Program-made: the position numbers and the translations under genes
Notes under the pieces: generated by a model
Told to the model about the DNA's origin: nothing
What the model saw: the letters and a program-made list of their open reading frames with translations, nothing else
Databases searched by the model: none
Part shown: one piece after another, positions 1 to 64,000 of the stretch
Layout: each line of letters starts with the position of its first letter
Position numbering within the stretch: the first letter of the stretch is position 1
Assembly (NCBI GenBank): GCA_003242895.1
Contig: QKMY01000059.1
Location: 1 to 64,000, forward strand
Source: Candidatus Margulisiibacteriota bacterium
Lineage (GTDB): Bacteria; Margulisbacteria; Riflemargulisbacteria; GWF2-39-127
Reading direction: 5' to 3'
Length of the DNA: 64,000 nt

Positions 1-113
1 GTTCGCCTAACCTATATTCGCTTTTGCTCATATCTTGGTCAGATTTTGATTTGATAGATTACTATCGGCTTCGGTTAGATTTTAGATGATTTGATTCGTA
101 CGTTTATATTCTA

Positions 114-142
114 TTTTAATATTAATACTTTTATACTATAAT
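114..142 (+). promoter_or_regulatory. possible sigma-70 promoter of dxs
   Basis: A TATAAT hexamer lies at 137-142, 35 bases before the dxs start codon, with only a poor -35 candidate (TTTTAA) about 17 bases upstream. The first 177 bases otherwise hold no gene or structure that I can see. In such AT-rich sequence a chance match is likely. Confidence 0.25.
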
Positions 143-177
143 AATTAAACATTTAAAAAATCTACTAATGGAAACCA

Positions 178-2115
178 ATGCCAACTAAATTAATCGATAC
201 TATTGAATTGCCTGATGATCTTAAAAAGCTCTCAATTAATGAACTTGAACAGATTTGCCAGGAGATACGGGAACTTTTAATATCTACGGTGTCTAAAAGC
301 GGAGGGCATCTTGCTCCAAGTTTAGGAGTTGTTGAACTTACCGTTGCATTACATACCGTGCTTACTAGTCCGGAAGATAAATTGATTTGGGATGTTGGAC
401 ATCAAGCCTATGTTCACAAAATACTTACCGGACGGAAGGATAGTATTTCTACTATCCGGCAGCTCGGCGGGCTCTCCGGGTTTCCCAGGAGAAATGAAAG
501 CCAACATGATGCCTTTGGAACCGGTCATGCATCTACCTCTATTTCGGCAGCTCTTGGTATTGCGGTCGCCAGGGATATTAAGGGAGAAGATTTTTCGGTT
601 TTTTCAATTATCGGTGATGGATCTACCAGTGGCGGATTAGCGTTTGAAGCCATAAATAATGTCCCCTGCAGTGTAAAAGGTAATTTTGTTGTTATTTTAA
701 ATGATAATGGATTATCGATATCTAAACCTGTCGGGTCTTTATCAAATGCGATTACGAGGGTGAGGACCTCTTCAACGTATCTGAGTATAAAGAATAATGT
801 GGAGAGTTTGATCAACAGGATACCAAAGATAGGAAGTCCTCTTTCAAAGAAAATTGAAAAACTAGTTGATCGAACAAAAAATCTCGTAACTGATTATAAA
901 GTAGGTGTTATTTTTGAGGAATTAGGATTCCGCTATCTTGGTCCTATAGACGGGCATAATATCCCTCTTCTTATGGGCGCAATTTCTTATGCCCGGCGGT
1001 CGACTAAGCCAATTCTTATCCATGTTATAACAAAGAAAGGCAAAGGATATTTGCCAGCTGAAGATGATCCCGAAAAATTTCATGGTATTTCGCCGTTTCA
1101 TATAGAATCTGGAAAAATTGAAACCTCGCATAAAAATCCTTCTTACACCGAGACCTTTGGGAAAACAATTTGTGATCTTGCTAATCTGGATAATAGAATT
1201 TGTGCAATTACTGCGGCCATGCCGAGCGGTACCGGACTTAGCGAATTTCAAAAAAAATTTCCTCATCGATTTTTCGATGTCGGAATTGCTGAAGAGCATG
1301 CAGTTACTTTTGCAGCCGGCTTAACTGTAGAAGGAATGAAGCCATTTGTTGCTGTATACTCTTCTTTTATGCAGAGAGCGTATGATCAAATTATTCATGA
1401 TGTATGTATCCAGAATTTGCCAGTTGTCTTTATGCTGGACCGGGGAGGCCTTGTAGGTGAAGATGGTCCGACACATCACGGGGTATTTGACTTTGGATAT
1501 TTAAGGCACATTCCAAACTTAACGGTAATGGCGCCGAAGGATCAGAATGAACTCGTAGATATGATGTATTTCGCTTTAAGCTATAATGGGCCAATTAGTA
1601 TTCGTTACCCTCGAGGGGAAGGCGCAATATCGGTGCTCAAGGAAAAAGCTGATGAACTTATTCTCGGTAAGGCAGAGATCTTATTCGCTCAAAATGACGG
1701 CTATAAGAATAATATTTGCATAATTGCTATTGGTACGATGGTTCCCTCGGCTATCGAGGTGGCGCAACGATTGTTTTTCTCAAAAGTGAATACAACGGTA
1801 ATAAATGCGCGATTCATTAAACCCTTAGATGAAAAATTGATTTCTGCATTAAGTCGGGAATCTGATCTTGTTGTCACAATGGAAGAGGGCGCGATTCAGG
1901 GTGGATTCGGGTCTGCGGTCTTAGAACTGCTAAGTAAAGAGGGAATTATAACCCGAACCTTGTGTCTCGGTATCCCGGATAAATTTATTGAGCATGGCAG
2001 TAAAAAAGAACTGATGCAAAAATATCAACTTGATACGGACGGGATGTTTCAAAAAATTCTGGCAAAAATTTTTGAACCTTCAGAGGCAGGATATATTAAG
2101 GCCAGTGCTATTTAA
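178..2115 (+). CDS. dxs: 1-deoxy-D-xylulose-5-phosphate synthase
   Basis: This enzyme condenses pyruvate with glyceraldehyde 3-phosphate using thiamine diphosphate, the first step of the MEP isoprenoid pathway. The 645 residues are close to the usual 620-640. Visible family landmarks are His44 in SGGHLAPSLG, His75 in DVGHQAY, the thiamine-diphosphate motif starting at GDG (146-148) and ending at LNDN (174-177), the GIAEEHAV segment near residue 370 that carries the catalytic Glu, and DRGGLVGEDGPTHHG in the pyrimidine-binding domain. The gene stands alone on this strand and converges with the rnc-ispH operon 29 bases away. ispH, a later step of the same pathway, is in that operon. The start is ATG with a weak ribosome binding site. 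Confidence 0.97.
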   Translation: MPTKLIDTIELPDDLKKLSINELEQICQEIRELLISTVSKSGGHLAPSLGVVELTVALHTVLTSPEDKLIWDVGHQAYVHKILTGRKDSISTIRQLGGLSGFPRRNESQHDAFGTGHASTSISAALGIAVARDIKGEDFSVFSIIGDGSTSGGLAFEAINNVPCSVKGNFVVILNDNGLSISKPVGSLSNAITRVRTSSTYLSIKNNVESLINRIPKIGSPLSKKIEKLVDRTKNLVTDYKVGVIFEELGFRYLGPIDGHNIPLLMGAISYARRSTKPILIHVITKKGKGYLPAEDDPEKFHGISPFHIESGKIETSHKNPSYTETFGKTICDLANLDNRICAITAAMPSGTGLSEFQKKFPHRFFDVGIAEEHAVTFAAGLTVEGMKPFVAVYSSFMQRAYDQIIHDVCIQNLPVVFMLDRGGLVGEDGPTHHGVFDFGYLRHIPNLTVMAPKDQNELVDMMYFALSYNGPISIRYPRGEGAISVLKEKADELILGKAEILFAQNDGYKNNICIIAIGTMVPSAIEVAQRLFFSKVNTTVINARFIKPLDEKLISALSRESDLVVTMEEGAIQGGFGSAVLELLSKEGIITRTLCLGIPDKFIEHGSKKELMQKYQLDTDGMFQKILAKIFEPSEAGYIKASAI

Positions 2116-2144
2116 GCGGTTTTTGTTTCTCAGATGCGGTCAGG

Positions 2145-2861
2145 TTAAAGCACTCCTAGTTTTTTAAGAACTCTTCTTGCCACATTTTGTTCGGAAATTT
2201 TTTTGGTTTTTCCTCGGCCAATTGCTTTAATTTCATTATTATTCAGTAGTACCCGCCCCTCAATAATAAATGTTTTATTATGGTCTGGTCCGAGCTCTTT
2301 TATAGTCGTGTATTCCGGGAGTCCGAGATTGTTTTGCTGCATATATTCCTGAAGTTTGGACTTGTAGTCATGAGTGGAAAACGCTGGGCCTATCGTTTCT
2401 AGTTGTACTTGAAATAGCGCGTATATGATTTTTTTTGCTTTTTCCAGTCCGCCATCGAGATAGATTGCACCAATAATAGCTTCGAGTGCATTTGCAAGAA
2501 TTGATGGTCTGGTTTCTCCCCCGGTTTTTTTTTCGTTTTTCGATAACAGAAGCATTCTTCCAAGATCAACTGATTTAGCAATTTTTGCCAGGGTATGATC
2601 GCTTATTAACAGTGCCCTAATTTTGGTCATTATTCCTTCAGCATATTCAGGATAATTGCGGTAGAGATAATCTGATATTGAAAGTTTTAGTATGGCATCG
2701 CCAAGGAATTCTAATCGTTCGTTATTTTCCAGCTGCTTAGCTTTTTTTTCGTTAGAATAGGAACTGTGTGTTAATGCTGTCAACAAAAGTTTTTTATTCT
2801 CAAACTCATATGCAATAAGGTTCTCCAACTTGTGCATTTCTTTATTATGTATATTGATCAT
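2145..2861 (-). CDS. rnc: ribonuclease III
   Basis: This is the double-strand-specific endoribonuclease that processes rRNA precursors and structured mRNAs. The catalytic signature NERLEFLGDAIL lies at residues 47-58 (Glu48 and Asp55 are the metal ligands by homology). A second active-site helix, ILANALEAIIGAIYLDGG, follows, with Asn where E. coli has Asp114, a substitution I recall as common in the family. A C-terminal dsRNA-binding domain runs from about residue 165 (DYKSKLQEYMQ) to the end. The 238-residue length is typical. It is the last gene of the peptidase-miaA-dapF-ispH-rnc run. Its start overlaps the end of ispH by 17 bases, which suggests translational coupling. Confidence 0.96.
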   Translation of the reverse strand: MINIHNKEMHKLENLIAYEFENKKLLLTALTHSSYSNEKKAKQLENNERLEFLGDAILKLSISDYLYRNYPEYAEGIMTKIRALLISDHTLAKIAKSVDLGRMLLLSKNEKKTGGETRPSILANALEAIIGAIYLDGGLEKAKKIIYALFQVQLETIGPAFSTHDYKSKLQEYMQQNNLGLPEYTTIKELGPDHNKTFIIEGRVLLNNNEIKAIGRGKTKKISEQNVARRVLKKLGVL

Positions 2862-3714
2862 TAGGTTGTTCCATATCCCTTAATTTTTTAATGACAGAAT
2901 CGATAATTTCTATCGGAGTTGAAGCTCCGGCCGTAATCCCCACATTTTTTTTATTGAGAAGCCATTCCTTATTTATTATGGAAGGTTCTGCTACAAGATA
3001 TGAGTTTTCCTGGATCCCTTTGCTTAACTCATAGAGGCGATTGGTATTTGCGCTTTTGTTATCCCCTATTATGAGCATGGCATCAACCTCATGCGCAAGC
3101 GTTATTGCCGCTTTCTGCCGGGTGCTTGTGGCCGAGCAAATCGTGTTAAAGATTTTTACTTCGGCAGTGGCTTTTTCTCTGATACTTTTTGATATCGTAT
3201 CAAACAGTTCTAATGAAATAGTAGTTTGTGAGATAATTCCAATTTTTTTTGTCAAGATTTCGGGCAAAATTTCTTCTCTATTCGAAATGACATAAGAATT
3301 TGTACCTGCCCATTCTCGAACGCCTTTGACTTCAGGATGGTTTTTGTCACCAATTATTATTATCAGATATCCGTCATTACTTAGCTGTTTTGCTAGATTC
3401 TGTACTTTTGCAACTTGTGTACAGGTTGTATCTATTACATCTAATTTCTTTTCTTTAACTTGGTTAAAAATGTGAGGAGATACTCCATGGGCACTTATTA
3501 TGAGTGTTCCGGTTGTATTGATTTCATCAATGCTGTTAACAATAATAATGCCTTTTTTCTTAAGTTCTTCTACCACGAAGGAGTTATGTACCAAGTGTCC
3601 TAGGCTATATATCGGTTTTTTGATTTCGTAACTGTTTGTGGCAGCAAGAGCTTTTTCTACGGCTTTCCTTACTCCGATACAAAATCCGGCGTGTTTGGCT
3701 ATTTTTATTTCCAA
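2845..3714 (-). CDS. ispH: 4-hydroxy-3-methylbut-2-enyl diphosphate reductase
   Basis: IspH (LytB) makes IPP and DMAPP from HMBPP, the final step of the MEP pathway, using a [4Fe-4S] cluster. The three cluster cysteines are visible as Cys12 (HAGFCIGV), Cys98 (DTTCTQV) and Cys193 (NTICSAT). Substrate-binding His40, His76 (SAHGVSP), and His126 with Glu128 (NHPEVKG) are present. The 289 residues match the short form of the family. The start is TTG at 3714, chosen because a GAGGAGG ribosome binding site sits seven bases upstream inside the end of dapF. The two genes overlap by ten bases. Together with dxs at 178 this gives both ends of the isoprenoid pathway in one neighbourhood. Confidence 0.96.
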   Translation of the reverse strand: MEIKIAKHAGFCIGVRKAVEKALAATNSYEIKKPIYSLGHLVHNSFVVEELKKKGIIIVNSIDEINTTGTLIISAHGVSPHIFNQVKEKKLDVIDTTCTQVAKVQNLAKQLSNDGYLIIIIGDKNHPEVKGVREWAGTNSYVISNREEILPEILTKKIGIISQTTISLELFDTISKSIREKATAEVKIFNTICSATSTRQKAAITLAHEVDAMLIIGDNKSANTNRLYELSKGIQENSYLVAEPSIINKEWLLNKKNVGITAGASTPIEIIDSVIKKLRDMEQPNDQYT

Positions 3715-4565
3715 ACTAAAGCCTCCTCATGCAGTTCTCCCTCGAATACTGTCTGAGCAGGTCCGGTCATGATAATGTGATTATCTTCTTTTTGCCACTC
3801 GATAGAGAGATTTCCTCCCATAAGCCGTACAATGGCTTTTCTCTCGGTTTTGCCGGTTAATACGCCAGCAACCAGGCTTGCGCAGGCTCCGGTCCCACAA
3901 GCCAAGGTTTCGCCTGCACCTCGCTCCCAGACACGCATGATAAGTTCATTTCTATTGACTATTTGTATGAACTCGGTGTTGGTTTTCTCTGGAAATAAAT
4001 AATAATTTTCAAAAAGCGGACCTACTTCAGCTAGATTAATATCATCTATATTATCAACAAAAATAACAAAATGCGGGTTTCCCATGGATACGGCTGTGCC
4101 TTCATATGTCTTGCCGTCTATAGTTACCTTTTCATCGATAACGGTTTCACTGTCTTCTCCGATCATTGGAATTTCATTGCGTGATAATCGCGGTTCTCCC
4201 ATATCAACTTCAACACCAATAAACTTTCCGTTAGAAGCAATTATTGTCGGGACAACTATTCCTGCAAGAGTCTCGACTGAAATAACATCTTTTTTGTTGT
4301 AGAACTTTTCGTATATATAACGGGCAAAACAGCGAATTCCGTTTCCACACATTTCAGCTTCTGAGCCGTTACTGTTAAAAATTCTCATTTTATAATCAGC
4401 ATTATGAGAGGGCAATATAAAAACCAGCCCGTCTCCGCCTATTCCGTAGTGCCGGTCGCACAATGATATTGCCATCTGCGCATAATCCTCTTCAGGAATC
4501 TTGTTTTCCAGATTGTCTATTAATACAAAATCGTTTCCTAAACCGTGCATTTTTGTAAACTTCAT
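3705..4565 (-). CDS. dapF: diaminopimelate epimerase
   Basis: DapF interconverts LL- and meso-diaminopimelate for lysine and peptidoglycan synthesis by a two-cysteine mechanism. Counting from the chosen start, the catalytic thiols are Cys73 in EMCGNGIRC and Cys223 in LACGTGACA, nearly the same spacing as in E. coli (73 and 217). The open frame extends to 4607. I start at ATG 4565 (MKFTKMHGLGNDF) because the AAGGAGG ribosome binding site sits at a correct distance only from this codon and because the N terminus then matches the family. The product has 286 residues. It lies in the same operon as miaA and ispH; the use of meso-DAP fits a Gram-negative-type wall. Confidence 0.96.
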   Translation of the reverse strand: MKFTKMHGLGNDFVLIDNLENKIPEEDYAQMAISLCDRHYGIGGDGLVFILPSHNADYKMRIFNSNGSEAEMCGNGIRCFARYIYEKFYNKKDVISVETLAGIVVPTIIASNGKFIGVEVDMGEPRLSRNEIPMIGEDSETVIDEKVTIDGKTYEGTAVSMGNPHFVIFVDNIDDINLAEVGPLFENYYLFPEKTNTEFIQIVNRNELIMRVWERGAGETLACGTGACASLVAGVLTGKTERKAIVRLMGGNLSIEWQKEDNHIIMTGPAQTVFEGELHEEALVWK

Positions 4566-4697
4566 AGTCATTCCTCCTTTATTAGCCCGTGTCCCAAGTC
4601 GTGGCATTTTATAAATTTACTGATTATTAACTAATACTATGCAGAATAGCATAAATCAGTTAATAATTATAAACAAATAATTTTTACGTGCCTTATC

Positions 4698-5564
4698 TCA
4701 GATAAAGATTTCTTTTTTAACTGGAAAGCTTCTAAACCAGGTAAGCTGACGTTTTGCAAAATTTCTGGTCCTTTTTTTTATTAAGCTTATACAGGCTTCT
4801 TTATCTGTTTTCTTTAAAAAATAGTCAATAACCTCTTTATACCCTAAGGCCTGCATTGAAGGCAAGTCTTGACTGTAGCCTTTATCAATTAACATCTGGA
4901 CTTCCTCAAATAAACCCTTTGCAATCATAGAATCTATACGGTCTTCGATGCCTTTATAGATGGCTGAACGATCTTTTTGAAGATGGTGGATATCAATGTC
5001 AGGGCGATAGCTTTTTGTCTTGTAATGAAAGTCCGATATTTTTTCTCCAGTTAAATAATAGACTTCGAGCGCTCGGATTATTCTGTATAAATCATTAGCC
5101 GAGATTTTTTTTGTGGATTCTTCATCTATTTCTTTTAATTCATTATAAAGGGATTCAATTCCTTCTATGGCAGCTCTCTGCTTTAGCTTGTTTCTCAAGT
5201 TCGGATCTTTAGGGGCCCCCGGAAAATTAAAATTGCGAATAAAAGCATTTATGTAGAGTCCAGTTCCTCCAACAAGAAGCGGTTCTTTATTTCTTTGCCG
5301 TATATCAGCTATTAATATGTTTGCTTTTTCAACAAAATCATGTGCGGAATAAATATCTTCAGGATTAACGATATCAATTAAATGATGTCTTATTTCTTCT
5401 CGTTCTGTTATGGATGGCTTTGCAGTTCCAATATCCATATATCGGTATACCTGCATCGAGTCTGCTGAGATTATCTCGGCATTGTTTGCACGAGCATACT
5501 CAATAGCCCAGTTGGTTTTGCCGACAGCCGTCGCTCCAATAATAATTTTGATTGCACTATTCAT
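4698..5564 (-). CDS. miaA: tRNA dimethylallyltransferase
   Basis: MiaA transfers a dimethylallyl group to N6 of adenosine 37 in tRNAs that read UNN codons. Its substrate DMAPP is the product of the neighbouring ispH. The P-loop is GATAVGKT near residues 10-17. Further family blocks are SADSMQVYRYMDIGTAKPS, HHLIDIVNPEDIYSAHDF, the GGTGLYI segment, QALGYKEV, and RTRNFAKRQLTWFR near the C terminus. The length of 288 is slightly short but complete. About 90 bases without a gene separate it from dapF, and the peptidase gene ends-to-start gap upstream is 34 bases, so co-transcription is likely. Confidence 0.96.
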   Translation of the reverse strand: MNSAIKIIIGATAVGKTNWAIEYARANNAEIISADSMQVYRYMDIGTAKPSITEREEIRHHLIDIVNPEDIYSAHDFVEKANILIADIRQRNKEPLLVGGTGLYINAFIRNFNFPGAPKDPNLRNKLKQRAAIEGIESLYNELKEIDEESTKKISANDLYRIIRALEVYYLTGEKISDFHYKTKSYRPDIDIHHLQKDRSAIYKGIEDRIDSMIAKGLFEEVQMLIDKGYSQDLPSMQALGYKEVIDYFLKKTDKEACISLIKKRTRNFAKRQLTWFRSFPVKKEIFI

Positions 5565-5598
5565 AATATGAAGCTAGGTATAGAAACGCTTTTCACCT

Positions 5599-6288
5599 CT
5601 AATCTTCATTTCTATTTCTTAAGATAAGTAATCTAACCAGGTGCAATAGCGAAACTGCCATCGCGGCAACATAGGTAAGTGCTGCTGCGTTTAACACCTT
5701 TTTAGCTAAGGGGATCTCCTGGTCAGACAATATATTCTGCTGTTTAAGCAGGAGCAGTGCTTGTGAAGATGCATTCAATTCTACCGGCAAGGTGATGACA
5801 TGAAATAATACGGCAGCGGCAAAAAAAAGAATCCCGATATCCATTAACAGGCCACTACTGACAAGCAACCCAACAAAAAAAAGCGGGAATGCTGCAGAGG
5901 AACCGAATCCTGCAATAGGGACAAAATTATTTCTTAAGGTTAGAGGGAAATATTCTCTAGCATCCTGTAGTGCGTGGCCAACCTCATGGGCAACAACACC
6001 ATAACTGGATATTGAACGGTTCCAATAAGTGCTTTCTGAAAGTCGGAGAACTTTAGCACGAGGATCATAATGATCAGTTAGTTCTCCAGGAACTTTTTCG
6101 ATTTCAACGTTTTTTAGATTTGAAGCGTCTAATAATTTTCGAGCGACTTCCCATCCGGCATATTGAGAATTTGCTGGTTTGGAAGAATATTTTCCGAATG
6201 TTGATTTTACTCTGTATTGTGCCCACATTGCGAATATGGCTGCTGGTATCAGCAAGAGCATTGAGCTATCAAAGAAAAATGGCAGCAT
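5599..6288 (-). CDS. membrane zinc metallopeptidase, YugP family
   Basis: This is a putative neutral zinc peptidase of the YugP/Zn_peptidase_2 family, with an HEVGHALQ zinc-binding motif (two His plus Glu) around residues 101-108. It has an N-terminal hydrophobic helix, a central soluble stretch carrying the active site, and two or three further hydrophobic helices (FPLFFVGLLVSSGLLMD, ILFFAAAVLFHVITL, AALTYVAAMAVSLLHLVRLL). The 229 residues fit the family. Its natural substrate is unknown to me. An AAAGGAG ribosome binding site precedes the ATG. It is the first gene of the operon reading toward rnc, preceded by a leader with a hairpin. Confidence 0.85.
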   Translation of the reverse strand: MLPFFFDSSMLLLIPAAIFAMWAQYRVKSTFGKYSSKPANSQYAGWEVARKLLDASNLKNVEIEKVPGELTDHYDPRAKVLRLSESTYWNRSISSYGVVAHEVGHALQDAREYFPLTLRNNFVPIAGFGSSAAFPLFFVGLLVSSGLLMDIGILFFAAAVLFHVITLPVELNASSQALLLLKQQNILSDQEIPLAKKVLNAAALTYVAAMAVSLLHLVRLLILRNRNED

Positions 6289-6311
6289 GGATAAGCACTC
6301 CTTTTCGTGTG

Positions 6312-6334
6312 TGCCACGATTGGTGGCATTTTTT
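6312..6334 (+). terminator. hairpin plus T-run, intrinsic terminator on the plus strand
   Basis: A perfect six-base-pair stem TGCCAC (6312-6317) / GTGGCA (6323-6328) with a five-base loop is followed by six T residues. That is a good intrinsic terminator for plus-strand transcripts, although no plus-strand gene ends nearby. On the minus strand the same stem lies in the leader of the peptidase gene, ending about 24 bases before its start codon, without a following U-run. A partly similar sequence (GTGGCATTTT preceded by CGTGTCCC) occurs upstream of dapF at 4589-4610. Confidence 0.45.
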
Positions 6335-6347
6335 AATGATTAAAGGT

Positions 6348-6353
6348 ATTATA
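6348..6353 (-). promoter_or_regulatory. possible -10 element for the peptidase-miaA-dapF-ispH-rnc operon
   Basis: On the minus strand this reads TATAAT. It lies 60 bases upstream of the peptidase start codon and just upstream of the leader hairpin. No convincing -35 is seen. The rest of 6289-6584, between this gene and csrA, is AT-rich sequence in which I see no gene. Confidence 0.3.
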
Positions 6354-6584
6354 TGCTATATAATAATATAAAAATAGCTAGAATGAGTAAGCAAAAATAA
6401 CTCCAATTTTTTTTGTTACACCATCTTGCAACGGTATTATAACATAACTACAATGGCTTTCATATTCCTTTGCATTTAAGTAGTTGCCTGACTTTATCTG
6501 TTAAATGTGCGGATGGAATTGGTCTGGCCTTCAGCAGAAATAGACTTAATATCTTTTTTTGTTTTTTTGCTGATAACTTTAGGT

Positions 6585-6800
6585 TTATTTAAAAAGCTTA
6601 TTTAGGTCGTCTACCTTAAATTCGGAAGCTTTTAGATTTTCTTCTCGGATTTCTTCCAAGACTTCTTTTCTAAACACAGGAATATTTTTGGGAGCAGTAA
6701 TTCCCAGTTTTACAATGTTATCTTTTATCTCGATAACCTTTATTTCGATATTGTCGTTAACAATAATGCTTTGGTCTAATTTTCTAGATAATACTAACAA
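6585..6800 (-). CDS. csrA: carbon storage regulator CsrA
   Basis: CsrA is a small dimeric RNA-binding protein that binds GGA-containing leaders and controls translation. In flagellated Gram-positive and related bacteria it represses flagellin synthesis and is titrated by FliW. The N-terminal MLVLSRKLDQSIIV strand and the LGITAPKNIPVFRKEV core are diagnostic. The 71 residues are within the family range. The start is TTG at 6800, supported by an AAGGAGA ribosome binding site seven bases away. It lies 24 bases downstream of fliW and is the last gene of the flgM-flgN-flgK-flgL-fliW-csrA unit, so it is probably made late in flagellar assembly together with its antagonist. Confidence 0.96.
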   Translation of the reverse strand: MLVLSRKLDQSIIVNDNIEIKVIEIKDNIVKLGITAPKNIPVFRKEVLEEIREENLKASEFKVDDLNKLFK

Positions 6801-6824
6801 GAAAATTCTCCTTAGAAAGCTCGC

Positions 6825-7304
6825 TTATTGAGCTGTTTGATTTATTAGACTTTTTTTTGTATTTTCAGCTAAATTTTGAAAATCTTTCAGTATAAAATGT
6901 TTGGTTTGATACTTATTGCTTTTTAGAATAATTTGTTTTCCCTTTTTATTTTTATTATTAATTATTATTGGTGCTATTAAATTGGCCGATATGTTTTGCG
7001 GATTAGCAGGGATAGTGAGTATTGTAAGGACATACACGTCTTCAACTGAGGAAATATGCAGCTCTTCTAAGTCTTCATTTTCTAGGTCAAATTCGTAATT
7101 AACGTAGAAATCAAAAGGATTCGTGACGACAAATGCAAGTGCAGGATTCTCCGTAGATTGGAGCCAACCGAATAGCTGGTTTTTTCCTGAGGGCCTGAGA
7201 ATGTAGTTACTTTCTTTTTCAAAGCCCATTAACCCTTTTTCTATATGGATTATGTCCTGCTCGTTAATTGTTAGAGTTCCAAATCTTGTTGTTATTATAT
7301 CCAT
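6825..7304 (-). CDS. fliW: flagellar assembly factor FliW
   Basis: FliW binds flagellin, and when free it binds CsrA and relieves repression of flagellin translation. The start TTRFGTLTINEQDIIHIEKGLMGFE and the block ENPALAFVVTNPF are typical of the family. The frame opens at TTG 7310, but ATG 7304 has an AGAGG site at the right distance, giving 159 residues. It sits directly between flgL and csrA, the standard context for the FliW-CsrA switch. No flagellin gene is in the window. The C-terminal 25 residues are Lys/Asn-rich and probably variable. Confidence 0.95.
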   Translation of the reverse strand: MDIITTRFGTLTINEQDIIHIEKGLMGFEKESNYILRPSGKNQLFGWLQSTENPALAFVVTNPFDFYVNYEFDLENEDLEELHISSVEDVYVLTILTIPANPQNISANLIAPIIINNKNKKGKQIILKSNKYQTKHFILKDFQNLAENTKKSLINQTAQ

Positions 7305-7316
7305 ACCCAACCTCTG

Positions 7317-8561
7317 TTAAATATAATTAAGTAATGAGAGCTTCATTATCCTTGCACTTGTTGCCAACGCTGCCTCATATGCGTTTTGGAGGGTGCTGAG
7401 CTCTGTAATCGCGCCAATAGAATCAATGCCCTCTGTGTCTGAAAGAAGCTCTTTAAGTCTGAATTCTTCATCGCTAGAAAAACTCTGTGCTGTTTCAATC
7501 CGTTGGATTTCATACCCTACATTTGCTGTTATATTAAGGATATTATCATTAGCACTGTCTATTTTGGCAATCAAATCAGAAAGTCCGGTGGTATCTCCGA
7601 TTTGTAGTTTATTTTTGGCTGCAATCAGGGTATCCAGAAGCCCGTTGCTATAGGAAGATTGCGTGCCGGTAATAGCTGCATTTTCATCGGCGAGGGAGAT
7701 AGCTTTGAGCAATCCATTACCGCTACTATCATCCGTTATTGTCAATGCCCCGGACTCTCCCACAATCTTGGATTGTAATGTAAGGTAGGCCATTCCGTTA
7801 GCTTCTTTAATATTGGCTTTGACATCTACTCCGCTATTATTGATCCTGGTAACGATATCTTGTAAACTATCAGTCGTATAGTTTACTGAAAAGGTTGCAG
7901 GAGTTCCGCTCCCTGTTTTAATTGAAAAAGAATAGGGGCTTCCTACGCTGTTTAACATTGTGCTGAGCTTGGCATCAGGGGATGCTAGCCCGATTGTGCT
8001 ATCAACGGTATGTGTTTCAAAAATCTTAGAACCAGGGATCATAACATCTGCAAAAATATCTTTATTTATTTCTTGCTGTACAGTGTGGCCTGATCCATTA
8101 TATTTGACTTGATCTCCTGTTCGTACAAAGGGGGTAGTGTTTGTCCCGTACCCGCCAAATAGAAATGTATTATTATATTTGGCATTTGCAGTAGTAACAA
8201 TTGAGTCAATAGCTTTGTCAATTTTTGTTGCAACTATTGCTAACTGGCTGTTGTCGTTAGTACTATTTGATGCCATGTTAAGGTCTACTTTGACAGTTCT
8301 AATCGTGTTGATTATTGTAGTAAGCTGAGTGTCGGCAATTTGCAGATACGGTTTTGTGTAATTTTGCCGTTCTTTATAATATGAATTCAGGTTGAGACTG
8401 TGTTTAATTCTTAACGCTGTAACTGCGCTTGTGGGGTCATCGGAGGGCAATACGTATTTTTTCCCACTATTGACTTTAACCTGAGAATTGTATAAATTCT
8501 CCAGATTACTGCTTAATTGGTTTTTTAATGAAAAGAAAATATAGCTGTTACTTACTCTCAT
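7317..8561 (-). CDS. flgL: flagellar hook-filament junction protein FlgL (HAP3)
   Basis: FlgL forms the second junction ring between hook and filament. The N terminus (MRVSNSYIFFSLKNQL, then VNSGKKYVLPSDDPTSAVTALRIK) has the flagellin-like heptad helices and the conserved SDDP segment. The C terminus (ITELSTLQNAYEAALATSARIMKLSLLNYI) supplies the matching helix. The middle 150-330 is a Ser/Thr/Asn/Gly-rich surface domain, so the 414 residues exceed the 317 of E. coli by a larger insert. A GGAG site precedes the ATG. It is 16 bases downstream of flgK in the same unit. Confidence 0.95.
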   Translation of the reverse strand: MRVSNSYIFFSLKNQLSSNLENLYNSQVKVNSGKKYVLPSDDPTSAVTALRIKHSLNLNSYYKERQNYTKPYLQIADTQLTTIINTIRTVKVDLNMASNSTNDNSQLAIVATKIDKAIDSIVTTANAKYNNTFLFGGYGTNTTPFVRTGDQVKYNGSGHTVQQEINKDIFADVMIPGSKIFETHTVDSTIGLASPDAKLSTMLNSVGSPYSFSIKTGSGTPATFSVNYTTDSLQDIVTRINNSGVDVKANIKEANGMAYLTLQSKIVGESGALTITDDSSGNGLLKAISLADENAAITGTQSSYSNGLLDTLIAAKNKLQIGDTTGLSDLIAKIDSANDNILNITANVGYEIQRIETAQSFSSDEEFRLKELLSDTEGIDSIGAITELSTLQNAYEAALATSARIMKLSLLNYI

Positions 8562-8577
8562 AGGTGTCTCCGTTTTA

Positions 8578-9963
8578 TTATATCATTTGCATCAAAGAAT
8601 CTATTACTTGATTAATGGTGCTAACATATTTGGCCGCAGCATTATATGATTGCTCATATTGAACCAAGTTGGTCATTTCCTCATCGATCGATACTCCTGA
8701 CGTGCTTGCTTTTCTGCCTTTGAGACCATTCAAGAGGGTTTCCTGTCCTTCAACAAGTTTTTTTGAGTAACTGGAATCATTGGCTTGCTTCGAAATTATG
8801 TTCTGGAAAAATTCACTTACGGTATATGTATTATTGTCTAAAAGAGATTTATTTTGAAGTCCTGATATTTTGTCGGCAATCTCTCCATTTCCATTTGTAT
8901 TCTCTTTTGTCGAGGAAGCCGCGATATAGGTTACATTACCCTTGATACTCGGGTGTAGCGTTATATTCGAAGCGCTATCTCCTAAAAAGAAGTCTATTCC
9001 TTTGGCCCCATTTAAATCATAGCCTTGATGATGTACCTCGTTTACTTCACTTATGATTTTTGATGATAATGTATTGAGATCTTTTTTATATTCCTCGATA
9101 ACCGTGTCTCGCAAATTCAACAGGCCGGCAATTTCTCCATTGTTAATGGAACTATTTATATTTATATTCGAACTATCCCTTATCTCAAGAAATAATGATT
9201 TGCTGGTCACTCCAGTTGATAACAATAACGCTTTATTATCAACGACAAGAGGAATTCCTGCTGTAGAAATATCGATGGTCCTGTTTGCCTGTAACGTCGC
9301 GGTAAAATTGATTTGTTTACTGAGGTCTATTAATATCTGATCTCTTTTATCTAATAAATCATTTGCATCGGCGTCTATGGGTACATTGGCTATTTGGTTA
9401 TTTAAAGAGGCTATCTTGTTTAGATTCGAATTGATTTCTATGACTTTTGTTCCAATCGCGCTGTCAATGTTTTTCTGAAGGTCAACAAGCTTGTTGTAGG
9501 TTTGCTTTAAAGTGTCGGTCAGTTGAACCGCTTTAACTTTAACCTCTTCTCGGGCGCCTTTATCTCCCGGATTGGGAGCGGCTACTTTTTTCCATGACTG
9601 CCAGAACTCATCGAGAGCATTAGCAATCCCGCTATCCGAAGGCTCGTTAAAAGAAGTCTCTAAAATTTTGTAATTGCTGTATTGCGTCTGGTAGTAGCCC
9701 AGATCTTGTGCTTCAGATTGTATTTGTGCTTCAAGAAAATCATCGTGAATTCTATCAACTGAAGATACATCAACCCCTGTTCCGAGTTGAAATGAACCGG
9801 AAGGAGTGAGTATCGTTTGTGGATTTCCGGAAACAAAAGCAACTCTTTGCCGGGAATAACTCTCGGTATTGACGTTTGCCAGGTTATGTCCGGTAACCTC
9901 CATTGCTCGTTGCTGAGCTTGCATACTTCGAGTTCCCAAGCTTAGTGCTGAAAATAAACTCAT
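8578..9963 (-). CDS. flgK: flagellar hook-associated protein FlgK (HAP1)
   Basis: FlgK is the first hook-filament junction protein. The N terminus (MSLFSALSLGTRSMQAQQRAMEVTGHNLANVNTESY is the family block) and the C-terminal helix (SIDEEMTNLVQYEQSYNAAAKYVSTINQVIDSLMQMI) are both conserved. The 461 residues are shorter than the 547 of E. coli because the central variable domain is smaller. The conserved STQ-like or SGVSIDEE block just before the C-terminal helix is present. An AAGGAG site precedes the ATG. flgN, its probable chaperone gene, lies 24 bases upstream. Confidence 0.96.
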   Translation of the reverse strand: MSLFSALSLGTRSMQAQQRAMEVTGHNLANVNTESYSRQRVAFVSGNPQTILTPSGSFQLGTGVDVSSVDRIHDDFLEAQIQSEAQDLGYYQTQYSNYKILETSFNEPSDSGIANALDEFWQSWKKVAAPNPGDKGAREEVKVKAVQLTDTLKQTYNKLVDLQKNIDSAIGTKVIEINSNLNKIASLNNQIANVPIDADANDLLDKRDQILIDLSKQINFTATLQANRTIDISTAGIPLVVDNKALLLSTGVTSKSLFLEIRDSSNININSSINNGEIAGLLNLRDTVIEEYKKDLNTLSSKIISEVNEVHHQGYDLNGAKGIDFFLGDSASNITLHPSIKGNVTYIAASSTKENTNGNGEIADKISGLQNKSLLDNNTYTVSEFFQNIISKQANDSSYSKKLVEGQETLLNGLKGRKASTSGVSIDEEMTNLVQYEQSYNAAAKYVSTINQVIDSLMQMI

Positions 9964-9987
9964 ATTAAAAACTCCTTATCCAAACTG

Positions 9988-10494
9988 TTAAAAACAATAT
10001 TCGACATTGCTGACCCTATTGGGTTTTTGGTAAATTCCGGAGGCTGTATAGGTACATTTCACTTCGTTAACTGAGGTGAAATTAGATATCATATGATGAA
10101 TAAAATGGAGGGAATAGTTCAGGAGTTTGCCATTGTTTTGGTTAACAACTTTTAATTCTAAAATTATATTAGTAAGATCTTTTATATATTGTTTGATTTT
10201 TTCTTTATATTTACCGTGAAGGTGATCTATTATTTCAGAAACACTAACGATTTTTTTGTTTATCTGCATTTCTACAGCAAAGGTTGCGAGTGTTTTTTGC
10301 TTTGCCTTCTCTAATTTTTCTAAAATGCCGAGGAGTTGGTCTTTTTTGTGAACGCAGTCATCTATCTCCGTGGGCTTGTTATTAACGATGGCAACCTGTT
10401 CTTGCCTTGATACAGTTAATAACTGCCTGTAAACGTAAAGGTGTTTGTCTAAAATACTAACTAAAGAGTTCAGATCTAATGCCATTATATTCAT
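9988..10494 (-). CDS. flgN: FlgN-like export chaperone for hook-associated proteins
   Basis: FlgN proteins are all-helical chaperones that deliver FlgK and FlgL to the flagellar export gate. This 168-residue product is helical and rich in Lys and Leu, with the family's pattern of a long N-terminal helix (LVSILDKHLYVYRQLLTVSRQEQVAIVNN) and a C-terminal helix that includes GKLLNYSLHFIHHMI. Assignment rests on this pattern and on the position between flgM and flgK. The start overlaps the end of flgM by 38 bases; an internal ATG at 10485 is an equally good start. The last 30 residues are poorly conserved in such proteins. Confidence 0.85.
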   Translation of the reverse strand: MNIMALDLNSLVSILDKHLYVYRQLLTVSRQEQVAIVNNKPTEIDDCVHKKDQLLGILEKLEKAKQKTLATFAVEMQINKKIVSVSEIIDHLHGKYKEKIKQYIKDLTNIILELKVVNQNNGKLLNYSLHFIHHMISNFTSVNEVKCTYTASGIYQKPNRVSNVEYCF

Positions 10495-10765
10495 CCGATT
10501 CCATTATTTTTTTTGCAATTGCGGAGCTGGATGTCCGGTAAGTATTATTTTCTATTTTCTGGCTGACTTCTCTTACTTTATCCTCACGAATATCAGGAGT
10601 CTGTGCAAGAGCTTCTTTTATGGTCATCTGGAATTCAGAAGATTTCGATATATCCAGTTTGTCCGATTTAGAACTTTTTATGCCATTAATCTGTATGTCT
10701 TTTGATTTGCGGATTTTATCGATATTTTTGACTTGTTCTGAAGCGCCTACTTCGTCTATGAACAT
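10457..10765 (-). CDS. flgM: anti-sigma-28 factor FlgM
   Basis: FlgM binds sigma-28 (FliA) and keeps it inactive until the hook is finished, when FlgM is exported. The C-terminal half shows the family pattern LDISKSSEF, IKEALAQTPDIREDKVREVSQKIENNTYR, SSAIAKKIMES. The N-terminal 45 residues are polar and probably unfolded, as expected. The 102 residues are normal. An AAAGGA site precedes the ATG. A sigma-28-type promoter lies 38-64 bases upstream, so flgM appears to be expressed by the factor it inhibits, a well-known feedback arrangement. Confidence 0.93.
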   Translation of the reverse strand: MFIDEVGASEQVKNIDKIRKSKDIQINGIKSSKSDKLDISKSSEFQMTIKEALAQTPDIREDKVREVSQKIENNTYRTSSSAIAKKIMESDEYNGIRSELFS

Positions 10766-10802
10766 TTTTTTGTCCTTTCTGTTTTGCTTTTTACTATTCT
10801 AC

Positions 10803-10829
10803 TTATCGATAAAATATTCAAAAAATTTA
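10803..10829 (-). promoter_or_regulatory. sigma-28 (FliA) promoter for flgM-flgN-flgK-flgL-fliW-csrA
   Basis: Read on the minus strand, TAAA (10826-10829) is followed by exactly 15 bases and then ATCGATAA (10803-10810). The enterobacterial consensus is TAAA-N15-GCCGATAA, so this matches four of four and six of eight. Transcription would start about 30 bases before the flgM start codon. The flanking intergenic sequence 10766-11011 is otherwise AT-rich and empty. Confidence 0.75.
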
Positions 10830-11011
10830 TCATTATTTAAATATTTTAATTTTATTTTAATATATATTATATGCATTCATTTGCGTGAGCTTTCTGGCTG
10901 TTTTTTTAAAGTTTATTTATTTTTTTGATTCGTGTTTTAAATATAACCAATAATTTATATAATGCTTAACTCTATTTATGAATGGCATTTGCTATCTCCT
11001 GAAGTGAGGGC

Positions 11012-11353
11012 TCAAAATTTTGTTTGTGACATATTCGCTCTTAAATGTTCGGTCATTATCCTTGATAACCCTATTCCTCCGCGGTTTGCCATCATTTCTG
11101 CGTATTTTTGGTCACGCATTTCTTCGAATATCTTTTCGCCATCATTTTTGCTGAATAAGCCACCTTGCGGTATGGTTTTTTTCATTTCCTTAAACATATA
11201 ATTAATAAAATACGCTTCGAATTCTTTTGTTGCTTTTTCGGTTTTTGCAAGATCATTCGATTTCGTATCAGACGAATTGGAAACGGACTTTTTGTATCTT
11301 TGCTCATCGTAAGAATTTGATATCATGAGTGAGTTTGTATTGGTTAAATCCAT
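11012..11353 (-). CDS. flgJ: FlgJ-type rod-binding protein without muramidase domain
   Basis: This is the rod-binding half of FlgJ, which helps the flagellar rod assemble through the periplasm. The block KEFEAYFINYMFKEMKKTIPQGG and the C-terminal GGIGLSRIMTEHL are typical of the family. The protein has only 113 residues and lacks the C-terminal peptidoglycan hydrolase of E. coli FlgJ, as in many bacteria. A separate hydrolase must then open the wall; none is adjacent. The N-terminal 45 residues are polar and variable. It is the last gene of the flgF-led unit, 55 bases downstream of flgI. Confidence 0.85.
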   Translation of the reverse strand: MDLTNTNSLMISNSYDEQRYKKSVSNSSDTKSNDLAKTEKATKEFEAYFINYMFKEMKKTIPQGGLFSKNDGEKIFEEMRDQKYAEMMANRGGIGLSRIMTEHLRANMSQTKF

Positions 11354-11408
11354 AGTTTTTTTTCTTTATATTTACTTTAGGAATGCACCAACGTGCTTCC
11401 ATTATGGC

Positions 11409-12536
11409 CTACATAATTACCAGTTCAGCCTGCAGTGCACCTGCATTTTTCATCGCCTGTAGTATTGAGATCATATCTCGCGGGCTTGCACCGATAAGAT
11501 TGAGAACTTTAATCACATCTGAAATTGAGTTTCCGGGCCGGATCTCTACCAGTTTTCCGCGTGCTAGCTTTTCTTCTGTGACTTTAATTGTCGGATTGGT
11601 GACAACTTTTGTCTCTCCTCTTGAAAGGACTGCGGGTTGTATAACCTCTTTATTCTGCTGGATTGATACACTTAAATTGCCTTGAGCTACAGCTACCGGA
11701 AGGATCTTTATTGGACCGCCCATGAGGATGGTGCCTGTTCTTTCATTAATGACAATTTTTGCTTGCACGTCAGGCACGACAGGTAATTGCTCTATTCTGG
11801 CTACGTAAAGCATTACGTAATCCCTGAAATCTTCGGGAACAAATACCTCTATCGTCGAAGGATCTTTTACCGCGGCAAGATTATCGTTGAAATAGAGGTT
11901 TATTTGCTCTGCAATACCAGTCGCTGTTGTGAAGTCAGATTGCCTCAGTACCAGCTCGAAGGTGTTGTTGTCTGATAAAAACGTTGAGGTAATATCTTTC
12001 TCAAGGATTGCTCCTCCAGGTATTTGGCCGATTGTCGGGTGATTTTTTCTCACTTCAGTACCTGCGGAGCTTTCATTGAATCCGCCAAGGGAAATGGCCC
12101 CCTGTGCGACTGCATATATTTTCCCGTTCGGCGCTTTTAGCGGAGTGAGCAGGAGCATGCCGCCCTGAAGGCTTTTGGCGTCTCCGATGGAAGATACCAC
12201 GATGTCCAAGGAATCGCCTTTTTTTGCAAAAGGTGGAAGGATTGCTGTTACTGATACGGCGGCAACATTTTTCCCTTTCATGTTTTTCGGATCAACTTTT
12301 ATCCCGAATGAATCCAGAAAATTGCTTATTGATTTCGCAGCGGCAATAGCTCCGCTGTCCCCGCTTCCGTCAAGGCCTACGATCAAGCCATAGCCAATCA
12401 TCTGGTTATTGCGTAGCCCGTTTATTCTGGCAATGTCTTTGATTCTTGTTGTGATCATTTCTGCGTCAGACCCAACGGTAGCTGACATGAACAAAACAAA
12501 CATCAATATCAATAGACTTATTTTTTGCTTAAACAT
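11409..12536 (-). CDS. flgI: flagellar P-ring protein FlgI
   Basis: FlgI forms the ring around the rod in the peptidoglycan layer. A signal peptide (residues 1-25, hydrophobic LLILMFVLFMSATVG) is followed by the family block TRIKDIARINGLRNNQMIGYGLIVGLDGSGD, then VSVTAILPPFAKKGDSLDI and GGMLLLTPLKAPNGKIYAVAQGA. The C-terminal IRPGNSISDVIKVLNLIGASPRDMISILQAMKNAGAL is also diagnostic. The 375 residues match E. coli (365). With FlgH and FlgA this implies a diderm envelope. The gene is 12 bases downstream of flgH. Confidence 0.97.
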   Translation of the reverse strand: MFKQKISLLILMFVLFMSATVGSDAEMITTRIKDIARINGLRNNQMIGYGLIVGLDGSGDSGAIAAAKSISNFLDSFGIKVDPKNMKGKNVAAVSVTAILPPFAKKGDSLDIVVSSIGDAKSLQGGMLLLTPLKAPNGKIYAVAQGAISLGGFNESSAGTEVRKNHPTIGQIPGGAILEKDITSTFLSDNNTFELVLRQSDFTTATGIAEQINLYFNDNLAAVKDPSTIEVFVPEDFRDYVMLYVARIEQLPVVPDVQAKIVINERTGTILMGGPIKILPVAVAQGNLSVSIQQNKEVIQPAVLSRGETKVVTNPTIKVTEEKLARGKLVEIRPGNSISDVIKVLNLIGASPRDMISILQAMKNAGALQAELVIM

Positions 12537-12548
12537 TTATTTCTTTCT

Positions 12549-13148
12549 TCAAAACAGGAATGCTAGTACTTTTGATAATATTCCCGGTTCCTGGCTGTCT
12601 CCGACTGGACCGGTACCGCTATAAGATATTTGTGCATTTGATACGTATGTGGACAATACGGTATTATTCTCATCTATGTCTTTTGGTCGTACGGTCCCTT
12701 TAATTCTTATTTTCTGATTTTCTGAGTTGATAAAAACTTCTTTGTTGCCTTCTATTTCGTATTCGCCGTTATCAAGTATTTTTGTGATTTTTACTGTAAC
12801 CTTTGCCGAAAGCTGTCCGGCTCTTTGTGTTGTGCCTTTCCCGTCAAATTTGTCGGCTTCATTGAGTTTGGTCGCAGTCGAAAGAAATTGAGTGAATTTT
12901 GAAATTCCAGGTAAATTAGAGGCAAGTGGCCCGATTGATGAATTCGATTTATTATCGAGGACAGTTCCTGCTTTCTGGTATGCTGTCGATGATTCTTCGA
13001 TGACTATAGTAATGCTGTCACCTATTGAATGAGCTTTGTTATCAGCAAAAAAAGAGGCAGCTTTATCATCCCAGAGGGATTCACCGAAAACTAAATTTGT
13101 TTGGCAGAGTAGAAAAGCTATTAAGAGTAATTGTTTGACTATTTTCAT
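12549..13148 (-). CDS. flgH: flagellar L-ring protein FlgH
   Basis: FlgH forms the outer-membrane ring of the flagellar basal body. A signal peptide (1-22) leads to SLWDDKAASFFADNKAHSIGDSITIVI, and later blocks SAKVTVKITKILDNGEYEIEGNKEV, INSENQKIRIKGTVRPKDID and YSGTGPVGDSQEPG are all typical. The 199 residues are slightly short (E. coli 232). FlgH is normally a lipoprotein. Here the only early Cys (residue 15, in AFLLCQ) lacks a proper lipobox because Leu stands just before it, so the protein may be non-lipidated. The neighbours are flgA upstream and flgI downstream. Confidence 0.94.
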   Translation of the reverse strand: MKIVKQLLLIAFLLCQTNLVFGESLWDDKAASFFADNKAHSIGDSITIVIEESSTAYQKAGTVLDNKSNSSIGPLASNLPGISKFTQFLSTATKLNEADKFDGKGTTQRAGQLSAKVTVKITKILDNGEYEIEGNKEVFINSENQKIRIKGTVRPKDIDENNTVLSTYVSNAQISYSGTGPVGDSQEPGILSKVLAFLF

Positions 13149-13174
13149 TTGATTTATACCTTTTTTAATCCTAG

Positions 13175-13906
13175 CTAAAAGACTAACTCCACGGAATTTT
13201 TGCCGATTATTCTTGCTGAGAAAATTTTTTGGGTAGAAGGGTTCTGCACGTTGATGATATCGTCTTTAACACCTTTCTCTAATGCTGTTCCGTATATGCT
13301 CGCTTCAATATCACCTATTTTCCCTACCACTTTTACCTGTTTATTCTTTTCAACGAGGGGGATTTTTTCGATAATGGCAGCATTGATGATTTTACCGGAA
13401 GGAATATATTGGATGGTCCTTAGCCCTACCAAATCCTCGATATTTTGGTAATAATCAGAGTTTTTGCTGTTAGAGTTTATTTCTTGCCGGGATAGTGTTA
13501 TAGCTTCCCGATTAATATTTTGATGCATTTTTATGGGTGCTACTGACGTAACTACATTCCCATAGAGTTTTACTTTGCAATTAACGAATAATGTGCGGAT
13601 TGGTTTGCCGTCTAAGAGAATGATTATTGGAATTGTATGATACTGCCCGATATTTGCTATTTCTTTTTCGTTGATAAAGTAATCGATTTTTCCTTCCGGG
13701 AAAGATATGTCCGGCAGAAGACGGGTGTTGGTCACATCGATGTTTTCCGAAGAGTAATTCTGAGAGAATTGGTTCAACAGATAGCTTTTGGCTAATTCTA
13801 CGATTCTATCGCTTTTAATAGTTTGATCGGCGGTAGCTATAGAGATAATTCCTATTGAAAGAATTATGGCTGATAAGGATATTTTTTTGAGCAACCAATT
13901 AATCAT
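13175..13906 (-). CDS. flgA: flagellar P-ring assembly chaperone FlgA
   Basis: FlgA is a periplasmic protein that assists P-ring assembly. The N terminus has a hydrophobic export helix (ISLSAIILSIGIISIATA). The C-terminal SAF-like domain is visible as VGLRTIQYIPSGKIINAAIIEKIPLVEKNKQVKV followed by GKIGDIEASIYGTALEKGVKDDIINVQNPSTQKIFSARIIGKNSVELVF, where NxxS/GK and the closing V-strand are family features. The 243 residues are ordinary. A GAGGTAAG ribosome site precedes the ATG. The gene lies four bases downstream of flgG. Confidence 0.92.
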   Translation of the reverse strand: MINWLLKKISLSAIILSIGIISIATADQTIKSDRIVELAKSYLLNQFSQNYSSENIDVTNTRLLPDISFPEGKIDYFINEKEIANIGQYHTIPIIILLDGKPIRTLFVNCKVKLYGNVVTSVAPIKMHQNINREAITLSRQEINSNSKNSDYYQNIEDLVGLRTIQYIPSGKIINAAIIEKIPLVEKNKQVKVVGKIGDIEASIYGTALEKGVKDDIINVQNPSTQKIFSARIIGKNSVELVF

Positions 13907-13910
13907 TTAC

Positions 13911-14699
13911 TTACCTCTTTATATTATTTGCCATCCCCATCATATTATCAGCAGTTTGAATTGCTTTAGAGTTAATTTCGTAGGCTCTTTGTGCCATGAT
14001 CATTCTAATCATTTCTTCCGCGATATCGACGTTCGAGTTCTCAAGATAGCCTTGATCTATCGTTCCCAGTCCTTCTTTTCCGGGAGTCCCTACCATAGGA
14101 GTTCCTGATGAGCCGGATGCTTTATACAGATTTCTTCCGGTGCTTTCTAGCCCTGACGGGTTTGAAAACCGGGCGATTGTTATCTGTCCCACTTGCTGCG
14201 GGGTAACGTCTCCAGGTGCTAATACTGACACCGTGCCATCTGAGCCGACGACTATTTTTGTGGTATTGCTGGGAATTGAAATCGATGGTTCGAGTGGCAT
14301 GCCTTCGTTCGTTACCAGGATACCTTCACTATTGGCAGAAAATGAACCGTCCCGGCTATACTGGGTATCGCCATCTGGAGTTATTACCTGAAAAAAACCG
14401 TCTCCCTTTATGACAATATCATAAGGGTTGTCAGTTTTTCGGAAGTCACCTTGTGAAAATATCTTTTGCGTTGACATGGGCTTGGTACCCAACCCAACTT
14501 GTAATCCCGATGGAATTTGTGTTTCCTGGGTAGAGTATGCGCCTCCAAATGTGGTTGTCTGGTAAAGCAGGTCTTGAAAATTAACACGGCTTTTTTTAAA
14601 TCCGGTTGTATTAACGTTTGATAAATTATTGGCAATGACGTCAACATTCATCTGTTGTGCCATCATACCTGTTGCTGCAATCCAAAGTGACCTATTCAT
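13911..14699 (-). CDS. flgG: flagellar distal rod protein FlgG
   Basis: FlgG is the main subunit of the distal rod. The N-terminal block MNRSLWIAATGMMAQQMNVDVIANNLSNVNTTGFKKSRVNFQDLLYQ and the C-terminal QGYLENSNVDIAEEMIRMIMAQRAYEINSKAIQTADNMM are near-diagnostic, and 262 residues is the canonical length (E. coli 260). The middle segments IKGDGFFQV and YSRDGSFSANSEG are shared with other rod and hook proteins. The gene is 15 bases downstream of the flgF-like gene and is followed by flgA, an order common in diderm bacteria. Confidence 0.97.
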   Translation of the reverse strand: MNRSLWIAATGMMAQQMNVDVIANNLSNVNTTGFKKSRVNFQDLLYQTTTFGGAYSTQETQIPSGLQVGLGTKPMSTQKIFSQGDFRKTDNPYDIVIKGDGFFQVITPDGDTQYSRDGSFSANSEGILVTNEGMPLEPSISIPSNTTKIVVGSDGTVSVLAPGDVTPQQVGQITIARFSNPSGLESTGRNLYKASGSSGTPMVGTPGKEGLGTIDQGYLENSNVDIAEEMIRMIMAQRAYEINSKAIQTADNMMGMANNIKR

Positions 14700-14714
14700 A
14701 ACATATCCCTTTCT

Positions 14715-15458
14715 TTATACCTTAGCTATCTCATTCACTGTTTTTCCCATGGCTTGATCAATTATTGTTACGACTTTTTGATTGGCTTCAAAGCTTCGTT
14801 GGACATTAATCATATTAACCATCTCAACCATGACGCTTGCATGTGTGATATTCGATGACTCCAGGTATCCCTGGCTGACTCTGGGATAGCTGACCTGAAA
14901 AGCTTGATTTGAATCTTGTGGATAAAACATGGATGCGCCTGCACGGGTCATTTGATATGGCTTAGGAAAATCGGTTACCACCAAAGAATCTATTTGTTTT
15001 CCATCACCGAATACGTAACCTTTTTCATTCACTACTAGTTTTTCTGCGGTCCCTACGTTAATGGTGCCATTCTCTCCCATAACGTAATAGCCGTTTTGGG
15101 TTACAAGATAACCTTCGGAGTTAACTGAGAAGCTTCCGTTTCTCGTATAGGCTAAACCATTGGGTGTCTGGATGGTGAAGAATCCGTCATTGTTAATGCT
15201 CATATTCAGATCGCTACCGGTAAATACTTGAGCTCCATCGGTAAAATCTGTTTTGATTTCATTAACGTAAGCTCCGGCTTTTTCTTGATTCGGAGAGTTT
15301 TGTATTGACTGATTCTGTCCGTTTGTGAAGCTTTTTGTGACTGCGATAGCCTTTTTGAAGCCTGGCGTGTCCATATTGGCAGTATTGTTAGATAATATTT
15401 CTAATCTAACAAGGTCATTTTGCATGCCGGAAGACGCTGCATAAATACCATTGAGCAT
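14715..15458 (-). CDS. flgF: flagellar proximal rod protein, FlgF type
   Basis: This is a second rod protein paralogous to FlgG. MLNGIYAASSGMQNDLVRLEILSNNTANMDTPGFKK carries the Asn/Thr-rich rod block in diverged form, and the C-terminal half GYLESSNITHASVMVEMVNMINVQRSFEANQKVVTIIDQAMGKTVNEI is conserved. The open frame extends to a GTG at 15467, but the AGGTGA ribosome binding site fits the ATG at 15458, giving 247 residues. Assignment as flgF rather than a FlgG duplicate rests on divergence and on its position first in the unit. A sigma-28-type promoter lies about 120 bases upstream. Confidence 0.88.
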   Translation of the reverse strand: MLNGIYAASSGMQNDLVRLEILSNNTANMDTPGFKKAIAVTKSFTNGQNQSIQNSPNQEKAGAYVNEIKTDFTDGAQVFTGSDLNMSINNDGFFTIQTPNGLAYTRNGSFSVNSEGYLVTQNGYYVMGENGTINVGTAEKLVVNEKGYVFGDGKQIDSLVVTDFPKPYQMTRAGASMFYPQDSNQAFQVSYPRVSQGYLESSNITHASVMVEMVNMINVQRSFEANQKVVTIIDQAMGKTVNEIAKV

Positions 15459-15577
15459 GATGGTCACCTATTTATTTCTTGTATATGCGTTTTGGGGAAA
15501 ACTGAGATAGTCGATCTCAGCTATTAGAGCGTCCGACAAGCGGTCCAGCTACATACACTGATCCCCAATTGCACTTA

Positions 15578-15604
15578 TTATCGGTTAGTAAAAATAAAAC
15601 TTTA
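15578..15604 (-). promoter_or_regulatory. sigma-28 (FliA) promoter for flgF-flgG-flgA-flgH-flgI-flgJ
   Basis: On the minus strand TAAA (15601-15604), exactly 15 bases, then ACCGATAA (15578-15585): four of four and seven of eight against the consensus TAAA-N15-GCCGATAA. It would give a leader of about 110 bases before flgF. This is the best promoter match in the window and has the same geometry as the one before flgM. Confidence 0.78.
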
Positions 15605-15965
15605 GGGATAATATTGCACAATCTATGCAGTGGAGATAAAAAACTGGAAGACTTAGTTAAGTCCGCGCTCTATATGGCTATTTTTGCTGCAAATTATAAA
15701 TTTTTAGTTCTGAAATAAACCCAAATTATCAATCCTTTGATCTGTGGATAAGATTTTGTCAGATGTTAACGGAAAAAATATATATACAAAGTATTTGAAA
15801 TTATGGGAGTTAATGTTATATTAATCATAACAATCTAATAAATTAAAAATAAGATGATGATCGGTGAGTTAAATAGAAATACCGGATTCCTGCGATAGCA
15901 GGAATGACAAGAAATAAATACTTAAGCCCGAATGCGCACTCAGCACATAGGTTTATAGACTAATT
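15605..15965. other. non-coding stretch with a lone DnaA-box-like site and a REP-like hairpin
   Basis: No gene is visible here. A perfect DnaA-box sequence, TTATCCACA on the minus strand, lies at 15743-15751 but stands alone. A perfect eight-base-pair hairpin, ATTCCTGC (15886-15893) / GCAGGAAT (15898-15905) with loop GATA, is preceded by ACCGG and followed by GAC. That wording is typical of dispersed REP-like repeats in many genomes. No second copy occurs in the window. Confidence 0.5.
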
Positions 15966-16634
15966 ATGGATATTGCATCTAATATAGAAGAGATAAAAAA
16001 GAATATAGAACGCTACTCCAAAAGTGCGAAGGTTCGGCTGATAGCAGTTACCAAAACCGTAGATATTCCAACAATAGAGGAGCTTCTTCGCTGTGGAGTT
16101 ACTGATCTTGCTGAAAATAAAACACAATTATTAGAGAAAAAAGCAAAAGAATTGGGAAAATATACAAATTTAGTTTGGCATTTGATCGGACACCTTCAGA
16201 CAAATAAAATAAAAAAAGTATTGCCGATCGTTGAGTATATTCACTCGGTTGATAGTATTCATTTGGCATGCGCAATAGATGAACATGCAGGAAAAACGGG
16301 CAAGCGCGTGAAAGTTCTTCTGCAGATAAATGTTTCCGGTGAGAAAAGTAAATATGGTTTTCAAGAAGACGAATTTTTAGATAATATTAGTGCTTTAAAA
16401 AATATAAAAAATATTGATATAATAGGATTAATGACAATGGCGCCGTTAAGTGCGTCTGATCCAGAATTACATACGATTTTTAAAAGACTTTTTGAGTTCG
16501 GGGAAAGAATCAACTCGTTAAACATTCCCACTATCAAGATTTCAGAGTATTCAATGGGGATGAGTGATGATTACATAGTTGCATTGCAAGAGGGTGCTAC
16601 GATGATTCGCGTAGGGAGCGCAATTTTTAAGTAA
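15966..16634 (+). CDS. PLP homeostasis protein, YggS/PLPBP family
   Basis: This is a pyridoxal-phosphate-binding protein that keeps free PLP in balance; it has no known catalytic reaction. The PLP lysine is Lys30 in LIAVTKTV. Other family blocks are WHLIGHLQTNKIKKVL, IHSVDS, LLQINVSGEKSKYGF, GLMTMAPL, and SMGMSDDYIVALQEGATMIRVGSAIF at the C terminus. The 222 residues are typical. It starts the yggS-sepF-proC-yggT-yggT-yggU cluster, an order linked to cell-division loci in Firmicutes and Cyanobacteria. The ribosome binding site is weak. Confidence 0.95.
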   Translation: MDIASNIEEIKKNIERYSKSAKVRLIAVTKTVDIPTIEELLRCGVTDLAENKTQLLEKKAKELGKYTNLVWHLIGHLQTNKIKKVLPIVEYIHSVDSIHLACAIDEHAGKTGKRVKVLLQINVSGEKSKYGFQEDEFLDNISALKNIKNIDIIGLMTMAPLSASDPELHTIFKRLFEFGERINSLNIPTIKISEYSMGMSDDYIVALQEGATMIRVGSAIFK

Positions 16635-16649
16635 GAAGGAGTACGAAGA

Positions 16650-17096
16650 ATGAGTGAATTTATGGATAAGGCAAAAATATTTTTAGGGTTTGAGTCTGGT
16701 CCGGAAGAGCAGGAAACGAAGAAGGTTCAAACTGGATTTCCAGCCAAGACGAATTTGATAAAACTAAACTCAGTAAAACAACCAAATCAAGCTGAAGTGA
16801 GGGTGGTTGAACCAAGAATATACGAAGATTGCCTTACAATATCAACATTTTTGAGAGAAAATAAACCGGTAATCGTAAGCCTGAAATACGTTGATAGCCA
16901 GAACGGTAAACGCCTGGTAGATTTTGTTTGTGGAACCGCATATGCAATCAATGGGCATATGTTAAAGATTGGTGAAAACATTTTTCTTTTTACCCCTGAA
17001 AATATAGCTATCGTTGAAGGTGATGAGCATAACTCTAATGAGGAAAGCCTGGAAGTGAATACACCTCCTTTGCTTAAGGCAACTAACGTCGGATAA
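16650..17096 (+). CDS. sepF: cell division protein SepF
   Basis: SepF bundles FtsZ filaments and tethers them to the membrane. The core is readable from about residue 50: VRVVEPRIYEDCLTISTFL, NKPVIVSLKYVD, GKRLVDFVCGTAYAINGHMLKIGENIFLFTPENI. The N terminus (MSEFMDKAKIFLGF) is an amphipathic helix of the membrane-targeting type, followed by a polar linker. The 148 residues match. A strong AGAAGGAG site lies before the ATG. The stop overlaps the proC start (TAATG). SepF in a bacterium with L and P rings is a useful taxonomic clue. Confidence 0.93.
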   Translation: MSEFMDKAKIFLGFESGPEEQETKKVQTGFPAKTNLIKLNSVKQPNQAEVRVVEPRIYEDCLTISTFLRENKPVIVSLKYVDSQNGKRLVDFVCGTAYAINGHMLKIGENIFLFTPENIAIVEGDEHNSNEESLEVNTPPLLKATNVG

Positions 17097-17911
17097 TGAT
17101 CAATAACAAAATAATTGGTTTTATTGGTGCGGGAAAAATGGCGGAAGCAATAATCAACGGGATTATCGCTTCTCGATTTGTTTCCCCTGGCAATATACTT
17201 TTTTATGACCCATCCCAAGAAAGACAGAATTTTATCTGTGATACCTATAATGTAACGGCTGTACAGGATAACCAAGAACTCTGCAAGAGAGCTTCTGTTA
17301 TCATCTTGGCAATTAAGCCGCAACAAATGGACGTTGTCCTACGCACAATTAAGTCCGATGTTCTTGAAAATATGTTATTTATTAGTATTGCAGCCGGAAT
17401 TACTATAGATAACATTAAGCATACCATAAATAAGAATGTCAAAGTTATTCGGACAATGCCGAATACCCCATGTCTCCTGGGATATGGCATGACTGCAATT
17501 GCGCCTGATCAGATCTCAACGGAAGATGATGTTGCCTTTGTTGACGGAATTTTTAAGGCAGTTGGAAAAACATTGATAACGTGTGAAGATAAGATAAATA
17601 GCATAACTGCCCTTAGTGGCAGTGGCCCTGCCTTTTTTTATGAAATTGTCGAAAGCTTTGCTCAGGCAGGAGTTAATCATCACCTGAGTTATGACGAAAG
17701 CCTTCTGTTGATTACCCAGACAATGATTGGCGCGGCTAAAATGATTGAGAACTCTAAAAAAACTACCAAAGAATTAATAAACATGGTATCCTCTCCAGGA
17801 GGAACGACGGTTGCCGGATTAAAAATTTTGCAGGACGGCATCTTGAAAGATACGATAGAGAAGACCGTCACAGCAGCGAAAAATAGAGCTGATGAGTTGA
17901 ACAAAGGATAG
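17096..17911 (+). CDS. proC: pyrroline-5-carboxylate reductase
   Basis: ProC reduces pyrroline-5-carboxylate to proline with NAD(P)H. The Rossmann fold begins IIGFIGAGKMAEAIINGI. The substrate domain carries the signature ALSGSGPAFFYEIVESFAQAGVNHHLSYDESLLL and the C-terminal block SSPGGTTVAGLKILQDGILKDTIEKTVTAAKNRADEL. The 271 residues are typical. Its start codon shares one base with the sepF stop, so translation is coupled. The placement with yggS, sepF and yggT is conserved in several phyla. Confidence 0.97.
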   Translation: MINNKIIGFIGAGKMAEAIINGIIASRFVSPGNILFYDPSQERQNFICDTYNVTAVQDNQELCKRASVIILAIKPQQMDVVLRTIKSDVLENMLFISIAAGITIDNIKHTINKNVKVIRTMPNTPCLLGYGMTAIAPDQISTEDDVAFVDGIFKAVGKTLITCEDKINSITALSGSGPAFFYEIVESFAQAGVNHHLSYDESLLLITQTMIGAAKMIENSKKTTKELINMVSSPGGTTVAGLKILQDGILKDTIEKTVTAAKNRADELNKG

Positions 17912-17924
17912 TAAAGGATAGTAT

Positions 17925-18188
17925 ATGTTATATAATATTGTTAGTTATGTGTTTCAAGCATTGTATTATCTGCTAATTGCAAGGGTTATCCTGTCTTGGA
18001 TCCCTCATAATCCTAGTCATCCAATCGTACAACTTTTGTACACTCTAACAGATCCGATTCTGGAACCTTTCAGGAAACTGCTGCCTTCTTCAAGTATGGG
18101 AATAGATTTTTCTCCGATTATAGCGTTCATAGTTCTTGGGCTTGTTCAAAATCTAATATTGGGGTTGCTTGCGAGGTTGCTTGGGTAG
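17925..18188 (+). CDS. YggT family membrane protein (first copy)
   Basis: This small integral membrane protein has two hydrophobic helices (VFQALYYLLIARVILSWI and IIAFIVLGLVQNLILGLLARLL) flanking the conserved TDPILEPFRKLLP segment and the DFSPIIAF turn. The 87 residues match single-domain YggT proteins. YggT proteins are associated with division and envelope functions, but the exact role is not settled. AAGGA lies six bases before the ATG. A second copy follows at once, together resembling the two-domain YggT of E. coli split into separate genes. Confidence 0.9.
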   Translation: MLYNIVSYVFQALYYLLIARVILSWIPHNPSHPIVQLLYTLTDPILEPFRKLLPSSSMGIDFSPIIAFIVLGLVQNLILGLLARLLG

Positions 18189-18206
18189 GTATTCGGGAGT
18201 TCCTGT

Positions 18207-18497
18207 ATGTCAGTTTTATTTTCAATAGGTATGATAGTTAAAGCTGGTCTTAGAATCCTCTATTTCGTTCTAATTTTGCGATTCATTGTTTCCTGGATAT
18301 CCTATAGCAGTCGAGCTAACTATTATAAGGAACCTAATCCTTTCGTTAAATTTATTAATGCAATTACCGACCCTATCGTGAGTCCGTTTCAGGGCATTTT
18401 TCCTACTACCGGAATAGATTTTTCTCCGATCGTGGTTGCGCTTATTTTGTATTTTTTCATTGAGCCACTCATTTTTCGCGTGTTTTTTGGTTTTTAA
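18207..18497 (+). CDS. YggT family membrane protein (second copy)
   Basis: A second YggT-type protein of 96 residues. It has the same plan as its neighbour: helix (LRILYFVLILRFIVSWI), conserved TDPIVSPFQGIFP, the turn GIDFSPIVVALIL, then a hydrophobic helix. The two differ enough that the duplication is not recent. GGGAG precedes the ATG at a good distance. The stop overlaps the next gene by one base (TAATG). The pair may form a heterodimer equivalent to the two-repeat protein of other bacteria; this is inference. Confidence 0.9.
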   Translation: MSVLFSIGMIVKAGLRILYFVLILRFIVSWISYSSRANYYKEPNPFVKFINAITDPIVSPFQGIFPTTGIDFSPIVVALILYFFIEPLIFRVFFGF

Positions 18498-18784
18498 TGT
18501 ATCTTGAAGAGCATCCTTCTTATATAATCCTCAATCTGCGTGTTATGCCTAAAACCCATAAACGGGAAGTTGCCGGTTTTTATAATGACCGTCTTAAAAT
18601 TAAGATCAATGCTGCTCCGGAAGGAGGGAAAGCCAATAAAGAGGTTATCGCCTTTCTCTCGGAGATATTAAAGATTTCGAAATCATCGATCGAGATTATT
18701 CATGGTGAATTATCTCAAAATAAAACGGTGAAAATAACCGGAATAGATAAAAAGTATGCGGAGTCTTGTATTGTTTCTCCTTGA
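18497..18784 (+). CDS. DUF167/YggU family protein
   Basis: This 95-residue protein belongs to the DUF167 (YggU) family: LNLRVMPKTHKREVAGFYNDRLKIKINAAPEGGKANKEVIAFLSEILKISKSSIEIIHGELSQNKTVKITG is the complete domain, with the APPxxGKAN-like signature seen as APEGGKAN. The biochemical role is unknown in the family. It overlaps the second yggT by one base and closes the cluster. The last ten residues are variable. Confidence 0.9.
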   Translation: MYLEEHPSYIILNLRVMPKTHKREVAGFYNDRLKIKINAAPEGGKANKEVIAFLSEILKISKSSIEIIHGELSQNKTVKITGIDKKYAESCIVSP

Positions 18785-18844
18785 TTCCTGATATCAAACC
18801 CTGTATTATGTTTTTTGACATAATCTAAAATTGCATCGTGGATA

Positions 18845-20098
18845 ATGAACATGGACCTGTTTACACATTCAATGGAACAACTGTTAGAGAAAGAAGCGCC
18901 GCTTGCGTGGCGGATGAGACCGAAGAGCCTATCCGAGTTCGTAGGGCAAGGGCATATTTTAAGTCCGGGGAAGCTGCTGCGAAGGCTTATTGAAGCGGAT
19001 AGGGTCCAGTCAGTTATTCTATTTGGAAAACCAGGCATTGGGAAGACCTCACTTGCCAATGTTATTGCCCATTCCACGAAGTCGGCTTTCAGGACGCTCA
19101 ATGCCGTGACCTCAAGTGTGAAAGATATTCGAGAGGTTATTGAAACCGCTAAAGAAACACAGAAGCTTTATAATAAGAAAACCCTTCTTTTTGTCGATGA
19201 AATTCATCGGTTTAACAAGGCGCAGCAAGATGCCTTATTGCCGGACGTGGAGAAAGGGATTATCAGGCTTATCGGAGCTACCACCTACAATCCTTTTTTC
19301 TCTGTTATCCCGGCATTAGTATCGAGATCGCAGATTTTTGAGTTGCAGCCTCTATCTATTGAAGACATCGGCATCGTGTTAACGAGGGCATTGGCTGTTG
19401 ATGTGGTCCTTACTCGATATAATCCGGAAGTGGCTGACGGGGTGCTTTCTTATTTTGCTCACTATAGTAATGGAGATGTTCGAAGAGCGCTGAACGCGTT
19501 AGAACTGGCTACATTAACAACGCCGACTATTGCTGATAAGCGGCTGGTAACAATGGAAATAGCAATGGAATCTATTGATAAGAAGCCCGTTGTTTACGAT
19601 GAAAATGAACATTTTGATGTAATATCCGCTTTTCAGAAAAGTATGCGTGGTTCTGATGTTGATGCTACTCTCTACTGGATGGCTAAAATGATCTATGCCG
19701 GAGAAGATCCTGTCTACATTGCCCGCAGGATCATGGTATGCGCTGCTGAAGATGTCGGAGATGCAGATCCTCAGGCATTAGTTATTGCGACCTCGGCATT
19801 CACTGCTGCCCAGCAGATCGGGTTGCCTGAAGCCAGGATCCCGCTGGCACTTGCAGCTACCTATATAGCCAAAGCTCCAAAAAGTAATGCTGTTTATTGT
19901 GCGATTGATGCAGCTATATCTGAGGTCTCAAATAATCCGGACCTTAGCGTTCCTGCTCATTTGCGAGATGCCCACTATCCTGGAGCCAAAAGCCTTGGCT
20001 ATGGAAAAGATTATATCTATCCTCCTTCTCACCCTGGAGAAAAGATCGAGCAAAGCTATTTACCAATAAACAAAAAGTTCTATTTTCCAACAAAATAA
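18845..20098 (+). CDS. rarA: replication-associated recombination ATPase RarA (MgsA)
   Basis: RarA is an AAA+ clamp-loader-like ATPase that acts at stalled replication forks. The N-terminal block LAWRMRPKSLSEFVGQGHILSPGKLL is typical. Walker A is GKPGIGKTS near residues 62-70 and Walker B is LLFVDEIHRF. Sensor 1 lies in LIGATTYNPFFSVIPALVSRSQIFEL. The C-terminal tetramerisation domain is complete (LYWMAKMIYAGEDPVYIARRIMVCAAEDVGDADP, AHLRDAHYPGAKSLGYGKDYIYP). The 417 residues are normal. Later ATGs at 18848-18854 are possible starts because the ribosome binding site is poor. Confidence 0.96.
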   Translation: MNMDLFTHSMEQLLEKEAPLAWRMRPKSLSEFVGQGHILSPGKLLRRLIEADRVQSVILFGKPGIGKTSLANVIAHSTKSAFRTLNAVTSSVKDIREVIETAKETQKLYNKKTLLFVDEIHRFNKAQQDALLPDVEKGIIRLIGATTYNPFFSVIPALVSRSQIFELQPLSIEDIGIVLTRALAVDVVLTRYNPEVADGVLSYFAHYSNGDVRRALNALELATLTTPTIADKRLVTMEIAMESIDKKPVVYDENEHFDVISAFQKSMRGSDVDATLYWMAKMIYAGEDPVYIARRIMVCAAEDVGDADPQALVIATSAFTAAQQIGLPEARIPLALAATYIAKAPKSNAVYCAIDAAISEVSNNPDLSVPAHLRDAHYPGAKSLGYGKDYIYPPSHPGEKIEQSYLPINKKFYFPTK

Positions 20099-20217
20099 CC
20101 TGAATATCTGCGAGTTTCTGTTCTTGTTTTTAGAATTTAGCATATTTGATTATATGTTTAAATCTTGATGTTGTGATGTGCTCTTGGTGCAATAATTTGT
20201 TTTTTGCCAAACTTATG

Positions 20218-20246
20218 TTACTATAGGACGTAATATTTGTTATAAG
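20218..20246 (+). promoter_or_regulatory. possible sigma-70 promoter of rlpA
   Basis: TTACTA (20218-20223), a 17-base spacer, then TATAAG (20241-20246) with TG one base before it, an extended -10 arrangement. It lies 57 bases before the rlpA start codon. The rest of 20099-20302 is AT-rich and otherwise empty. Confidence 0.35.
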
Positions 20247-20302
20247 CTATTATTTTCGAGTAATTTATTTTATTAAATTTTTTTAACTAAGAAAAATTAA
20301 AA

Positions 20303-21061
20303 ATGAAAAAACTCAACACAATAATAATATCCTCCAGCTTTTTAATGCTTCTTCTCAACAATGGCCTTTGTGCTTTGGAAGAGAAAAACCAACAACAAGG
20401 AGATAAGCGAGTTGTTGCTGAGTCGATGAAAATCGCGGATACTCCTAAAATTGAAAATATACAGCATCCAACCGGTTCAAGCTCAGTAAAAAATAGCATT
20501 TCACTGCCAACGGGGCCTTACGGACTTCCCGCGGGCGAGGTTTCGGAAAATGTGAATATCCACGCGACCGCCAATGTTTCAGCTGCCTTTGATTTTGATT
20601 TGCCGCAAAAGGTTTTGCCAAAAGGAATTGAAAAAGACTTAAAGGAAGCAATAGAGGAAGAATTATACTGGGATCAAAACAAATTCGGTTCGCAAGTCGG
20701 GCATGCATCCCTTTATGCCGGAATGTTTCATAGAAGAAGGACCGCGAGCGGGGAACTTCATAATAACTATGCAGCTTCGGCCGCGCATAAAAAATTACCC
20801 TTCGGTACAGAAGTAAAGGTGACTAACTTACAAAAGGGATCAGACTATGGAAAGACTGTAATAGTAAAAATTAATGACAGGGGCCCGTTTGTAAAAGGAA
20901 GAATTATTGATTTATCGATAGAAGCTGCTAAGAAAATCGGATTGACCATCAGTAAAGGTATTACCAAAGTCAAGTTAGAGGTCGTTAAATCCTCCGCAGC
21001 AAAAGCTGGTGCGGTCAGCGCTAATATAGTTTCTACAGCTAACCGCGGAGTTGTTCAATGA
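20303..21061 (+). CDS. rlpA: RlpA-like double-psi beta-barrel protein
   Basis: RlpA-type proteins bind, and in some species cleave, peptidoglycan at the septum. A signal peptide covers residues 1-24 ([18 protein letters not shown]). A polar linker follows, then the RlpA domain from about residue 133: [38 protein letters not shown], and [29 protein letters not shown], which contains the catalytic-type Asp of DRGP. The SPOR domain of E. coli RlpA is absent. The 252 residues have no lipobox. It stands alone, so the context does not refine its role. Confidence 0.88.
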
Positions 21062-21274
21062 GCTAATATGAGCAGTAGCTAAACTCATAATAGGGTAGAA
21101 AAATTTAAAAGAAGCAACTGGTGAAATAAATAAGAATTATATTTGTTTTGAGGGTTTATCGTAAAAGATCGTTTCAATAACTATAAAAAATTGAAATAGT
21201 GATTTATAATAGGGTGGTTAGTATTCCGGGCTGCTTGTTTGCAGGTAGGCTAATAATTTCAAAAGGAGAAAGAT

Positions 21275-21760
21275 ATGAATCCCATATCTGTAGAAAACAT
21301 TCAAGCCAGATGGAGCGAATTAGAGCAGTTGTCTATGGAAGAACAGGAAATTCTGGTCAGTGATATGAGTGCAGCACAGCCAGATATTTTGGTATACCTG
21401 ACTGATGTTGGTGAAGAACTATTAGATCAGGAAGAGAAAGAAGTTTTGTTAAGTTTTGCGGTTGTTGTGTGGTTCATAATGTCAAAGGAAAATACTACCG
21501 CTAAACAAGTTGAGGAAATCAGCTTGGATGAAATTGAACAAAAGAATATCGAACTGCTAGAGGCACTTGAAGTTGAAGCAGAAGAGACGCTTTGGGATAA
21601 ACTTGAATTACTTCTTAATGAGCATAATCAAAGTGAAATAATGAATTTGATTGCAGATGAATTGCTCTCTTCCGTTGATGAGAACCTTATTAAGGAAGAA
21701 CGTTTTTTGCTTCTGCTATTTATTCTGAAGACTGTTGTTGATGCACTTGATGAAGATTAA
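21275..21760 (+). CDS. unrecognised acidic helical protein
   Basis: I do not recognise this 161-residue product. It is strongly acidic (many Glu and Asp, few basic residues), predicted helical, with no signal peptide. Two segments are hydrophobic enough to be buried helices (EVLLSFAVVVWFIM near 65-78 and RFLLLLFILKTVVDAL near the C terminus). A very good AAAGGAG ribosome binding site precedes the ATG, which supports it as a real gene. It ends 52 bases before a hairpin. The pattern of acidic amphipathic helices could fit a chaperone or regulator, but nothing in the context supports a choice. Confidence 0.75.
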   Translation: MNPISVENIQARWSELEQLSMEEQEILVSDMSAAQPDILVYLTDVGEELLDQEEKEVLLSFAVVVWFIMSKENTTAKQVEEISLDEIEQKNIELLEALEVEAEETLWDKLELLLNEHNQSEIMNLIADELLSSVDENLIKEERFLLLLFILKTVVDALDED

Positions 21761-21812
21761 AACCAGTGGTGCTGATATTGATCTAGTTTGTATTTCAAAT
21801 ATTTATAGTGTT

Positions 21813-21833
21813 AACCCTGCGCTAAGCGGGGTT
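21813..21833 (+). terminator. hairpin after the acidic-protein gene
   Basis: AACCCTGC (21813-21820) pairs with GCGGGGTT (21826-21833) through seven Watson-Crick pairs and one G-T pair, with a five-base loop. No T-run follows, so it is a weak terminator candidate or a shared stop structure between convergent genes. Confidence 0.4.
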
Positions 21834-21882
21834 ACTGCTATATTCGCGATAAGATACAGGTGTGTGCAATGAAGCATGTCCC

Positions 21883-22836
21883 TTAGCTGTATAGCTTTGG
21901 AATATCCGTATACTCTTGTATTAGGTTTTGATTTGGTACGTGATCCAGTGCCTGGATAATTGTGGATAATTGATCTTTGTTTCGAAAACCACAAATGGCC
22001 GTACTGACTTCCTTATAATTCAACAAATAGCCAAGCGCAAAATCTAGTAAGGAATGGCCCGTTGCGGCAAAATGCTTTTTTATTGTATCCAGGACGTTGA
22101 GTTTGAATTCAAACGATTCGCCTTTCCACCAAGGTGCCCACGAACGAAAATCGCTGCTATCATATTTTTTCCTCTCTCTATTAACTCGCCCCGTAAGTAT
22201 TCCCTTATCCAAACTTCCCCAACTCATAAACCCAAGATTGTCACGTTTGACCAGTTCAAATAGGTTTTCTTTAGGGTAAGATGCGAAAAGATTAAATTCT
22301 GACTGAAGAACCTCTATGCTCTCTACTTCACAAGCCTTTTTATAGTTTTCCAGATTGGTATTGCATAGGCCAATAAATTTGATTTTACCTTCACGTTTGT
22401 TCTTTGACAAAATTTCCATTACCCGCCGAATATCTACTTTCGGGTCCGGATAATGGACCAGATAAAGGTCAATGTACTCCCGATCCAAATCCTGTAATGA
22501 CTGATGCAGCATTTTTTCAATTACGGCAGGTTCATTGTCCAGGTAAATCCGTTTATTATCCTTCCAGGTTACGCCACCTTTGGTCACGATAATAATATTA
22601 TCAGTTAATCCCTTAAAGGCTTTTCCAATGCGTTGTTCCGAAAGTCGATATCCGTATACCGGAGCCGTGTCATAAATATTAATTCCCTGCTCATATGAGC
22701 ATTTTAGTAAATCGATGGCTTCTTGTTCACAGATATCACCGAATCCGTATCCACCACCTTCACCACTGATACTTGCACCTCCAAAAGCGATTTCAGAAAC
22801 TTGCAACCCTGTGGACCCAAATTCCCTATATTTCAT
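21883..22836 (-). CDS. aldo/keto reductase
   Basis: A TIM-barrel NADPH-dependent oxidoreductase of the aldo/keto reductase superfamily. The catalytic tetrad is visible as Asp56 (NIYDTAP), Tyr61, Lys86 (VTKGG) and His128 (LVHYPD). The N terminus MKYREFGSTGLQVSEIAFGG and the block EYIDLYLVHYPDP are typical, and the cofactor region appears at the C terminus (YKEVSTAICGFRN). The 317 residues are normal. The substrate cannot be deduced. A flavodoxin-like gene lies 39 bases upstream on the same strand, so the two may be co-transcribed redox genes. Confidence 0.92.
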   Translation of the reverse strand: MKYREFGSTGLQVSEIAFGGASISGEGGGYGFGDICEQEAIDLLKCSYEQGINIYDTAPVYGYRLSEQRIGKAFKGLTDNIIIVTKGGVTWKDNKRIYLDNEPAVIEKMLHQSLQDLDREYIDLYLVHYPDPKVDIRRVMEILSKNKREGKIKFIGLCNTNLENYKKACEVESIEVLQSEFNLFASYPKENLFELVKRDNLGFMSWGSLDKGILTGRVNRERKKYDSSDFRSWAPWWKGESFEFKLNVLDTIKKHFAATGHSLLDFALGYLLNYKEVSTAICGFRNKDQLSTIIQALDHVPNQNLIQEYTDIPKLYS

Positions 22837-22875
22837 AGCTACCCTTTCTGTTAATAGCTTGGAGAGAGCCCCGAT

Positions 22876-23451
22876 CTATTTGTTTTGCCTAACAATTTCG
22901 GTAACGAATGCTGAGATTTTTTCGTCATATATTTTTTTGTCTTTTAACTCTTTGGCATTAAACCCGGTCAGGGCAATTGCTTTTTTCCCGGAGACTTCTT
23001 CCATGTAGCCAACAACTTTTTTAGGGTCTGTGTTTCCGGATGTAGTAAAGAATGCGACTTTTTTGAGTTGTTTGCCGGTTTTTGTGAGATAGGCGCGTAC
23101 TGCTGGGGCCATATTCCATGCCCAGATAGGTGTGCCGATAATGGTGAGATCGTAATTGACCGGGTTTTTTTGCAGTTCACCTAATTCTGTCAGGCTTTTT
23201 TTACTTGCGTCCTTCGCGGCAAAGAAATAATTTAAAAATCCACTCCTGTTTTTCTTATCCGTTATTTTTTCAATATCTGCGTGAAGCCTGGAGGCAATAT
23301 CTTTTGCTACACGCTCCGTATTCCCGGTTTTAGAATAATAGACCACTAGAACCTTTTTGTTGTTTGCCATTTTCTCTCCTCCTTGTGCAATGGATACTGT
23401 AGCCCCGATCAAGAGGTACCCTAAGATAATTAATAATAATCGCGATTTCAT
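22876..23451 (-). CDS. flavodoxin-family protein with possible alternative starts
   Basis: The protein has a flavodoxin fold: VLVVYYSKTGNTERVAKDIA is the FMN phosphate loop, and IIGTPIWAWNMAPAVRAYL and AFFTTSGNTDPKKV are the later flavin loops. The long reading gives 191 residues with a convincing signal peptide (MKSRLLLIILGYLLIGATVSIAQ). A second start, ATG 23370 (MANNKKVLVVYY), has a perfect AAGGAGG at 23378-23384 seven bases away and would give a cytoplasmic protein of 164 residues. Which form is made cannot be settled from sequence. The TTG at 23457 is a third, weaker possibility. Confidence 0.85.
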   Translation of the reverse strand: MKSRLLLIILGYLLIGATVSIAQGGEKMANNKKVLVVYYSKTGNTERVAKDIASRLHADIEKITDKKNRSGFLNYFFAAKDASKKSLTELGELQKNPVNYDLTIIGTPIWAWNMAPAVRAYLTKTGKQLKKVAFFTTSGNTDPKKVVGYMEEVSGKKAIALTGFNAKELKDKKIYDEKISAFVTEIVRQNK

Positions 23452-23694
23452 TTGCAAATCTCACTTTTTTGTAAGGGTATTATACTGTGTCTTTGATTGG
23501 TTATACTCAAATTCCGGGTATTTTTCAATAGGTTTTTTTGTTTTTGACTGAAACTTCAAGTGAGTGAGGCTCTCTGTCTGCCTGTGCGTCTATACTATTG
23601 TTGTCAAGAAATTCTGATGATAGAATTGGTTAATGTTTAATTTTGACTGCTAGATGGGCAGAATTGGCGGCACGTATAATTAAGGAGATCGCGC

Positions 23695-24243
23695 GTGAAT
23701 ATTCTTACAATTTTTATAATTGCTGTCGGGCTTGCTATGGATGCGTTTGCTGTTTCAATCAACAGTGGACTGGTTATTCGTCCGCTGAAGCTGACCCAGG
23801 CGTTGAAGATCGCTTTCTTTTTTGGTGGTTTTCAGGCTTTGATGCCATTGGCAGGATGGCTTATGGGGTATTCAATGAGGGATTATATTGTGAGTATCGA
23901 TCATTGGATTGCCTTTGTTAGCCTTACAGTTATCGGGCTTAAAATGATATACGAAGCTACAAAGCCAGACTTGGAAAAAACCGAAGGGAATCCATTAAAA
24001 ACCGGAACATTGTTAATCCTTGCAATTGCCACGAGTATCGACGCTCTAGCTGTCGGCGTTTCGTTTGCTTTTTTAAATAGTTCGATTATGTTTGCTTCTA
24101 TTGTAATTGGCGCGATAACTTTTTTTATTTCTCTTTCGGGAGTTTATATTGGGAATAAAATTGGCCATTTCTTTGAAAAAGGTGCAGAGATAGCCGGTGG
24201 AGTTGTGCTCATTATTATCGGAGTCACAATGCTTTTTAGCTGA
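23695..24243 (+). CDS. mntP: manganese efflux pump MntP
   Basis: MntP exports Mn(II) through six transmembrane helices. The conserved acidic residues lie in VGLAMDAFAVSINSG (helix 1) and ATSIDALAVGVSFAF (helix 4), the two halves of an inverted repeat. The remaining helices are apparent (FFFGGFQALMPLAGWLMGY, WIAFVSLTVIGLKMIYEA, SIVIGAITFFISLSGVYIG, AGGVVLIIIGVTMLFS). The 182 residues match. The start is GTG 23695 with an AAGGAGA site. I looked for a manganese (yybP-ykoY) riboswitch upstream and did not find its conserved core. Confidence 0.95.
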   Translation: MNILTIFIIAVGLAMDAFAVSINSGLVIRPLKLTQALKIAFFFGGFQALMPLAGWLMGYSMRDYIVSIDHWIAFVSLTVIGLKMIYEATKPDLEKTEGNPLKTGTLLILAIATSIDALAVGVSFAFLNSSIMFASIVIGAITFFISLSGVYIGNKIGHFFEKGAEIAGGVVLIIIGVTMLFS

Positions 24244-24247
24244 GATT

Positions 24248-25330
24248 TTAGCCTAAATAAAACTCTAAATAGCCATCATTGCTAATTGAAAAATTAGTAT
24301 TTCCTACTTTGCCGGTTAGTTTATTAATGAGAATTATCTCGGTCCTGGCTGTGAGCATTTCTTTGATACGCGTTATTTCTTTCATTCCATCTCCTGAAAA
24401 GGTTATATATTTGAATGTTTCGAGGAACCCCTTATTACTCAGTTCAAGCAGGTTGCCAGCAATTGAAAATATTTCTACAAGTTCTGGTGCGGATAACTCC
24501 TGTGCTATATACCAGAAATACTGGAAATATATTTTTTCGACTGCGGGAGGGAGCGTGTTCTGATGCCTTTGGTAAAAATCAGGCTGTCCAATTAAATGCC
24601 GGAACCGTTCCCGCTGCCATATGTTTTTGAGTTGTCCTAGCTTGGTCCTGTCATTTACTGAAAAGAGCGCATTAATTTTTTCTTTGCCCAGGAAGCCATC
24701 TTTTGTACTATGGATATCAATTGTAGTTAAGATGATTAGTAAATCCCAGAAGCGTTTGGCCGGATAGTTGTCATGCTCGATTTCGGTAATAAGATCGAGG
24801 CCATAGTTAACAGAGGCCTCGCCTAAGAATAGATCTCCAAGATATGAGTGATTGCTGTTAATGATTTGGGCAAGCCTTGTCTCGTAGTCAGAATAACCGT
24901 CATTTATAAAATCATTTCTGCAAATTTCGCCACTTTTTATGAAGTGCCGGGAGTTACCATAGATTGTGCCATAATCATGGGTAAGCAGTATCAAAAACAA
25001 ATAATGTTCGTCACGTAGTGTCTGCGTATATTCCAATGTTAGTTCTCGTAAGGTAGTGAATTGGTCTATTGTAATGGGATGTGCACCTTTTTCCACTGCT
25101 AATTCGTCGAGATGGTTGAAGTTCTTATAATCGTTTTGGACAAGTTGATGATAGCTTAGAAGTGTTTTTTTTGTATGTTCATACCGTGTGTAGTTGTTTC
25201 TCACTAATTCAGAGTTTTTTAACTCCTGTAATCGCGGATACCTTTCCAGTAATAGCGCTTCAAAGGTTGTTCGTAACTGTGGTCCGTCAAATAGGTTTTT
25301 TATCGAAAAATAAGGTTTGTTATCTGTCAT
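24248..25330 (-). CDS. unassigned protein with an HD-like His/Asp pattern
   Basis: I do not recognise the family of this 360-residue soluble protein. It shows the order of metal ligands found in HD-domain phosphohydrolases: His52 (RYEHTKKTL), His118-Asp119 (LLTHDYGTI), His161 (NSNHSYLGD) and Asp205 (TTIDIHST), all in predicted helices. The spacing is plausible for an HD fold, but the fold is not proven. The C-terminal 100 residues are mixed. No signal peptide or membrane helix is seen. It is convergent with mntP, four bases apart, and divergent from the glycosyltransferase gene. Confidence 0.6.
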   Translation of the reverse strand: MTDNKPYFSIKNLFDGPQLRTTFEALLLERYPRLQELKNSELVRNNYTRYEHTKKTLLSYHQLVQNDYKNFNHLDELAVEKGAHPITIDQFTTLRELTLEYTQTLRDEHYLFLILLTHDYGTIYGNSRHFIKSGEICRNDFINDGYSDYETRLAQIINSNHSYLGDLFLGEASVNYGLDLITEIEHDNYPAKRFWDLLIILTTIDIHSTKDGFLGKEKINALFSVNDRTKLGQLKNIWQRERFRHLIGQPDFYQRHQNTLPPAVEKIYFQYFWYIAQELSAPELVEIFSIAGNLLELSNKGFLETFKYITFSGDGMKEITRIKEMLTARTEIILINKLTGKVGNTNFSISNDGYLEFYLG

Positions 25331-25501
25331 AGAAGGGCTCGCTTTTGAATTTGTAAATGAAATTCATTATATCTGATGTCCTTCATGCGTTGCAAATAAA
25401 AACTTTTAAAATATAACTTCTTATGTATAATGCAGGCAATATGGGGATATGGGACGTTATCGGAGGAAGGAACCAACAGGAAATGTAAAAAGGGGGTAAT
25501 T

Positions 25502-26707
25502 ATGGGATATCTTGAGCAATATAGAGAAATTGTTGGAGATGAAGTCATCGCCTTGCTGTACAAAAAAGCTCGTAAGCTTAATGGGAAACATATTGTACAT
25601 ATCAACTCTACTCATATGGGAGGCGGGGTAGCGGAAATGCTGGTCTCTCTGATCCCACTGATGAATGAACTCGGGATTGACACTGGATGGCGCGTATTGC
25701 ATGGTAATCCGGATTTTTTTCAGATTACCAAATCCTTTCATAATGGATTGCAGGGAGAAAGTATTAGCCTTAACGAAATAGAGAAAAAACTTTACACCCG
25801 GACAAATGAGTTTTTTTCCTCGTTTACGCACCTTGGGCATGATTTAGTTATTGTTCATGATCCGCAACCTTTAGCCTTGATTGACTTTTTTAAAAAACAT
25901 CAGCCGTGGTTGTGGCGGTGTCATATTGACCTCTCCCATCCTAACCAGGAGTTATGGGATTTTTTTAAGCGGTACATTATCCAATATGATCGAGTTATTG
26001 TTTCTAATGAGATTTATAAACAAAAAGATCTCCCGATAGACCAGCATATCCTTTATCCTGCTATCGATCCGCTTTCTTCTAAAAATAAAGAACTGAGTGA
26101 AGAAGAGATTGGAAATACAATAAAAAAATATGCACTACCAACGGATAAGCCAATTATTACACAGATTTCAAGATTTGATAAATGGAAGGACCCGGAAGGG
26201 GTTATCGATGTCTATAAACGGGTAAAAGAGACTATTGATTGCCGCTTGATATTATGTGGTAGCATGGCTTCGGATGATCCTGAAGGCATTGAAATATATG
26301 AAAGGGTAAGGACCAAAGCGCAGCACGATCCGGATATTATCCTTTTAACGATAGAGAACAATATTCTTGTTAACGTATTACAACGAATCTCTTCTGTTCT
26401 TATACAAAAATCTTTAAAAGAAGGTTTTGGGCTTACGGTAACGGAGGCATTGTGGAAGGGAACTCCGATTGTCGCGTCTAATATCGGAGGTATCCCAGTC
26501 CAAATCACAGACGGAGTTAATGGGTTTCTTTTGTACCCCAATGATATAGATGGTTTTGCCAATAAGATAATCCAGATACTCCAGAATCCGGACGTTGGAG
26601 CAAGTATGGCTGCAAATGGGAAAGAGACGGTGAAAAAGTATTTCTTAATGACGCGCCTATTGTCGGATTATTTGGAACTGCTTAGCGAGATGCTGCAAAG
26701 TCGATGA
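25502..26707 (+). CDS. GT4 glycosyltransferase, trehalose synthase (TreT)-like
   Basis: This 401-residue protein has a GT-B fold. The N-terminal HINSTHMGGGVAEMLVSLIPLMNELGIDTGWRVLHGNPDFF and HNGLQG are characteristic of TreT-type enzymes, which join an NDP-glucose to glucose to make trehalose. The C-terminal donor-binding block is ISSVLIQKSLKEGFGLTVTEALWKGTPIVASNIGGIPVQI, with the retaining EGFGLTVTEA motif. I chose ATG 25502 because GGGGG lies six bases before it; the frame is open from 25430. The exact acceptor is not certain. A TATAAT hexamer lies at 25426-25431. Confidence 0.82.
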   Translation: MGYLEQYREIVGDEVIALLYKKARKLNGKHIVHINSTHMGGGVAEMLVSLIPLMNELGIDTGWRVLHGNPDFFQITKSFHNGLQGESISLNEIEKKLYTRTNEFFSSFTHLGHDLVIVHDPQPLALIDFFKKHQPWLWRCHIDLSHPNQELWDFFKRYIIQYDRVIVSNEIYKQKDLPIDQHILYPAIDPLSSKNKELSEEEIGNTIKKYALPTDKPIITQISRFDKWKDPEGVIDVYKRVKETIDCRLILCGSMASDDPEGIEIYERVRTKAQHDPDIILLTIENNILVNVLQRISSVLIQKSLKEGFGLTVTEALWKGTPIVASNIGGIPVQITDGVNGFLLYPNDIDGFANKIIQILQNPDVGASMAANGKETVKKYFLMTRLLSDYLELLSEMLQSR

Positions 26708-27089
26708 AGATAATCTGTTAATTAGGTGATTAAGTTTGCCTTTAATGGGTTTACTGTATAATATAGATAGATATGGATAATATAAATACAATTATGAGTA
26801 TAGGGAACTCAGGATTAATTTAAGGATATTTATATAACAATTTAATGATGGAAGTGCCTGCTTTGTGTGTGCGATGGTTCAATTAGAAGATAAGGTATTT
26901 ATAGTATTATGAACTAGATAGAAGCAACTGCAATATTGAAATTAAGCAGATAGCTAAAGGAAAAAATAAAGATGTTTGATGCGCTTAAAGCAGTTGAATC
27001 TCAACTGTAAATAGTGTATAGTAGGTATGAATTAATCTCTTTAATTCATAATATTTAGTATACTAACATAAAAAAAGAAGGGTTATTTG
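26708..27089. other. non-coding stretch before clpC with an inverted repeat at 27026-27050
   Basis: No gene of normal size is visible. A perfect ten-base inverted repeat, TATGAATTAA (27026-27035) / TTAATTCATA (27041-27050) with a five-base gap, lies 40 bases before the clpC start and could be a repressor operator. It does not match CtsR or CIRCE sites. A 12-codon frame with a ribosome binding site (26971-27009, MFDALKAVESQL) contains the inverted repeat CAGTTGA/TCAACTG at its end; I do not call it a gene. Confidence 0.4.
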
Positions 27090-29534
27090 ATGTTTTCAAG
27101 ATTTACACAAAAAGCGATTCACGCAATTATGCTTGCGCAGGAAGAAGCCAAGCAATTCCGTCACAATAGTGTTGGAACTGAGCATATATTACTCGGTATT
27201 CTTGAGCAGGGTGATAATGTGGTTATTCAATTTTTGTCAGAATTGGGTATTTCTCCGGAAACAATCCGCTCTAAAATAGAAGAAAAAATTGAGTATGGGA
27301 AAGAGACTGATCAGCCCGAAAATATCCCATTTACGCCTCAGGTCAAGCAAGTTCTTGGATATTCCTGGGATGAAGCTCGACAACTTGGGCATAGTTATGT
27401 GAGTGTCGAGCATGTTTTTCTTGCACTATTACGTGAGCAGACCGGTATTGCCGCAAAAGTTATGCATGAATTAGGGATTTCTGCTTCAACTACCAGGGAA
27501 GTTATCTTTAGGCTGCTTGGTGAAAAAGTTGAAAACCCAGAGGTTCCTAAAAAGAAAACCGATACACCAACCCTGGATGCTTTTGGCCGCGATCTTACCT
27601 GGTTTGCAGAAAAGGCGAAGCTCGATCCGGTTATCGGAAGAGAGCGTGAGATTGAAAGAATAATCCAGATACTCAGCAGAAGGACAAAAAATAACCCTGT
27701 TTTGACCGGCGAAGCAGGTGTTGGTAAAACAGCTATTGTTGAAGGATTGGCCCAGAAGATTATTGAGGGAAAAATTCCTCCGACGCTCAAGGGAAAACGA
27801 GTTATTGCCCTGGATTTGGGATTGCTGGTTGCCGGCACAAAATATCGAGGTGAATTCGAAGAGCGCATCAAAAAGATAATGGCTGAAATCTCTAAAGCTG
27901 GGAACATCATACTTTTTATTGATGAACTCCATACAATTATTGGTACCGGAAGTACGGAAGGAAGTCTGGATGCTGCCAATATATTGAAGCCGGCTCTGTC
28001 TCGTGGTGAGTTGCAATGTATAGGTGCAACTACATTGAACGAATACAGGAAGTCGATAGAAGGTGATGCAGCGCTGGAAAGAAGATTCCAGTCTGTTATG
28101 GTAGAGGCGCCAACTGCAGATCAAACTTTAGAGATACTAAGAGGTATCAGGAAAAGATATGAAGATTACCATAAGGTTGAAATATCTGATGAAGCCTTAG
28201 AGGCAGCAGTTAATTTATCAATGCGATATATTACAGATCGCCAATTGCCTGATAAAGCGGTTGATTTGATTGACGAAGCAGCTTCAAAGGTCATGTTGCT
28301 TTCTTCTGACCTTCCTCAAGAGCTTAAGGAGCTTCATTCGAAGCTGGAGTCAATTAATGCTAAAAAACAGACGGCAATAAGAAAGCAGAATTTTGAAATG
28401 GCTTCGGTATTACGTGATGAAGAGAATCTTATTCGTGAAAGTATTAAGCGAATGCCGACGCAGACGAAATCAAATATTGCGGAAAGAATTGTTACTGCCG
28501 AAAATGTTGCCGAGATCGTCTCAGTATGGACTGGTGTTCCGGTTGTGCAATTGACGGAAGAAGAAACGTCCCGACTTCTTGGAATGGAAGTTAAAATCAA
28601 AGAACGTATTATTGGCCAGGATAAGGCGATAACCGCACTTGCGAAAGCAGTAAGAAGAGCAAAAGCCGGACTCAAAGATCCAAAGAGGCCGACTGGTTCG
28701 TTTCTGTTCCTTGGACCATCGGGTGTAGGGAAGAGTGAACTTGCCAAAGTCCTTGCTGGGTTTATGTTTGGGAGTGAAGATGCTATCGTTCGTATTGATA
28801 TGTCAGAATACACTGAGAAGCATACAACTTCGCGATTAATCGGTTCTCCTCCGGGATATGTAGGGTATGATGAAGGCGGGCAGTTAACCGAGCCTATACG
28901 AAGAAAGCCTTATTCTATTGTTCTTTTTGATGAGGTTGAGAAAGCTAGCCCTGAAGTTGTTAATCTTTTGCTTCAGGTATTAGAAGATGGACGGCTTACT
29001 GATTCCACCGGGAGGGCCGTAAATTTTAAAAATACTGTAATCATTATGACCTCAAATGTCGGTGCTAAATTTATTGAAAAATCTACCAGCTTTGGATTTA
29101 AACAAAGCGGTAACAAAGACGATGCCGATTATCAGAAGATGAAAGAGCGAATTCAAGATGAATTAAGACGAGAATTCAGACCGGAATTTCTTAACAGGAT
29201 TGATGATACTGTCATTTTCAGGTCACTTTCGAAGGAAGATATTAAACAGATTGTTGATGTTATGCTGGGTGACCTCAGAAAAAGGATCCAGGCTAAGAAG
29301 TTGATCCTGGAGCTTGATGAAAAAGCGAAAGATGTTCTTTCGGATAAAGGTTACGATCCTCATCATGGAGCTCGGCCTTTGAGACGAACGATTCAGGAAT
29401 TAATTGAAGATCCTATGGCGGATATGCTTCTCTCTAACCAGATTAAAGAGAATGAAATAGTTGAAGCAACTGGCCTTGATGGCAAGATAACCTTCAATGT
29501 AAAAAAAGAAAAAAAAGTTAAAGTGAAGAAATAG
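27090..29534 (+). CDS. clpC: ATP-dependent Clp protease ATPase subunit ClpC
   Basis: ClpC is a hexameric AAA+ unfoldase that feeds substrates to ClpP. Domains in order: Clp-N repeats (about 1-145), AAA+ domain 1 with Walker A GEAGVGKTA and Walker B FIDELHTIIG, a UVR motif in the middle coiled coil (ELHSKLESINAKKQTAIRKQNFEMASVLRDEE), AAA+ domain 2 with GPSGVGKSE and VLFDEVEKA, and the ClpB-type C domain. The UVR motif separates ClpC from ClpA and ClpB. The product is 814 residues from ATG 27090, with GAAGGG at the right distance; a TTG three bases earlier is open. No clpP or mcsAB is adjacent. radA follows after six bases. Confidence 0.97.
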   Translation: MFSRFTQKAIHAIMLAQEEAKQFRHNSVGTEHILLGILEQGDNVVIQFLSELGISPETIRSKIEEKIEYGKETDQPENIPFTPQVKQVLGYSWDEARQLGHSYVSVEHVFLALLREQTGIAAKVMHELGISASTTREVIFRLLGEKVENPEVPKKKTDTPTLDAFGRDLTWFAEKAKLDPVIGREREIERIIQILSRRTKNNPVLTGEAGVGKTAIVEGLAQKIIEGKIPPTLKGKRVIALDLGLLVAGTKYRGEFEERIKKIMAEISKAGNIILFIDELHTIIGTGSTEGSLDAANILKPALSRGELQCIGATTLNEYRKSIEGDAALERRFQSVMVEAPTADQTLEILRGIRKRYEDYHKVEISDEALEAAVNLSMRYITDRQLPDKAVDLIDEAASKVMLLSSDLPQELKELHSKLESINAKKQTAIRKQNFEMASVLRDEENLIRESIKRMPTQTKSNIAERIVTAENVAEIVSVWTGVPVVQLTEEETSRLLGMEVKIKERIIGQDKAITALAKAVRRAKAGLKDPKRPTGSFLFLGPSGVGKSELAKVLAGFMFGSEDAIVRIDMSEYTEKHTTSRLIGSPPGYVGYDEGGQLTEPIRRKPYSIVLFDEVEKASPEVVNLLLQVLEDGRLTDSTGRAVNFKNTVIIMTSNVGAKFIEKSTSFGFKQSGNKDDADYQKMKERIQDELRREFRPEFLNRIDDTVIFRSLSKEDIKQIVDVMLGDLRKRIQAKKLILELDEKAKDVLSDKGYDPHHGARPLRRTIQELIEDPMADMLLSNQIKENEIVEATGLDGKITFNVKKEKKVKVKK

Positions 29535-29540
29535 TTTTTA

Positions 29541-30917
29541 ATGAAAAAAAATGTTCAATTTATATGCCAGGAATGTGGATCTGTTTTTCCTCGTTGGGTT
29601 GGACGTTGTTCTGAATGTGGAACGTGGAACAGTATTATCGAAGAGATAGTTCAAAGTAATCCAAAACTTGCTTCCATGAATGTTGAGCGTAACAGGATCC
29701 AGTCTTTGGAGAGCATCGAAATCTCCCCGCTGCAAAGAACTTCTACAAATATTGATGAGTTCGACAGAGTAGTTGGCGGTGGCATTGTCAAAGGAAGTGT
29801 TATCCTTTTAGGTGGGGACCCTGGTATAGGAAAATCCACGATCTGCCTGCAACTTTGTGCGAATTTAACCATGAATAACCTTTCCGTGCTCTATGTGTCC
29901 GGTGAGGAATCGTATGAGCAGATAAAGATGCGAGGCGATCGGCTGTCTGTTAACAGGAGCGGGGGCCTAGATATATTGTGTGAGACTGATACCGACAATA
30001 TTATTGCGAGTGTTAAAGAGAGTGTCTACAACCTCATTGTTATTGATTCTATCCAGACATTATCCTGTGAAGATATTAATTCCCCGCCGGGAAGTGTAAG
30101 CCAGCTTCGTGAGAATACGGCTAAGATAGTGAGCTTTGCTAAAACCAGAAATATCCCGGTTATTATTATCGGTCATGTTAATAAGGAAGGGGTTATAGCC
30201 GGGCCTAAAATAATTGAACATATGGTTGATACTGTGCTATATTTCGAAGGCCAGGCTACCAGAGGGTTCCGCATTATCCGGGCTATCAAGAACCGATTCG
30301 GGTCAACAAATGAGATTGGTATTTTTGAAATGGATAGTTCAGGACTAAAGCCGGTCTCGAATCCTTCCCATTATTTCCTTACCAATGAAGATAACGAATT
30401 TTTCCCTGGAAGTATTACTGTCGCCGCGATGGAAGGGACAAGGCCAATATTACACGAAATACAAGCTCTGGTATCCTACTGTCCGTTCGGAATACCTCGC
30501 CGGACCACTATGGGCATCGATTCAATAAAACTGTCCATTATCGTTGCCGTTCTTGAGAAGCGCATCGGGCTTAAGCTACAGAATCAGGATGTTATTGTGA
30601 AGGTAGTCGGAGGCGTTAAAATTGACGATCCGGCATGTGATCTCGCTGTGGCTTGCGCAATCTATTCCAGCTTTAAGAATGTCTCATTGCCCAAAGACCT
30701 GATATTAGCCGGAGAGCTTGGTCTTGCAGGAGAACTCAGAAATATTGCTTATCTGGACGCGCGGCTACAGGAAGTCGATAAGTTAGGAATAACTTCCGCT
30801 ATTGTGCCTAAGCAAAAAAATAAAATCCCCAATGCCTCTTCTCTGCGAATTATTGAATGCGCAACGCTTTCTGAAGTTATTTCAAATTTAGAGCAGTCTA
30901 TAGCCCTCTCCAATTGA
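29541..30917 (+). CDS. radA: DNA repair protein RadA (Sms)
   Basis: RadA is a DnaB-like helicase that promotes branch migration in recombination. The N-terminal zinc finger is FICQECGSVFPRWVGRCSECGTW (Cys pairs CxxC...CxxC). The RecA-like core has Walker A GGDPGIGKST and a KNRFG motif (AIKNRFGSTNEIGIFEM). The Lon-protease-like C domain runs from KVVGGVKIDDPACDLAVACAIY. The 458 residues are normal. The six-base distance to clpC and the clpC-radA order match the arrangement known in Firmicutes. It has no obvious ribosome binding site of its own. Confidence 0.97.
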   Translation: MKKNVQFICQECGSVFPRWVGRCSECGTWNSIIEEIVQSNPKLASMNVERNRIQSLESIEISPLQRTSTNIDEFDRVVGGGIVKGSVILLGGDPGIGKSTICLQLCANLTMNNLSVLYVSGEESYEQIKMRGDRLSVNRSGGLDILCETDTDNIIASVKESVYNLIVIDSIQTLSCEDINSPPGSVSQLRENTAKIVSFAKTRNIPVIIIGHVNKEGVIAGPKIIEHMVDTVLYFEGQATRGFRIIRAIKNRFGSTNEIGIFEMDSSGLKPVSNPSHYFLTNEDNEFFPGSITVAAMEGTRPILHEIQALVSYCPFGIPRRTTMGIDSIKLSIIVAVLEKRIGLKLQNQDVIVKVVGGVKIDDPACDLAVACAIYSSFKNVSLPKDLILAGELGLAGELRNIAYLDARLQEVDKLGITSAIVPKQKNKIPNASSLRIIECATLSEVISNLEQSIALSN

Positions 30918-30986
30918 TGGGCAGCGTGAGCTGCTTATGTTCCCGGATACTTTTTTCTTAAATCATCGCGATAATCTTGCACTTCC

Positions 30987-31270
30987 TGTGGATAAAACAG
31001 ATATTTTGTTGATAACTTGTGTATTTTGCAATGTCGGATGTTTGTCAATATCATTTTTTTTCTTGCTGTTGTTGGTGTTGGCTAGATACTCACAGTATAT
31101 TTGTAGTTTTCCACATTTTTTGGGTGCTTATCCACAGGGAATTAACATTATTCTTTTTAGAGGTAATATTTTTCTAATAAAATGGGCAATTTTATAAAAT
31201 TATTTGGTCTTTTTTCCTGTTTTATTATTTTTAATTTGGTAATTTAACCTTGCATTTTATATATTATTTT
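30987..31270. other. candidate replication origin: DnaA-box cluster next to AT-rich DNA
   Basis: In the 437-base gap after radA, two perfect DnaA boxes (30987-30995 on the minus strand, 31128-31136 on the plus strand, TTATCCACA) and two with one mismatch (31007-31015 minus, TTATCAACA; 31107-31115 plus, TTTTCCACA) occur within 150 bases, with the outer pair facing each other. The sequence from 31141 to about 31290 is almost all A and T, as a DNA-unwinding element would be. dnaA is not in the window. No gene is supported in 30918-31354. Confidence 0.45.
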
Positions 31271-31354
31271 TATATAGTACTAATGTAACGATAGTTTAGC
31301 TGAAGAGTATAGTGTTTTTTAATAAAATATTAAGTTAGGAAAGGATCAATCAAA

Positions 31355-32593
31355 ATGATGAGTTTGATAAAAAAGATGCTGATGCTGATGAGTATAGTTG
31401 TTTTTGTCCCATCTCTTATTCTTGCGGAGACATTTTACGTGATAGATGATTTTAATGATATGGATTTTGCCTTTGATAATGCAAAAGTTCCAGGCTGGTT
31501 TGCTTTTGACGGAGGCAATCCTACCATTAAGCCAGTCAGTAAGACTACCACTAACAAGTTTTCTACAGCGGCAGGGAAATCGTATTTACATATTCAAGGA
31601 AAAACAAGTAATAATGATTGGTATATTGGCGGTATAGGCCGGGATTTAAAAAAAGATATATCTGATTATTCGGCTATTCAAGTTTTAGTATACGGAAATG
31701 GAAAAAATGCTGGAAAGTTTACTGTTCAAATCTATGATGATGATGATAAGAGCGGCAAGCTAGAACAAGATGATAAATATGTGGCCTTAAATGATGATCA
31801 GTTCGAATATGAGCAGGAAATTACCTGGGAAGGCTGGCGGTTAATTACGATACCTCTTGTTGAGTTCAAGGATAAAAATCCCAAAGTTGGAACTAATGGG
31901 TTGAATCCGGATAAGCTATTGAGGATTCAGGTTATATTCTTGCCGACTATCAAGGGCGGGGGAATTAATTTGGGACTTGATAATATCAAATTCATTGATG
32001 AAGAGAATAAATCCAAGCAATTGGTAGTAGATGATTTCGAAGATGGTTCTTTGCTTAATAATTTTGAAAAGAAGGAATCTTGGTGGACTTTTGGAGCGCT
32101 GAATTTGAAAGTTGATTCTGACGATAGCGATGATCCAATGACCTCAAACACGGGAAAAGGCATACTTAAAATAACCGGGAAAACAAATGAATGGTATATT
32201 GGTGGGTTTGGGAAATATCTGGCTATTGATGCCTCTGTGTATAAAAAAGTGCAAATGATGATATTTGGTACTGGTAAAGACAGCGGTCTTGTTCAGGTAG
32301 AGATGTATGATGATGATAAAGGTAGTCCACAGATGGACCAGGACAAGAATTTTAATCCGATCTATGATGACAAATGGGTTGCCAAAGTTCCTGTTACCTG
32401 GACGGGCTGGAAGTTAGTGAACATACCTTTTTACAAATTTCAGGATCTTAACAAAACTGTTGGAGATAATGTTTTTAACCTCGATCAAAAAGACGGTCAT
32501 TCAGGACTTCTCCATTTTCAGGTTATTGTGAATGCGACGAAGAAAGATGGTATTGCGAACATAGCTCTCGATAATATCAAATTAGTTCCTTAA
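31355..32593 (+). CDS. secreted protein with two tandem CBM/CIA30-type jelly-roll domains
   Basis: A signal peptide (residues 1-24, LMSIVVFVPSLILA) is followed by two homologous domains of about 180-190 residues. Both begin VDDFxD, have NDWYIGG or NEWYIGG, then YGNGK or FGTGK, a DDD calcium-type loop, a W-x-GW strand (WEGWRLITIPL, WTGWKLVNIPF), FKDKN or FQDLN followed by VGTN or VGDN, and end with LDNIK. This is the pattern of CBM11/CIA30-like galactose-binding folds. No catalytic domain is present. It is rich in Asp and probably binds calcium and a glycan at the surface. A strong terminator follows. The family assignment is by pattern only. Confidence 0.8.
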   Translation: MMSLIKKMLMLMSIVVFVPSLILAETFYVIDDFNDMDFAFDNAKVPGWFAFDGGNPTIKPVSKTTTNKFSTAAGKSYLHIQGKTSNNDWYIGGIGRDLKKDISDYSAIQVLVYGNGKNAGKFTVQIYDDDDKSGKLEQDDKYVALNDDQFEYEQEITWEGWRLITIPLVEFKDKNPKVGTNGLNPDKLLRIQVIFLPTIKGGGINLGLDNIKFIDEENKSKQLVVDDFEDGSLLNNFEKKESWWTFGALNLKVDSDDSDDPMTSNTGKGILKITGKTNEWYIGGFGKYLAIDASVYKKVQMMIFGTGKDSGLVQVEMYDDDKGSPQMDQDKNFNPIYDDKWVAKVPVTWTGWKLVNIPFYKFQDLNKTVGDNVFNLDQKDGHSGLLHFQVIVNATKKDGIANIALDNIKLVP

Positions 32594-32621
32594 TCGAGTA
32601 AATAATTAAGTAATTACCTTG

Positions 32622-32647
32622 AACCCCGCAAGCTTCTGCGGGGTTTT
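32622..32647 (+). terminator. intrinsic terminator
   Basis: AACCCCGC (32622-32629) and GCGGGGTT (32638-32645) form a perfect eight-base-pair stem with an eight-base loop, and the transcript ends in TTTT. It lies 29 bases after the stop of the double jelly-roll protein. The remaining sequence to 32780 holds nothing recognisable. Confidence 0.88.
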
Positions 32648-32780
32648 AGCTATTAGTAACTCACCTGGCGTAATACGTGGTCACTTGCATCTCCGATTTT
32701 TCAACCTGCCACATTCAGCTTTCGAATAGAGGGTTATTTAGAGAAGCCTCAGTTTGAGTTTTTATCAGGAAAATTCCGTC

Positions 32781-33929
32781 TTAACGTATCGAATAGACCA
32801 TAGGAACAAACGGCACCGGCATGAATAAGTCGCTGTTATTCTCATTATAGCAATTCACAGGAGTATAGAACCGGTTATCGTAACGTATTGTGAGCTTACT
32901 GCCTTCTGCGATCGTAATATTATTTGAAGCCACCGCGCATCCAACGAGCTGATAAGCGTGCGGATGCGACCATGTGATATCATTTGCGCTGTAAAGCATG
33001 GCATGAATGATGTGCGAATTTTCTCCGATTATTATATCCTGAAGAGACATGAGTGCTATCGAATTCGTATGATTTGTTTGTGAAGTGATGAGATCTCCAT
33101 TGATATGGACCCTTCCGGTAACAATGATAGTTCCGTGTCCATAAACAGAAATCTGTTTGCCTTTTAGGGTAAGGTCTCCGTTAATTTTTACTAGTGGCCC
33201 TAGGTTGTTAAAATCGATATCTTTTAACTCTTGATCGCCGGTTAAGGTTGTTGTATAGAGAGGATCAAATAATTTCCAAGAGGGCTCGTCCACTTTTATG
33301 CTCGCATAAGATTGTTTGCTTGATGACGGAGCGTTGGTTGCCGTAATTTCTTTCATTGAGAGCACTTCGCCAATTATTACTTCTGGGGGATTGTTTTTAA
33401 ATATTAAAGGGTTTTTACAGAACATATTGCCTCGGATATTGAGTGAAGAAATATTATAATCGAGTGAGTTAATTGTTCCGGCGTGGAGGGCATACTGAAA
33501 CTGATGTGGTGATAATGAAGTAACAACCTGGCCTTTTACAAGGACACGTTTGATAAGCTGGGGCCCAGCTTTTTCTATGAAGAAGATATTAAGGCTAATA
33601 GTACGTTCACAAGGAAGTCCACGTTCTACGGGTTTTATATGTGCCGTATACATAACTGGCCTTCCGAAGTTCGCTGATGGAAAGGTCTCCGAGATGTCTA
33701 ATTCTTGTGGGTTATTATTATTTATTGTATATTTAAGGCGGGCAATTGCGCTATCGATGGCAAATGAAGCGATGAGTTCATCATTATTGAGAGAAGCAGC
33801 TTTTGAGGAATAATAATTCAAGTACCATAAGGACATCCCGATGATACTGATGATGCCAACAATCAGCAGGGTCAGCGGCAGGATAAACCCTTTGTTATCA
33901 TTTTTCGGTACTAGCATTGAACGGCTCAT
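32781..33929 (-). CDS. PilX/GspK-like membrane-anchored pseudopilin-operon protein
   Basis: The N terminus has a prepilin-like anchor, NKGFILPLTLLIVGIISIIGMSLWYL, with a Gly-Phe cleavage point but no Glu at position 5, as in PilX and GspK minor pseudopilins. The rest of the 382 residues is beta-rich, with repeated short strands (VKINGDLTLKGKQISVYGHG, IIVTGRVHINGDLITSQ, HAMLYSANDITW, LVGCAVASNNITIAEGSKL) that suggest a right-handed beta-helix. It overlaps the next upstream gene by four bases (ATGA). Position after GspI- and GspJ-like genes matches the usual I-J-K order. It is the last gene of the operon. Confidence 0.7.
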   Translation of the reverse strand: MSRSMLVPKNDNKGFILPLTLLIVGIISIIGMSLWYLNYYSSKAASLNNDELIASFAIDSAIARLKYTINNNNPQELDISETFPSANFGRPVMYTAHIKPVERGLPCERTISLNIFFIEKAGPQLIKRVLVKGQVVTSLSPHQFQYALHAGTINSLDYNISSLNIRGNMFCKNPLIFKNNPPEVIIGEVLSMKEITATNAPSSSKQSYASIKVDEPSWKLFDPLYTTTLTGDQELKDIDFNNLGPLVKINGDLTLKGKQISVYGHGTIIVTGRVHINGDLITSQTNHTNSIALMSLQDIIIGENSHIIHAMLYSANDITWSHPHAYQLVGCAVASNNITIAEGSKLTIRYDNRFYTPVNCYNENNSDLFMPVPFVPMVYSIR

Positions 33930-34507
33930 TGTTGCTCTAGCTTTCTTATATTCCTTGGTTGTACGGCACCGGTACTATTAAGGGAGATCGATTTTTCGTT
34001 GATAAAGATTGAATAATTGACTATATTAGTCGTGGGCGAATATGTGAGTGAAGATTGCGGGTATGGGGCAATATTATAGAGCAGGACTGTGCCCTTGCCA
34101 TAATCTCTGTCGAGATTGAAAACGCCTTCATATCTCATTAATTTTGTTACCTTTCCGTGGTTCCGGGATGCATGCAGTGAGGTGTAAAGATAGTAACTTG
34201 CGGTAGAAACCAATTCATTTCTGCTTTCAATTAATATATCCGGAGTAGTAATGAATGCGCTTCTTTCGAGTTGTATGAACAGGGTCTGGTGATTACAGGT
34301 AATAATTGACGAAGCATTGTTTATATCATCATACATCAGTGCGGTTGTATTATTGAGTTGGTCTTCTCTGGAAACTACCGTGTACGATTCTTCCCATCGG
34401 TTTAAAAAGAACTTTAACGAGGCAAAGAGGACCGCGCTAGCGATAGAAATAATAAAAAGCGCTATCATCAATTCAATTATCGTGAAACCGTTTTTCTTTC
34501 TACTCAT
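33926..34507 (-). CDS. GspJ-like pseudopilin
   Basis: A class III prepilin leader (MSRKKNG / FTIIELMIALFIISIASAVLFASL) with the processing Gly and Glu5 is followed by a hydrophobic helix and a variable globular part, 193 residues in all. Such minor pseudopilins sit at the tip of the type II secretion pseudopilus or type IV pilus. Assignment as GspJ-like comes from its position between the GspI-like and PilX/GspK-like genes; the globular part alone is not diagnostic. The stop overlaps the next start. Confidence 0.72.
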   Translation of the reverse strand: MSRKKNGFTIIELMIALFIISIASAVLFASLKFFLNRWEESYTVVSREDQLNNTTALMYDDINNASSIITCNHQTLFIQLERSAFITTPDILIESRNELVSTASYYLYTSLHASRNHGKVTKLMRYEGVFNLDRDYGKGTVLLYNIAPYPQSSLTYSPTTNIVNYSIFINEKSISLNSTGAVQPRNIRKLEQQ

Positions 34508-34522
34508 ATTATCCTTTACTGC

Positions 34523-34915
34523 TCATCGGGTTATTATTTTTGATAATACAACATTTTCTGTTGCAACTGATGATCTCCAGGCAACTTTAACTGTTGCTTG
34601 TTTAAAGGGGGAAATTTCTGAAGAAAACTGCATCGTTTTTTTATCAATGTAATGGATTAGTGTAGTCGAGGTGAATACTTGATTTATTCTTGTATCTTTT
34701 TCTGGCATAATACCGATTTTGTCAAACGGGGAGTCTGACACTTTTTCAAGCAGGCTAGCTGCGATTAGATAGGCGTTGTTCTGGTCATTGAGACTTTGCT
34801 CGTAGTTTCCGATTGCGATGAAGAAAGAATATAAAGGGGTAATGATTATAGAAAGTAACGCAATCGTAATAATTACCTCTAACATAGAAAATCCACTGGT
34901 CCGATTATTTTTCAT
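34523..34915 (-). CDS. GspI/PilV-like pseudopilin
   Basis: A short prepilin: MKNNRTSG / FSMLEVIITIALLSIIITPLYSFFIAIG shows the processing Gly, Glu5 and hydrophobic helix. The 130-residue length fits GspI or PilV. I start at ATG 34915; the frame is open from a GTG at 34933, and neither has a clear ribosome binding site. A string of minor pseudopilins without a major GspG-type pilin is notable; the major subunit must be elsewhere. It is 15 bases upstream of the GspJ-like gene and 51 bases downstream of gspF. Confidence 0.75.
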   Translation of the reverse strand: MKNNRTSGFSMLEVIITIALLSIIITPLYSFFIAIGNYEQSLNDQNNAYLIAASLLEKVSDSPFDKIGIMPEKDTRINQVFTSTTLIHYIDKKTMQFSSEISPFKQATVKVAWRSSVATENVVLSKIITR

Positions 34916-34966
34916 AAATATTATTGTTTCCACTTGGGTTCTTTTTTATATTTTTTGAACATACTT

Positions 34967-36064
34967 CTAATGATGGATTGATGAGGCTAGTCTGAAAATA
35001 GGCAGTAGCAGCGATGCCGCGATTATTACGATGAGTCCACCGATGAAGATAAGTGCTATCGGTTCAATATAAGCAATCTGCCGTCTGATAATATACTCAG
35101 TTTCATTATCCAGAAAGTCTGCCGCCTCGACTGCCAAAGTGTCGAGAGTTCCTGTTTCTTCTCCTGTCCCTATCATTTCGACAAGTATCGGAGGAAACTG
35201 TCCGCTGTCATTTAACGTTCCTGCAACTCCTTTGCCTTCCTTTACACTTTTAATTGCCTGGTTGATGAATCCGCCGAGATAAAGGTTTCCCATAATATCC
35301 CTGGCCATTTCTATCGAGGTTATGAGGGCAATCCCACTGCCATAGAGAATGCCGAGGGTCCTTGCGAATCTTATGATGGCAATATTGTATACAATTGGGC
35401 CGATAACTGGGAGCTTAATAATGATCTGGTCAAATTGAAGCCGTCCCTTCGGGGTATTATAGTTAATTCCAATGCCCGCAACGGATGCCATGATGCAGGC
35501 AAGTATAATAATGTAATGTGACGTTATGAAAGCGCTTATGCCCAGGGTAATTTGGGTAATGAACGGTAACGGTGTTTCGTTTTGTATAAAAATGCTTACG
35601 AATTTAGGAAGTACAAAAGATATCAAAAGTGTGATGACAACCAATCCGGTCGCTATTAAAATAACAGGATAAATAAGTGCGTTGACGATCTTGTTTTGCA
35701 GTTCACGTTTTTTATCGAGGTACGTTGCCATTCGATTAAAGGATTCATCAATGTTACCCCTCGTTTCTCCTACAGAAATTAAAGAAATAAAGAAGTTCGG
35801 GAAAATGTGAGGAAATAATTTCATTGCGTCGGAGAGTGAGGAGCCTTCTAATAATTCCGATTTGATAATCAAACATACGTATTTTAAGTGCTTATTTTGG
35901 GTTTGGGATATAATAATTTCGATACTTCTAAATAAGGGGATGCCAGCTTTTAAGAGAGTATGAAATTGTCTGGCAAAGACGAATAATTCGTTGATTTTTA
36001 TTTTTGAGTATTTGTTTTTCTGGATGGCAGTGCGCTGTCTGGTGAGATATTGTTCAAAATCCAT
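34967..36064 (-). CDS. gspF: type II secretion/type IV pilus inner-membrane platform protein
   Basis: GspF/PilC forms the inner-membrane platform that links the ATPase to the pseudopilus. The two cytoplasmic domains are visible (FARQFHTLLKAGIPLFRSIEII and FARTLGILYGSGIALITSIEMAR), and three membrane helices follow the usual pattern (IYPVILIATGLVVITLLISFVLP, HYIIILACIMASVAGIG, IEPIALIFIGGLIVIIAASLLLPIF). ATG 36064 is chosen because AAGGA lies ten bases before it, giving 365 residues; the frame is open from 36130. Family members of pilus and secretion systems cannot be separated by these features. Confidence 0.88.
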   Translation of the reverse strand: MDFEQYLTRQRTAIQKNKYSKIKINELFVFARQFHTLLKAGIPLFRSIEIIISQTQNKHLKYVCLIIKSELLEGSSLSDAMKLFPHIFPNFFISLISVGETRGNIDESFNRMATYLDKKRELQNKIVNALIYPVILIATGLVVITLLISFVLPKFVSIFIQNETPLPFITQITLGISAFITSHYIIILACIMASVAGIGINYNTPKGRLQFDQIIIKLPVIGPIVYNIAIIRFARTLGILYGSGIALITSIEMARDIMGNLYLGGFINQAIKSVKEGKGVAGTLNDSGQFPPILVEMIGTGEETGTLDTLAVEAADFLDNETEYIIRRQIAYIEPIALIFIGGLIVIIAASLLLPIFRLASSIHH

Positions 36065-36144
36065 ATGGGTTGTCCTTATTATGTTAAAATGGTTTAGTCG
36101 TAAGTGCCAGCTGCGTTGGCTACGCTTCATCCCGAGCCTATTTA

Positions 36145-37902
36145 TCAGCGCGCGACTCGCAGAACCTCAGCTATAGTTGTTTTATGTTCGATAACTTTAT
36201 TGATCCCGTCTTCTTGTAAGGATTGCATTCCCTCTTCGGCTGCGATGGCTTTTATTTCTGAGGAAGATATTCCCTGTTTTAGAATTGCTTGTTTGATCCT
36301 TTCTGTCGGGATCATCAACTCAAAAATTCCCATTCTTCCTGAATACCCGGAATTTTTACATTCTTTACATCCGACCCCGTTGAAAAACCTTAGATTTTTG
36401 TTCTTAATCGGTGTCGCGCTTTTTTCTCCCAGAGTAATAGAAAAAATCCCTTTTTGCTCTGTGCGGTCCTCGAAAGAAATTCCTGACCATTGTAGCTCTT
36501 CGCTGGATGGGAAATATTCTTTTTTGCATAGGGGGCATATTTTTCTTACAAGTCTCTGGGCAATTACGCCGACAATACTGGAGGCAACAAGGAATGGTTC
36601 CACCCCCATGTCAATCAACCTGGTAATAGAAGATGCCGCGTCATTCGTATGGAGGGTTGTGAGCACCAGATGTCCGGTTAAGGCAGCCTGGAACGCGATT
36701 TCCGCAGTTTCGAAATCTCTGATCTCACCGACCAGAATGATATCAGGATCTTGTCTGAGTATCGCTCTTAACCCTTTGGAGAATGTTAATCCTGCTTTAG
36801 GGTTAACTTGCGTTTGATTAATCATATCTAAGCGATATTCTATGGGATCTTCTATGGTTACAATATTTTTTTCGATGGTTTTAATCCGGTTAAGGATAGA
36901 ATAGAGTGAAGAAGTCTTTCCGCTGCCGGTTGGGCCGGTTACCAGCAATATTCCATGGGATTTGTTAATAAGGGGGAGGATTTTTTTCATGGTATCCATA
37001 TTAATTCCCAGTTCATCCAAATTGAGGATCATATTTGATTTGTTTAATATACGAACGGCGATTTTTTCTCCTTCGCTGATAGGGAAGCTGGAAACGCGCA
37101 AATCTACAATCGTGTTTTCGACTTTTACCTGGAACCCTCCATCGAGAGGTACTCTTTTTTCCGCAATATCCATTTTGGCAAGGATTTTGATACTGGATGT
37201 AACTGCTGCGCCTACATGTTTGGGAAGTGATAGCACTTTCATAAGCACGCCATCGATTCTGAACCGTATCTGAAAATCGATTTCTGTCGGCTCTAGGTGG
37301 ATGTCACTGGCCTTTTCCCGGATAGCATATGAGATGATTAAGTGGAGCAGCTTATTGATCGGACCTGAAGAATCAGAAGCTTGAAACGCTTTTTGAGCAA
37401 TCGACTCAATTATGATCGGACCGATGTTTTCTTCCTGGAGTGTACTGATTATTTTTTTGATGGAACTATGGGTCCCGTAGAATTTATCGAGCATGGAGTT
37501 AATATCGGAGATAGTAGCTACGACAGGTTCTATTCGTTTTTTCGATACGAATTCCAGCTTTTCTATCGCCTGGTAATCGAGCGGATCAACCATGGCAACA
37601 GTTAGCGTATCCATAACATTAAATAGAGGGATAAGAATATATTTTCTGGCGACATCGGCAGGGATGAGCTGGGTAACTTTTGCGTCGATTTTCTGGTTAT
37701 TGATATTGATAAGCGGAATGTCTAAATATTTTGATAAGAAGGTAGCGAGCTTCAACTCATCGATGAGCCCCAGGCTAATAAGTATCCGGCAGAGTCGTTC
37801 CGAAGACTTTTTTTGCTCTTCGAGAACGAGATGAAAATCTTCCTCGGAAATAAGGTTTTCTTCAATAAGGGTTTGGCCAAGTGGCTTTTTTAGTTTATCC
37901 AT
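36145..37902 (-). CDS. gspE: type II secretion/type IV pilus assembly ATPase (GspE/PilB)
   Basis: This cytoplasmic hexameric ATPase drives pilin extension. N-terminal MshEN-type domain (about 1-140, LGQTLIEENLISEEDFHLVL), then the ATPase with Walker A GPTGSGKTS, the Asp box, Walker B region DPDIILVGEIRDFETAEIAFQAALTGHLVLTTLHTNDA, and a four-Cys zinc motif (CPLC, 33-35 residues later CKEC) near the C terminus. The 585 residues are in the PilB/GspE range. It is the first gene of the assembly operon, 15 bases before the open frame of gspF. A nearby STAS gene lies 71 bases upstream. Confidence 0.93.
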   Translation of the reverse strand: MDKLKKPLGQTLIEENLISEEDFHLVLEEQKKSSERLCRILISLGLIDELKLATFLSKYLDIPLININNQKIDAKVTQLIPADVARKYILIPLFNVMDTLTVAMVDPLDYQAIEKLEFVSKKRIEPVVATISDINSMLDKFYGTHSSIKKIISTLQEENIGPIIIESIAQKAFQASDSSGPINKLLHLIISYAIREKASDIHLEPTEIDFQIRFRIDGVLMKVLSLPKHVGAAVTSSIKILAKMDIAEKRVPLDGGFQVKVENTIVDLRVSSFPISEGEKIAVRILNKSNMILNLDELGINMDTMKKILPLINKSHGILLVTGPTGSGKTSSLYSILNRIKTIEKNIVTIEDPIEYRLDMINQTQVNPKAGLTFSKGLRAILRQDPDIILVGEIRDFETAEIAFQAALTGHLVLTTLHTNDAASSITRLIDMGVEPFLVASSIVGVIAQRLVRKICPLCKKEYFPSSEELQWSGISFEDRTEQKGIFSITLGEKSATPIKNKNLRFFNGVGCKECKNSGYSGRMGIFELMIPTERIKQAILKQGISSSEIKAIAAEEGMQSLQEDGINKVIEHKTTIAEVLRVAR

Positions 37903-37973
37903 ATTATTATTCTACTCAAAAAATTAAAAAATATCGAATGGTATATGCCCCGCACTAAAATAGCCTTGTTATA

Positions 37974-38312
37974 TTAAATAAAACTTTCAAACGCACTTTT
38001 TTCGTCGTTATAAATTTGGAAATACTTGATAGTCCTTGTCATCGTAAGGACATCTTTGAAATCATTATTTAAGTGGGCCAAACGCAAATCGCCGTTTTTT
38101 CTTTGGCATTCTTTTAATGCTTCGACCAATGCTCCCAGGCCAGAACTATCGATGTAGCTGCAATCTTTTAAGTTGAAGACAAGGTTGATTTGGCCTTTTT
38201 CAATAATCGAACGGATAGTTTCGTTTATTTCCAGGGCATCATCAAATTCTATATCACCAATAATCGATATAATCGTAACTTTGCCGGTATCTTTCATATT
38301 AATTTTTTCCAT
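37974..38312 (-). CDS. STAS-domain anti-sigma factor antagonist
   Basis: This 112-residue STAS protein is of the SpoIIAA/RsbV type. The phosphorylation loop is YIDSSGLGALVEAL (the second Ser of DSSG is the expected site). Such proteins, when unphosphorylated, capture an anti-sigma kinase and free a sigma factor. The gene directly follows the PP2C/HATPase fusion on the same strand, which could supply both the phosphatase and kinase acting on this Ser. GAGGTGA precedes the ATG at eight bases. The sigma factor or other output is not in the window. Confidence 0.9.
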   Translation of the reverse strand: MEKINMKDTGKVTIISIIGDIEFDDALEINETIRSIIEKGQINLVFNLKDCSYIDSSGLGALVEALKECQRKNGDLRLAHLNNDFKDVLTMTRTIKYFQIYNDEKSAFESFI

Positions 38313-38345
38313 CTGTTACTCACCTCGGTACTTTCGATATTAGTT

Positions 38346-38351
38346 ATTATA
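38346..38351 (-). promoter_or_regulatory. possible -10 element of the STAS gene
   Basis: The minus strand reads TATAAT 34 bases before the STAS start codon. No clear -35 is present, so read-through from the upstream SpoIIE-type gene remains possible. Confidence 0.3.
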
Positions 38352-38377
38352 GTGCAAAAACCAATAATGAAAGCTTT

Positions 38378-41281
38378 TTAAATAAAATATTTTGTCAGCG
38401 TAATCATGTTTCCTGTCGTATTAAAAGCAATTTCATCCATACAGGCTTTAATAGCCAGAAGTCCTCGTCCGCGCCCTTTACTTTCCGTGCTGTTTTCCGG
38501 AATTACTACATTTTCCGGTTTAAAGCCGGTCCCCTGATCGGCTATCTCAACGGTAATCTTCTTTTTGTTAATGAGATAGTTTATTTGTACTATTTTAGTT
38601 ATATCATTTTTATTGCCATGTTCAATTGCGTTGAGAAGTGCTTCAGTGATAGCGAGCCTTAAATGGAACTTCTGCTGTTTGTTTTTTATACAGGGGGCTG
38701 CACTAGTAAGTATACTATTAACTATCTGTTTAGTATATTGTGTCGAACTTTGAATTTCACAGGAATAGCTTTCCGTTTGGAGTGCTTCTTGTTCTCCGGG
38801 AGTATTGTTGATCTCGCATACTACAAGTATCAGGTCATCGTTTTGCTCCGCATTTTGGGTGTATTTATTGATTTCTTCAAGGACTTTTTTAATAAGGTCG
38901 TCAGGGCTCAGGTTAGAATACTTAAGGGCCAGCTTACTAAGGTTATCCCTACCAAAAATCTCTCGATGGGCGTTACGAGCTTCGGTTATCCCGTCAGTAT
39001 AAAATATGAGCTTGTCCCCTGGCTGGAGCGGGATGCTTTTTTCCATGAACCCCCCGTCTTCAAAGGTCCCGAGGTACGAACCTTCAGTATCCAGAAATGA
39101 TACGGCGTGTTTTTTTCTGTCAAGGTATATGGGCGGGTTATGTCCGGCTTTTGAGTAGGTAAATAAGTTGTTGTTGAAATCAAATATACCATAAAAAGCC
39201 GTGACGTAGAAAACCGGGATTTCTTTCAGATATTCCCTAAGTGAGTTGTTTGCTTTAATGAGGGTTTGCTGAGGCGAATTGCTATAATACCCGACTTCCG
39301 AGAATATTCCGCTGGCTAGAGTCATAATAAGTGCTGCGGGAACCCCTTTCCCGGAAACGTCGCCGATGACAAACCCAAGCTTATTATTATTATCAGGGAT
39401 AAAATTAAAGAAGTCTCCTCCGACTGAACGGCAAGGGATATTTTTCGTTGATATAATCATTTTTTGTATATCAGGAATTTTTGTGGAGAGAAGCCCTTGT
39501 TGAATATGCCGGGCAATTTGCAGCTCTTTATTGGTTTTTGACTGTTCTTTTTTTAATGATTCGTTTAATTTCCCTGATTCATAGTAGAGGAGGCAGTTTG
39601 CGAGCGCCATTGACGAGAGATTCGCGATATTAAGGAGCAGTGACATATTTATTTGATAGTGCTGGATCGGGTCATGCTCATAATCGGCGATAATCCCGCC
39701 TACAGTTTTTCCCGGTGTAATGAGCGGGATGCAAATAAAGCTTTTTAAGTTTAAGAACGAAGCTATTTGCGGGGAAACCCGGGGATCTTTCGGCGCGTTT
39801 TCAACATGAATTACCCTGTTCTCGATAATTGACCGTCCAATAATGCTTTTATATAAATGAATTTCCAGCTCCTGATATATTTTTCTTTCCCAGCCTTTTC
39901 CTTGTGACGCAATTAATTTGTTGCTTTTTTTGTCGTAAACAAATAACAAGATGCGTTTAAAACTAAATTCTTTTTCCAGGATCGAGATAATTTTTTCTTG
40001 AAGTTTGTTGAAGTCGAAGATAGAGTTAATAATTTGTCCGATATTGTATACACTCGAAAGTTCCGAGTAGATTCGGGCATTTTGAAGTGCGATAGTGACA
40101 TTGTTTGCCAGATTTGAAGCGATGATCAGTTCACTTTGATTGAATTTTTGCTGATTATGGTTCCTCATTAATCTGAGTTCGCCCATAACGTTTAAGTCGT
40201 TGTCAAAAAGAGGTATGACCATAACGGAGCTGATGCCTAAGTTTTCTGCATATTCTTCGGTAAAGAACGGCGAATTTGCAGCGTCTTCAATGAGGATCGA
40301 TATTTTTTCTTTTACAAGCTTTGACGTAAGGAGGCTGGTGATCTCTTGGTTTCTCAATAAGTATTCGATTTGATCGTCTTTTAGTCCAACGATTTTCTTT
40401 GCTTCAAATGGTTTTTGAAGGTCATTTCTCAGTCGTATTAATAGTTTGGGAGACTTTAATAATATAGAAGCGTTCGTTGCTATGAGATTGATTGTTTTAT
40501 TAAGCTCAAAGGACGAGCTGATAACTTTGCCGACTTCATAAAGAGAGTTTAGCTCATCTACTTTTTTTAATGTCTCATAATGAGTTATTGCATTGTGGAT
40601 CGGTTTTCCCAGGATAGTAACGAGTGATTTCAGGAATTCGTTTTCGAGATGCTGTAATCTTTCTTTAGTTGCTCGATGTCCAAGGAAAATTATAGCGATC
40701 AATTCATTTTCAAAAAAAACCGGGACGCAAAAAGCTGCCAGGTAGTAATCCAAAATATCTACTATGGAGTTGTTTTTGCTCGAACTGCTTTTGATGACAT
40801 GTCGTAGCTCGCTGTTTACGATGACAGCTTTGTGGGTGGTAAGGTAAACGATAAGCGAATGGGAAATCGGGATAACTTTCTGGTCAGTATTGTTTTTTGA
40901 TTTGAAGCTTTCTTTGAGAATATAATAATTATAGTCTTTGTCTAACAAGAAGATTGATGCACCGCTGAGCTTGAGGTTATTGGTAATTACTGTGATGATT
41001 GAGAAGAGTAACGACCTTAATTCAAGGGTCGATGATATTTTTTCGAGCAACCCCTGTGTTGTATTCTCTAGCTTTACCCGAATCCTTTTATCCTGACTTC
41101 TTCTGGCTAAAAGGTAATCCCGAAAGAATAATAAGGTAATAAGCATGATTACAATTAATAAACAAACTATTGTAATACTCAGGCGCAGATAAAACGGGAA
41201 CGGAATTAGAAGAAATGAGAAGAGTGCGGTGACAGTGAAGAGTAAGATAATAAACGCTAATATTTTCTTTGGGGTAATCAT
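38378..41281 (-). CDS. membrane GAF/PP2C (SpoIIE-type) phosphatase fused to RsbW-like kinase domain
   Basis: A 967-residue signalling protein. Order: two hydrophobic helices (about 7-55), three GAF domains (approximately 70-240, 245-400 and 405-560), a short coiled linker (LQIARHIQQGLL near 584), a SpoIIE/RsbU PP2C phosphatase (about 600-820; GGDFFNF, GDVSGKGVPAALIM, TDGITEARN and NDDLILVV carry the metal ligands), and a C-terminal HATPase of the RsbW type (about 835-967; N-box EALLNAIEHGN, DQGTGF, GRGRGLLAI). One polypeptide therefore has both the phosphatase and the kinase fold of a partner-switching system. The STAS gene next door is the likely substrate. GAF ligands are unknown. Confidence 0.9.
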   Translation of the reverse strand: MITPKKILAFIILLFTVTALFSFLLIPFPFYLRLSITIVCLLIVIMLITLLFFRDYLLARRSQDKRIRVKLENTTQGLLEKISSTLELRSLLFSIITVITNNLKLSGASIFLLDKDYNYYILKESFKSKNNTDQKVIPISHSLIVYLTTHKAVIVNSELRHVIKSSSSKNNSIVDILDYYLAAFCVPVFFENELIAIIFLGHRATKERLQHLENEFLKSLVTILGKPIHNAITHYETLKKVDELNSLYEVGKVISSSFELNKTINLIATNASILLKSPKLLIRLRNDLQKPFEAKKIVGLKDDQIEYLLRNQEITSLLTSKLVKEKISILIEDAANSPFFTEEYAENLGISSVMVIPLFDNDLNVMGELRLMRNHNQQKFNQSELIIASNLANNVTIALQNARIYSELSSVYNIGQIINSIFDFNKLQEKIISILEKEFSFKRILLFVYDKKSNKLIASQGKGWERKIYQELEIHLYKSIIGRSIIENRVIHVENAPKDPRVSPQIASFLNLKSFICIPLITPGKTVGGIIADYEHDPIQHYQINMSLLLNIANLSSMALANCLLYYESGKLNESLKKEQSKTNKELQIARHIQQGLLSTKIPDIQKMIISTKNIPCRSVGGDFFNFIPDNNNKLGFVIGDVSGKGVPAALIMTLASGIFSEVGYYSNSPQQTLIKANNSLREYLKEIPVFYVTAFYGIFDFNNNLFTYSKAGHNPPIYLDRKKHAVSFLDTEGSYLGTFEDGGFMEKSIPLQPGDKLIFYTDGITEARNAHREIFGRDNLSKLALKYSNLSPDDLIKKVLEEINKYTQNAEQNDDLILVVCEINNTPGEQEALQTESYSCEIQSSTQYTKQIVNSILTSAAPCIKNKQQKFHLRLAITEALLNAIEHGNKNDITKIVQINYLINKKKITVEIADQGTGFKPENVVIPENSTESKGRGRGLLAIKACMDEIAFNTTGNMITLTKYFI

Positions 41282-41620
41282 ATTGTCATCCTGTTAGGTA
41301 GCAGTCATGATGTGACTGTGATTTGCCGGTTTCTTGCTTTTTATTGACAACTAGCAATTAAAACCCAATAGCTTATCATCATTTTAGCATGGGGCTCTGC
41401 TATTAGACAAATAAACCTTGCAAAAAATAGCGTATTGTTTTTATAGTGTGTTTGTAAATGTTATTATAAACACAAGATGTTTGATTTTTGTTGATTTTTA
41501 ATAAATAACGCAGTATTGTGGTTAATTGTCAGCCTTATAGTAAATTAAAAATCTTTACGCTCAATAGTCACGCATGATAATATGTAAACGACTTAATAAG
41601 CATTAATCTCTTGATAAGTA
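41282..41620. other. divergent intergenic region with candidate promoters in both directions
   Basis: For the minus strand, TTGTCT (41405-41410) and TAAAAT (41381-41386), spacer 18, lie about 100 bases before the phosphatase gene. For the plus strand, TTTACG (41554-41559) and GATAAT (41576-41581), spacer 16, lie 40 bases before the kinase gene. A short inverted repeat CAGTCA/TGACTG (41302-41318) sits in the phosphatase leader. The histidine kinase gene has no clear ribosome binding site. No gene is seen here. Confidence 0.35.
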
Positions 41621-42859
41621 ATGAAAAATAAAAAAAAGATCTTATATATTCAGAGAAATAATTCCGATAAGGTTCTAGTGACTGACGCACTTGATCCTGC
41701 GCAGTACCGTACGGAAAAACAGTCATATAATTATCTATTTCAACATAAAGCTGTTTTTTCTAAACCAGATTTGATTTTAGTTAAAATAGATTCTTTCCCT
41801 TTAGATTTTAAGGCCGTGAGTTGTTTTTCGATAGCTTTAACCGATTATAAAGATGTGCCCATTGTTGCAGTTACTCCAAAGGGTACTGAGACTGAAAAGA
41901 GGACAGTTCTTGCCATGGGGTGCTCCGGATATATTGAAGAAACTATATTCGCTAACCAGTTAAATGATTCTGTGGATAATTATCTGAAAGGCAATACAAT
42001 CACAATAGATAAAAATGAAGAAAATCGCTATTTAAAAGAAATTAATGCAATTTTAGTAAAAAAAATATTTGATTTCGAAAAAGAAAGTATAGATGAGCAT
42101 GGTGCCGAAACGGAGTCGATGCTCACAACTTTAAATCAAAAATTGCTTGATGCCCAGGAGCAACTGGCACAAAAAGAAAAGTTAGCTATTATGGGTGAGT
42201 TAGTTGCAGGACTGGCCCATGAAATTAAAAATCCATTGACAGCTATCAATGGATTTCTTGCAGTAATTGCAAGGCAAGTAACTTCACTTAACAATTATCG
42301 GCTCAATGCCGCTCTGGATGGTATCAAGCTGGCGCTTGACCATCTTAATAGCCTGGTTAATAATTTTGTTGATTTTTCTAGAAAAACAAAAGATAATTTT
42401 GTCGAGATTGATATGACAGAGGTAATTAATAAAGTATTGTCTCTTGCTGAGCCAAAATTAAAAGATGACAACATTTTATTGGTTACGGAGGTTCAAGAAG
42501 CTTTGCCTAATATCAAAGGGTCTTCAAATCAATTAATTCAAGTATTTCTTAATCTCATTATTAATGCACTTTATGCCATGGATAAGGGCGGACAGTTAGC
42601 AATACGATGCCGTTCAGTTGAAAATAATAAGTATATCGAGATACAAGTTTCAGATAACGGTAAGGGAATTGCCCCGGAGCATATTGATAAAATATTTGAG
42701 GCATTTTTTACTACTAAAGATATTTCAGAAGGTGCAGGGCTTGGCCTTTCGATTTCTTATGGGATTATAGAAAGGCACAAAGGGTTCATCGATGTAAAAA
42801 GTGAAGTGGGAAAAGGAACCACTTTTATAATTAAACTTCCAACTATTTATAACACATAG
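41621..42859 (+). CDS. histidine kinase with degenerate receiver domain
   Basis: A soluble 412-residue kinase. Residues about 5-125 look like a response-regulator receiver (ILYIQRN, PDLILVKID, VPIVAVT, GCSGYIEE). Lys55 stands where the phosphorylated Asp would be, so it cannot be phosphorylated there. A coiled coil follows, then the HisKA box with His200 (LVAGLAHEIKNPLTAINGF) and the ATP-binding domain with N-box FLNLIINALYAMDKGG, G1 DNGKGI, F-box FFTTK and G2 GLGLSISYGI. No membrane helix is seen, and no response regulator gene is adjacent, so this is an orphan kinase. It is divergent from the phosphatase fusion. Confidence 0.88.
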   Translation: MKNKKKILYIQRNNSDKVLVTDALDPAQYRTEKQSYNYLFQHKAVFSKPDLILVKIDSFPLDFKAVSCFSIALTDYKDVPIVAVTPKGTETEKRTVLAMGCSGYIEETIFANQLNDSVDNYLKGNTITIDKNEENRYLKEINAILVKKIFDFEKESIDEHGAETESMLTTLNQKLLDAQEQLAQKEKLAIMGELVAGLAHEIKNPLTAINGFLAVIARQVTSLNNYRLNAALDGIKLALDHLNSLVNNFVDFSRKTKDNFVEIDMTEVINKVLSLAEPKLKDDNILLVTEVQEALPNIKGSSNQLIQVFLNLIINALYAMDKGGQLAIRCRSVENNKYIEIQVSDNGKGIAPEHIDKIFEAFFTTKDISEGAGLGLSISYGIIERHKGFIDVKSEVGKGTTFIIKLPTIYNT

Positions 42860-42948
42860 TAGTAAGTTTTTTTTGCTAAAAACATAAAAAATGTATGAAT
42901 TAAAACATGGGATCGATACCCTAAACAAGTCATAAAAGGAGGATTATT

Positions 42949-44193
42949 ATGTTAAAGTATATACAAGAAACTGACCCGGAAATAGCCTTGGCTATTGATA
43001 AAGAGCTTGGCCGGCAAAGAAATAATATAGAGCTGATAGCTTCGGAGAACTTTACTTCTCTTGCAGTAATGCAAGCTTGTGGGTCGGTACTCACGAATAA
43101 GTATGCCGAAGGCCTTCCCGGAAAACGATATTATGGCGGTTGCGAATACGTTGATATTGTAGAATCCTTAGCAATAGAGAGAGCAAAAGAGCTTTTTGGT
43201 GCGGATCATGCTAATGTACAGCCGCATTCTGGAGCCCAAGCAAATACTGCTGTTTATTTCGCACTCCTGAAGCCGGGAGATACTGTCCTGGGCATGAACC
43301 TGTCCCATGGTGGACATCTTACTCATGGCAGCCCGGTAAATATATCCGGGGCATATTATAATTTTGTTGCTTATGGGGTAAGCAAAAGAGATGAGCGGAT
43401 TGACTATGATGAATTGGAACAGTTAGCCCTCGATAATAAACCTAAAATGATTGTTGCAGGTGCCAGCGCATATCCAAGAATTATTGATTTCGCCCGATTA
43501 AGGATGATCGCGGATAAGGTCGGGGCTCTATTATTTGTTGATATGGCCCATATTGCCGGACTTGTCGCTGCCGGATTGCATCCTAGTCCTGTTCCTTATT
43601 GCGATGTAGTAACGACAACTACGCACAAGACCTTGAGAGGTCCCCGTGGAGGGCTAATCCTTTGTAAGCAGGAATATGCCAAACAAATTGATAAATCGGT
43701 ATTTCCCGGTACTCAGGGCGGGCCGCTTATGCATGTCATTGCAGGTAAGGCTATTGCACTTAAAGAAGCTTTGAGTCCTGGGTTTAAAGAATACCAGAAC
43801 CAAATTATCAAGAATGCTGCAAAATTAGCGGAGCAATTAGCAATCTTTGGTTTTAGGATCGTATCCGGTGGAACTGATAATCATTTGATGCTCGTCGACC
43901 TTAGGTGTATAGAGTTAACCGGTAAAGTTGCAGAGAAGGCCCTTGATGAAGTAGGTATTACTGTTAACAAAAATACTATACCGTTTGAGACTGAGAGTCC
44001 TTTTATAACAAGTGGTATCCGCTTAGGGACACCTGCTGTAACGGCTCGAGGTATGAAAGAAGCGGAAATGATTATTATTGCTCAAATGATAAATGATGTC
44101 CTTAGGAATCTTGAGGATGAAGAGACAATGCTCCGGGTTAGACATCAGATCAATGCATTGTGTGAAAAATATCCGTTATATAAGGATTTATAA
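42949..44193 (+). CDS. glyA: serine hydroxymethyltransferase
   Basis: GlyA interconverts serine and glycine with tetrahydrofolate, supplying one-carbon units. The PLP-binding Lys lies in the [11 protein letters not shown] block. Other family blocks are [75 protein letters not shown] and [20 protein letters not shown]. The 414 residues are typical. A full AAAGGAGG ribosome binding site precedes the ATG. The dCMP deaminase gene follows; both products feed thymidylate synthesis, a meaningful pairing. Confidence 0.98.
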
Positions 44194-44234
44194 GAAGATT
44201 GATAATTGCCTTCTCGGGGGCAAGGGAGTTAATA

Positions 44235-44750
44235 ATGCTCATAGAGAAAAAAGACTCGATGCCGGAATCAATAAGGATATTAACACAGGATATTTCAAAG
44301 CGGCCGGATTGGGATGAATACTTTTTGCGAATTATGGCTGTTGTTATGCAACGTGCCAGCTGTTTGAAGCGGAAAGTAGGCGCGCTTATAGTTAAGGATA
44401 ATAGAATCCTCGCATCTGGGTATAATGGTGCTCCTGCGGGCATTGATCATTGTGAAAAAGTCGGGTGTCTTCGAAAAGAATTAAATGTCCCTTCGGGGCA
44501 AAGGCATGAATTGTGCCGCGGTCTGCATGCAGAACAAAATGCTATAGTTCAGGCTGCAGTCCATGGAATTGCGATTAAGGGTGCGACTATTTATTGTAAT
44601 TTTTTACCCTGTATCATTTGTACAAAGATGATCATTAATTCCGGAATAAAACGAGTGGTTTTTACCGGCTATTACCCTGATGATTTAGCTGTTAAGATGT
44701 TTACTGAAACTGATATCGAATTAGATCTCTATCAGCCTGAGAAAAAGTGA
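44235..44750 (+). CDS. deoxycytidylate deaminase (ComEB type)
   Basis: This zinc deaminase converts dCMP to dUMP for thymidylate synthesis. The catalytic motif GLHAEQNAI (His ligand and proton-shuttling Glu) and the zinc cysteines in [11 protein letters not shown] are present. The N-terminal part ([31 protein letters not shown]) is typical of the dCMP deaminase/ComE subgroup. I start at ATG 44235 with GGGAG six bases away, giving 171 residues; the frame is open from a TTG at 44199. It lies between glyA and acyP. Confidence 0.92.
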
Positions 44751-44753
44751 CGC

Positions 44754-45032
44754 ATGAGCAGTGTAGTTGTACAAAAAAAGATTCACGTAACCGGTGTAGT
44801 TCAGGGCGTAGGATATCGTTATTTTGCTTATAAGAATGCACATAAGTTCAAGATTAAAGGTTATGCCCGGAATATGCTTGACGGAAGCGTACTCGTTGTT
44901 GCACAAGGCGAGAAAGCACCTGTAAGTAACTATATTTCTTTGCTCCGGGAAGGCCCGGTAGCTGCCAGTATTGATTCAGTAGAGATCGAAGATTGTCCTG
45001 TAGAAGAATATGATCGTTTTTCTACATATTAA
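44754..45032 (+). CDS. acyP: acylphosphatase
   Basis: A small enzyme that hydrolyses acyl phosphates. The phosphate-binding loop and catalytic Arg are in VTGVVQGVGYRYFAYKNA, and the catalytic Asn lies in GYARNMLDGSVLVVAQG. The 92 residues are standard. The start codon is three bases after the stop of the deaminase gene, so the two are co-translated. Its physiological role is generally unclear. Confidence 0.95.
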   Translation: MSSVVVQKKIHVTGVVQGVGYRYFAYKNAHKFKIKGYARNMLDGSVLVVAQGEKAPVSNYISLLREGPVAASIDSVEIEDCPVEEYDRFSTY

Positions 45033-45124
45033 TTGAAATTATTTATTCTGTTTAGATATTTGCAAGGCTGGAATATCTTTATGTCCGGGTGGACTATTTA
45101 TTGTTGATATGAAGGGATTTGTTA

Positions 45125-45961
45125 ATGAAAAGATTAGCATTTCTAGGGCCATATGGCACGTTTTCTGAGGATGCCGCAAAAAAATATAACGAGCAAAACC
45201 ATTACGAACTTGTTCCTATGCCTACTATTTATGATGTTATAACCAGCGTAGATAATGGAGAAATCGAAGAGGGAATAGTTCCGATCGAGAATTCGATTGA
45301 AGGTGCAGTTAATGCTACCCTTGATGTGCTTGTCCGGTCAAAAAATATCAAAATAACCGAAGAATTCGATGTTAATATTGTTAATAATCTCATTGTGAAA
45401 CCAGGTACAGCACTGGCTGAAATAACGGACCTCTATTCTTTCTATCAGCCAATAGGCCAGTGTATGAACTATATCAGAATGAATTTGCCAAAGACCCGGA
45501 TACATGGGACGAACAGCACTGCCGAAGCTGCTGCTTTTGTATCTGATTATAATGAAAAAAATAATATCGTCGCTGCTATCGGCACACGGAATGCAGCTGC
45601 AATATATAACCTTGAAATTCTTGCCGAAAATATTAATGATTATCCTGACACGGTAACGAGATTTGTAATTATCGGACACCGGGAACAGGCTCAGTCAGGA
45701 AATGACAAAACGTCTATTGCTTTTGTAACGCATGCCGATAGACCTGGTGGACTTTATGAGATCCTTGGCGTTTTTTCGAAGAGGTCTATTAACCTCACGA
45801 AAATTGAATCTCGGCCTTCCAAGGAATCGCTTGGTCAATATATTTTCTTTTTGGATATGGAAGGTCACAAATCAGACGTAATTGTTGGAGAAGCGTTGTC
45901 TGAGGTTCAAAAGATTGTGGTCTCACTAAAAATACTTGGATCATATCCCATAAAAAAATAA
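45125..45961 (+). CDS. pheA: prephenate dehydratase
   Basis: PheA converts prephenate to phenylpyruvate in phenylalanine synthesis. The catalytic domain begins [15 protein letters not shown] and includes [14 protein letters not shown], the GTNSTAEAA segment and the catalytic Thr in [12 protein letters not shown]-terminal ACT domain ([22 protein letters not shown], then [23 protein letters not shown]) contains the ESRP motif for phenylalanine feedback inhibition. There is no chorismate mutase domain. I start at ATG 45125 with GAAGGGA seven bases away, giving 278 residues; a TTG two codons earlier is open. Confidence 0.96.
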
Positions 45962-45972
45962 GGAGAAAACCG

Positions 45973-47229
45973 GTGCTTAATCCGAAATTGATACGAATGA
46001 ATCCAGAGCTTGTAGAAGAAGCTTTAAAGAAAAGAAACATGGGTACTGAACTCCTTGAAGAATTTCTTGCAGTAGATAGGCAGTGGCGGGACCTTGATAC
46101 TATCATTGCAGCAAAGAAATTTGAACGCAAACAGTTTTCTCCGAAAGGTAAGCCTTCTGAAGAACAACTTTTGATATTAAAAAAGCTTTCTGATGAGATC
46201 AAAGAAGAAGAAGATTTGGTAAAGGTGCTGGAGCAAAAAGTTGAGTCTATTGCGTTGCTTTTTCCGAATATTCCCGACAATTCTGTCCCGGTGGGAACGG
46301 ATGCGGCTAGTAACGTTGTTATAAAGCAGTGGGGAGAAATCCGGGAATTTGATTTTCAGCCCAGCCCGCATGATGAACTTGGGCAAAAGCTTGGCATTCT
46401 TGATTTTGAACGGGGTATAAAACTCGCACAGTCTCGTTTTACGGTATATCTAGGTGACGGAGCAAAACTTGAAAGAGCGCTCATCAACTTTATGCTTGAT
46501 ACCCACACGGCGCGTAGTTATAAAGAAGTCTTGCCTCCTTTTTTGGTGAACTCTTCAAGTATGCAGGGAACTGGACAACTACCGAAATTTGCTGATGACC
46601 TTTTTAGATGTAAGGATGACGATCTCTGGCTTATCCCTACGGCAGAAGTCCCGGTAACAAACCTTCATCGTGATGAAATCATCCCGGAGGAATCATTGCC
46701 GCTGTATTACGCCGCGTATACGCCGTGTTTTCGTCGGGAAGCCGGTTCTTACGGCAGAGATACAAAAGGGATTATTCGCCAGCATCAATTTAATAAAGTT
46801 GAGCTTGTTAAGTTTGTCCTTCCTGAGAATTCAAGTGATGAACACGAAAAACTTACCTCCGATGCTGCTCTTATTCTGGAGCTTTTAGGACTTCCTTATA
46901 GAGTAATATCTTTATGCACAGGAGATCTGGGGTTTTCTTCTGCAAAAACCTATGATCTTGAGGTTTGGTTCCCTTCACAGAATATATACAAGGAAATCTC
47001 GTCTTGCAGTAATTTCTTAGACTTCCAGGCAAGAAGAGCACTTATTCGTTATCGAAGTAATAAAACTGAAAAGGCAGAGTTGCTTCACACTTTGAACGGT
47101 TCCGGGCTTGCCGTTGGAAGAACCTTTGCGGCTATTCTGGAGAATTATCAACAAAAAGATGGAACTGTAATTATTCCGGAAGTGCTGAGACCTTATATGG
47201 GCGGAAAAAAATTATTAGGTAATATATAA
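45973..47229 (+). CDS. serS: seryl-tRNA synthetase
   Basis: SerS charges tRNA-Ser (and tRNA-Sec) with serine. The N-terminal coiled-coil arm (about 30-100) binds the tRNA. Class II motif 2 is [26 protein letters not shown], motif 3 is [19 protein letters not shown], and [16 protein letters not shown] is the serine-binding region. The 418 residues are typical. The start is GTG at 45973 with AAGGAG upstream. It lies 11 bases after pheA, so the two are probably one transcript. Confidence 0.97.
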
Positions 47230-47252
47230 ACTGGATTTTTATGCGGAAAGAT

Positions 47253-47261
47253 TGTTATAAT
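47253..47261 (+). promoter_or_regulatory. possible extended -10 promoter of the ArsR-type gene
   Basis: TG-T-TATAAT (47253-47261) is a perfect extended -10 element with no clear -35, 155 bases before the regulator gene. The leader between them holds no gene or clear structure. Confidence 0.35.
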
Positions 47262-47415
47262 AGAGTATTCATCAAGAACAAGTTCTTTCCCCGAGATCTT
47301 TATATTAATAGAGAGTAAGGAATAAAATATTTTTCTTTACGGATGCATGATGAAAAAAGTTTGCCATAACATAGAAAAATGAATAGATTTAGATGATCAA
47401 CCAGAGGAGTTATTA

Positions 47416-47694
47416 ATGGAAAAAGAATTGAAACCGTATATACATTTTCTCCGAGCGCTAGCTTCAGAAGAAAGATTGAGTATTATAAAAAGCCTGTTAG
47501 AAAAAGAAATGTGCGTTACTGAGGTAGAAAATAGTTTTTATATGGAGCAATCTACAGCCTCTCATCATCTGAACCTTTTAAAGAAAGCAGGAATTGCCTG
47601 TTCTCGAAGAAATGGCAAACAAATGATCTATAGCATCGATAAAAGCTCATTTAGGACTAAATATGAAGAGTTTTTGCAATTACTAAGTGTATAG
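47416..47694 (+). CDS. ArsR-type winged-helix transcriptional regulator
   Basis: A 92-residue DNA-binding protein of the ArsR/SmtB fold: helix block FLRALASEERLSIIKSLLEKE, then the helix-turn-helix CVTEVENSFYMEQSTASHHLNLLKKAGIACSRRNGKQMIYSI with the beta-wing at the end. The classical metal motif ELCVCDL is not present; only Cys33 and Cys62 occur, so metal sensing is uncertain. A GAGGAG site lies before the ATG. It is single and the nearest target could be itself or the small genes downstream. The next 246 bases have no gene; a TATAAT lies at 47797-47802. Confidence 0.88.
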   Translation: MEKELKPYIHFLRALASEERLSIIKSLLEKEMCVTEVENSFYMEQSTASHHLNLLKKAGIACSRRNGKQMIYSIDKSSFRTKYEEFLQLLSV

Positions 47695-47940
47695 CTATAT
47701 TATAAGTTCCTAAATATCTTATACAGGCCAGGCTCTGTAAAATATTTCTTTTAACTTCTATATAATAAGGCCTTTCTTTCAGTGTCTTGAATCCATTATA
47801 ATTACGGTTGTTAACTTCCCAATTTTCTTGTCTTACTCATGTTCTTCTCAAAACGAAATATTTCCATACAAGTTGCTTTTTATTTTATACGATTAAGAAA
47901 TAAGAGAAGTATAAGTTGAGCTAATTGAGGAGGGATTTGT

Positions 47941-48255
47941 ATGTTTCTAGAACCGCATAATTTAGATGAAGGGCGATCTGCTGAAGTCTATCCTCCCGGG
48001 GGATTCTCAAAAGAAGAGAGAACTGATGAATTAATGCAGTTTGTAGAGTCTTTCGAAGGTATATATTTGTATGCAGGGAAAGATTTTAATGTGCAAGTTT
48101 ATTACACTGTCATGCAGGCACTTAAAATCGAAGGCTTATTGCCTGAAAGAAGTAATCAAGCTGCGGATTTGATAAAAAAAGTAACGGATATGATTGTTAA
48201 TGATCAAGAGATGAGTGAATCTGCAAAGCTGGTTATTCAACGATTTGGAAAATAA
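47941..48255 (+). CDS. small protein of unknown function, first of the giant-gene locus
   Basis: I do not recognise this 104-residue product. It is mildly acidic, mostly helical after residue 25, with no signal peptide or membrane helix. The N terminus has a Pro-Gly stretch (VYPPGGFS), and the C-terminal half reads as two or three helices (ADLIKKVTDMIVNDQEMSESAKLVIQRF). A very strong GAGGAGGG ribosome binding site precedes the ATG. It heads a run of four small genes upstream of the 4319-codon gene, all in the same direction. Confidence 0.75.
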   Translation: MFLEPHNLDEGRSAEVYPPGGFSKEERTDELMQFVESFEGIYLYAGKDFNVQVYYTVMQALKIEGLLPERSNQAADLIKKVTDMIVNDQEMSESAKLVIQRFGK

Positions 48256-48307
48256 TGTGTTTAATAGTTGCAATTATATGGAATATTAATTATAGAAGGT
48301 GTTAAGG

Positions 48308-48613
48308 ATGGAGATTTTCGGTTTAGAAATTGCAAAAACTGTTCCAAAGGATAATAAGATAAAAACGACGGTCAACGCCGGCGATAAAGATGATTTTCTT
48401 TGTGAGTTCGGTAAATGTTTTAGAACTGTTAATTCTGCTGAAGTCCAGAAAACGTATATGGCAGACAGGTCTTGGTGGAAGAAGAATCAGTGTGATGTAA
48501 AAATACTTAATTTGCGAGATGAAGATGATGGTAGTTTAACTTCCCTTTATAAAGAATATCGGAAAGTATTGTTGAAATTGTATAGGATTAAGCAGGTACT
48601 GGAAGAAGGGTGA
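48308..48613 (+). CDS. small protein of unknown function
   Basis: A 101-residue product that I do not recognise. It is soluble, with charged patches, three Cys (in the FLCEFGKCFRTV region and QCDVKI) and a C-terminal amphipathic helix (SLYKEYRKVLLKLYRIKQVLEEG). ATG 48308 is chosen because AAGGTG stands seven bases before it; the frame is open from a GTG at 48299. It ends seven bases before the next gene, so the two are probably translated together. Confidence 0.75.
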   Translation: MEIFGLEIAKTVPKDNKIKTTVNAGDKDDFLCEFGKCFRTVNSAEVQKTYMADRSWWKKNQCDVKILNLRDEDDGSLTSLYKEYRKVLLKLYRIKQVLEEG

Positions 48614-48619
48614 TGTTAC

Positions 48620-48820
48620 ATGAGCCTTATTAATGTAAATAATGTACTATCAGGGTTAAGTCATTTTGGTATTGATTCAGATTTGGTGAGCCAGAATTTG
48701 GAAAGAGAAGTCACGGGTGAGACATTAAGAGCACTGGAAGATTATGTGATAGATGATATAGAAACAAAAGTTGATAGATCAGCAGTAATCTTGGATGAGA
48801 CATATCCCGGGAGTAATTGA
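48620..48820 (+). CDS. very small acidic protein of unknown function
   Basis: A 66-residue acidic protein with no known relatives that I recognise. It is predicted to be helical (NVNNVLSGLSHFGIDSDLVSQNLEREVTGETLRALEDYVIDDIETKV) and ends in a polar tail. A GAAGGG sequence lies about ten bases before the ATG. The next gene begins one base after its stop codon. Size and helical character resemble secreted subunits or chaperones of many systems, but nothing assigns it. Confidence 0.7.
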   Translation: MSLINVNNVLSGLSHFGIDSDLVSQNLEREVTGETLRALEDYVIDDIETKVDRSAVILDETYPGSN

Positions 48821-48821
48821 A

Positions 48822-49022
48822 ATGCAAACTGATAACAGTTGTTTACGGGCTATAAATGACATGGTGCAGCTTGTTGAGAATAAAGCTAGTGAAATATTTC
48901 CTGCACGCGACATGAATAATCAATTAACAACCGACATTAATTTTCAGCCGAAAAATAATAACGTAATTGGCGAATCAATAAATAATTATCTTGGTAATGG
49001 AAAATATAATACACTGGTTTAA
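48822..49022 (+). CDS. very small Asn-rich protein of unknown function
   Basis: A 66-residue product. ATG 48822 is chosen with GGGAG eight bases upstream; the open frame extends to 48795. The first half is helical (CLRAINDMVQLVENKASEIF); the second half is rich in Asn and polar (DINFQPKNNNVIGESINNYLGNGKYNTLV) and likely flexible. No homology is recognised. It is the last of the four small genes; a large inverted repeat lies downstream. Confidence 0.68.
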   Translation: MQTDNSCLRAINDMVQLVENKASEIFPARDMNNQLTTDINFQPKNNNVIGESINNYLGNGKYNTLV

Positions 49023-49063
49023 AAATATGTATATTATCAGTCTTATGTGAAAAAGCATCTTTT

Positions 49064-49146
49064 AATCCGGATAATTCTTTTGAGTTTTCAATGAGCAAGA
49101 CTTTTGCCTAGTGGAAATTCGAAAATAATTATCCGGGTTTTATGTT
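49064..49146 (+). terminator. long inverted repeat with T-rich tail between the small genes and the giant gene
   Basis: AATCCGGATAATT (49064-49076) pairs with AATTATCCGGGTT (49127-49139), 12 of 13 bases matching plus one G-T pair, and the pairing continues imperfectly inward for a further dozen bases. A T-rich stretch (TTTATGTTTTTTT) follows. It probably terminates the small-gene transcript. The intergenic stretch 49023-49348 otherwise contains only the promoter below. Confidence 0.6.
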
Positions 49147-49290
49147 TTTTTACGAACTTTTGGCAGCTAAAAAGATTAATAATGCATTTTTTTTCCTGTA
49201 ATTGGTTTCTGTAAAATCTACAGTTTTGCAAAAAGATATAATGGAGAATTTCGGTACAAGCGGAAGATAGTAATATTACGATAAAATTAT

Positions 49291-49299
49291 TGGTATAAT
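49291..49299 (+). promoter_or_regulatory. extended -10 promoter of the giant gene
   Basis: TG-G-TATAAT at 49291-49299 is a perfect extended -10 element. The -35 is poor. Transcription would begin about 43 bases before the start codon, after the inverted repeat, so the giant gene would be separately transcribed. Confidence 0.5.
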
Positions 49300-49348
49300 A
49301 GATTTAATATAAGCATAATATTTTATATAAAAGGGCCAGAATAATTTT

Positions 49349-52300
49349 ATGACTTCGATACAGCCGTCTCAAGAAAAAAATAAAGCTGATAATCCTCAGG
49401 ATGACATTAATCTTGCTGCACAAGCTCAATCGGCAATGTACGCTCAAGCTGAAATCCAAGCCGAAGACGATCTTGGCGGTTCAGAGAGGCATATCGATGG
49501 CGCTGTAATCAGTAGCAGCGGTTCTGATTTTTCGAAAGATAGGAAAGAAAAGGGAACGGTCATCGAGTCAGAGTCAGGGAGCTATATTTTAAATCAAGGG
49601 ACAAATGAGCCGGGGATGACGGTTCTTGATTATCGTGATGCAGTATCTATAGGACAGGCACTTCCCTTGATTTTTTCGGATTCGGTTATAACTGTATACG
49701 AAGTGGAAGATCCCCAACAGTATATCGACCCTGCTGATCCCAAAGTTCAACAATTGCTTGAGGAGTTCATAAATCAGAAGATTATTACTGAAAACATGGA
49801 TAGCAAGCAAATAATAAGTCGAGTGGCAAAATATTTAGCAGATAATTTCAAAATAATTACGGATTCAACGAATCCATATTTGACCAAGGTAGGGAAAATT
49901 ATTGATTCAAGGACTGGAACCCCTGATGAACTCAATGTCCTTTTTGCTTCGCTTTCTAAGCGGGCATTGGTTTCCCTGGGTAAAAACGAAACTATTATAG
50001 ATAGCGTTCGTTGCATAGGAGGCGAGGATCGACATGGAGTTAAAAAGTTTTTTGCCCAATTTATAGATGAGCAGGGCCGAAAACTCCTTGTTGATTTTAA
50101 TAGCAAACCAGTAGTCCAAGACATGCCATCAGATTATATCGATAAAATAGATTTTATTATGAATAGTGGCGAATTCACTGTTCTTGACCCGTGTTATTCG
50201 ATTGATAGGGCTGATATGTATCAAAGTAATTTTTTTAATCAGTTATATAGACAGAACGTTGCTAAGCTTGAAAAGGGGGCACAGTATCTAAAGGATTCGG
50301 CGAGTTCACATGAAATCATTCAACTGCTGGGAAAAGTTTTTAATCTGCCCGAGGGTTTAAGCGATTCGGAAATTGCTGAAAGAATAAATAAATTGGGACT
50401 TAGCGATGTGGAAATCGCACAAAAGATCAATAATTTTGTAAATAATAATATTACCTATAAAGATGAAGGTATCGATTCCTGGGAATCTCCTAAAAACCTG
50501 GCACAGAGCCTTCTTGCTGGCAAAACCCCACAGGGGGATTGCGAAGAATATGCGATGCTTAAGGCTTCCCTTATGCAGGCGGCAGGGCTTAAGGATGTTA
50601 ATGTTGCTATCGTGAGGAACGGTACACATGCTAATGCTGTTTTCCAAACGAGTGAAGGCAAAGCTTATGTGCTTGAGATGAGCGAAGCGAATTCGAAGCT
50701 GGTTGATATGACCTGTGAAGAGTACCTTTCTGAAGAACATTGCGTCGGATATTTTAATGATCAAACAATTGTCCTTAATAAAGCCAATACAATTATTTCG
50801 ACAGCTACTAACACAACTGTACCCGGGACAGGAACTGATGGTACTGTAACCCCTGGTAGCGGAAGTGACGTGGATGTATCTGCTAATCTGAATAAGTCTA
50901 TGGATAGCTTATCTTCGTATTTGGATCGAGTTGATGGGATAGGGATTGATTCGAATGTGTCTGAAGATTTTAAGAGTATCATGGATAACTTTACCAAAGA
51001 AACAGGGATGCAGGTGCAGATTGACCAAAAAACTCTAGAAGATATCGCAAAGAATAAAAATTTAGGAAATATACCTACCAGTGAGCTTAAAAAAGCACTC
51101 GACTCAATGAAAAGTTTTTATTCTACTTTCAATTCGAAAGAGGGTAAAGCCTTAGCGAAAGAAGTTGCCGGTAAAATAAATAGCAGTGATATTGCGAAGG
51201 ATTTGCTTGAAGCAGTCCAAAATAATCCGGAGCTGAAGGATGTTTTTAATCAAAAAGATATCGATGAATTAACGTCGATATCTAAAAATGGCGGAGATTT
51301 CCTTAATAGTGAAGCGGGGAGAAAAGTAGCAAATATACTGGCTAAAGGCGGTCCCGGTGTCGCTGCGTTGGCTGGCAAGGCAAGAGCTGCCGCTGATGCG
51401 GTTATAACTCCAGAGGTTGTGAAGGCATTCAGAGGCATATTCAGTAAATATGCAACTGGGGGGAGAAGTTTTCAGTCTGTTAATGTCGGGCACCATAAAT
51501 CAATAACTGAACTGAGAACAAGAGAGGATTGGGTCTATGATAATAATCTGGATTTTTCTGGCTGCCATGATTTGTTTGATGCCCATAATTGTGTAATAAA
51601 TGCAATAAGTGATAAGCTTAGCCGGTTTGATATTAAAGCATTTGTTTATGAGGACGTTATACAGACGCCAATGGGGCTCATAAAAATTAAACGGTTTGAT
51701 GATGAGAAACGTGATAAGTTCCTTAAATATTTAGCGAACCTTAAAATGCTGCTAGAGATAATCGCAATGCTCCAAGAAGCGCAGGATAATATTTCGCGTT
51801 TGCGGGATGAGACTTTTTCTGGAATTAGAACAAAAAAAGAGGACAAACCTGGAAAGAATCTGGCAGCTCCGGATATGGAAAAAGCTACTGATTTTTTTGA
51901 ACTTGTAAAAAAAGCTCTTGATAGCACATTTCGTGAAGCTAATTCATTTAACCAAGCCCAGATGCAAGAAGTTATGGCTAAGATCGGTGAAGGGGATACC
52001 AGCTTCGAAGCCCAGATGAGAGGCATGATTACCGGAGTTGATGATGTTTCTGCATGTCTGAAAGCAAAAGACATAACTTTCCGTCAATTCTCAACATTGA
52101 ACGCCCAGCAGTTAAAAGATTATAAGAACGATATTTTAAGCGATAGTATTTCTGATGTGAAAGAAAATCTCAAAGAAATCAATCGGAGTGGCGGCGATTC
52201 AAAGCAGTTAATGGATTTAATCTCAAATAAAGTGAAGTCTTTTGACGCAAAGCAGGACGAGATAGTCAACGAGTTTTGCAAAACTGATTTTTATAAAGAA

Positions 52301-55300
52301 ACTCCTAATGGTTATTTGGACTTGGATTATGCAAGGATTTATGAACTAAAGGATAAAATTAGGGAACTTCAAGATATTCAACGGCTTTTGATAATGGTGC
52401 AGGAAGCCATTATAAACATCCAAAATATGTATTCAAATACTATGTCAGGTGTAGAGCTAGATGCCGTTGATATCAGTGGGGTCTCTAGGGCTGCCTTTGA
52501 GAAAGGCAATTTAAAGCTTGGCAAAATAATGCAGATGGAAATGTACCTTAAACAAATTGTTAACTTGCATAATTCTGCTAATAAAATAAGGAAGGCAGCT
52601 GAAAAAATTGATGCAGCTCAGGAAGGAAAATTTAAGGCGTTCATTTCTTCTTATATCGCTGCTAATAGCTATACTTCCGATGACGAAAAAGCTCGGCAAG
52701 CGGCTACAGTTTTTTCTTTAGCTTCAGCGTCTTATACACACAGTGCGGCGGAGGCTGCTTATTCTATCAACGAGACTTACGATGTTTCAACTGTATTTGA
52801 TGAAAAAAGAATTATGGCACAAATTTCGAAAATAGCCACGCAGATGGAACAGCCGATGGAAAAAGAAGAAGAAGAGGAAGCTTCCGGGTTAAACAGGATT
52901 AAATCTTTAGAGAAAAAGCAGTATGCAATTTTGAATCAAATTGATTCACAGTCATTTGTAATGAAAGATGGAAATGGCTATGTTGTGGACTCTATGAAAC
53001 TGGGAAAATTAAATAAACAGCTTGATAATATCCAGCAACGGATGCGTTTAATAATGGAGTTAATGCTGGTTATAAACAATTTGCAGAATAACTACGTATC
53101 GACAATGACAGGTGTCTATGGTGGCTCAACAACCGGATATTCAATGATGAGCAGTCTGCTGGAGTCTAAAATAAGTCAAGTAAATGCACTTTTTTCTTTA
53201 TTAACTTCAGAACTAAAGGAAATTGCTGAGAAAAAAACCATGGTACATCTCAGGCAGAAAGAGATGTCTGATGCACAACGTGTTTTTGCTACGGGGATAA
53301 CAACATCATTAATCGCTATTTCAAATCCTGTCTATGGGTCTATTTTTGGGTTCATGGCTAATGCGATGAATACTATGAGAGCTTACAGCGATGCTTTATC
53401 CGGTGGAATGCATAGTACCGTTAAGTTTTCAAACGCGAATGAAGAAGAAAAAGCACGAATTGAAGCTGAGAAGGCATCCAATTCAATTGATCAAGAAGAA
53501 GACAAACTGCTCGATAGTGTTTATTCTACGGGGATTATTCCGGCTGGCGATGGGAAGTTTGCCGTGAATTATGATTACCTGGCGAAAGTAGCTGATAAAA
53601 TTGCGCAACTGCAAGTCAGGCGCATGATAGTTGCAATGCTGCGGATGTTTATTATGAATATGCAAAATTTGAAAAACCAGACACTTGGGGGGCCGGTGCT
53701 ATATACTCCAAGTACCTCAATGATGGTGAGGGCACACGGCTCTACTACTACGAAGGTGATGAACCTTATTGTTCAGCAGTTACAAGATGAGGTTACGGTG
53801 AAAAATGCGAAGGTAAGTGCCGGCAGACAAGTTGAGATTGCTAAAAAGAAGCTTTCGACCTCAATGAGCTTTGGGCTGGCAGGGTTAGCAACCTCGGGAA
53901 CTACGGGCTTTTTTCTCGGAACAATGGTTGGGGACCTCGTTTTTTCTCTGGGGAACGTTGCTCAGGCTGCGTCTCATACGGGGATGGATTTCGGTCAATT
54001 AAATGGTGCTGCTACGAAAAGGGAGCAAGAAAAAGAAGAAGAAATTCGTATCGAGAAAGAAAGCGTCGAGAAAAAGGGAGAAGTCCGGCAAGCTGATAGC
54101 AGGGCCGAGGCAAAGAAAATTGATAGAGTATTGTCCTCCTTCTCGTCAAGGGAATCGTCAATTCTTTCGGGAATCAATTCGGATCTGATTGTCGATATAG
54201 GCCATGGAAGATGGGGCGTAAGTGGGGAAAACCTTCAAACAGTCATGTATAAGTTAAGCCAGATAGCACAAGCCAGGACCATGCTTTTTAAAATATTAGA
54301 AAAAATGATGAAGATTTCTGAACAGAAGAATAAGAATCTCACTGGATTTGATTTGAGAGGGATTTCCCTTGAATCAGCTGATGAGATACTCAATGAAGCA
54401 AGCCAGCAGGCAGCTTATTATCTTTATGAAAAACTCGATGCCATATGTACTCGACAACATGAAATTTTAGCAGCAAGGCAGCAGTATTCGCAGGCAATGA
54501 TGAATTTCTTTATCAAAATATCTCAAACAGTTATAAGTAGTCTCCTGGCGACAAAGAGTGAAGAACGAGAGGCAAAGGCAGCGGATAAGAAATCGGAAGA
54601 AGAACTGAAATTAACTGAGCAACTTATAAAATTAAAGCTTTTAGAAAAATTTACTGCTTATTTTGCAGAGCAACAGGCAAAAGCAGGAGAAAAGCCTAAA
54701 TATAAACCTCTGGAGAATGCGATTCCAATTAAAGCTAAGTCTAGCAGTTCCGCTGGAAAAAATATTTATTCAAAATTGTATGACATTATTGAATCGTTAG
54801 AGGTTGAACTGTATATGGACGAAATTCGCAAGAGCCGTGCTGAAACGAAAATAAAGATCGATCAGATCAAAAGAGAAGTGGCACTTAAGTTGCAAACGGC
54901 ACTCTGGGAGACTGTAACGGATTTCGGGCTATTAAAAGATGTCTACGAATTGAACAAAGATAGAAAGGCTTCTAGTGAAACAGTTCCTGGAGAGTCCGCC
55001 AGTAAATCGGATGCCGGTACAAGTGTTCCTAGCGGAGTAAATGGTCAAACCGGATCAACTGCTGCTAAGCCGGATTCCGCACAGACTGATAAGCCAGCCG
55101 GGGAAGCTGGTCCTGTTATTGCTCCTGCAGCTACAGGTTCTTCTGGAAATGCTACTGTTCCATCTTCTGCTACCTCGGCAAGGAGCCGTTCGGAGGCTAT
55201 CTGGTATGGGATGAAAATCAACGCAGAAGGTCAGGGTTTGCTAAAGAGCCGGAATGATAATCTAAAACAGATTCTTACGGCTCTCATTTCGGCCTCAGAG

Positions 55301-58300
55301 AGAATGTACCAAATGCTTGTTGTCCAGGCGGTACAACGATTGACCGGTATGGAAATGTTTAGTGGACAGTTCTCTCCTGATAAGGTTCTGGATGCCGTAG
55401 ATCATGCGCATTATATTGATGAAAGAGAAAAAGATCATCCGGCGGGTGATATTAAAAGTCTATATGATACTATGTTTGATAATACCTATGGTGAACAGAA
55501 GCAGTCATTCAAATCTGAAACTGATGCCGTGGGTTTCGTATCCAGTATTCTTAAGTCGACACAGGACGGATTATCTACTGATAAAGAAAAAATAGATTAT
55601 TTCAAGAAATGTCTTAATGGCGATCTTGAAGTAAATAAACAGAAGCTTGATAGTGCGTCAAAAGCTTTGCTGATTAAGGCACTCGAACATGTATTAACCG
55701 ACAAAGGAGCTCCTTATTCACCTGGACAGCGTAGTCTTGCTTCCCAGATGTTAGCAGCTATGGGGCAGAGCCATTCAGATAGCAATGTTGCATCGCAAGC
55801 AAGTGCCGCCATAGAAAAGAATAAAACAGCGATAACTGAAAATATTCAAGATTATAAGCAGGCTGTTAGTATGATAGATAATCTGACGAAAGATGAGAAG
55901 TCTAAAGCTGAACATGCTGAGCTTATTAAAGATCTCCAAAAGAAGGTTCAAAATGATAGTAAATTTCAGGCGCTAACTGGTGAAGAAAAGTCAAATATGC
56001 TAGCAAATCTTATTACAAAAAACAATGTTATCGACAAAACTACATTTGTAACCTCTGGGAAAATAGATGAAGCGAAGTCGAATGAAATCTGGACTTATAT
56101 GAAAGTTAATAGTCTTCTAGATGAAAATAATAGATGGAAGGAAGATGCAGATCCTACTAAGTTGAAAGAAAAATATAAAGCAGAATGGAATAGTATCGTT
56201 AATGCCTTGGAAGTTAATCCTTCATTGTTAGCAGTCTACATTCGCCCAATGGCAGATGGAACGATGCTAGTGAGTTCTGAGATCGTTGCTCAAGCCCTCG
56301 ATAAGGCATCTTTGAAAACCGATGTGGTTAACTTCGCTGCCGCCATTAAGGTTATCCAAGAAACTAATCCAGCTATTGCGGATTCAGTTATTTCCGCGAT
56401 GAAAAACACCGAGAACCAAAAATACGCCAAGCAACTTGCGATTACAAATAAGACAATGAAGCAAGCACTTGCCGGAGAAGCGGTTACGCGGCCAAAAGAG
56501 ACTGAAAGTGAGCTTGCTAAAAAGGTCACTGATTTAGAGAATAATATTACTGATATTAATAATAAAATACAGGAATTAGATGCTAAAATTAATGAATTAA
56601 ATACTAAAATACAGGACCCGAATAATAAAGACAAAACAACCTTACAAAAAGAATTAACGCCAATGCAGGATGAGCAGAATAAGAAAAAAGAAGAATTAAA
56701 TAAAAAGAAAATCGAGCTATTGTCGCTAAAGCAACTTCAACTTCAGGCATGTGCCGCAGATATTTCTGATCTTAAAAATGGTAAACAGTTAACCGCTGAT
56801 AGTATGTCCCTGATCAAACAGAATAGAGGTTTTGTAGTGGAAATGCTTGTTGCTCAAGGGATTACTGTCGAACAAGCTGCCGCTTTTATCCAGCAATTAT
56901 TTGCCGTGTCACCGGACGAAGCACTGCCCTTGCTCGCAGACCTAATTAACTCTGACCCCAAAAAAGGAATGGATATTTCTTTACAGCTTAATAAATCATC
57001 TGCTTTTTTTGATAATCTCCTTACTGATTTTCAATCAAAGCCGACTGCATATCAGGAGAATGTTAAAGCCCTCGTGAATTCTTTTTTTATAGCTTTGCCA
57101 AAGAATGATATGTCGGAGCCGACACTTAAATCGATGGCTGATTCACTTGTTTCGAAAATAGAATCGCAACCTGTCCCTCCTGTAGATATCGAGACATTAG
57201 TTGACTTTATGGTTGCTAATAAGTCTATTGACTCAAAAATTCTTGCGAAAATGTTGATTAATGCTGATCCTGAGGTTGCAAGTAAAGTGTGGTTGTCTTT
57301 GACTGAACAAGCAAATCCAATAGCCTACAGTACCGACAACCTGCCCAGTTTAGGAAATGAGGATATCTACAATCTGCAGGTGCAGGTCAAGGAAGCTTTA
57401 ACACAATTAAGTAAAGAATCTTCTATGAATGCAGAACGAGCCCAGGATATTTTTTCCAGGACAGCATGTTTGCTTGAACAAGATATTAAGAAAAAAGAAA
57501 TAGCTTATATAGACAACTTTAAGAAAAATTATAAGAAAGAGCATAATAAAGATTACGAAGGAGCTGTTAGATTTACTCCTCGATTAGTGGAAGATGGGAT
57601 GGCAATAGTAAAGAGTTTGACTGCGGACGCTGCTTTGATAAAAAAAGAAGTAAATAAGCATAAAGAAATTATCGAGAGATTTAAGACTAAAAGCGTTGAT
57701 GAAATTTTAGCGGAGAAGAGTTTAACGGAAGCGCAAAAAGCTGATGTGATACGGCAGCAGTTGGTTGATACTCCGAAGGATACCGTTTTAGCTTTGAATA
57801 AAGCCGCAGAATCCGGGGACAAAGGCGTCCAGATAGCGCATGTAGTGATGGAAATAAATAATCATGATCCGGCCATTATTGCCAATATTGCAATTATTGC
57901 AAAGAAAGAAAATATCGATATAAACAGTACGATAAAATCTCTCAATTCTGCAATGCTTGAGAAGGATTTTAAGGCTACAGATATGAGTTCTCTGATTGAA
58001 GCCCGTTCATTGCTGGAATCAATTAAGAGCGGGAATGTAACTCAATTAACGAACTATATTTCTTCAATTGTGGCAGAAAAACCGACTATGGCGGCAGCTA
58101 TTTTGGCAGAATTCTATAAGAGTGATGCGCAAGCAGCAAAGCAGGTAGCAATTAAAGTTGTAATAAACAATAAACATATCTTACAAGATACTTCAAATGG
58201 ATTTATGAAAGAGTTGATGAACTTGTCTCCTGAATTGGCAGGAAAAGTTGTTAACGAAATTCAGTTACTTGATGAGAACCTCGCTAAAATGATTTGTAAA

Positions 58301-61300
58301 AACGTTATAGATATGGATAAGGAAAAGTTCAGTATATTTGTGGCTCAGTTCAAAGAGAATATACCTCTTATGGATATGGTAAATTTGATTGTCGCAAGCT
58401 CGAAGAAACAAGAATTAATAGATCAATTAAAGCAAATTGCTCCGGAAGTAATCGATCCCAAAGCCTTAGCAGCGCAAGTTATGAACGCAGCTAATGAGGC
58501 GGATAAGCTTGAATTATTGAGCAATGCAATATCTTCAATAAAGAACCCGAATGACCAAGCACAGTTTCTTAAAACTATGTACAAACTTGAGGCGGGAATG
58601 GATAAACTTATTGCTCAATGGATTGAAGCTCAGGTGGCAACTGGTGAAAATAATCAATCACTTGCTGATATTACGAGTAGGATTCTTATGTCAGATCAAT
58701 CGCTTTTTACTAACTTAATGAAAATTTTAAATGATGATAAAAAATTGGGAGATTTTGTTGCTGCTGTTAAAAAGTCATCTCCAGACAAAGAGAATCGTAT
58801 TAATACTCTTAATGCTGCACTTAGTATTATTAATGAAAAATTAGAGCCCAAAGGCTTTTTTGCAGGTGTTTGGGATAGTATCCTGGAGTTTTTGGGTGAT
58901 ATTTGGAGTGGGCCGTACAAAGAAGAAATAGATTTGCTGTTGGAAAAAAGGGAGCAGGGTTTGAATAACGTTGCTGCAGTAATAACCACCTTAAAATGTG
59001 CGGAAGAAATTGTGCAAAAAAGTGATGCATCAAAAGAAAAATTTTCTGACACTAAAAAGCTGGTAAAAGAAGCTGTTACAAGTATGGTTAAGCAGGGGCT
59101 GCATTCCGAGGCGGCAGATCTTATCACGAAACTATTTTCAGATAAACCGGCTGATATGGAGGAAATGAAGAACGATATTTTTGACAAGCTTACTGTAGAC
59201 ATTTCCGATGAAGGTGATTATGTTAAGAAGATGAACCTCATTGCCGCACAGGTGTTACTCTGCCCGAAGGATAAATCTATGCAGGTCGAGATATTGAAAG
59301 ACATAAGGTTGCCTGATTCCGATGAAATATACGACTATATGAATTATCTTAATGCTCTACTTATGTCATCTAATTCTGAGATTGTTTCGGTAGGAAGAGA
59401 AAAGTTTTCAGCTTTTATATTGAATAATGATTATCAATCCCAGCATCAAGATATCCAGAAACGCCTTGAAACCTTAGCCGGGGATAATGCTATGCCTTTA
59501 GAAGTAAGGAATGATTCAAAAATATTTCTCAGATCGCTTCAGCTAAAAGATGTTGTCTCGCAGGGAGAAATAGCCAAACTTGTTAAGGCGGCTAATATTG
59601 ACCAGAAAGCTCCGGTAATAGAGCAAATGAACGGTATCTTCGCCTATGCAAAGAACAACCTTACCCTTTTACCGGAATCAAAAGGGGAAGATAAATCTCT
59701 TTCTTTAGTTGATATTTCTAATGCTATTCTCTCCGGTAAAAAACCGGAATGTGATTGTGAGGACTTCTCTGGAATGGTACAGGCAATGATGGAATCTGCC
59801 GGGATCAAGGTTACTGAAAGCGCGGTTGTGGTTACCCGTGACGGTTCCCACTCGGCGGTAGTGGTCAGGGCAGGAGAGAAAGCATACGTATTGGATAATA
59901 CGTCCGACAAAATAGTTGATGACCCAAAAGAGATCACTTCTTTGCTTGGGCAATCGGTTGAGGTTAACAAGAACCTTGATCAGCAGAATTTTCGGGCTGT
60001 TTACAATGGGAAATCAATTAGGATAAGTGAGACGAATACCACTGAAATACTGACTGGAACAGTTGTTGATGAGAAAGAAACCTCTTCTACGGTAACTACA
60101 GTCCAAACAAAAGAAGCTGATAGCAACAATCCTAGTCAGAGTGCGCCTGCTGTTTCTCTTGAGTCAAAGGTAAATGAAAAGGCCGAATCTCTCATTAAAC
60201 TATGTAGTGATAAGAAAAACATAGCAAAAGCCTCCCAAGAACTCGAAGGTTTTATCGAGAACCAGGACCCGGCATTTGCGTATGAAGTCCTTGATCAGAT
60301 TCTTAGCAAAGATACCTATCTGTCTGCTTATATAGCTGCGCTTATGAACCCAGAAAATGTACAGAAGTTAATTGCAGTAGCTGGCGACATGACAATCAGT
60401 CAGGGCGCAACAAGGAGCCTTAATAGTTCGGAGACCATGGAGTTAGGATTGTTACTGGAGGTAATAAGAGACAAACAAGATACTACGCAAGTATTAAAGA
60501 CTAACGGCGTTGATCAGGCTATTGCAGACGAGCATGTTAACAGGATTGTGAATGAAATGACTCTTATAAAAAACACACAATCTGAGCATATCAAAGCCGG
60601 CTCAGGATTAGAAAAAGCAATTAAAGAACTGATTAAAATTAATTCTAACCGAGACCAGCAGGAGGTCCTTCCCTCATGTGCAAGAATTATTAAAACCGAG
60701 ATTCTTCCGGCAATTAGTATATTACTGCCCCGGCTAAAAGATTTACCCGGGGGTAAAAAATTAGATAATATTTTTGAACTGGCAATAGCCGCGCAGATGC
60801 TTTGTGATAAGAAGATTTCCCCGGACCAGAAGTCGGCGTCTACTGCTACCTTGCTTGAATTCGCTGAATCTTTGGCCGAAATAATGCCTGATCTAACTTT
60901 GCAAGAAGACGCAGCAAAATTATCCGGGATTCTTTCGTTAGAAAAAAATGTTGTGAATACAGTTCTGGCGTTAGCCATTTCGCTTATTGGAGAGGACTCT
61001 TTTCCTGCCGTCGGAAAAGATTTAATATCGTTAGCAAAATCGGATAAATCTTCCCAAGTTATCGCGAAAAGCCTTACTCATTGCGATACTAAGGGAGTAA
61101 CAAAACTGCTTATTGCGCTGGGAAGCGAAGATGTAAAAACAGCAAGCCGGATATTTGCTGAGATTTCTTTGACGAAAGGCGGCGGACTGAAGTCCGCAGG
61201 CGATATTGCACAAGATATGAGAGAGTTACTCAATGATCCTGAGACTACATCAGAAACAAAAAAGATTATTTCAACCATGTTTTCGGAAACAAATAGTATT

Positions 61301-62308
61301 AATCCTGATTTTAACCCGAATAAATATATTAATGAAAGTGGTGTTGTGATCGAGCAGAAAATAATCCCGATAACTGAAACTGTTGCTGATAACGAAGTTC
61401 CTGTTTCGCAGTATTCAGATAATATTAAACAGAGTTCTCCGGAGGAGAAAAAAGATTCCGCTGAAATCGCATCAATAATATCCGAAGGCAACTTGAAAAG
61501 GGAAGATATCAAAGCATTACTTAGCCGAGGCTTTTTTACTGCAAAAGAGTTATTGTCAGTAATTAATCTCTTTGCCAATGAGGTAGGTAAAACAGAGGAA
61601 TTGCTAGTTACGCTCAATGTCGCGATGGAATGTTTGGACCCTGAGGTTATTTACCAGATATGGTCAGCTCTTAGCGAAGATAATGTGAAATCGTTAGAAA
61701 CGCTTATTAATAATAGTTCCTATGCTAATAGGGCTGGTGTAACCACTGAATCTTATACAATAGTGTGTGCTCAGATTGTCGGGGATTTGCTAAAACAAAA
61801 CAATAAAGAATTGCAAAGGGAATCAATGCTTCAAAAAATTCAAGCAGCTAAGGATTTGTTCAGTATTGTTTCTGGTGTTTCAACTGCCAGTATCGAGGCT
61901 TTTTCGGGGGAATCCCTGAATTTTGTTCAGCAACAAAAAGAAAAAGATAAAAAAGAAATGGTTGCGATGTTGGGGAGGTTGTTGAAGCGGGTGGCAACTG
62001 CGAGTTTTGAAGCACAGGAGAAACAAGATGTTATGCGCGTAATCAATTCCATTGGCACTGTTCTTGTAATGTCATCCAATGATCATAAAGAAGCAGTTTC
62101 GCTGTTGCTTGTAAATGATCCGAAGAGAAAAGATGCTATAATACAGGTAATAGATACTATATTAGGAAAATATCAGCTTTCAGCAGAACTCAAGGATATT
62201 ATAAGTATAGTTTTAAACAGCAATGAAAAAGAAATAGCATTTATCTGCGGAGCTCTAAAGATTAATAAAAGCCTGCAAAATGTTATACAATATAAAAATG
62301 CTGCCTAA
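49349..62308 (+). CDS. giant multidomain protein (4319 residues) with three transglutaminase/LapG-like folds
   Basis: I recognise no known protein as a whole. No signal peptide or lipobox is present; the first 130 residues are polar and acidic. Modules in order: transglutaminase-like fold 1 (about 150-262), fold 2 (345-465), Thr/Gly linker (485-515), helical region, five tandem repeats of about 210 residues (765-1770), Ser/Thr/Pro/Ala linker (1870-1950), helical regions with a coiled coil at 2386-2470, long HEAT-like helical arrays (about 2500-3420), fold 3 (3425-3545), a Thr/Ser linker, and a final helical region to 4319. The start ATG has AAGGG 13 bases away. Codon usage looks like that of neighbouring genes. 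The role is unknown; a cysteine peptidase or protein cross-linker is plausible because of folds 2 and 3. Confidence 0.9.
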   Translation: MTSIQPSQEKNKADNPQDDINLAAQAQSAMYAQAEIQAEDDLGGSERHIDGAVISSSGSDFSKDRKEKGTVIESESGSYILNQGTNEPGMTVLDYRDAVSIGQALPLIFSDSVITVYEVEDPQQYIDPADPKVQQLLEEFINQKIITENMDSKQIISRVAKYLADNFKIITDSTNPYLTKVGKIIDSRTGTPDELNVLFASLSKRALVSLGKNETIIDSVRCIGGEDRHGVKKFFAQFIDEQGRKLLVDFNSKPVVQDMPSDYIDKIDFIMNSGEFTVLDPCYSIDRADMYQSNFFNQLYRQNVAKLEKGAQYLKDSASSHEIIQLLGKVFNLPEGLSDSEIAERINKLGLSDVEIAQKINNFVNNNITYKDEGIDSWESPKNLAQSLLAGKTPQGDCEEYAMLKASLMQAAGLKDVNVAIVRNGTHANAVFQTSEGKAYVLEMSEANSKLVDMTCEEYLSEEHCVGYFNDQTIVLNKANTIISTATNTTVPGTGTDGTVTPGSGSDVDVSANLNKSMDSLSSYLDRVDGIGIDSNVSEDFKSIMDNFTKETGMQVQIDQKTLEDIAKNKNLGNIPTSELKKALDSMKSFYSTFNSKEGKALAKEVAGKINSSDIAKDLLEAVQNNPELKDVFNQKDIDELTSISKNGGDFLNSEAGRKVANILAKGGPGVAALAGKARAAADAVITPEVVKAFRGIFSKYATGGRSFQSVNVGHHKSITELRTREDWVYDNNLDFSGCHDLFDAHNCVINAISDKLSRFDIKAFVYEDVIQTPMGLIKIKRFDDEKRDKFLKYLANLKMLLEIIAMLQEAQDNISRLRDETFSGIRTKKEDKPGKNLAAPDMEKATDFFELVKKALDSTFREANSFNQAQMQEVMAKIGEGDTSFEAQMRGMITGVDDVSACLKAKDITFRQFSTLNAQQLKDYKNDILSDSISDVKENLKEINRSGGDSKQLMDLISNKVKSFDAKQDEIVNEFCKTDFYKETPNGYLDLDYARIYELKDKIRELQDIQRLLIMVQEAIINIQNMYSNTMSGVELDAVDISGVSRAAFEKGNLKLGKIMQMEMYLKQIVNLHNSANKIRKAAEKIDAAQEGKFKAFISSYIAANSYTSDDEKARQAATVFSLASASYTHSAAEAAYSINETYDVSTVFDEKRIMAQISKIATQMEQPMEKEEEEEASGLNRIKSLEKKQYAILNQIDSQSFVMKDGNGYVVDSMKLGKLNKQLDNIQQRMRLIMELMLVINNLQNNYVSTMTGVYGGSTTGYSMMSSLLESKISQVNALFSLLTSELKEIAEKKTMVHLRQKEMSDAQRVFATGITTSLIAISNPVYGSIFGFMANAMNTMRAYSDALSGGMHSTVKFSNANEEEKARIEAEKASNSIDQEEDKLLDSVYSTGIIPAGDGKFAVNYDYLAKVADKIAQLQVRRMIVAMLRMFIMNMQNLKNQTLGGPVLYTPSTSMMVRAHGSTTTKVMNLIVQQLQDEVTVKNAKVSAGRQVEIAKKKLSTSMSFGLAGLATSGTTGFFLGTMVGDLVFSLGNVAQAASHTGMDFGQLNGAATKREQEKEEEIRIEKESVEKKGEVRQADSRAEAKKIDRVLSSFSSRESSILSGINSDLIVDIGHGRWGVSGENLQTVMYKLSQIAQARTMLFKILEKMMKISEQKNKNLTGFDLRGISLESADEILNEASQQAAYYLYEKLDAICTRQHEILAARQQYSQAMMNFFIKISQTVISSLLATKSEEREAKAADKKSEEELKLTEQLIKLKLLEKFTAYFAEQQAKAGEKPKYKPLENAIPIKAKSSSSAGKNIYSKLYDIIESLEVELYMDEIRKSRAETKIKIDQIKREVALKLQTALWETVTDFGLLKDVYELNKDRKASSETVPGESASKSDAGTSVPSGVNGQTGSTAAKPDSAQTDKPAGEAGPVIAPAATGSSGNATVPSSATSARSRSEAIWYGMKINAEGQGLLKSRNDNLKQILTALISASERMYQMLVVQAVQRLTGMEMFSGQFSPDKVLDAVDHAHYIDEREKDHPAGDIKSLYDTMFDNTYGEQKQSFKSETDAVGFVSSILKSTQDGLSTDKEKIDYFKKCLNGDLEVNKQKLDSASKALLIKALEHVLTDKGAPYSPGQRSLASQMLAAMGQSHSDSNVASQASAAIEKNKTAITENIQDYKQAVSMIDNLTKDEKSKAEHAELIKDLQKKVQNDSKFQALTGEEKSNMLANLITKNNVIDKTTFVTSGKIDEAKSNEIWTYMKVNSLLDENNRWKEDADPTKLKEKYKAEWNSIVNALEVNPSLLAVYIRPMADGTMLVSSEIVAQALDKASLKTDVVNFAAAIKVIQETNPAIADSVISAMKNTENQKYAKQLAITNKTMKQALAGEAVTRPKETESELAKKVTDLENNITDINNKIQELDAKINELNTKIQDPNNKDKTTLQKELTPMQDEQNKKKEELNKKKIELLSLKQLQLQACAADISDLKNGKQLTADSMSLIKQNRGFVVEMLVAQGITVEQAAAFIQQLFAVSPDEALPLLADLINSDPKKGMDISLQLNKSSAFFDNLLTDFQSKPTAYQENVKALVNSFFIALPKNDMSEPTLKSMADSLVSKIESQPVPPVDIETLVDFMVANKSIDSKILAKMLINADPEVASKVWLSLTEQANPIAYSTDNLPSLGNEDIYNLQVQVKEALTQLSKESSMNAERAQDIFSRTACLLEQDIKKKEIAYIDNFKKNYKKEHNKDYEGAVRFTPRLVEDGMAIVKSLTADAALIKKEVNKHKEIIERFKTKSVDEILAEKSLTEAQKADVIRQQLVDTPKDTVLALNKAAESGDKGVQIAHVVMEINNHDPAIIANIAIIAKKENIDINSTIKSLNSAMLEKDFKATDMSSLIEARSLLESIKSGNVTQLTNYISSIVAEKPTMAAAILAEFYKSDAQAAKQVAIKVVINNKHILQDTSNGFMKELMNLSPELAGKVVNEIQLLDENLAKMICKNVIDMDKEKFSIFVAQFKENIPLMDMVNLIVASSKKQELIDQLKQIAPEVIDPKALAAQVMNAANEADKLELLSNAISSIKNPNDQAQFLKTMYKLEAGMDKLIAQWIEAQVATGENNQSLADITSRILMSDQSLFTNLMKILNDDKKLGDFVAAVKKSSPDKENRINTLNAALSIINEKLEPKGFFAGVWDSILEFLGDIWSGPYKEEIDLLLEKREQGLNNVAAVITTLKCAEEIVQKSDASKEKFSDTKKLVKEAVTSMVKQGLHSEAADLITKLFSDKPADMEEMKNDIFDKLTVDISDEGDYVKKMNLIAAQVLLCPKDKSMQVEILKDIRLPDSDEIYDYMNYLNALLMSSNSEIVSVGREKFSAFILNNDYQSQHQDIQKRLETLAGDNAMPLEVRNDSKIFLRSLQLKDVVSQGEIAKLVKAANIDQKAPVIEQMNGIFAYAKNNLTLLPESKGEDKSLSLVDISNAILSGKKPECDCEDFSGMVQAMMESAGIKVTESAVVVTRDGSHSAVVVRAGEKAYVLDNTSDKIVDDPKEITSLLGQSVEVNKNLDQQNFRAVYNGKSIRISETNTTEILTGTVVDEKETSSTVTTVQTKEADSNNPSQSAPAVSLESKVNEKAESLIKLCSDKKNIAKASQELEGFIENQDPAFAYEVLDQILSKDTYLSAYIAALMNPENVQKLIAVAGDMTISQGATRSLNSSETMELGLLLEVIRDKQDTTQVLKTNGVDQAIADEHVNRIVNEMTLIKNTQSEHIKAGSGLEKAIKELIKINSNRDQQEVLPSCARIIKTEILPAISILLPRLKDLPGGKKLDNIFELAIAAQMLCDKKISPDQKSASTATLLEFAESLAEIMPDLTLQEDAAKLSGILSLEKNVVNTVLALAISLIGEDSFPAVGKDLISLAKSDKSSQVIAKSLTHCDTKGVTKLLIALGSEDVKTASRIFAEISLTKGGGLKSAGDIAQDMRELLNDPETTSETKKIISTMFSETNSINPDFNPNKYINESGVVIEQKIIPITETVADNEVPVSQYSDNIKQSSPEEKKDSAEIASIISEGNLKREDIKALLSRGFFTAKELLSVINLFANEVGKTEELLVTLNVAMECLDPEVIYQIWSALSEDNVKSLETLINNSSYANRAGVTTESYTIVCAQIVGDLLKQNNKELQRESMLQKIQAAKDLFSIVSGVSTASIEAFSGESLNFVQQQKEKDKKEMVAMLGRLLKRVATASFEAQEKQDVMRVINSIGTVLVMSSNDHKEAVSLLLVNDPKRKDAIIQVIDTILGKYQLSAELKDIISIVLNSNEKEIAFICGALKINKSLQNVIQYKNAA
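49796..50134 (+). other. transglutaminase-like fold 1, degenerate (Pro-His-Asp)
   Basis: Within the giant protein, residues about 150-262. RVAKYLADNFKIITD corresponds to the helix before the active site, and RTGTPDELNVLFASL aligns with QGDCEEYAMLKASL of fold 2. Pro192 stands at the nucleophile position. His229 (DRHGVKKFFAQF) and Asp249 (LLVDFNS) keep the other two positions. The fold is inferred by alignment to the two clearer copies. It should be catalytically dead. Confidence 0.6.
50381..50743 (+). other. transglutaminase/LapG-like fold 2 (Cys-His-Glu)
   Basis: Residues about 345-465. INNFVNNNITYKDE precedes the nucleophile block PQGDCEEYAML with Cys398. His427 lies in NGTHANAVF and the third position is Glu443 in YVLEMSE, where LapG-like enzymes have Asp. 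The order and the strand-flanked spacing match bacterial transglutaminase-like cysteine peptidases. Confidence 0.8.
51641..54658 (+). repeat. five tandem protein repeats of about 210 residues
   Basis: Units around residues 765, 975, 1194, 1385 and 1606 share a pattern: an SxLIV-D/xGxGxxxV segment, an Ile/Leu-rich helix (IxxxRxMIxxMLxxIxNMQN), then N-x-T-[LM]-[TSG]-G. The closing Gly residues are 825, 1034, 1255, 1447 and 1666, 192-221 residues apart. Units 3 and 4 contain hydrophobic Gly-rich segments (about 1311-1340 and 1505-1540) at the same offset from this Gly. I know of no family with this pattern. Confidence 0.75.
56504..56758 (+). other. coiled-coil segment of the giant protein
   Basis: Residues about 2386-2470 show heptad-like Leu/Ile spacing with alternating charge (ELAKKVTDLENNITDINNK and similar), interrupted by a short Asn-Lys break, then a second Lys/Glu-rich helix (EEQNKKKEELNKKKIELLSLK). 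This is a good coiled-coil candidate and could join copies into oligomers. Confidence 0.7.
59621..59983 (+). other. transglutaminase/LapG-like fold 3 (Cys-His-Asp, apparently intact)
   Basis: Residues about 3425-3545. MNGIFAYAKNNLTL precedes PECDCEDFSGMVQAMM with Cys3470; Cys3468 lies two residues before it. His3501 (DGSHSAVVV) and Asp3516 (YVLDNTS) complete a triad in LapG/transglutaminase order and spacing. The YVLDN block is a strong match to the family. It is the best candidate for an active site in the giant protein. Confidence 0.85.
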
Positions 62309-62335
62309 AAATAGTTGATAAAGGCAGGTGCCGAA

Positions 62336-63427
62336 ATGGGTAATGCAGTGGATAATGAATATAAAACAAAGATTCTGGAGCTCACCGATAACCTAACGGT
62401 TTTTTTAACAGAAAATAATATTGATTCGATAAAAAATACCACCACCGTAATTGCGTCTTATAAGCAAAGTATAGATTTTCTAAAAAAGATAGATAACAAT
62501 TCAATTATCGAAGAAGATTTGAAAAATATCTTAGTTGTTCTTGGCAAGCTTGATACCTTTATTCCTGATTTCAAAGATAAGCGTATCAGCCCTCTCGTTC
62601 GTTCGGTTGCTTTGCAAACATTCAGAAACAGCTACGGCGAACTTTTATCGTTTATGCAAGAATCAAATATAGACGCGGTAGTGAGTGAATTATTTGTCTT
62701 TCTTGATAAAGAGCTGTCAGTTCTTGGCTCGACTAGAAAAGAACTGGAGGACAAAGCTTCTAAGTGTTACCATTATCTTACAACACAGAATCAGAAGGTA
62801 TTTATTGTCTTTATTAAGAAATTAGCTGGTAATATTTCGCATTTTTTAAAAGAAATTAAAAATACTGATGATGTTTCGAGGACTATTGTAATTGCTCTAT
62901 TGATGGACAAATTGTCATTGTCAGATACTTGGGGAATTGCTTCAGACGTCGAAGCAGTTAATAAGTTTATCGCACGAGGAATTCTCGGCTTATTTAAACA
63001 GATGAGTAAAGAAATGCCTTTAGCGGGTATGTTAAAAAATGTTAAAATAATTAATAGTCAGTTACCATCGGAAATATTGAAATACGTTGAAGGGGCCCTT
63101 CCTGATAAGATAAAGCGGGCACTTAAGTTTGAAGAATTACTGGTTTTTGTTCCTGCTATGGAGGAGCAAATAGCTTCTTTAAGCATGAATGGAATTATTA
63201 TTAGACGGGTGGCAGTGGGAGATCGCCCTCAAGATGAAGTGCGGCGGTTGCTTTTACAGATAAAACAAGAACGATTGTCTAAAAGTGAAGTAATTTCAAT
63301 TCTTCGTTCAAAGACAAAAGAGGTTGTTTTATTGTTTTTAGGATTTCTCGACAATCGTGACCGAGAGCTTATTGCTTCAGTTCTGTTTGAAAATCGTAGT
63401 AACGCGCAGATAATTACTCGAAAATAA
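62336..63427 (+). CDS. helical protein of unknown function downstream of the giant gene
   Basis: A 363-residue soluble, predominantly helical protein that I do not recognise. Its style resembles the helical C-terminal parts of the giant protein, with repeated Leu/Ile-rich helices (IVIALLMDKLSLSDTWGIASDVEAVNKF, GILGLFKQMSKEMPLAGMLKNVKI). ATG 62336 with AGGT seven bases away is preferred; a TTG at 62315 is open. It begins 27 bases after the giant gene, so it is very likely in the same transcript. It could be a dedicated partner or chaperone; this is inference. Confidence 0.75.
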   Translation: MGNAVDNEYKTKILELTDNLTVFLTENNIDSIKNTTTVIASYKQSIDFLKKIDNNSIIEEDLKNILVVLGKLDTFIPDFKDKRISPLVRSVALQTFRNSYGELLSFMQESNIDAVVSELFVFLDKELSVLGSTRKELEDKASKCYHYLTTQNQKVFIVFIKKLAGNISHFLKEIKNTDDVSRTIVIALLMDKLSLSDTWGIASDVEAVNKFIARGILGLFKQMSKEMPLAGMLKNVKIINSQLPSEILKYVEGALPDKIKRALKFEELLVFVPAMEEQIASLSMNGIIIRRVAVGDRPQDEVRRLLLQIKQERLSKSEVISILRSKTKEVVLLFLGFLDNRDRELIASVLFENRSNAQIITRK

Positions 63428-63454
63428 CGAAGAGTGTCTAGGAGGTATCTAATT

Positions 63455-63670
63455 TTGGGAATTATTAAGTTGTTTTGCCCTTTTGAGTCACTATTGTTAA
63501 ACATTCTGTTTTTTTTATTTGTCTGTTATATTTTATATTCAATTGGAAAAAGTCTTTATGTGATAGTCACAAATTATAAAAAAGTCAAACAATACAACCA
63601 GGAAATAGATGCGATTGAAAAAAAAATTGTTGAAACCAAAAAAAAATTAAAGGATGCGATGAATAGCTAA
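63455..63670 (+). CDS. small one-TM coiled-coil protein (FtsB/DivIC-like topology)
   Basis: A 71-residue protein: short N terminus, one membrane helix (LLLNILFFLFVCYILYSIG), then a Lys-rich coiled coil (YKKVKQYNQEIDAIEKKIVETKKKLKDAM). The TTG start at 63455 is chosen because AGGAGG (63440-63445) lies nine bases away; a GTG at 63434 would give 78 residues but has the ribosome binding site inside the gene. The topology resembles septum proteins FtsB/DivIC/FtsL, but no sequence signature supports that. It is 27 bases after the previous gene. Confidence 0.65.
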   Translation: MGIIKLFCPFESLLLNILFFLFVCYILYSIGKSLYVIVTNYKKVKQYNQEIDAIEKKIVETKKKLKDAMNS

Positions 63671-63672
63671 TT

Positions 63673-64000
63673 ATGGGCAGGCTTGATCAAAATAATGATA
63701 TCGAAGACTTTGTTGTTAACCCTATTGAGCTTCCGGAGCAGAATAAGCTTTTGCGGGATTTTTTTCCATTTATTGAGAAGGTGTTGAGTAGTCAGGATAA
63801 CTCTGTTTTGCATGAGCAGAGTCCGAATCCGACTCAAAGGAAAGGCAGCATTGATTTAACTGAGGTGCTTATACATCAAGAAAAAAAGTTGAATATTAGC
63901 TACCTTATGGATTTTTTGGAAAAAAAACGCGTGGCAGTTCCCAGTTCCTTAATTGGCGAGGATAATAAGACAAGTCCAATAATTAAACAGGAAAGAAAAC
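63673..64000 (+). CDS. incomplete gene at the window edge, unknown function
   Basis: From ATG 63673, two bases after the preceding stop, a frame stays open to the end of the window (109 codons). The visible product is polar and acidic (RLDQNNDIEDFVVNPIELPE, then short helices such as LLRDFFPFIEKVL). I do not recognise it. The tight spacing shows that the giant-gene operon continues beyond the window. Confidence 0.6.
   Translation, partial: MGRLDQNNDIEDFVVNPIELPEQNKLLRDFFPFIEKVLSSQDNSVLHEQSPNPTQRKGSIDLTEVLIHQEKKLNISYLMDFLEKKRVAVPSSLIGEDNKTSPIIKQERK

Follow-up and report, generated by a model that had tools for sequence, protein, structure and literature searches.

The bacterial transglutaminase-like cysteine peptidases (BTLCP; PF06035, MEROPS C93) LapG and DvhG are the closest described counterparts of the domains reported here, with which they share the fold, the Cys-His-Asp order of the catalytic residues and the calcium-type residues Asp-Cys-Glu. 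In DvhG, D316 and E318 around the catalytic C317 are calcium ligands required for activity (PMC13090378). While LapG is a periplasmic protein of ~200 residues with a signal peptide and DvhG is membrane-anchored, the giant protein encoded in the window (the whole 64,000-nucleotide stretch of DNA that we analyzed) carries three copies of the domain, one of them dead, in a 4319-residue chain without a signal peptide. Unlike in the Lap system, we saw no LapD or c-di-GMP context and no LapA-type site in the chain. The Caulobacter capsule regulator HvyA belongs to the same BTLCP family and shows latitude in the third triad residue (it requires its C, H and D residues, yet the change D241N is functional), but it is a single-domain periplasmic protein with an unrelated role (PMC4241560). 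Giant ORFs encoding proteins with few known domains have been described from the uncultured phylum Omnitrophota, although the description mentions neither a transglutaminase-like domain nor any connection with type III or flagellar systems (PMC10066038).

The ORF at 49349-62308 ran uninterrupted through 4319 codons, with GC and GC3 normal for its surroundings. When the chain was searched against Pfam, the only families found at E-values up to 1 were PF01841 (Transglut_core) at residues 342-414 (41 bits) and PF06035 (Peptidase_C93/BTLCP) at residues 354-460 (37.1 bits over two stretches, cut-off 27). Both families matched the second domain (D2 below) and PF06035 also matched the third (D3). In the whole genome, PF06035 found the window giant only, at D2 and D3, with the D2 stretch alone scoring 26.0 bits, just under the cut-off, and PF01841 found D2 plus one other protein of 324 residues. 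No N-terminal hydrophobic segment of the kind expected for a signal peptide or membrane anchor was found, as judged by hydropathy rather than by a dedicated predictor. LapA-like self-cleavage was considered and rejected, the giant having no di-alanine motif; self-release of this kind is unlikely since the LapA-type cleavage site [TPA]AA[GVAS] is absent from the entire 4319-residue chain. The features of the giant are as follows.

49349..62308, + strand: giant protein gene, 4319 residues, without a signal peptide and without a strongly hydrophobic 19-residue segment
49703..50173, + strand: D1 (residues 119-275), transglutaminase-like, catalytically dead (P192/K233/D249), from HMM, alignments and model
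50282..50767, + strand: D2 (residues 312-473), transglutaminase-like/C93, C398-H427-E443, from PF01841, PF06035 and HMM
51554..52126, + strand: helical module r1 (residues 736-926), first in a five-module tandem array
52181..52750, + strand: helical module r2 (residues 945-1134), same tandem array (residues 736-1746)
52844..53410, + strand: helical module r3 (residues 1166-1354), same tandem array
53438..53989, + strand: helical module r4 (residues 1364-1547), same tandem array
54080..54586, + strand: helical module r5 (residues 1578-1746), last of the tandem array
59549..60016, + strand: D3 (residues 3401-3556), transglutaminase-like/C93, C3470-H3501-D3516, from likeness to D2, PF06035 and model

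The original prediction was that this one chain holds three transglutaminase-like folds, and three lines of evidence agree with it. To guard against circularity we left the window protein out of the family HMM and trained it solely on relatives from other genomes; this profile found D1 at residues 123-209 (51 bits, i-E 1e-13 at Z = 20,000), D2 at 343-452 (43 bits, i-E 3e-11) and D3 at 3416-3553 (16 bits, i-E 0.008). D3 was also 35% identical to D2 over 95 residues (E 8e-9), and chance is excluded as the source of the three-domain matches. The third line is structural, and the comparison with LapG that had been proposed came out as expected for both models. An AlphaFold model of D3 made on a 35-row family alignment (pLDDT 83.6, pTM 0.83) had LapG 4fgp as its best PDB match (E 4.4e-5, prob 1.00, TM about 0.55), and all six of its PDB matches at E-values up to 0.001 were LapG structures or LapG complexes. 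The model of D1 and D2 together, from an eight-row alignment, was only moderate (pLDDT 65.8, pTM 0.48); its top PDB matches were LapG as well (4u65 chain E, E 8.5e-4), the match not being assigned to D1 or D2. By sequence, the family profile matched Legionella LapG (4fgo) with an E-value of 6e-10. Since the superfamily covers several chemistries, and D2 matches PF01841 slightly better than PF06035 in bits, the domains might instead be transglutaminases or amidases that act on cell-wall peptides or cross-link proteins. We consider this improbable, as LapG proteases are the top matches by both structure and sequence and the calcium site follows the LapG pattern.

All nine residues that had been named for the three active sites lie at the positions given for them, and the three sites are indeed in different states. 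D3 has the full triad C3470, H3501 and D3516. In D1, two alignments placed Pro192 in the Cys column, Lys233 in the His column and Asp249 in the Asp column, so that the copy is dead as predicted, with both Cys and His lost and Asp249 alone kept. His229, which had been taken for the D1 histidine, lies four residues away from that column in both alignments. The D1 model agrees weakly: Pro192 sits at the N-terminal end of a helix where the nucleophile belongs, and His229 lies in a loop with pLDDT below 50, ahead of the strand expected to carry the His. For D2, the residues Cys398, His427 and Glu443 were correctly named, but its description as simply an altered site is not supported, as the Cys-His-Glu triad recurs in another giant (in genome G012) and has been reported for NAT3 of Bacillus cereus in connection with PDB entry 4dmo. 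Since HvyA D241N works, Glu recurs in the second giant and NAT3 has Cys-His-Glu, the third triad position appears tolerant, and by the same reasoning D2 probably remains enzymatically active. Both neighbors of the Cys, Asp and Glu, are kept in D2 (D397, E399) and in D3, and D1 has neither; in alignment A3, Asp-Cys-Glu is invariant in 35/35 rows, all of them live copies. By comparison with the calcium ligands of DvhG, the protease domain of these giants is probably calcium-dependent.

The window giant belongs to a family of giant proteins, not described until now, that is spread through a single uncultured phylum. The domain itself is of a known kind (LapG/BTLCP); what is new is the giant, signal-less, multi-copy architecture with dead and live domains. 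At E-values up to 1e-6 the domain was present in 37 of the phylum's 74 genomes (17/34 of the good genomes), mostly in ORFs of 2,000 to 7,430 residues and commonly within the first few hundred, and two copies per chain were often found. By hydropathy, none of the giants with an observed start carried a signal peptide. In an outside control of 36 named genomes from other phyla, the best match scored 38 bits and the ORFs reached 867 residues. The longest chains that we noted in other families are those of G017:C9 (7430 residues), G039:C1 (6673 residues) and G028:C61 (6265 residues). In four genomes of families f2 and f3 a YcaO-domain gene lies beside the giant (L023:1303-2817, L036:7307-8887, L170:17730-19313, L184:781-2349); YcaO enzymes modify peptides, and it is conceivable that the giant or a partner is modified by its neighbor.

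The combination of dead and live copies is not a one-off of the window giant, a point that the original prediction overlooked: tandem pairs recur in other giants of the phylum. Among 47 copies that we aligned, 38 had both Cys and His (the third residue being Asp in 35, Glu in 2 and Asn in 1), 8 were dead, and one was too incomplete to score. The dead states are P/K/D in D1, S/Q/D and N/E/D in the first copies of f2 giants, and S/Q/D in the second copies of f4 giants; in 8/8 dead copies Cys and His are lost, Asp is kept and a live copy stands in the same chain. On a tree of the copies the dead or live label needs three changes, two of them forced by well-supported branches, which puts the number of inactivations at two or three. 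In f2, the dead copies pair as sisters with live copies from their own genomes, and the f4 dead copies form a clade of their own. D1 joins the live N-terminal domains from its class, on a long branch and at a weakly supported position, while D2 and D3 fall together on a branch apart from it. Between genomes G013 and G023, the f4 dead copy has dN 0.070 and dS 0.817 (dN/dS about 0.09) and its live neighbor dN 0.045 and dS 0.725 (dN/dS about 0.06). Both copies are under purifying selection, a result that favors the idea, put forward originally, of a dead copy kept for a non-catalytic job.

After the N-terminal domain, the giants that we compared have long, largely helical regions, some of which are repeat modules; hydrophobic segments were inconsistent between them. 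In the window giant, residues 736-1746 hold a tandem array of five helical modules, each about 170-190 residues long. The module profile matched the giants of G004 (residues 2757-2885, E 1e-5) and G013 (residues 945-1064, E 2e-5); since the module borders were drawn by eye and the profile was trained on all five modules, only these matches in other giants count as evidence. We also considered the repeat region (residues 736-1766) as type III translocator-like and rejected this, as Pfam finds nothing there and the window protein lacks hydrophobic segments. Profiles made from the core regions of giants in the window's class and in f9, f10, f18 and f19 missed the window protein, even unfiltered.

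That the repeat profile is the sole tie of the window giant's middle to other giants, the rest being hardly alignable, could mean that mobile transglutaminase-like domains were inserted at random into an unrelated large protein and that the dead copy is mere decay, and the position of D2 and D3 on another tree branch than D1 would fit such a patchwork. We regard it as very improbable, since the N-terminal position of the domain is conserved in giants of many families, the f4 dead copies are under purifying selection, and giants of several related families are homologous over long stretches beyond the domain.

The phylum also has an unusual complement of export genes. FlhA (PF00771) was found in 66/74 genomes and FliF (PF01514) in 68/74, while flagellin (PF00669) was found only in the 8 genomes of the window's class, the same 8 that carry a second FliF; missing flagellin in these draft genomes means a missing match, in a pattern that is uniform over 66 genomes. 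On an FlhA tree the extra FlhA of the window's class joins the flagellar FlhA of other phyla, and the remaining FlhA form one fully supported clade across the phylum. Nearly the whole phylum thus appears to have a flagellar-type export apparatus without flagellin, with a true flagellum besides only in the window's class. In the window genome the second system lies at G000:C22:26862-37834 (L045) and encodes FlhA, FlhB, FliR, FliQ, FliP, FliO, FliN, a FliM-like protein, an FlgE/F/G-family protein and a FliK/YscP-like protein (FliR, FliQ and FliP being named from sequence and from homology to G013). The window itself has flagellar genes at 7317-15500 on the - strand (FlgL 7317-8561, FlgK 8578-9963, FlgI 11409-12536), along with matches of the rod/hook type, some 34 kb away from the giant.

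The genes around the window giant are listed here.

47929..48252, + strand: small ORF upstream of the giant, 108 residues with lead codons, no family
48296-48610, 48614-48817 and 48789-49019: small upstream ORFs
62315..63427, + strand: 370-residue gene, 6 bases downstream of the giant, no relative detected
63428..63667, + strand: 80-residue ORF with one hydrophobic segment and a coiled-coil-like tail
63667..64000, + strand: start of a 256-residue gene, followed beyond the window edge by genes of 108, 285, 72 and 865 residues (L039)

The 370-residue gene is probably co-transcribed with the giant. In profile comparisons, neither its product nor the small upstream and downstream ORFs matched the partner families of other giants, and we saw no core export gene closer than 10 kb to the window giant. 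The 285-, 72- and 865-residue genes, 3-8 kb downstream, are homologous to operons adjoining transglutaminase-like genes in G020, G028, G039 and G058 (the 72-residue gene in fewer of them), with an E-value of 1e-32 for the 285-residue gene against its linked-operon homologues. An identification of the 865-residue family as FliK was not supported. In f9, f10, f12 and f18 the transglutaminase-like gene adjoins such an operon, which encodes an FlgE/F/G-family protein (110 bits in G020 and 116 in the homologue from the window's own genome, cut-off 70) and conserved proteins of 284, ~100 and ~600 residues; the linked gene encodes a giant in f9, f10 and f18 and is ended by the contig end in f12. Elsewhere, the G013 giant is 6.5-10.5 kb from FliR, FliP, FliM-like and rod genes, a MotB-like gene is 3.8 kb from the G005 giant, a MotA/B pair is near the G004 giant, and FlhA in G001, G002 and G003 has the gene for a short transglutaminase-like protein (383-572 residues) about 1 kb away. 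Most of the transglutaminase-like loci examined had no export gene, and many of them end at contig ends. Co-distribution of the giants with FlhA subclades is phylogenetically confounded and provides no independent test.

These short forms near FlhA have no signal peptide and belong to true flagellar clusters (L026:10770-12485, L037:1587-2762, L038:9349-10497); we know of no LapG-like enzyme in flagellar assembly. Further neighbors were observed beside the giants. Two small conserved proteins of 93-97 and 103-121 residues open an operon beside giants (L174:7073-7875, L176:6901-7618, L182:6214-6833); they matched no family, and their size recalls type III needle or inner-rod subunits. Directly upstream of the giant in four families and five genomes is a conserved protein of ~185 residues (L176:7801-8355, L174:8130-8732, L179:282-827, L182:6934-7494, L030:19171-19734), which could be a dedicated chaperone for the giant.

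The absence of signal peptides, the flagellar-type neighbors in several lineages and the linked-operon homologues beside the window giant together speak for export of these proteins. The reading we prefer, to which we would give slightly less than an even chance, is of a type III-exported giant that combines a calcium-dependent protease with a binding pseudo-protease. The giant would leave the cell without a signal peptide through the phylum's flagellin-less, flagellar-type type III apparatus, or possibly, in the window's class, through the true flagellar apparatus instead. Outside the cytoplasm, calcium would activate those protease domains that are live (D2 and D3 in the window giant), which would cut a surface or partner protein. 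D1, placed on the tree among the class's live N-terminal domains, would have died and would keep its fold as a binding, docking or regulatory copy, while D2 and D3, from a different branch, would carry the chemistry. The folds, their dead and live states, the family, the repeated inactivation, the purifying selection on one lineage of dead copies and, in several families, the rod/hook-type neighbors are seen in the data; we infer the export route, the calcium dependence, the target and the binding role of D1 alike. Type III export is the best-supported mechanism but is not established: the linkage to operon genes may reflect shared regulation instead of export, and a type III channel would have to pass a substrate of extreme length, 4,319 residues. 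LifA/Efa1-type effectors, of about 3,000 residues and with a cysteine-protease motif, do pass a type III system; unlike the giants, they have another protease fold family and use a pathogen injectisome, and we claim no homology between the two.

The same absence of a signal peptide and of any strongly hydrophobic segment in the window giant would also suit a protein that never leaves the cell, a cytoplasmic, Sec-independent scaffold or regulator whose domains process or dock cytoplasmic partners, such as export-machine subunits that await assembly, and the 383-572-residue forms beside FlhA fit a helper in assembly no less than a substrate. We think this unlikely, though worth weighing, because the invariant calcium-type Asp-Cys-Glu (PMC13090378) suits a place outside the cytoplasm, where calcium is high, and because both the size of the giant and its repeat array fit a protein that is secreted or sits on the surface. 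A further reading is a LapA-kind surface adhesin or cell-cell contact protein with built-in LapG-like domains and another release route, its protease trimming the giant or its neighbors; the known substrates of LapG are giant adhesins (PMC13090378, PMC3032545), and giant ORFs in other candidate phyla have been proposed as adhesins (PMC10066038). Pfam, however, finds no adhesin, Ig-like or RTX repeats in the window giant, the LapA-type cleavage motif is absent, and no N-terminal signal or retention module was recognized, which makes an adhesin distinctly unlikely.

Giant genes of uncultured phyla are mostly functionally blank (PMC10066038). One such family now has a catalytic domain, a chemistry that can be tested, a distribution over the whole phylum and a plausible route of secretion. 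The phylum's flagellin-less FlhA/FliF apparatus bears on the reuse of type III systems in the absence of a filament, and two to three inactivations, each with Cys and His lost, Asp kept and a live copy in the same chain, offer a natural experiment on how pseudo-proteases originate and what they are retained for. Taken for the whole phylum, it is possible, if rather doubtful at present, that these bacteria deploy giants with LapG-like proteases via a flagellin-less machine and that their domains repeatedly became pseudo-proteases retained beside a live copy.
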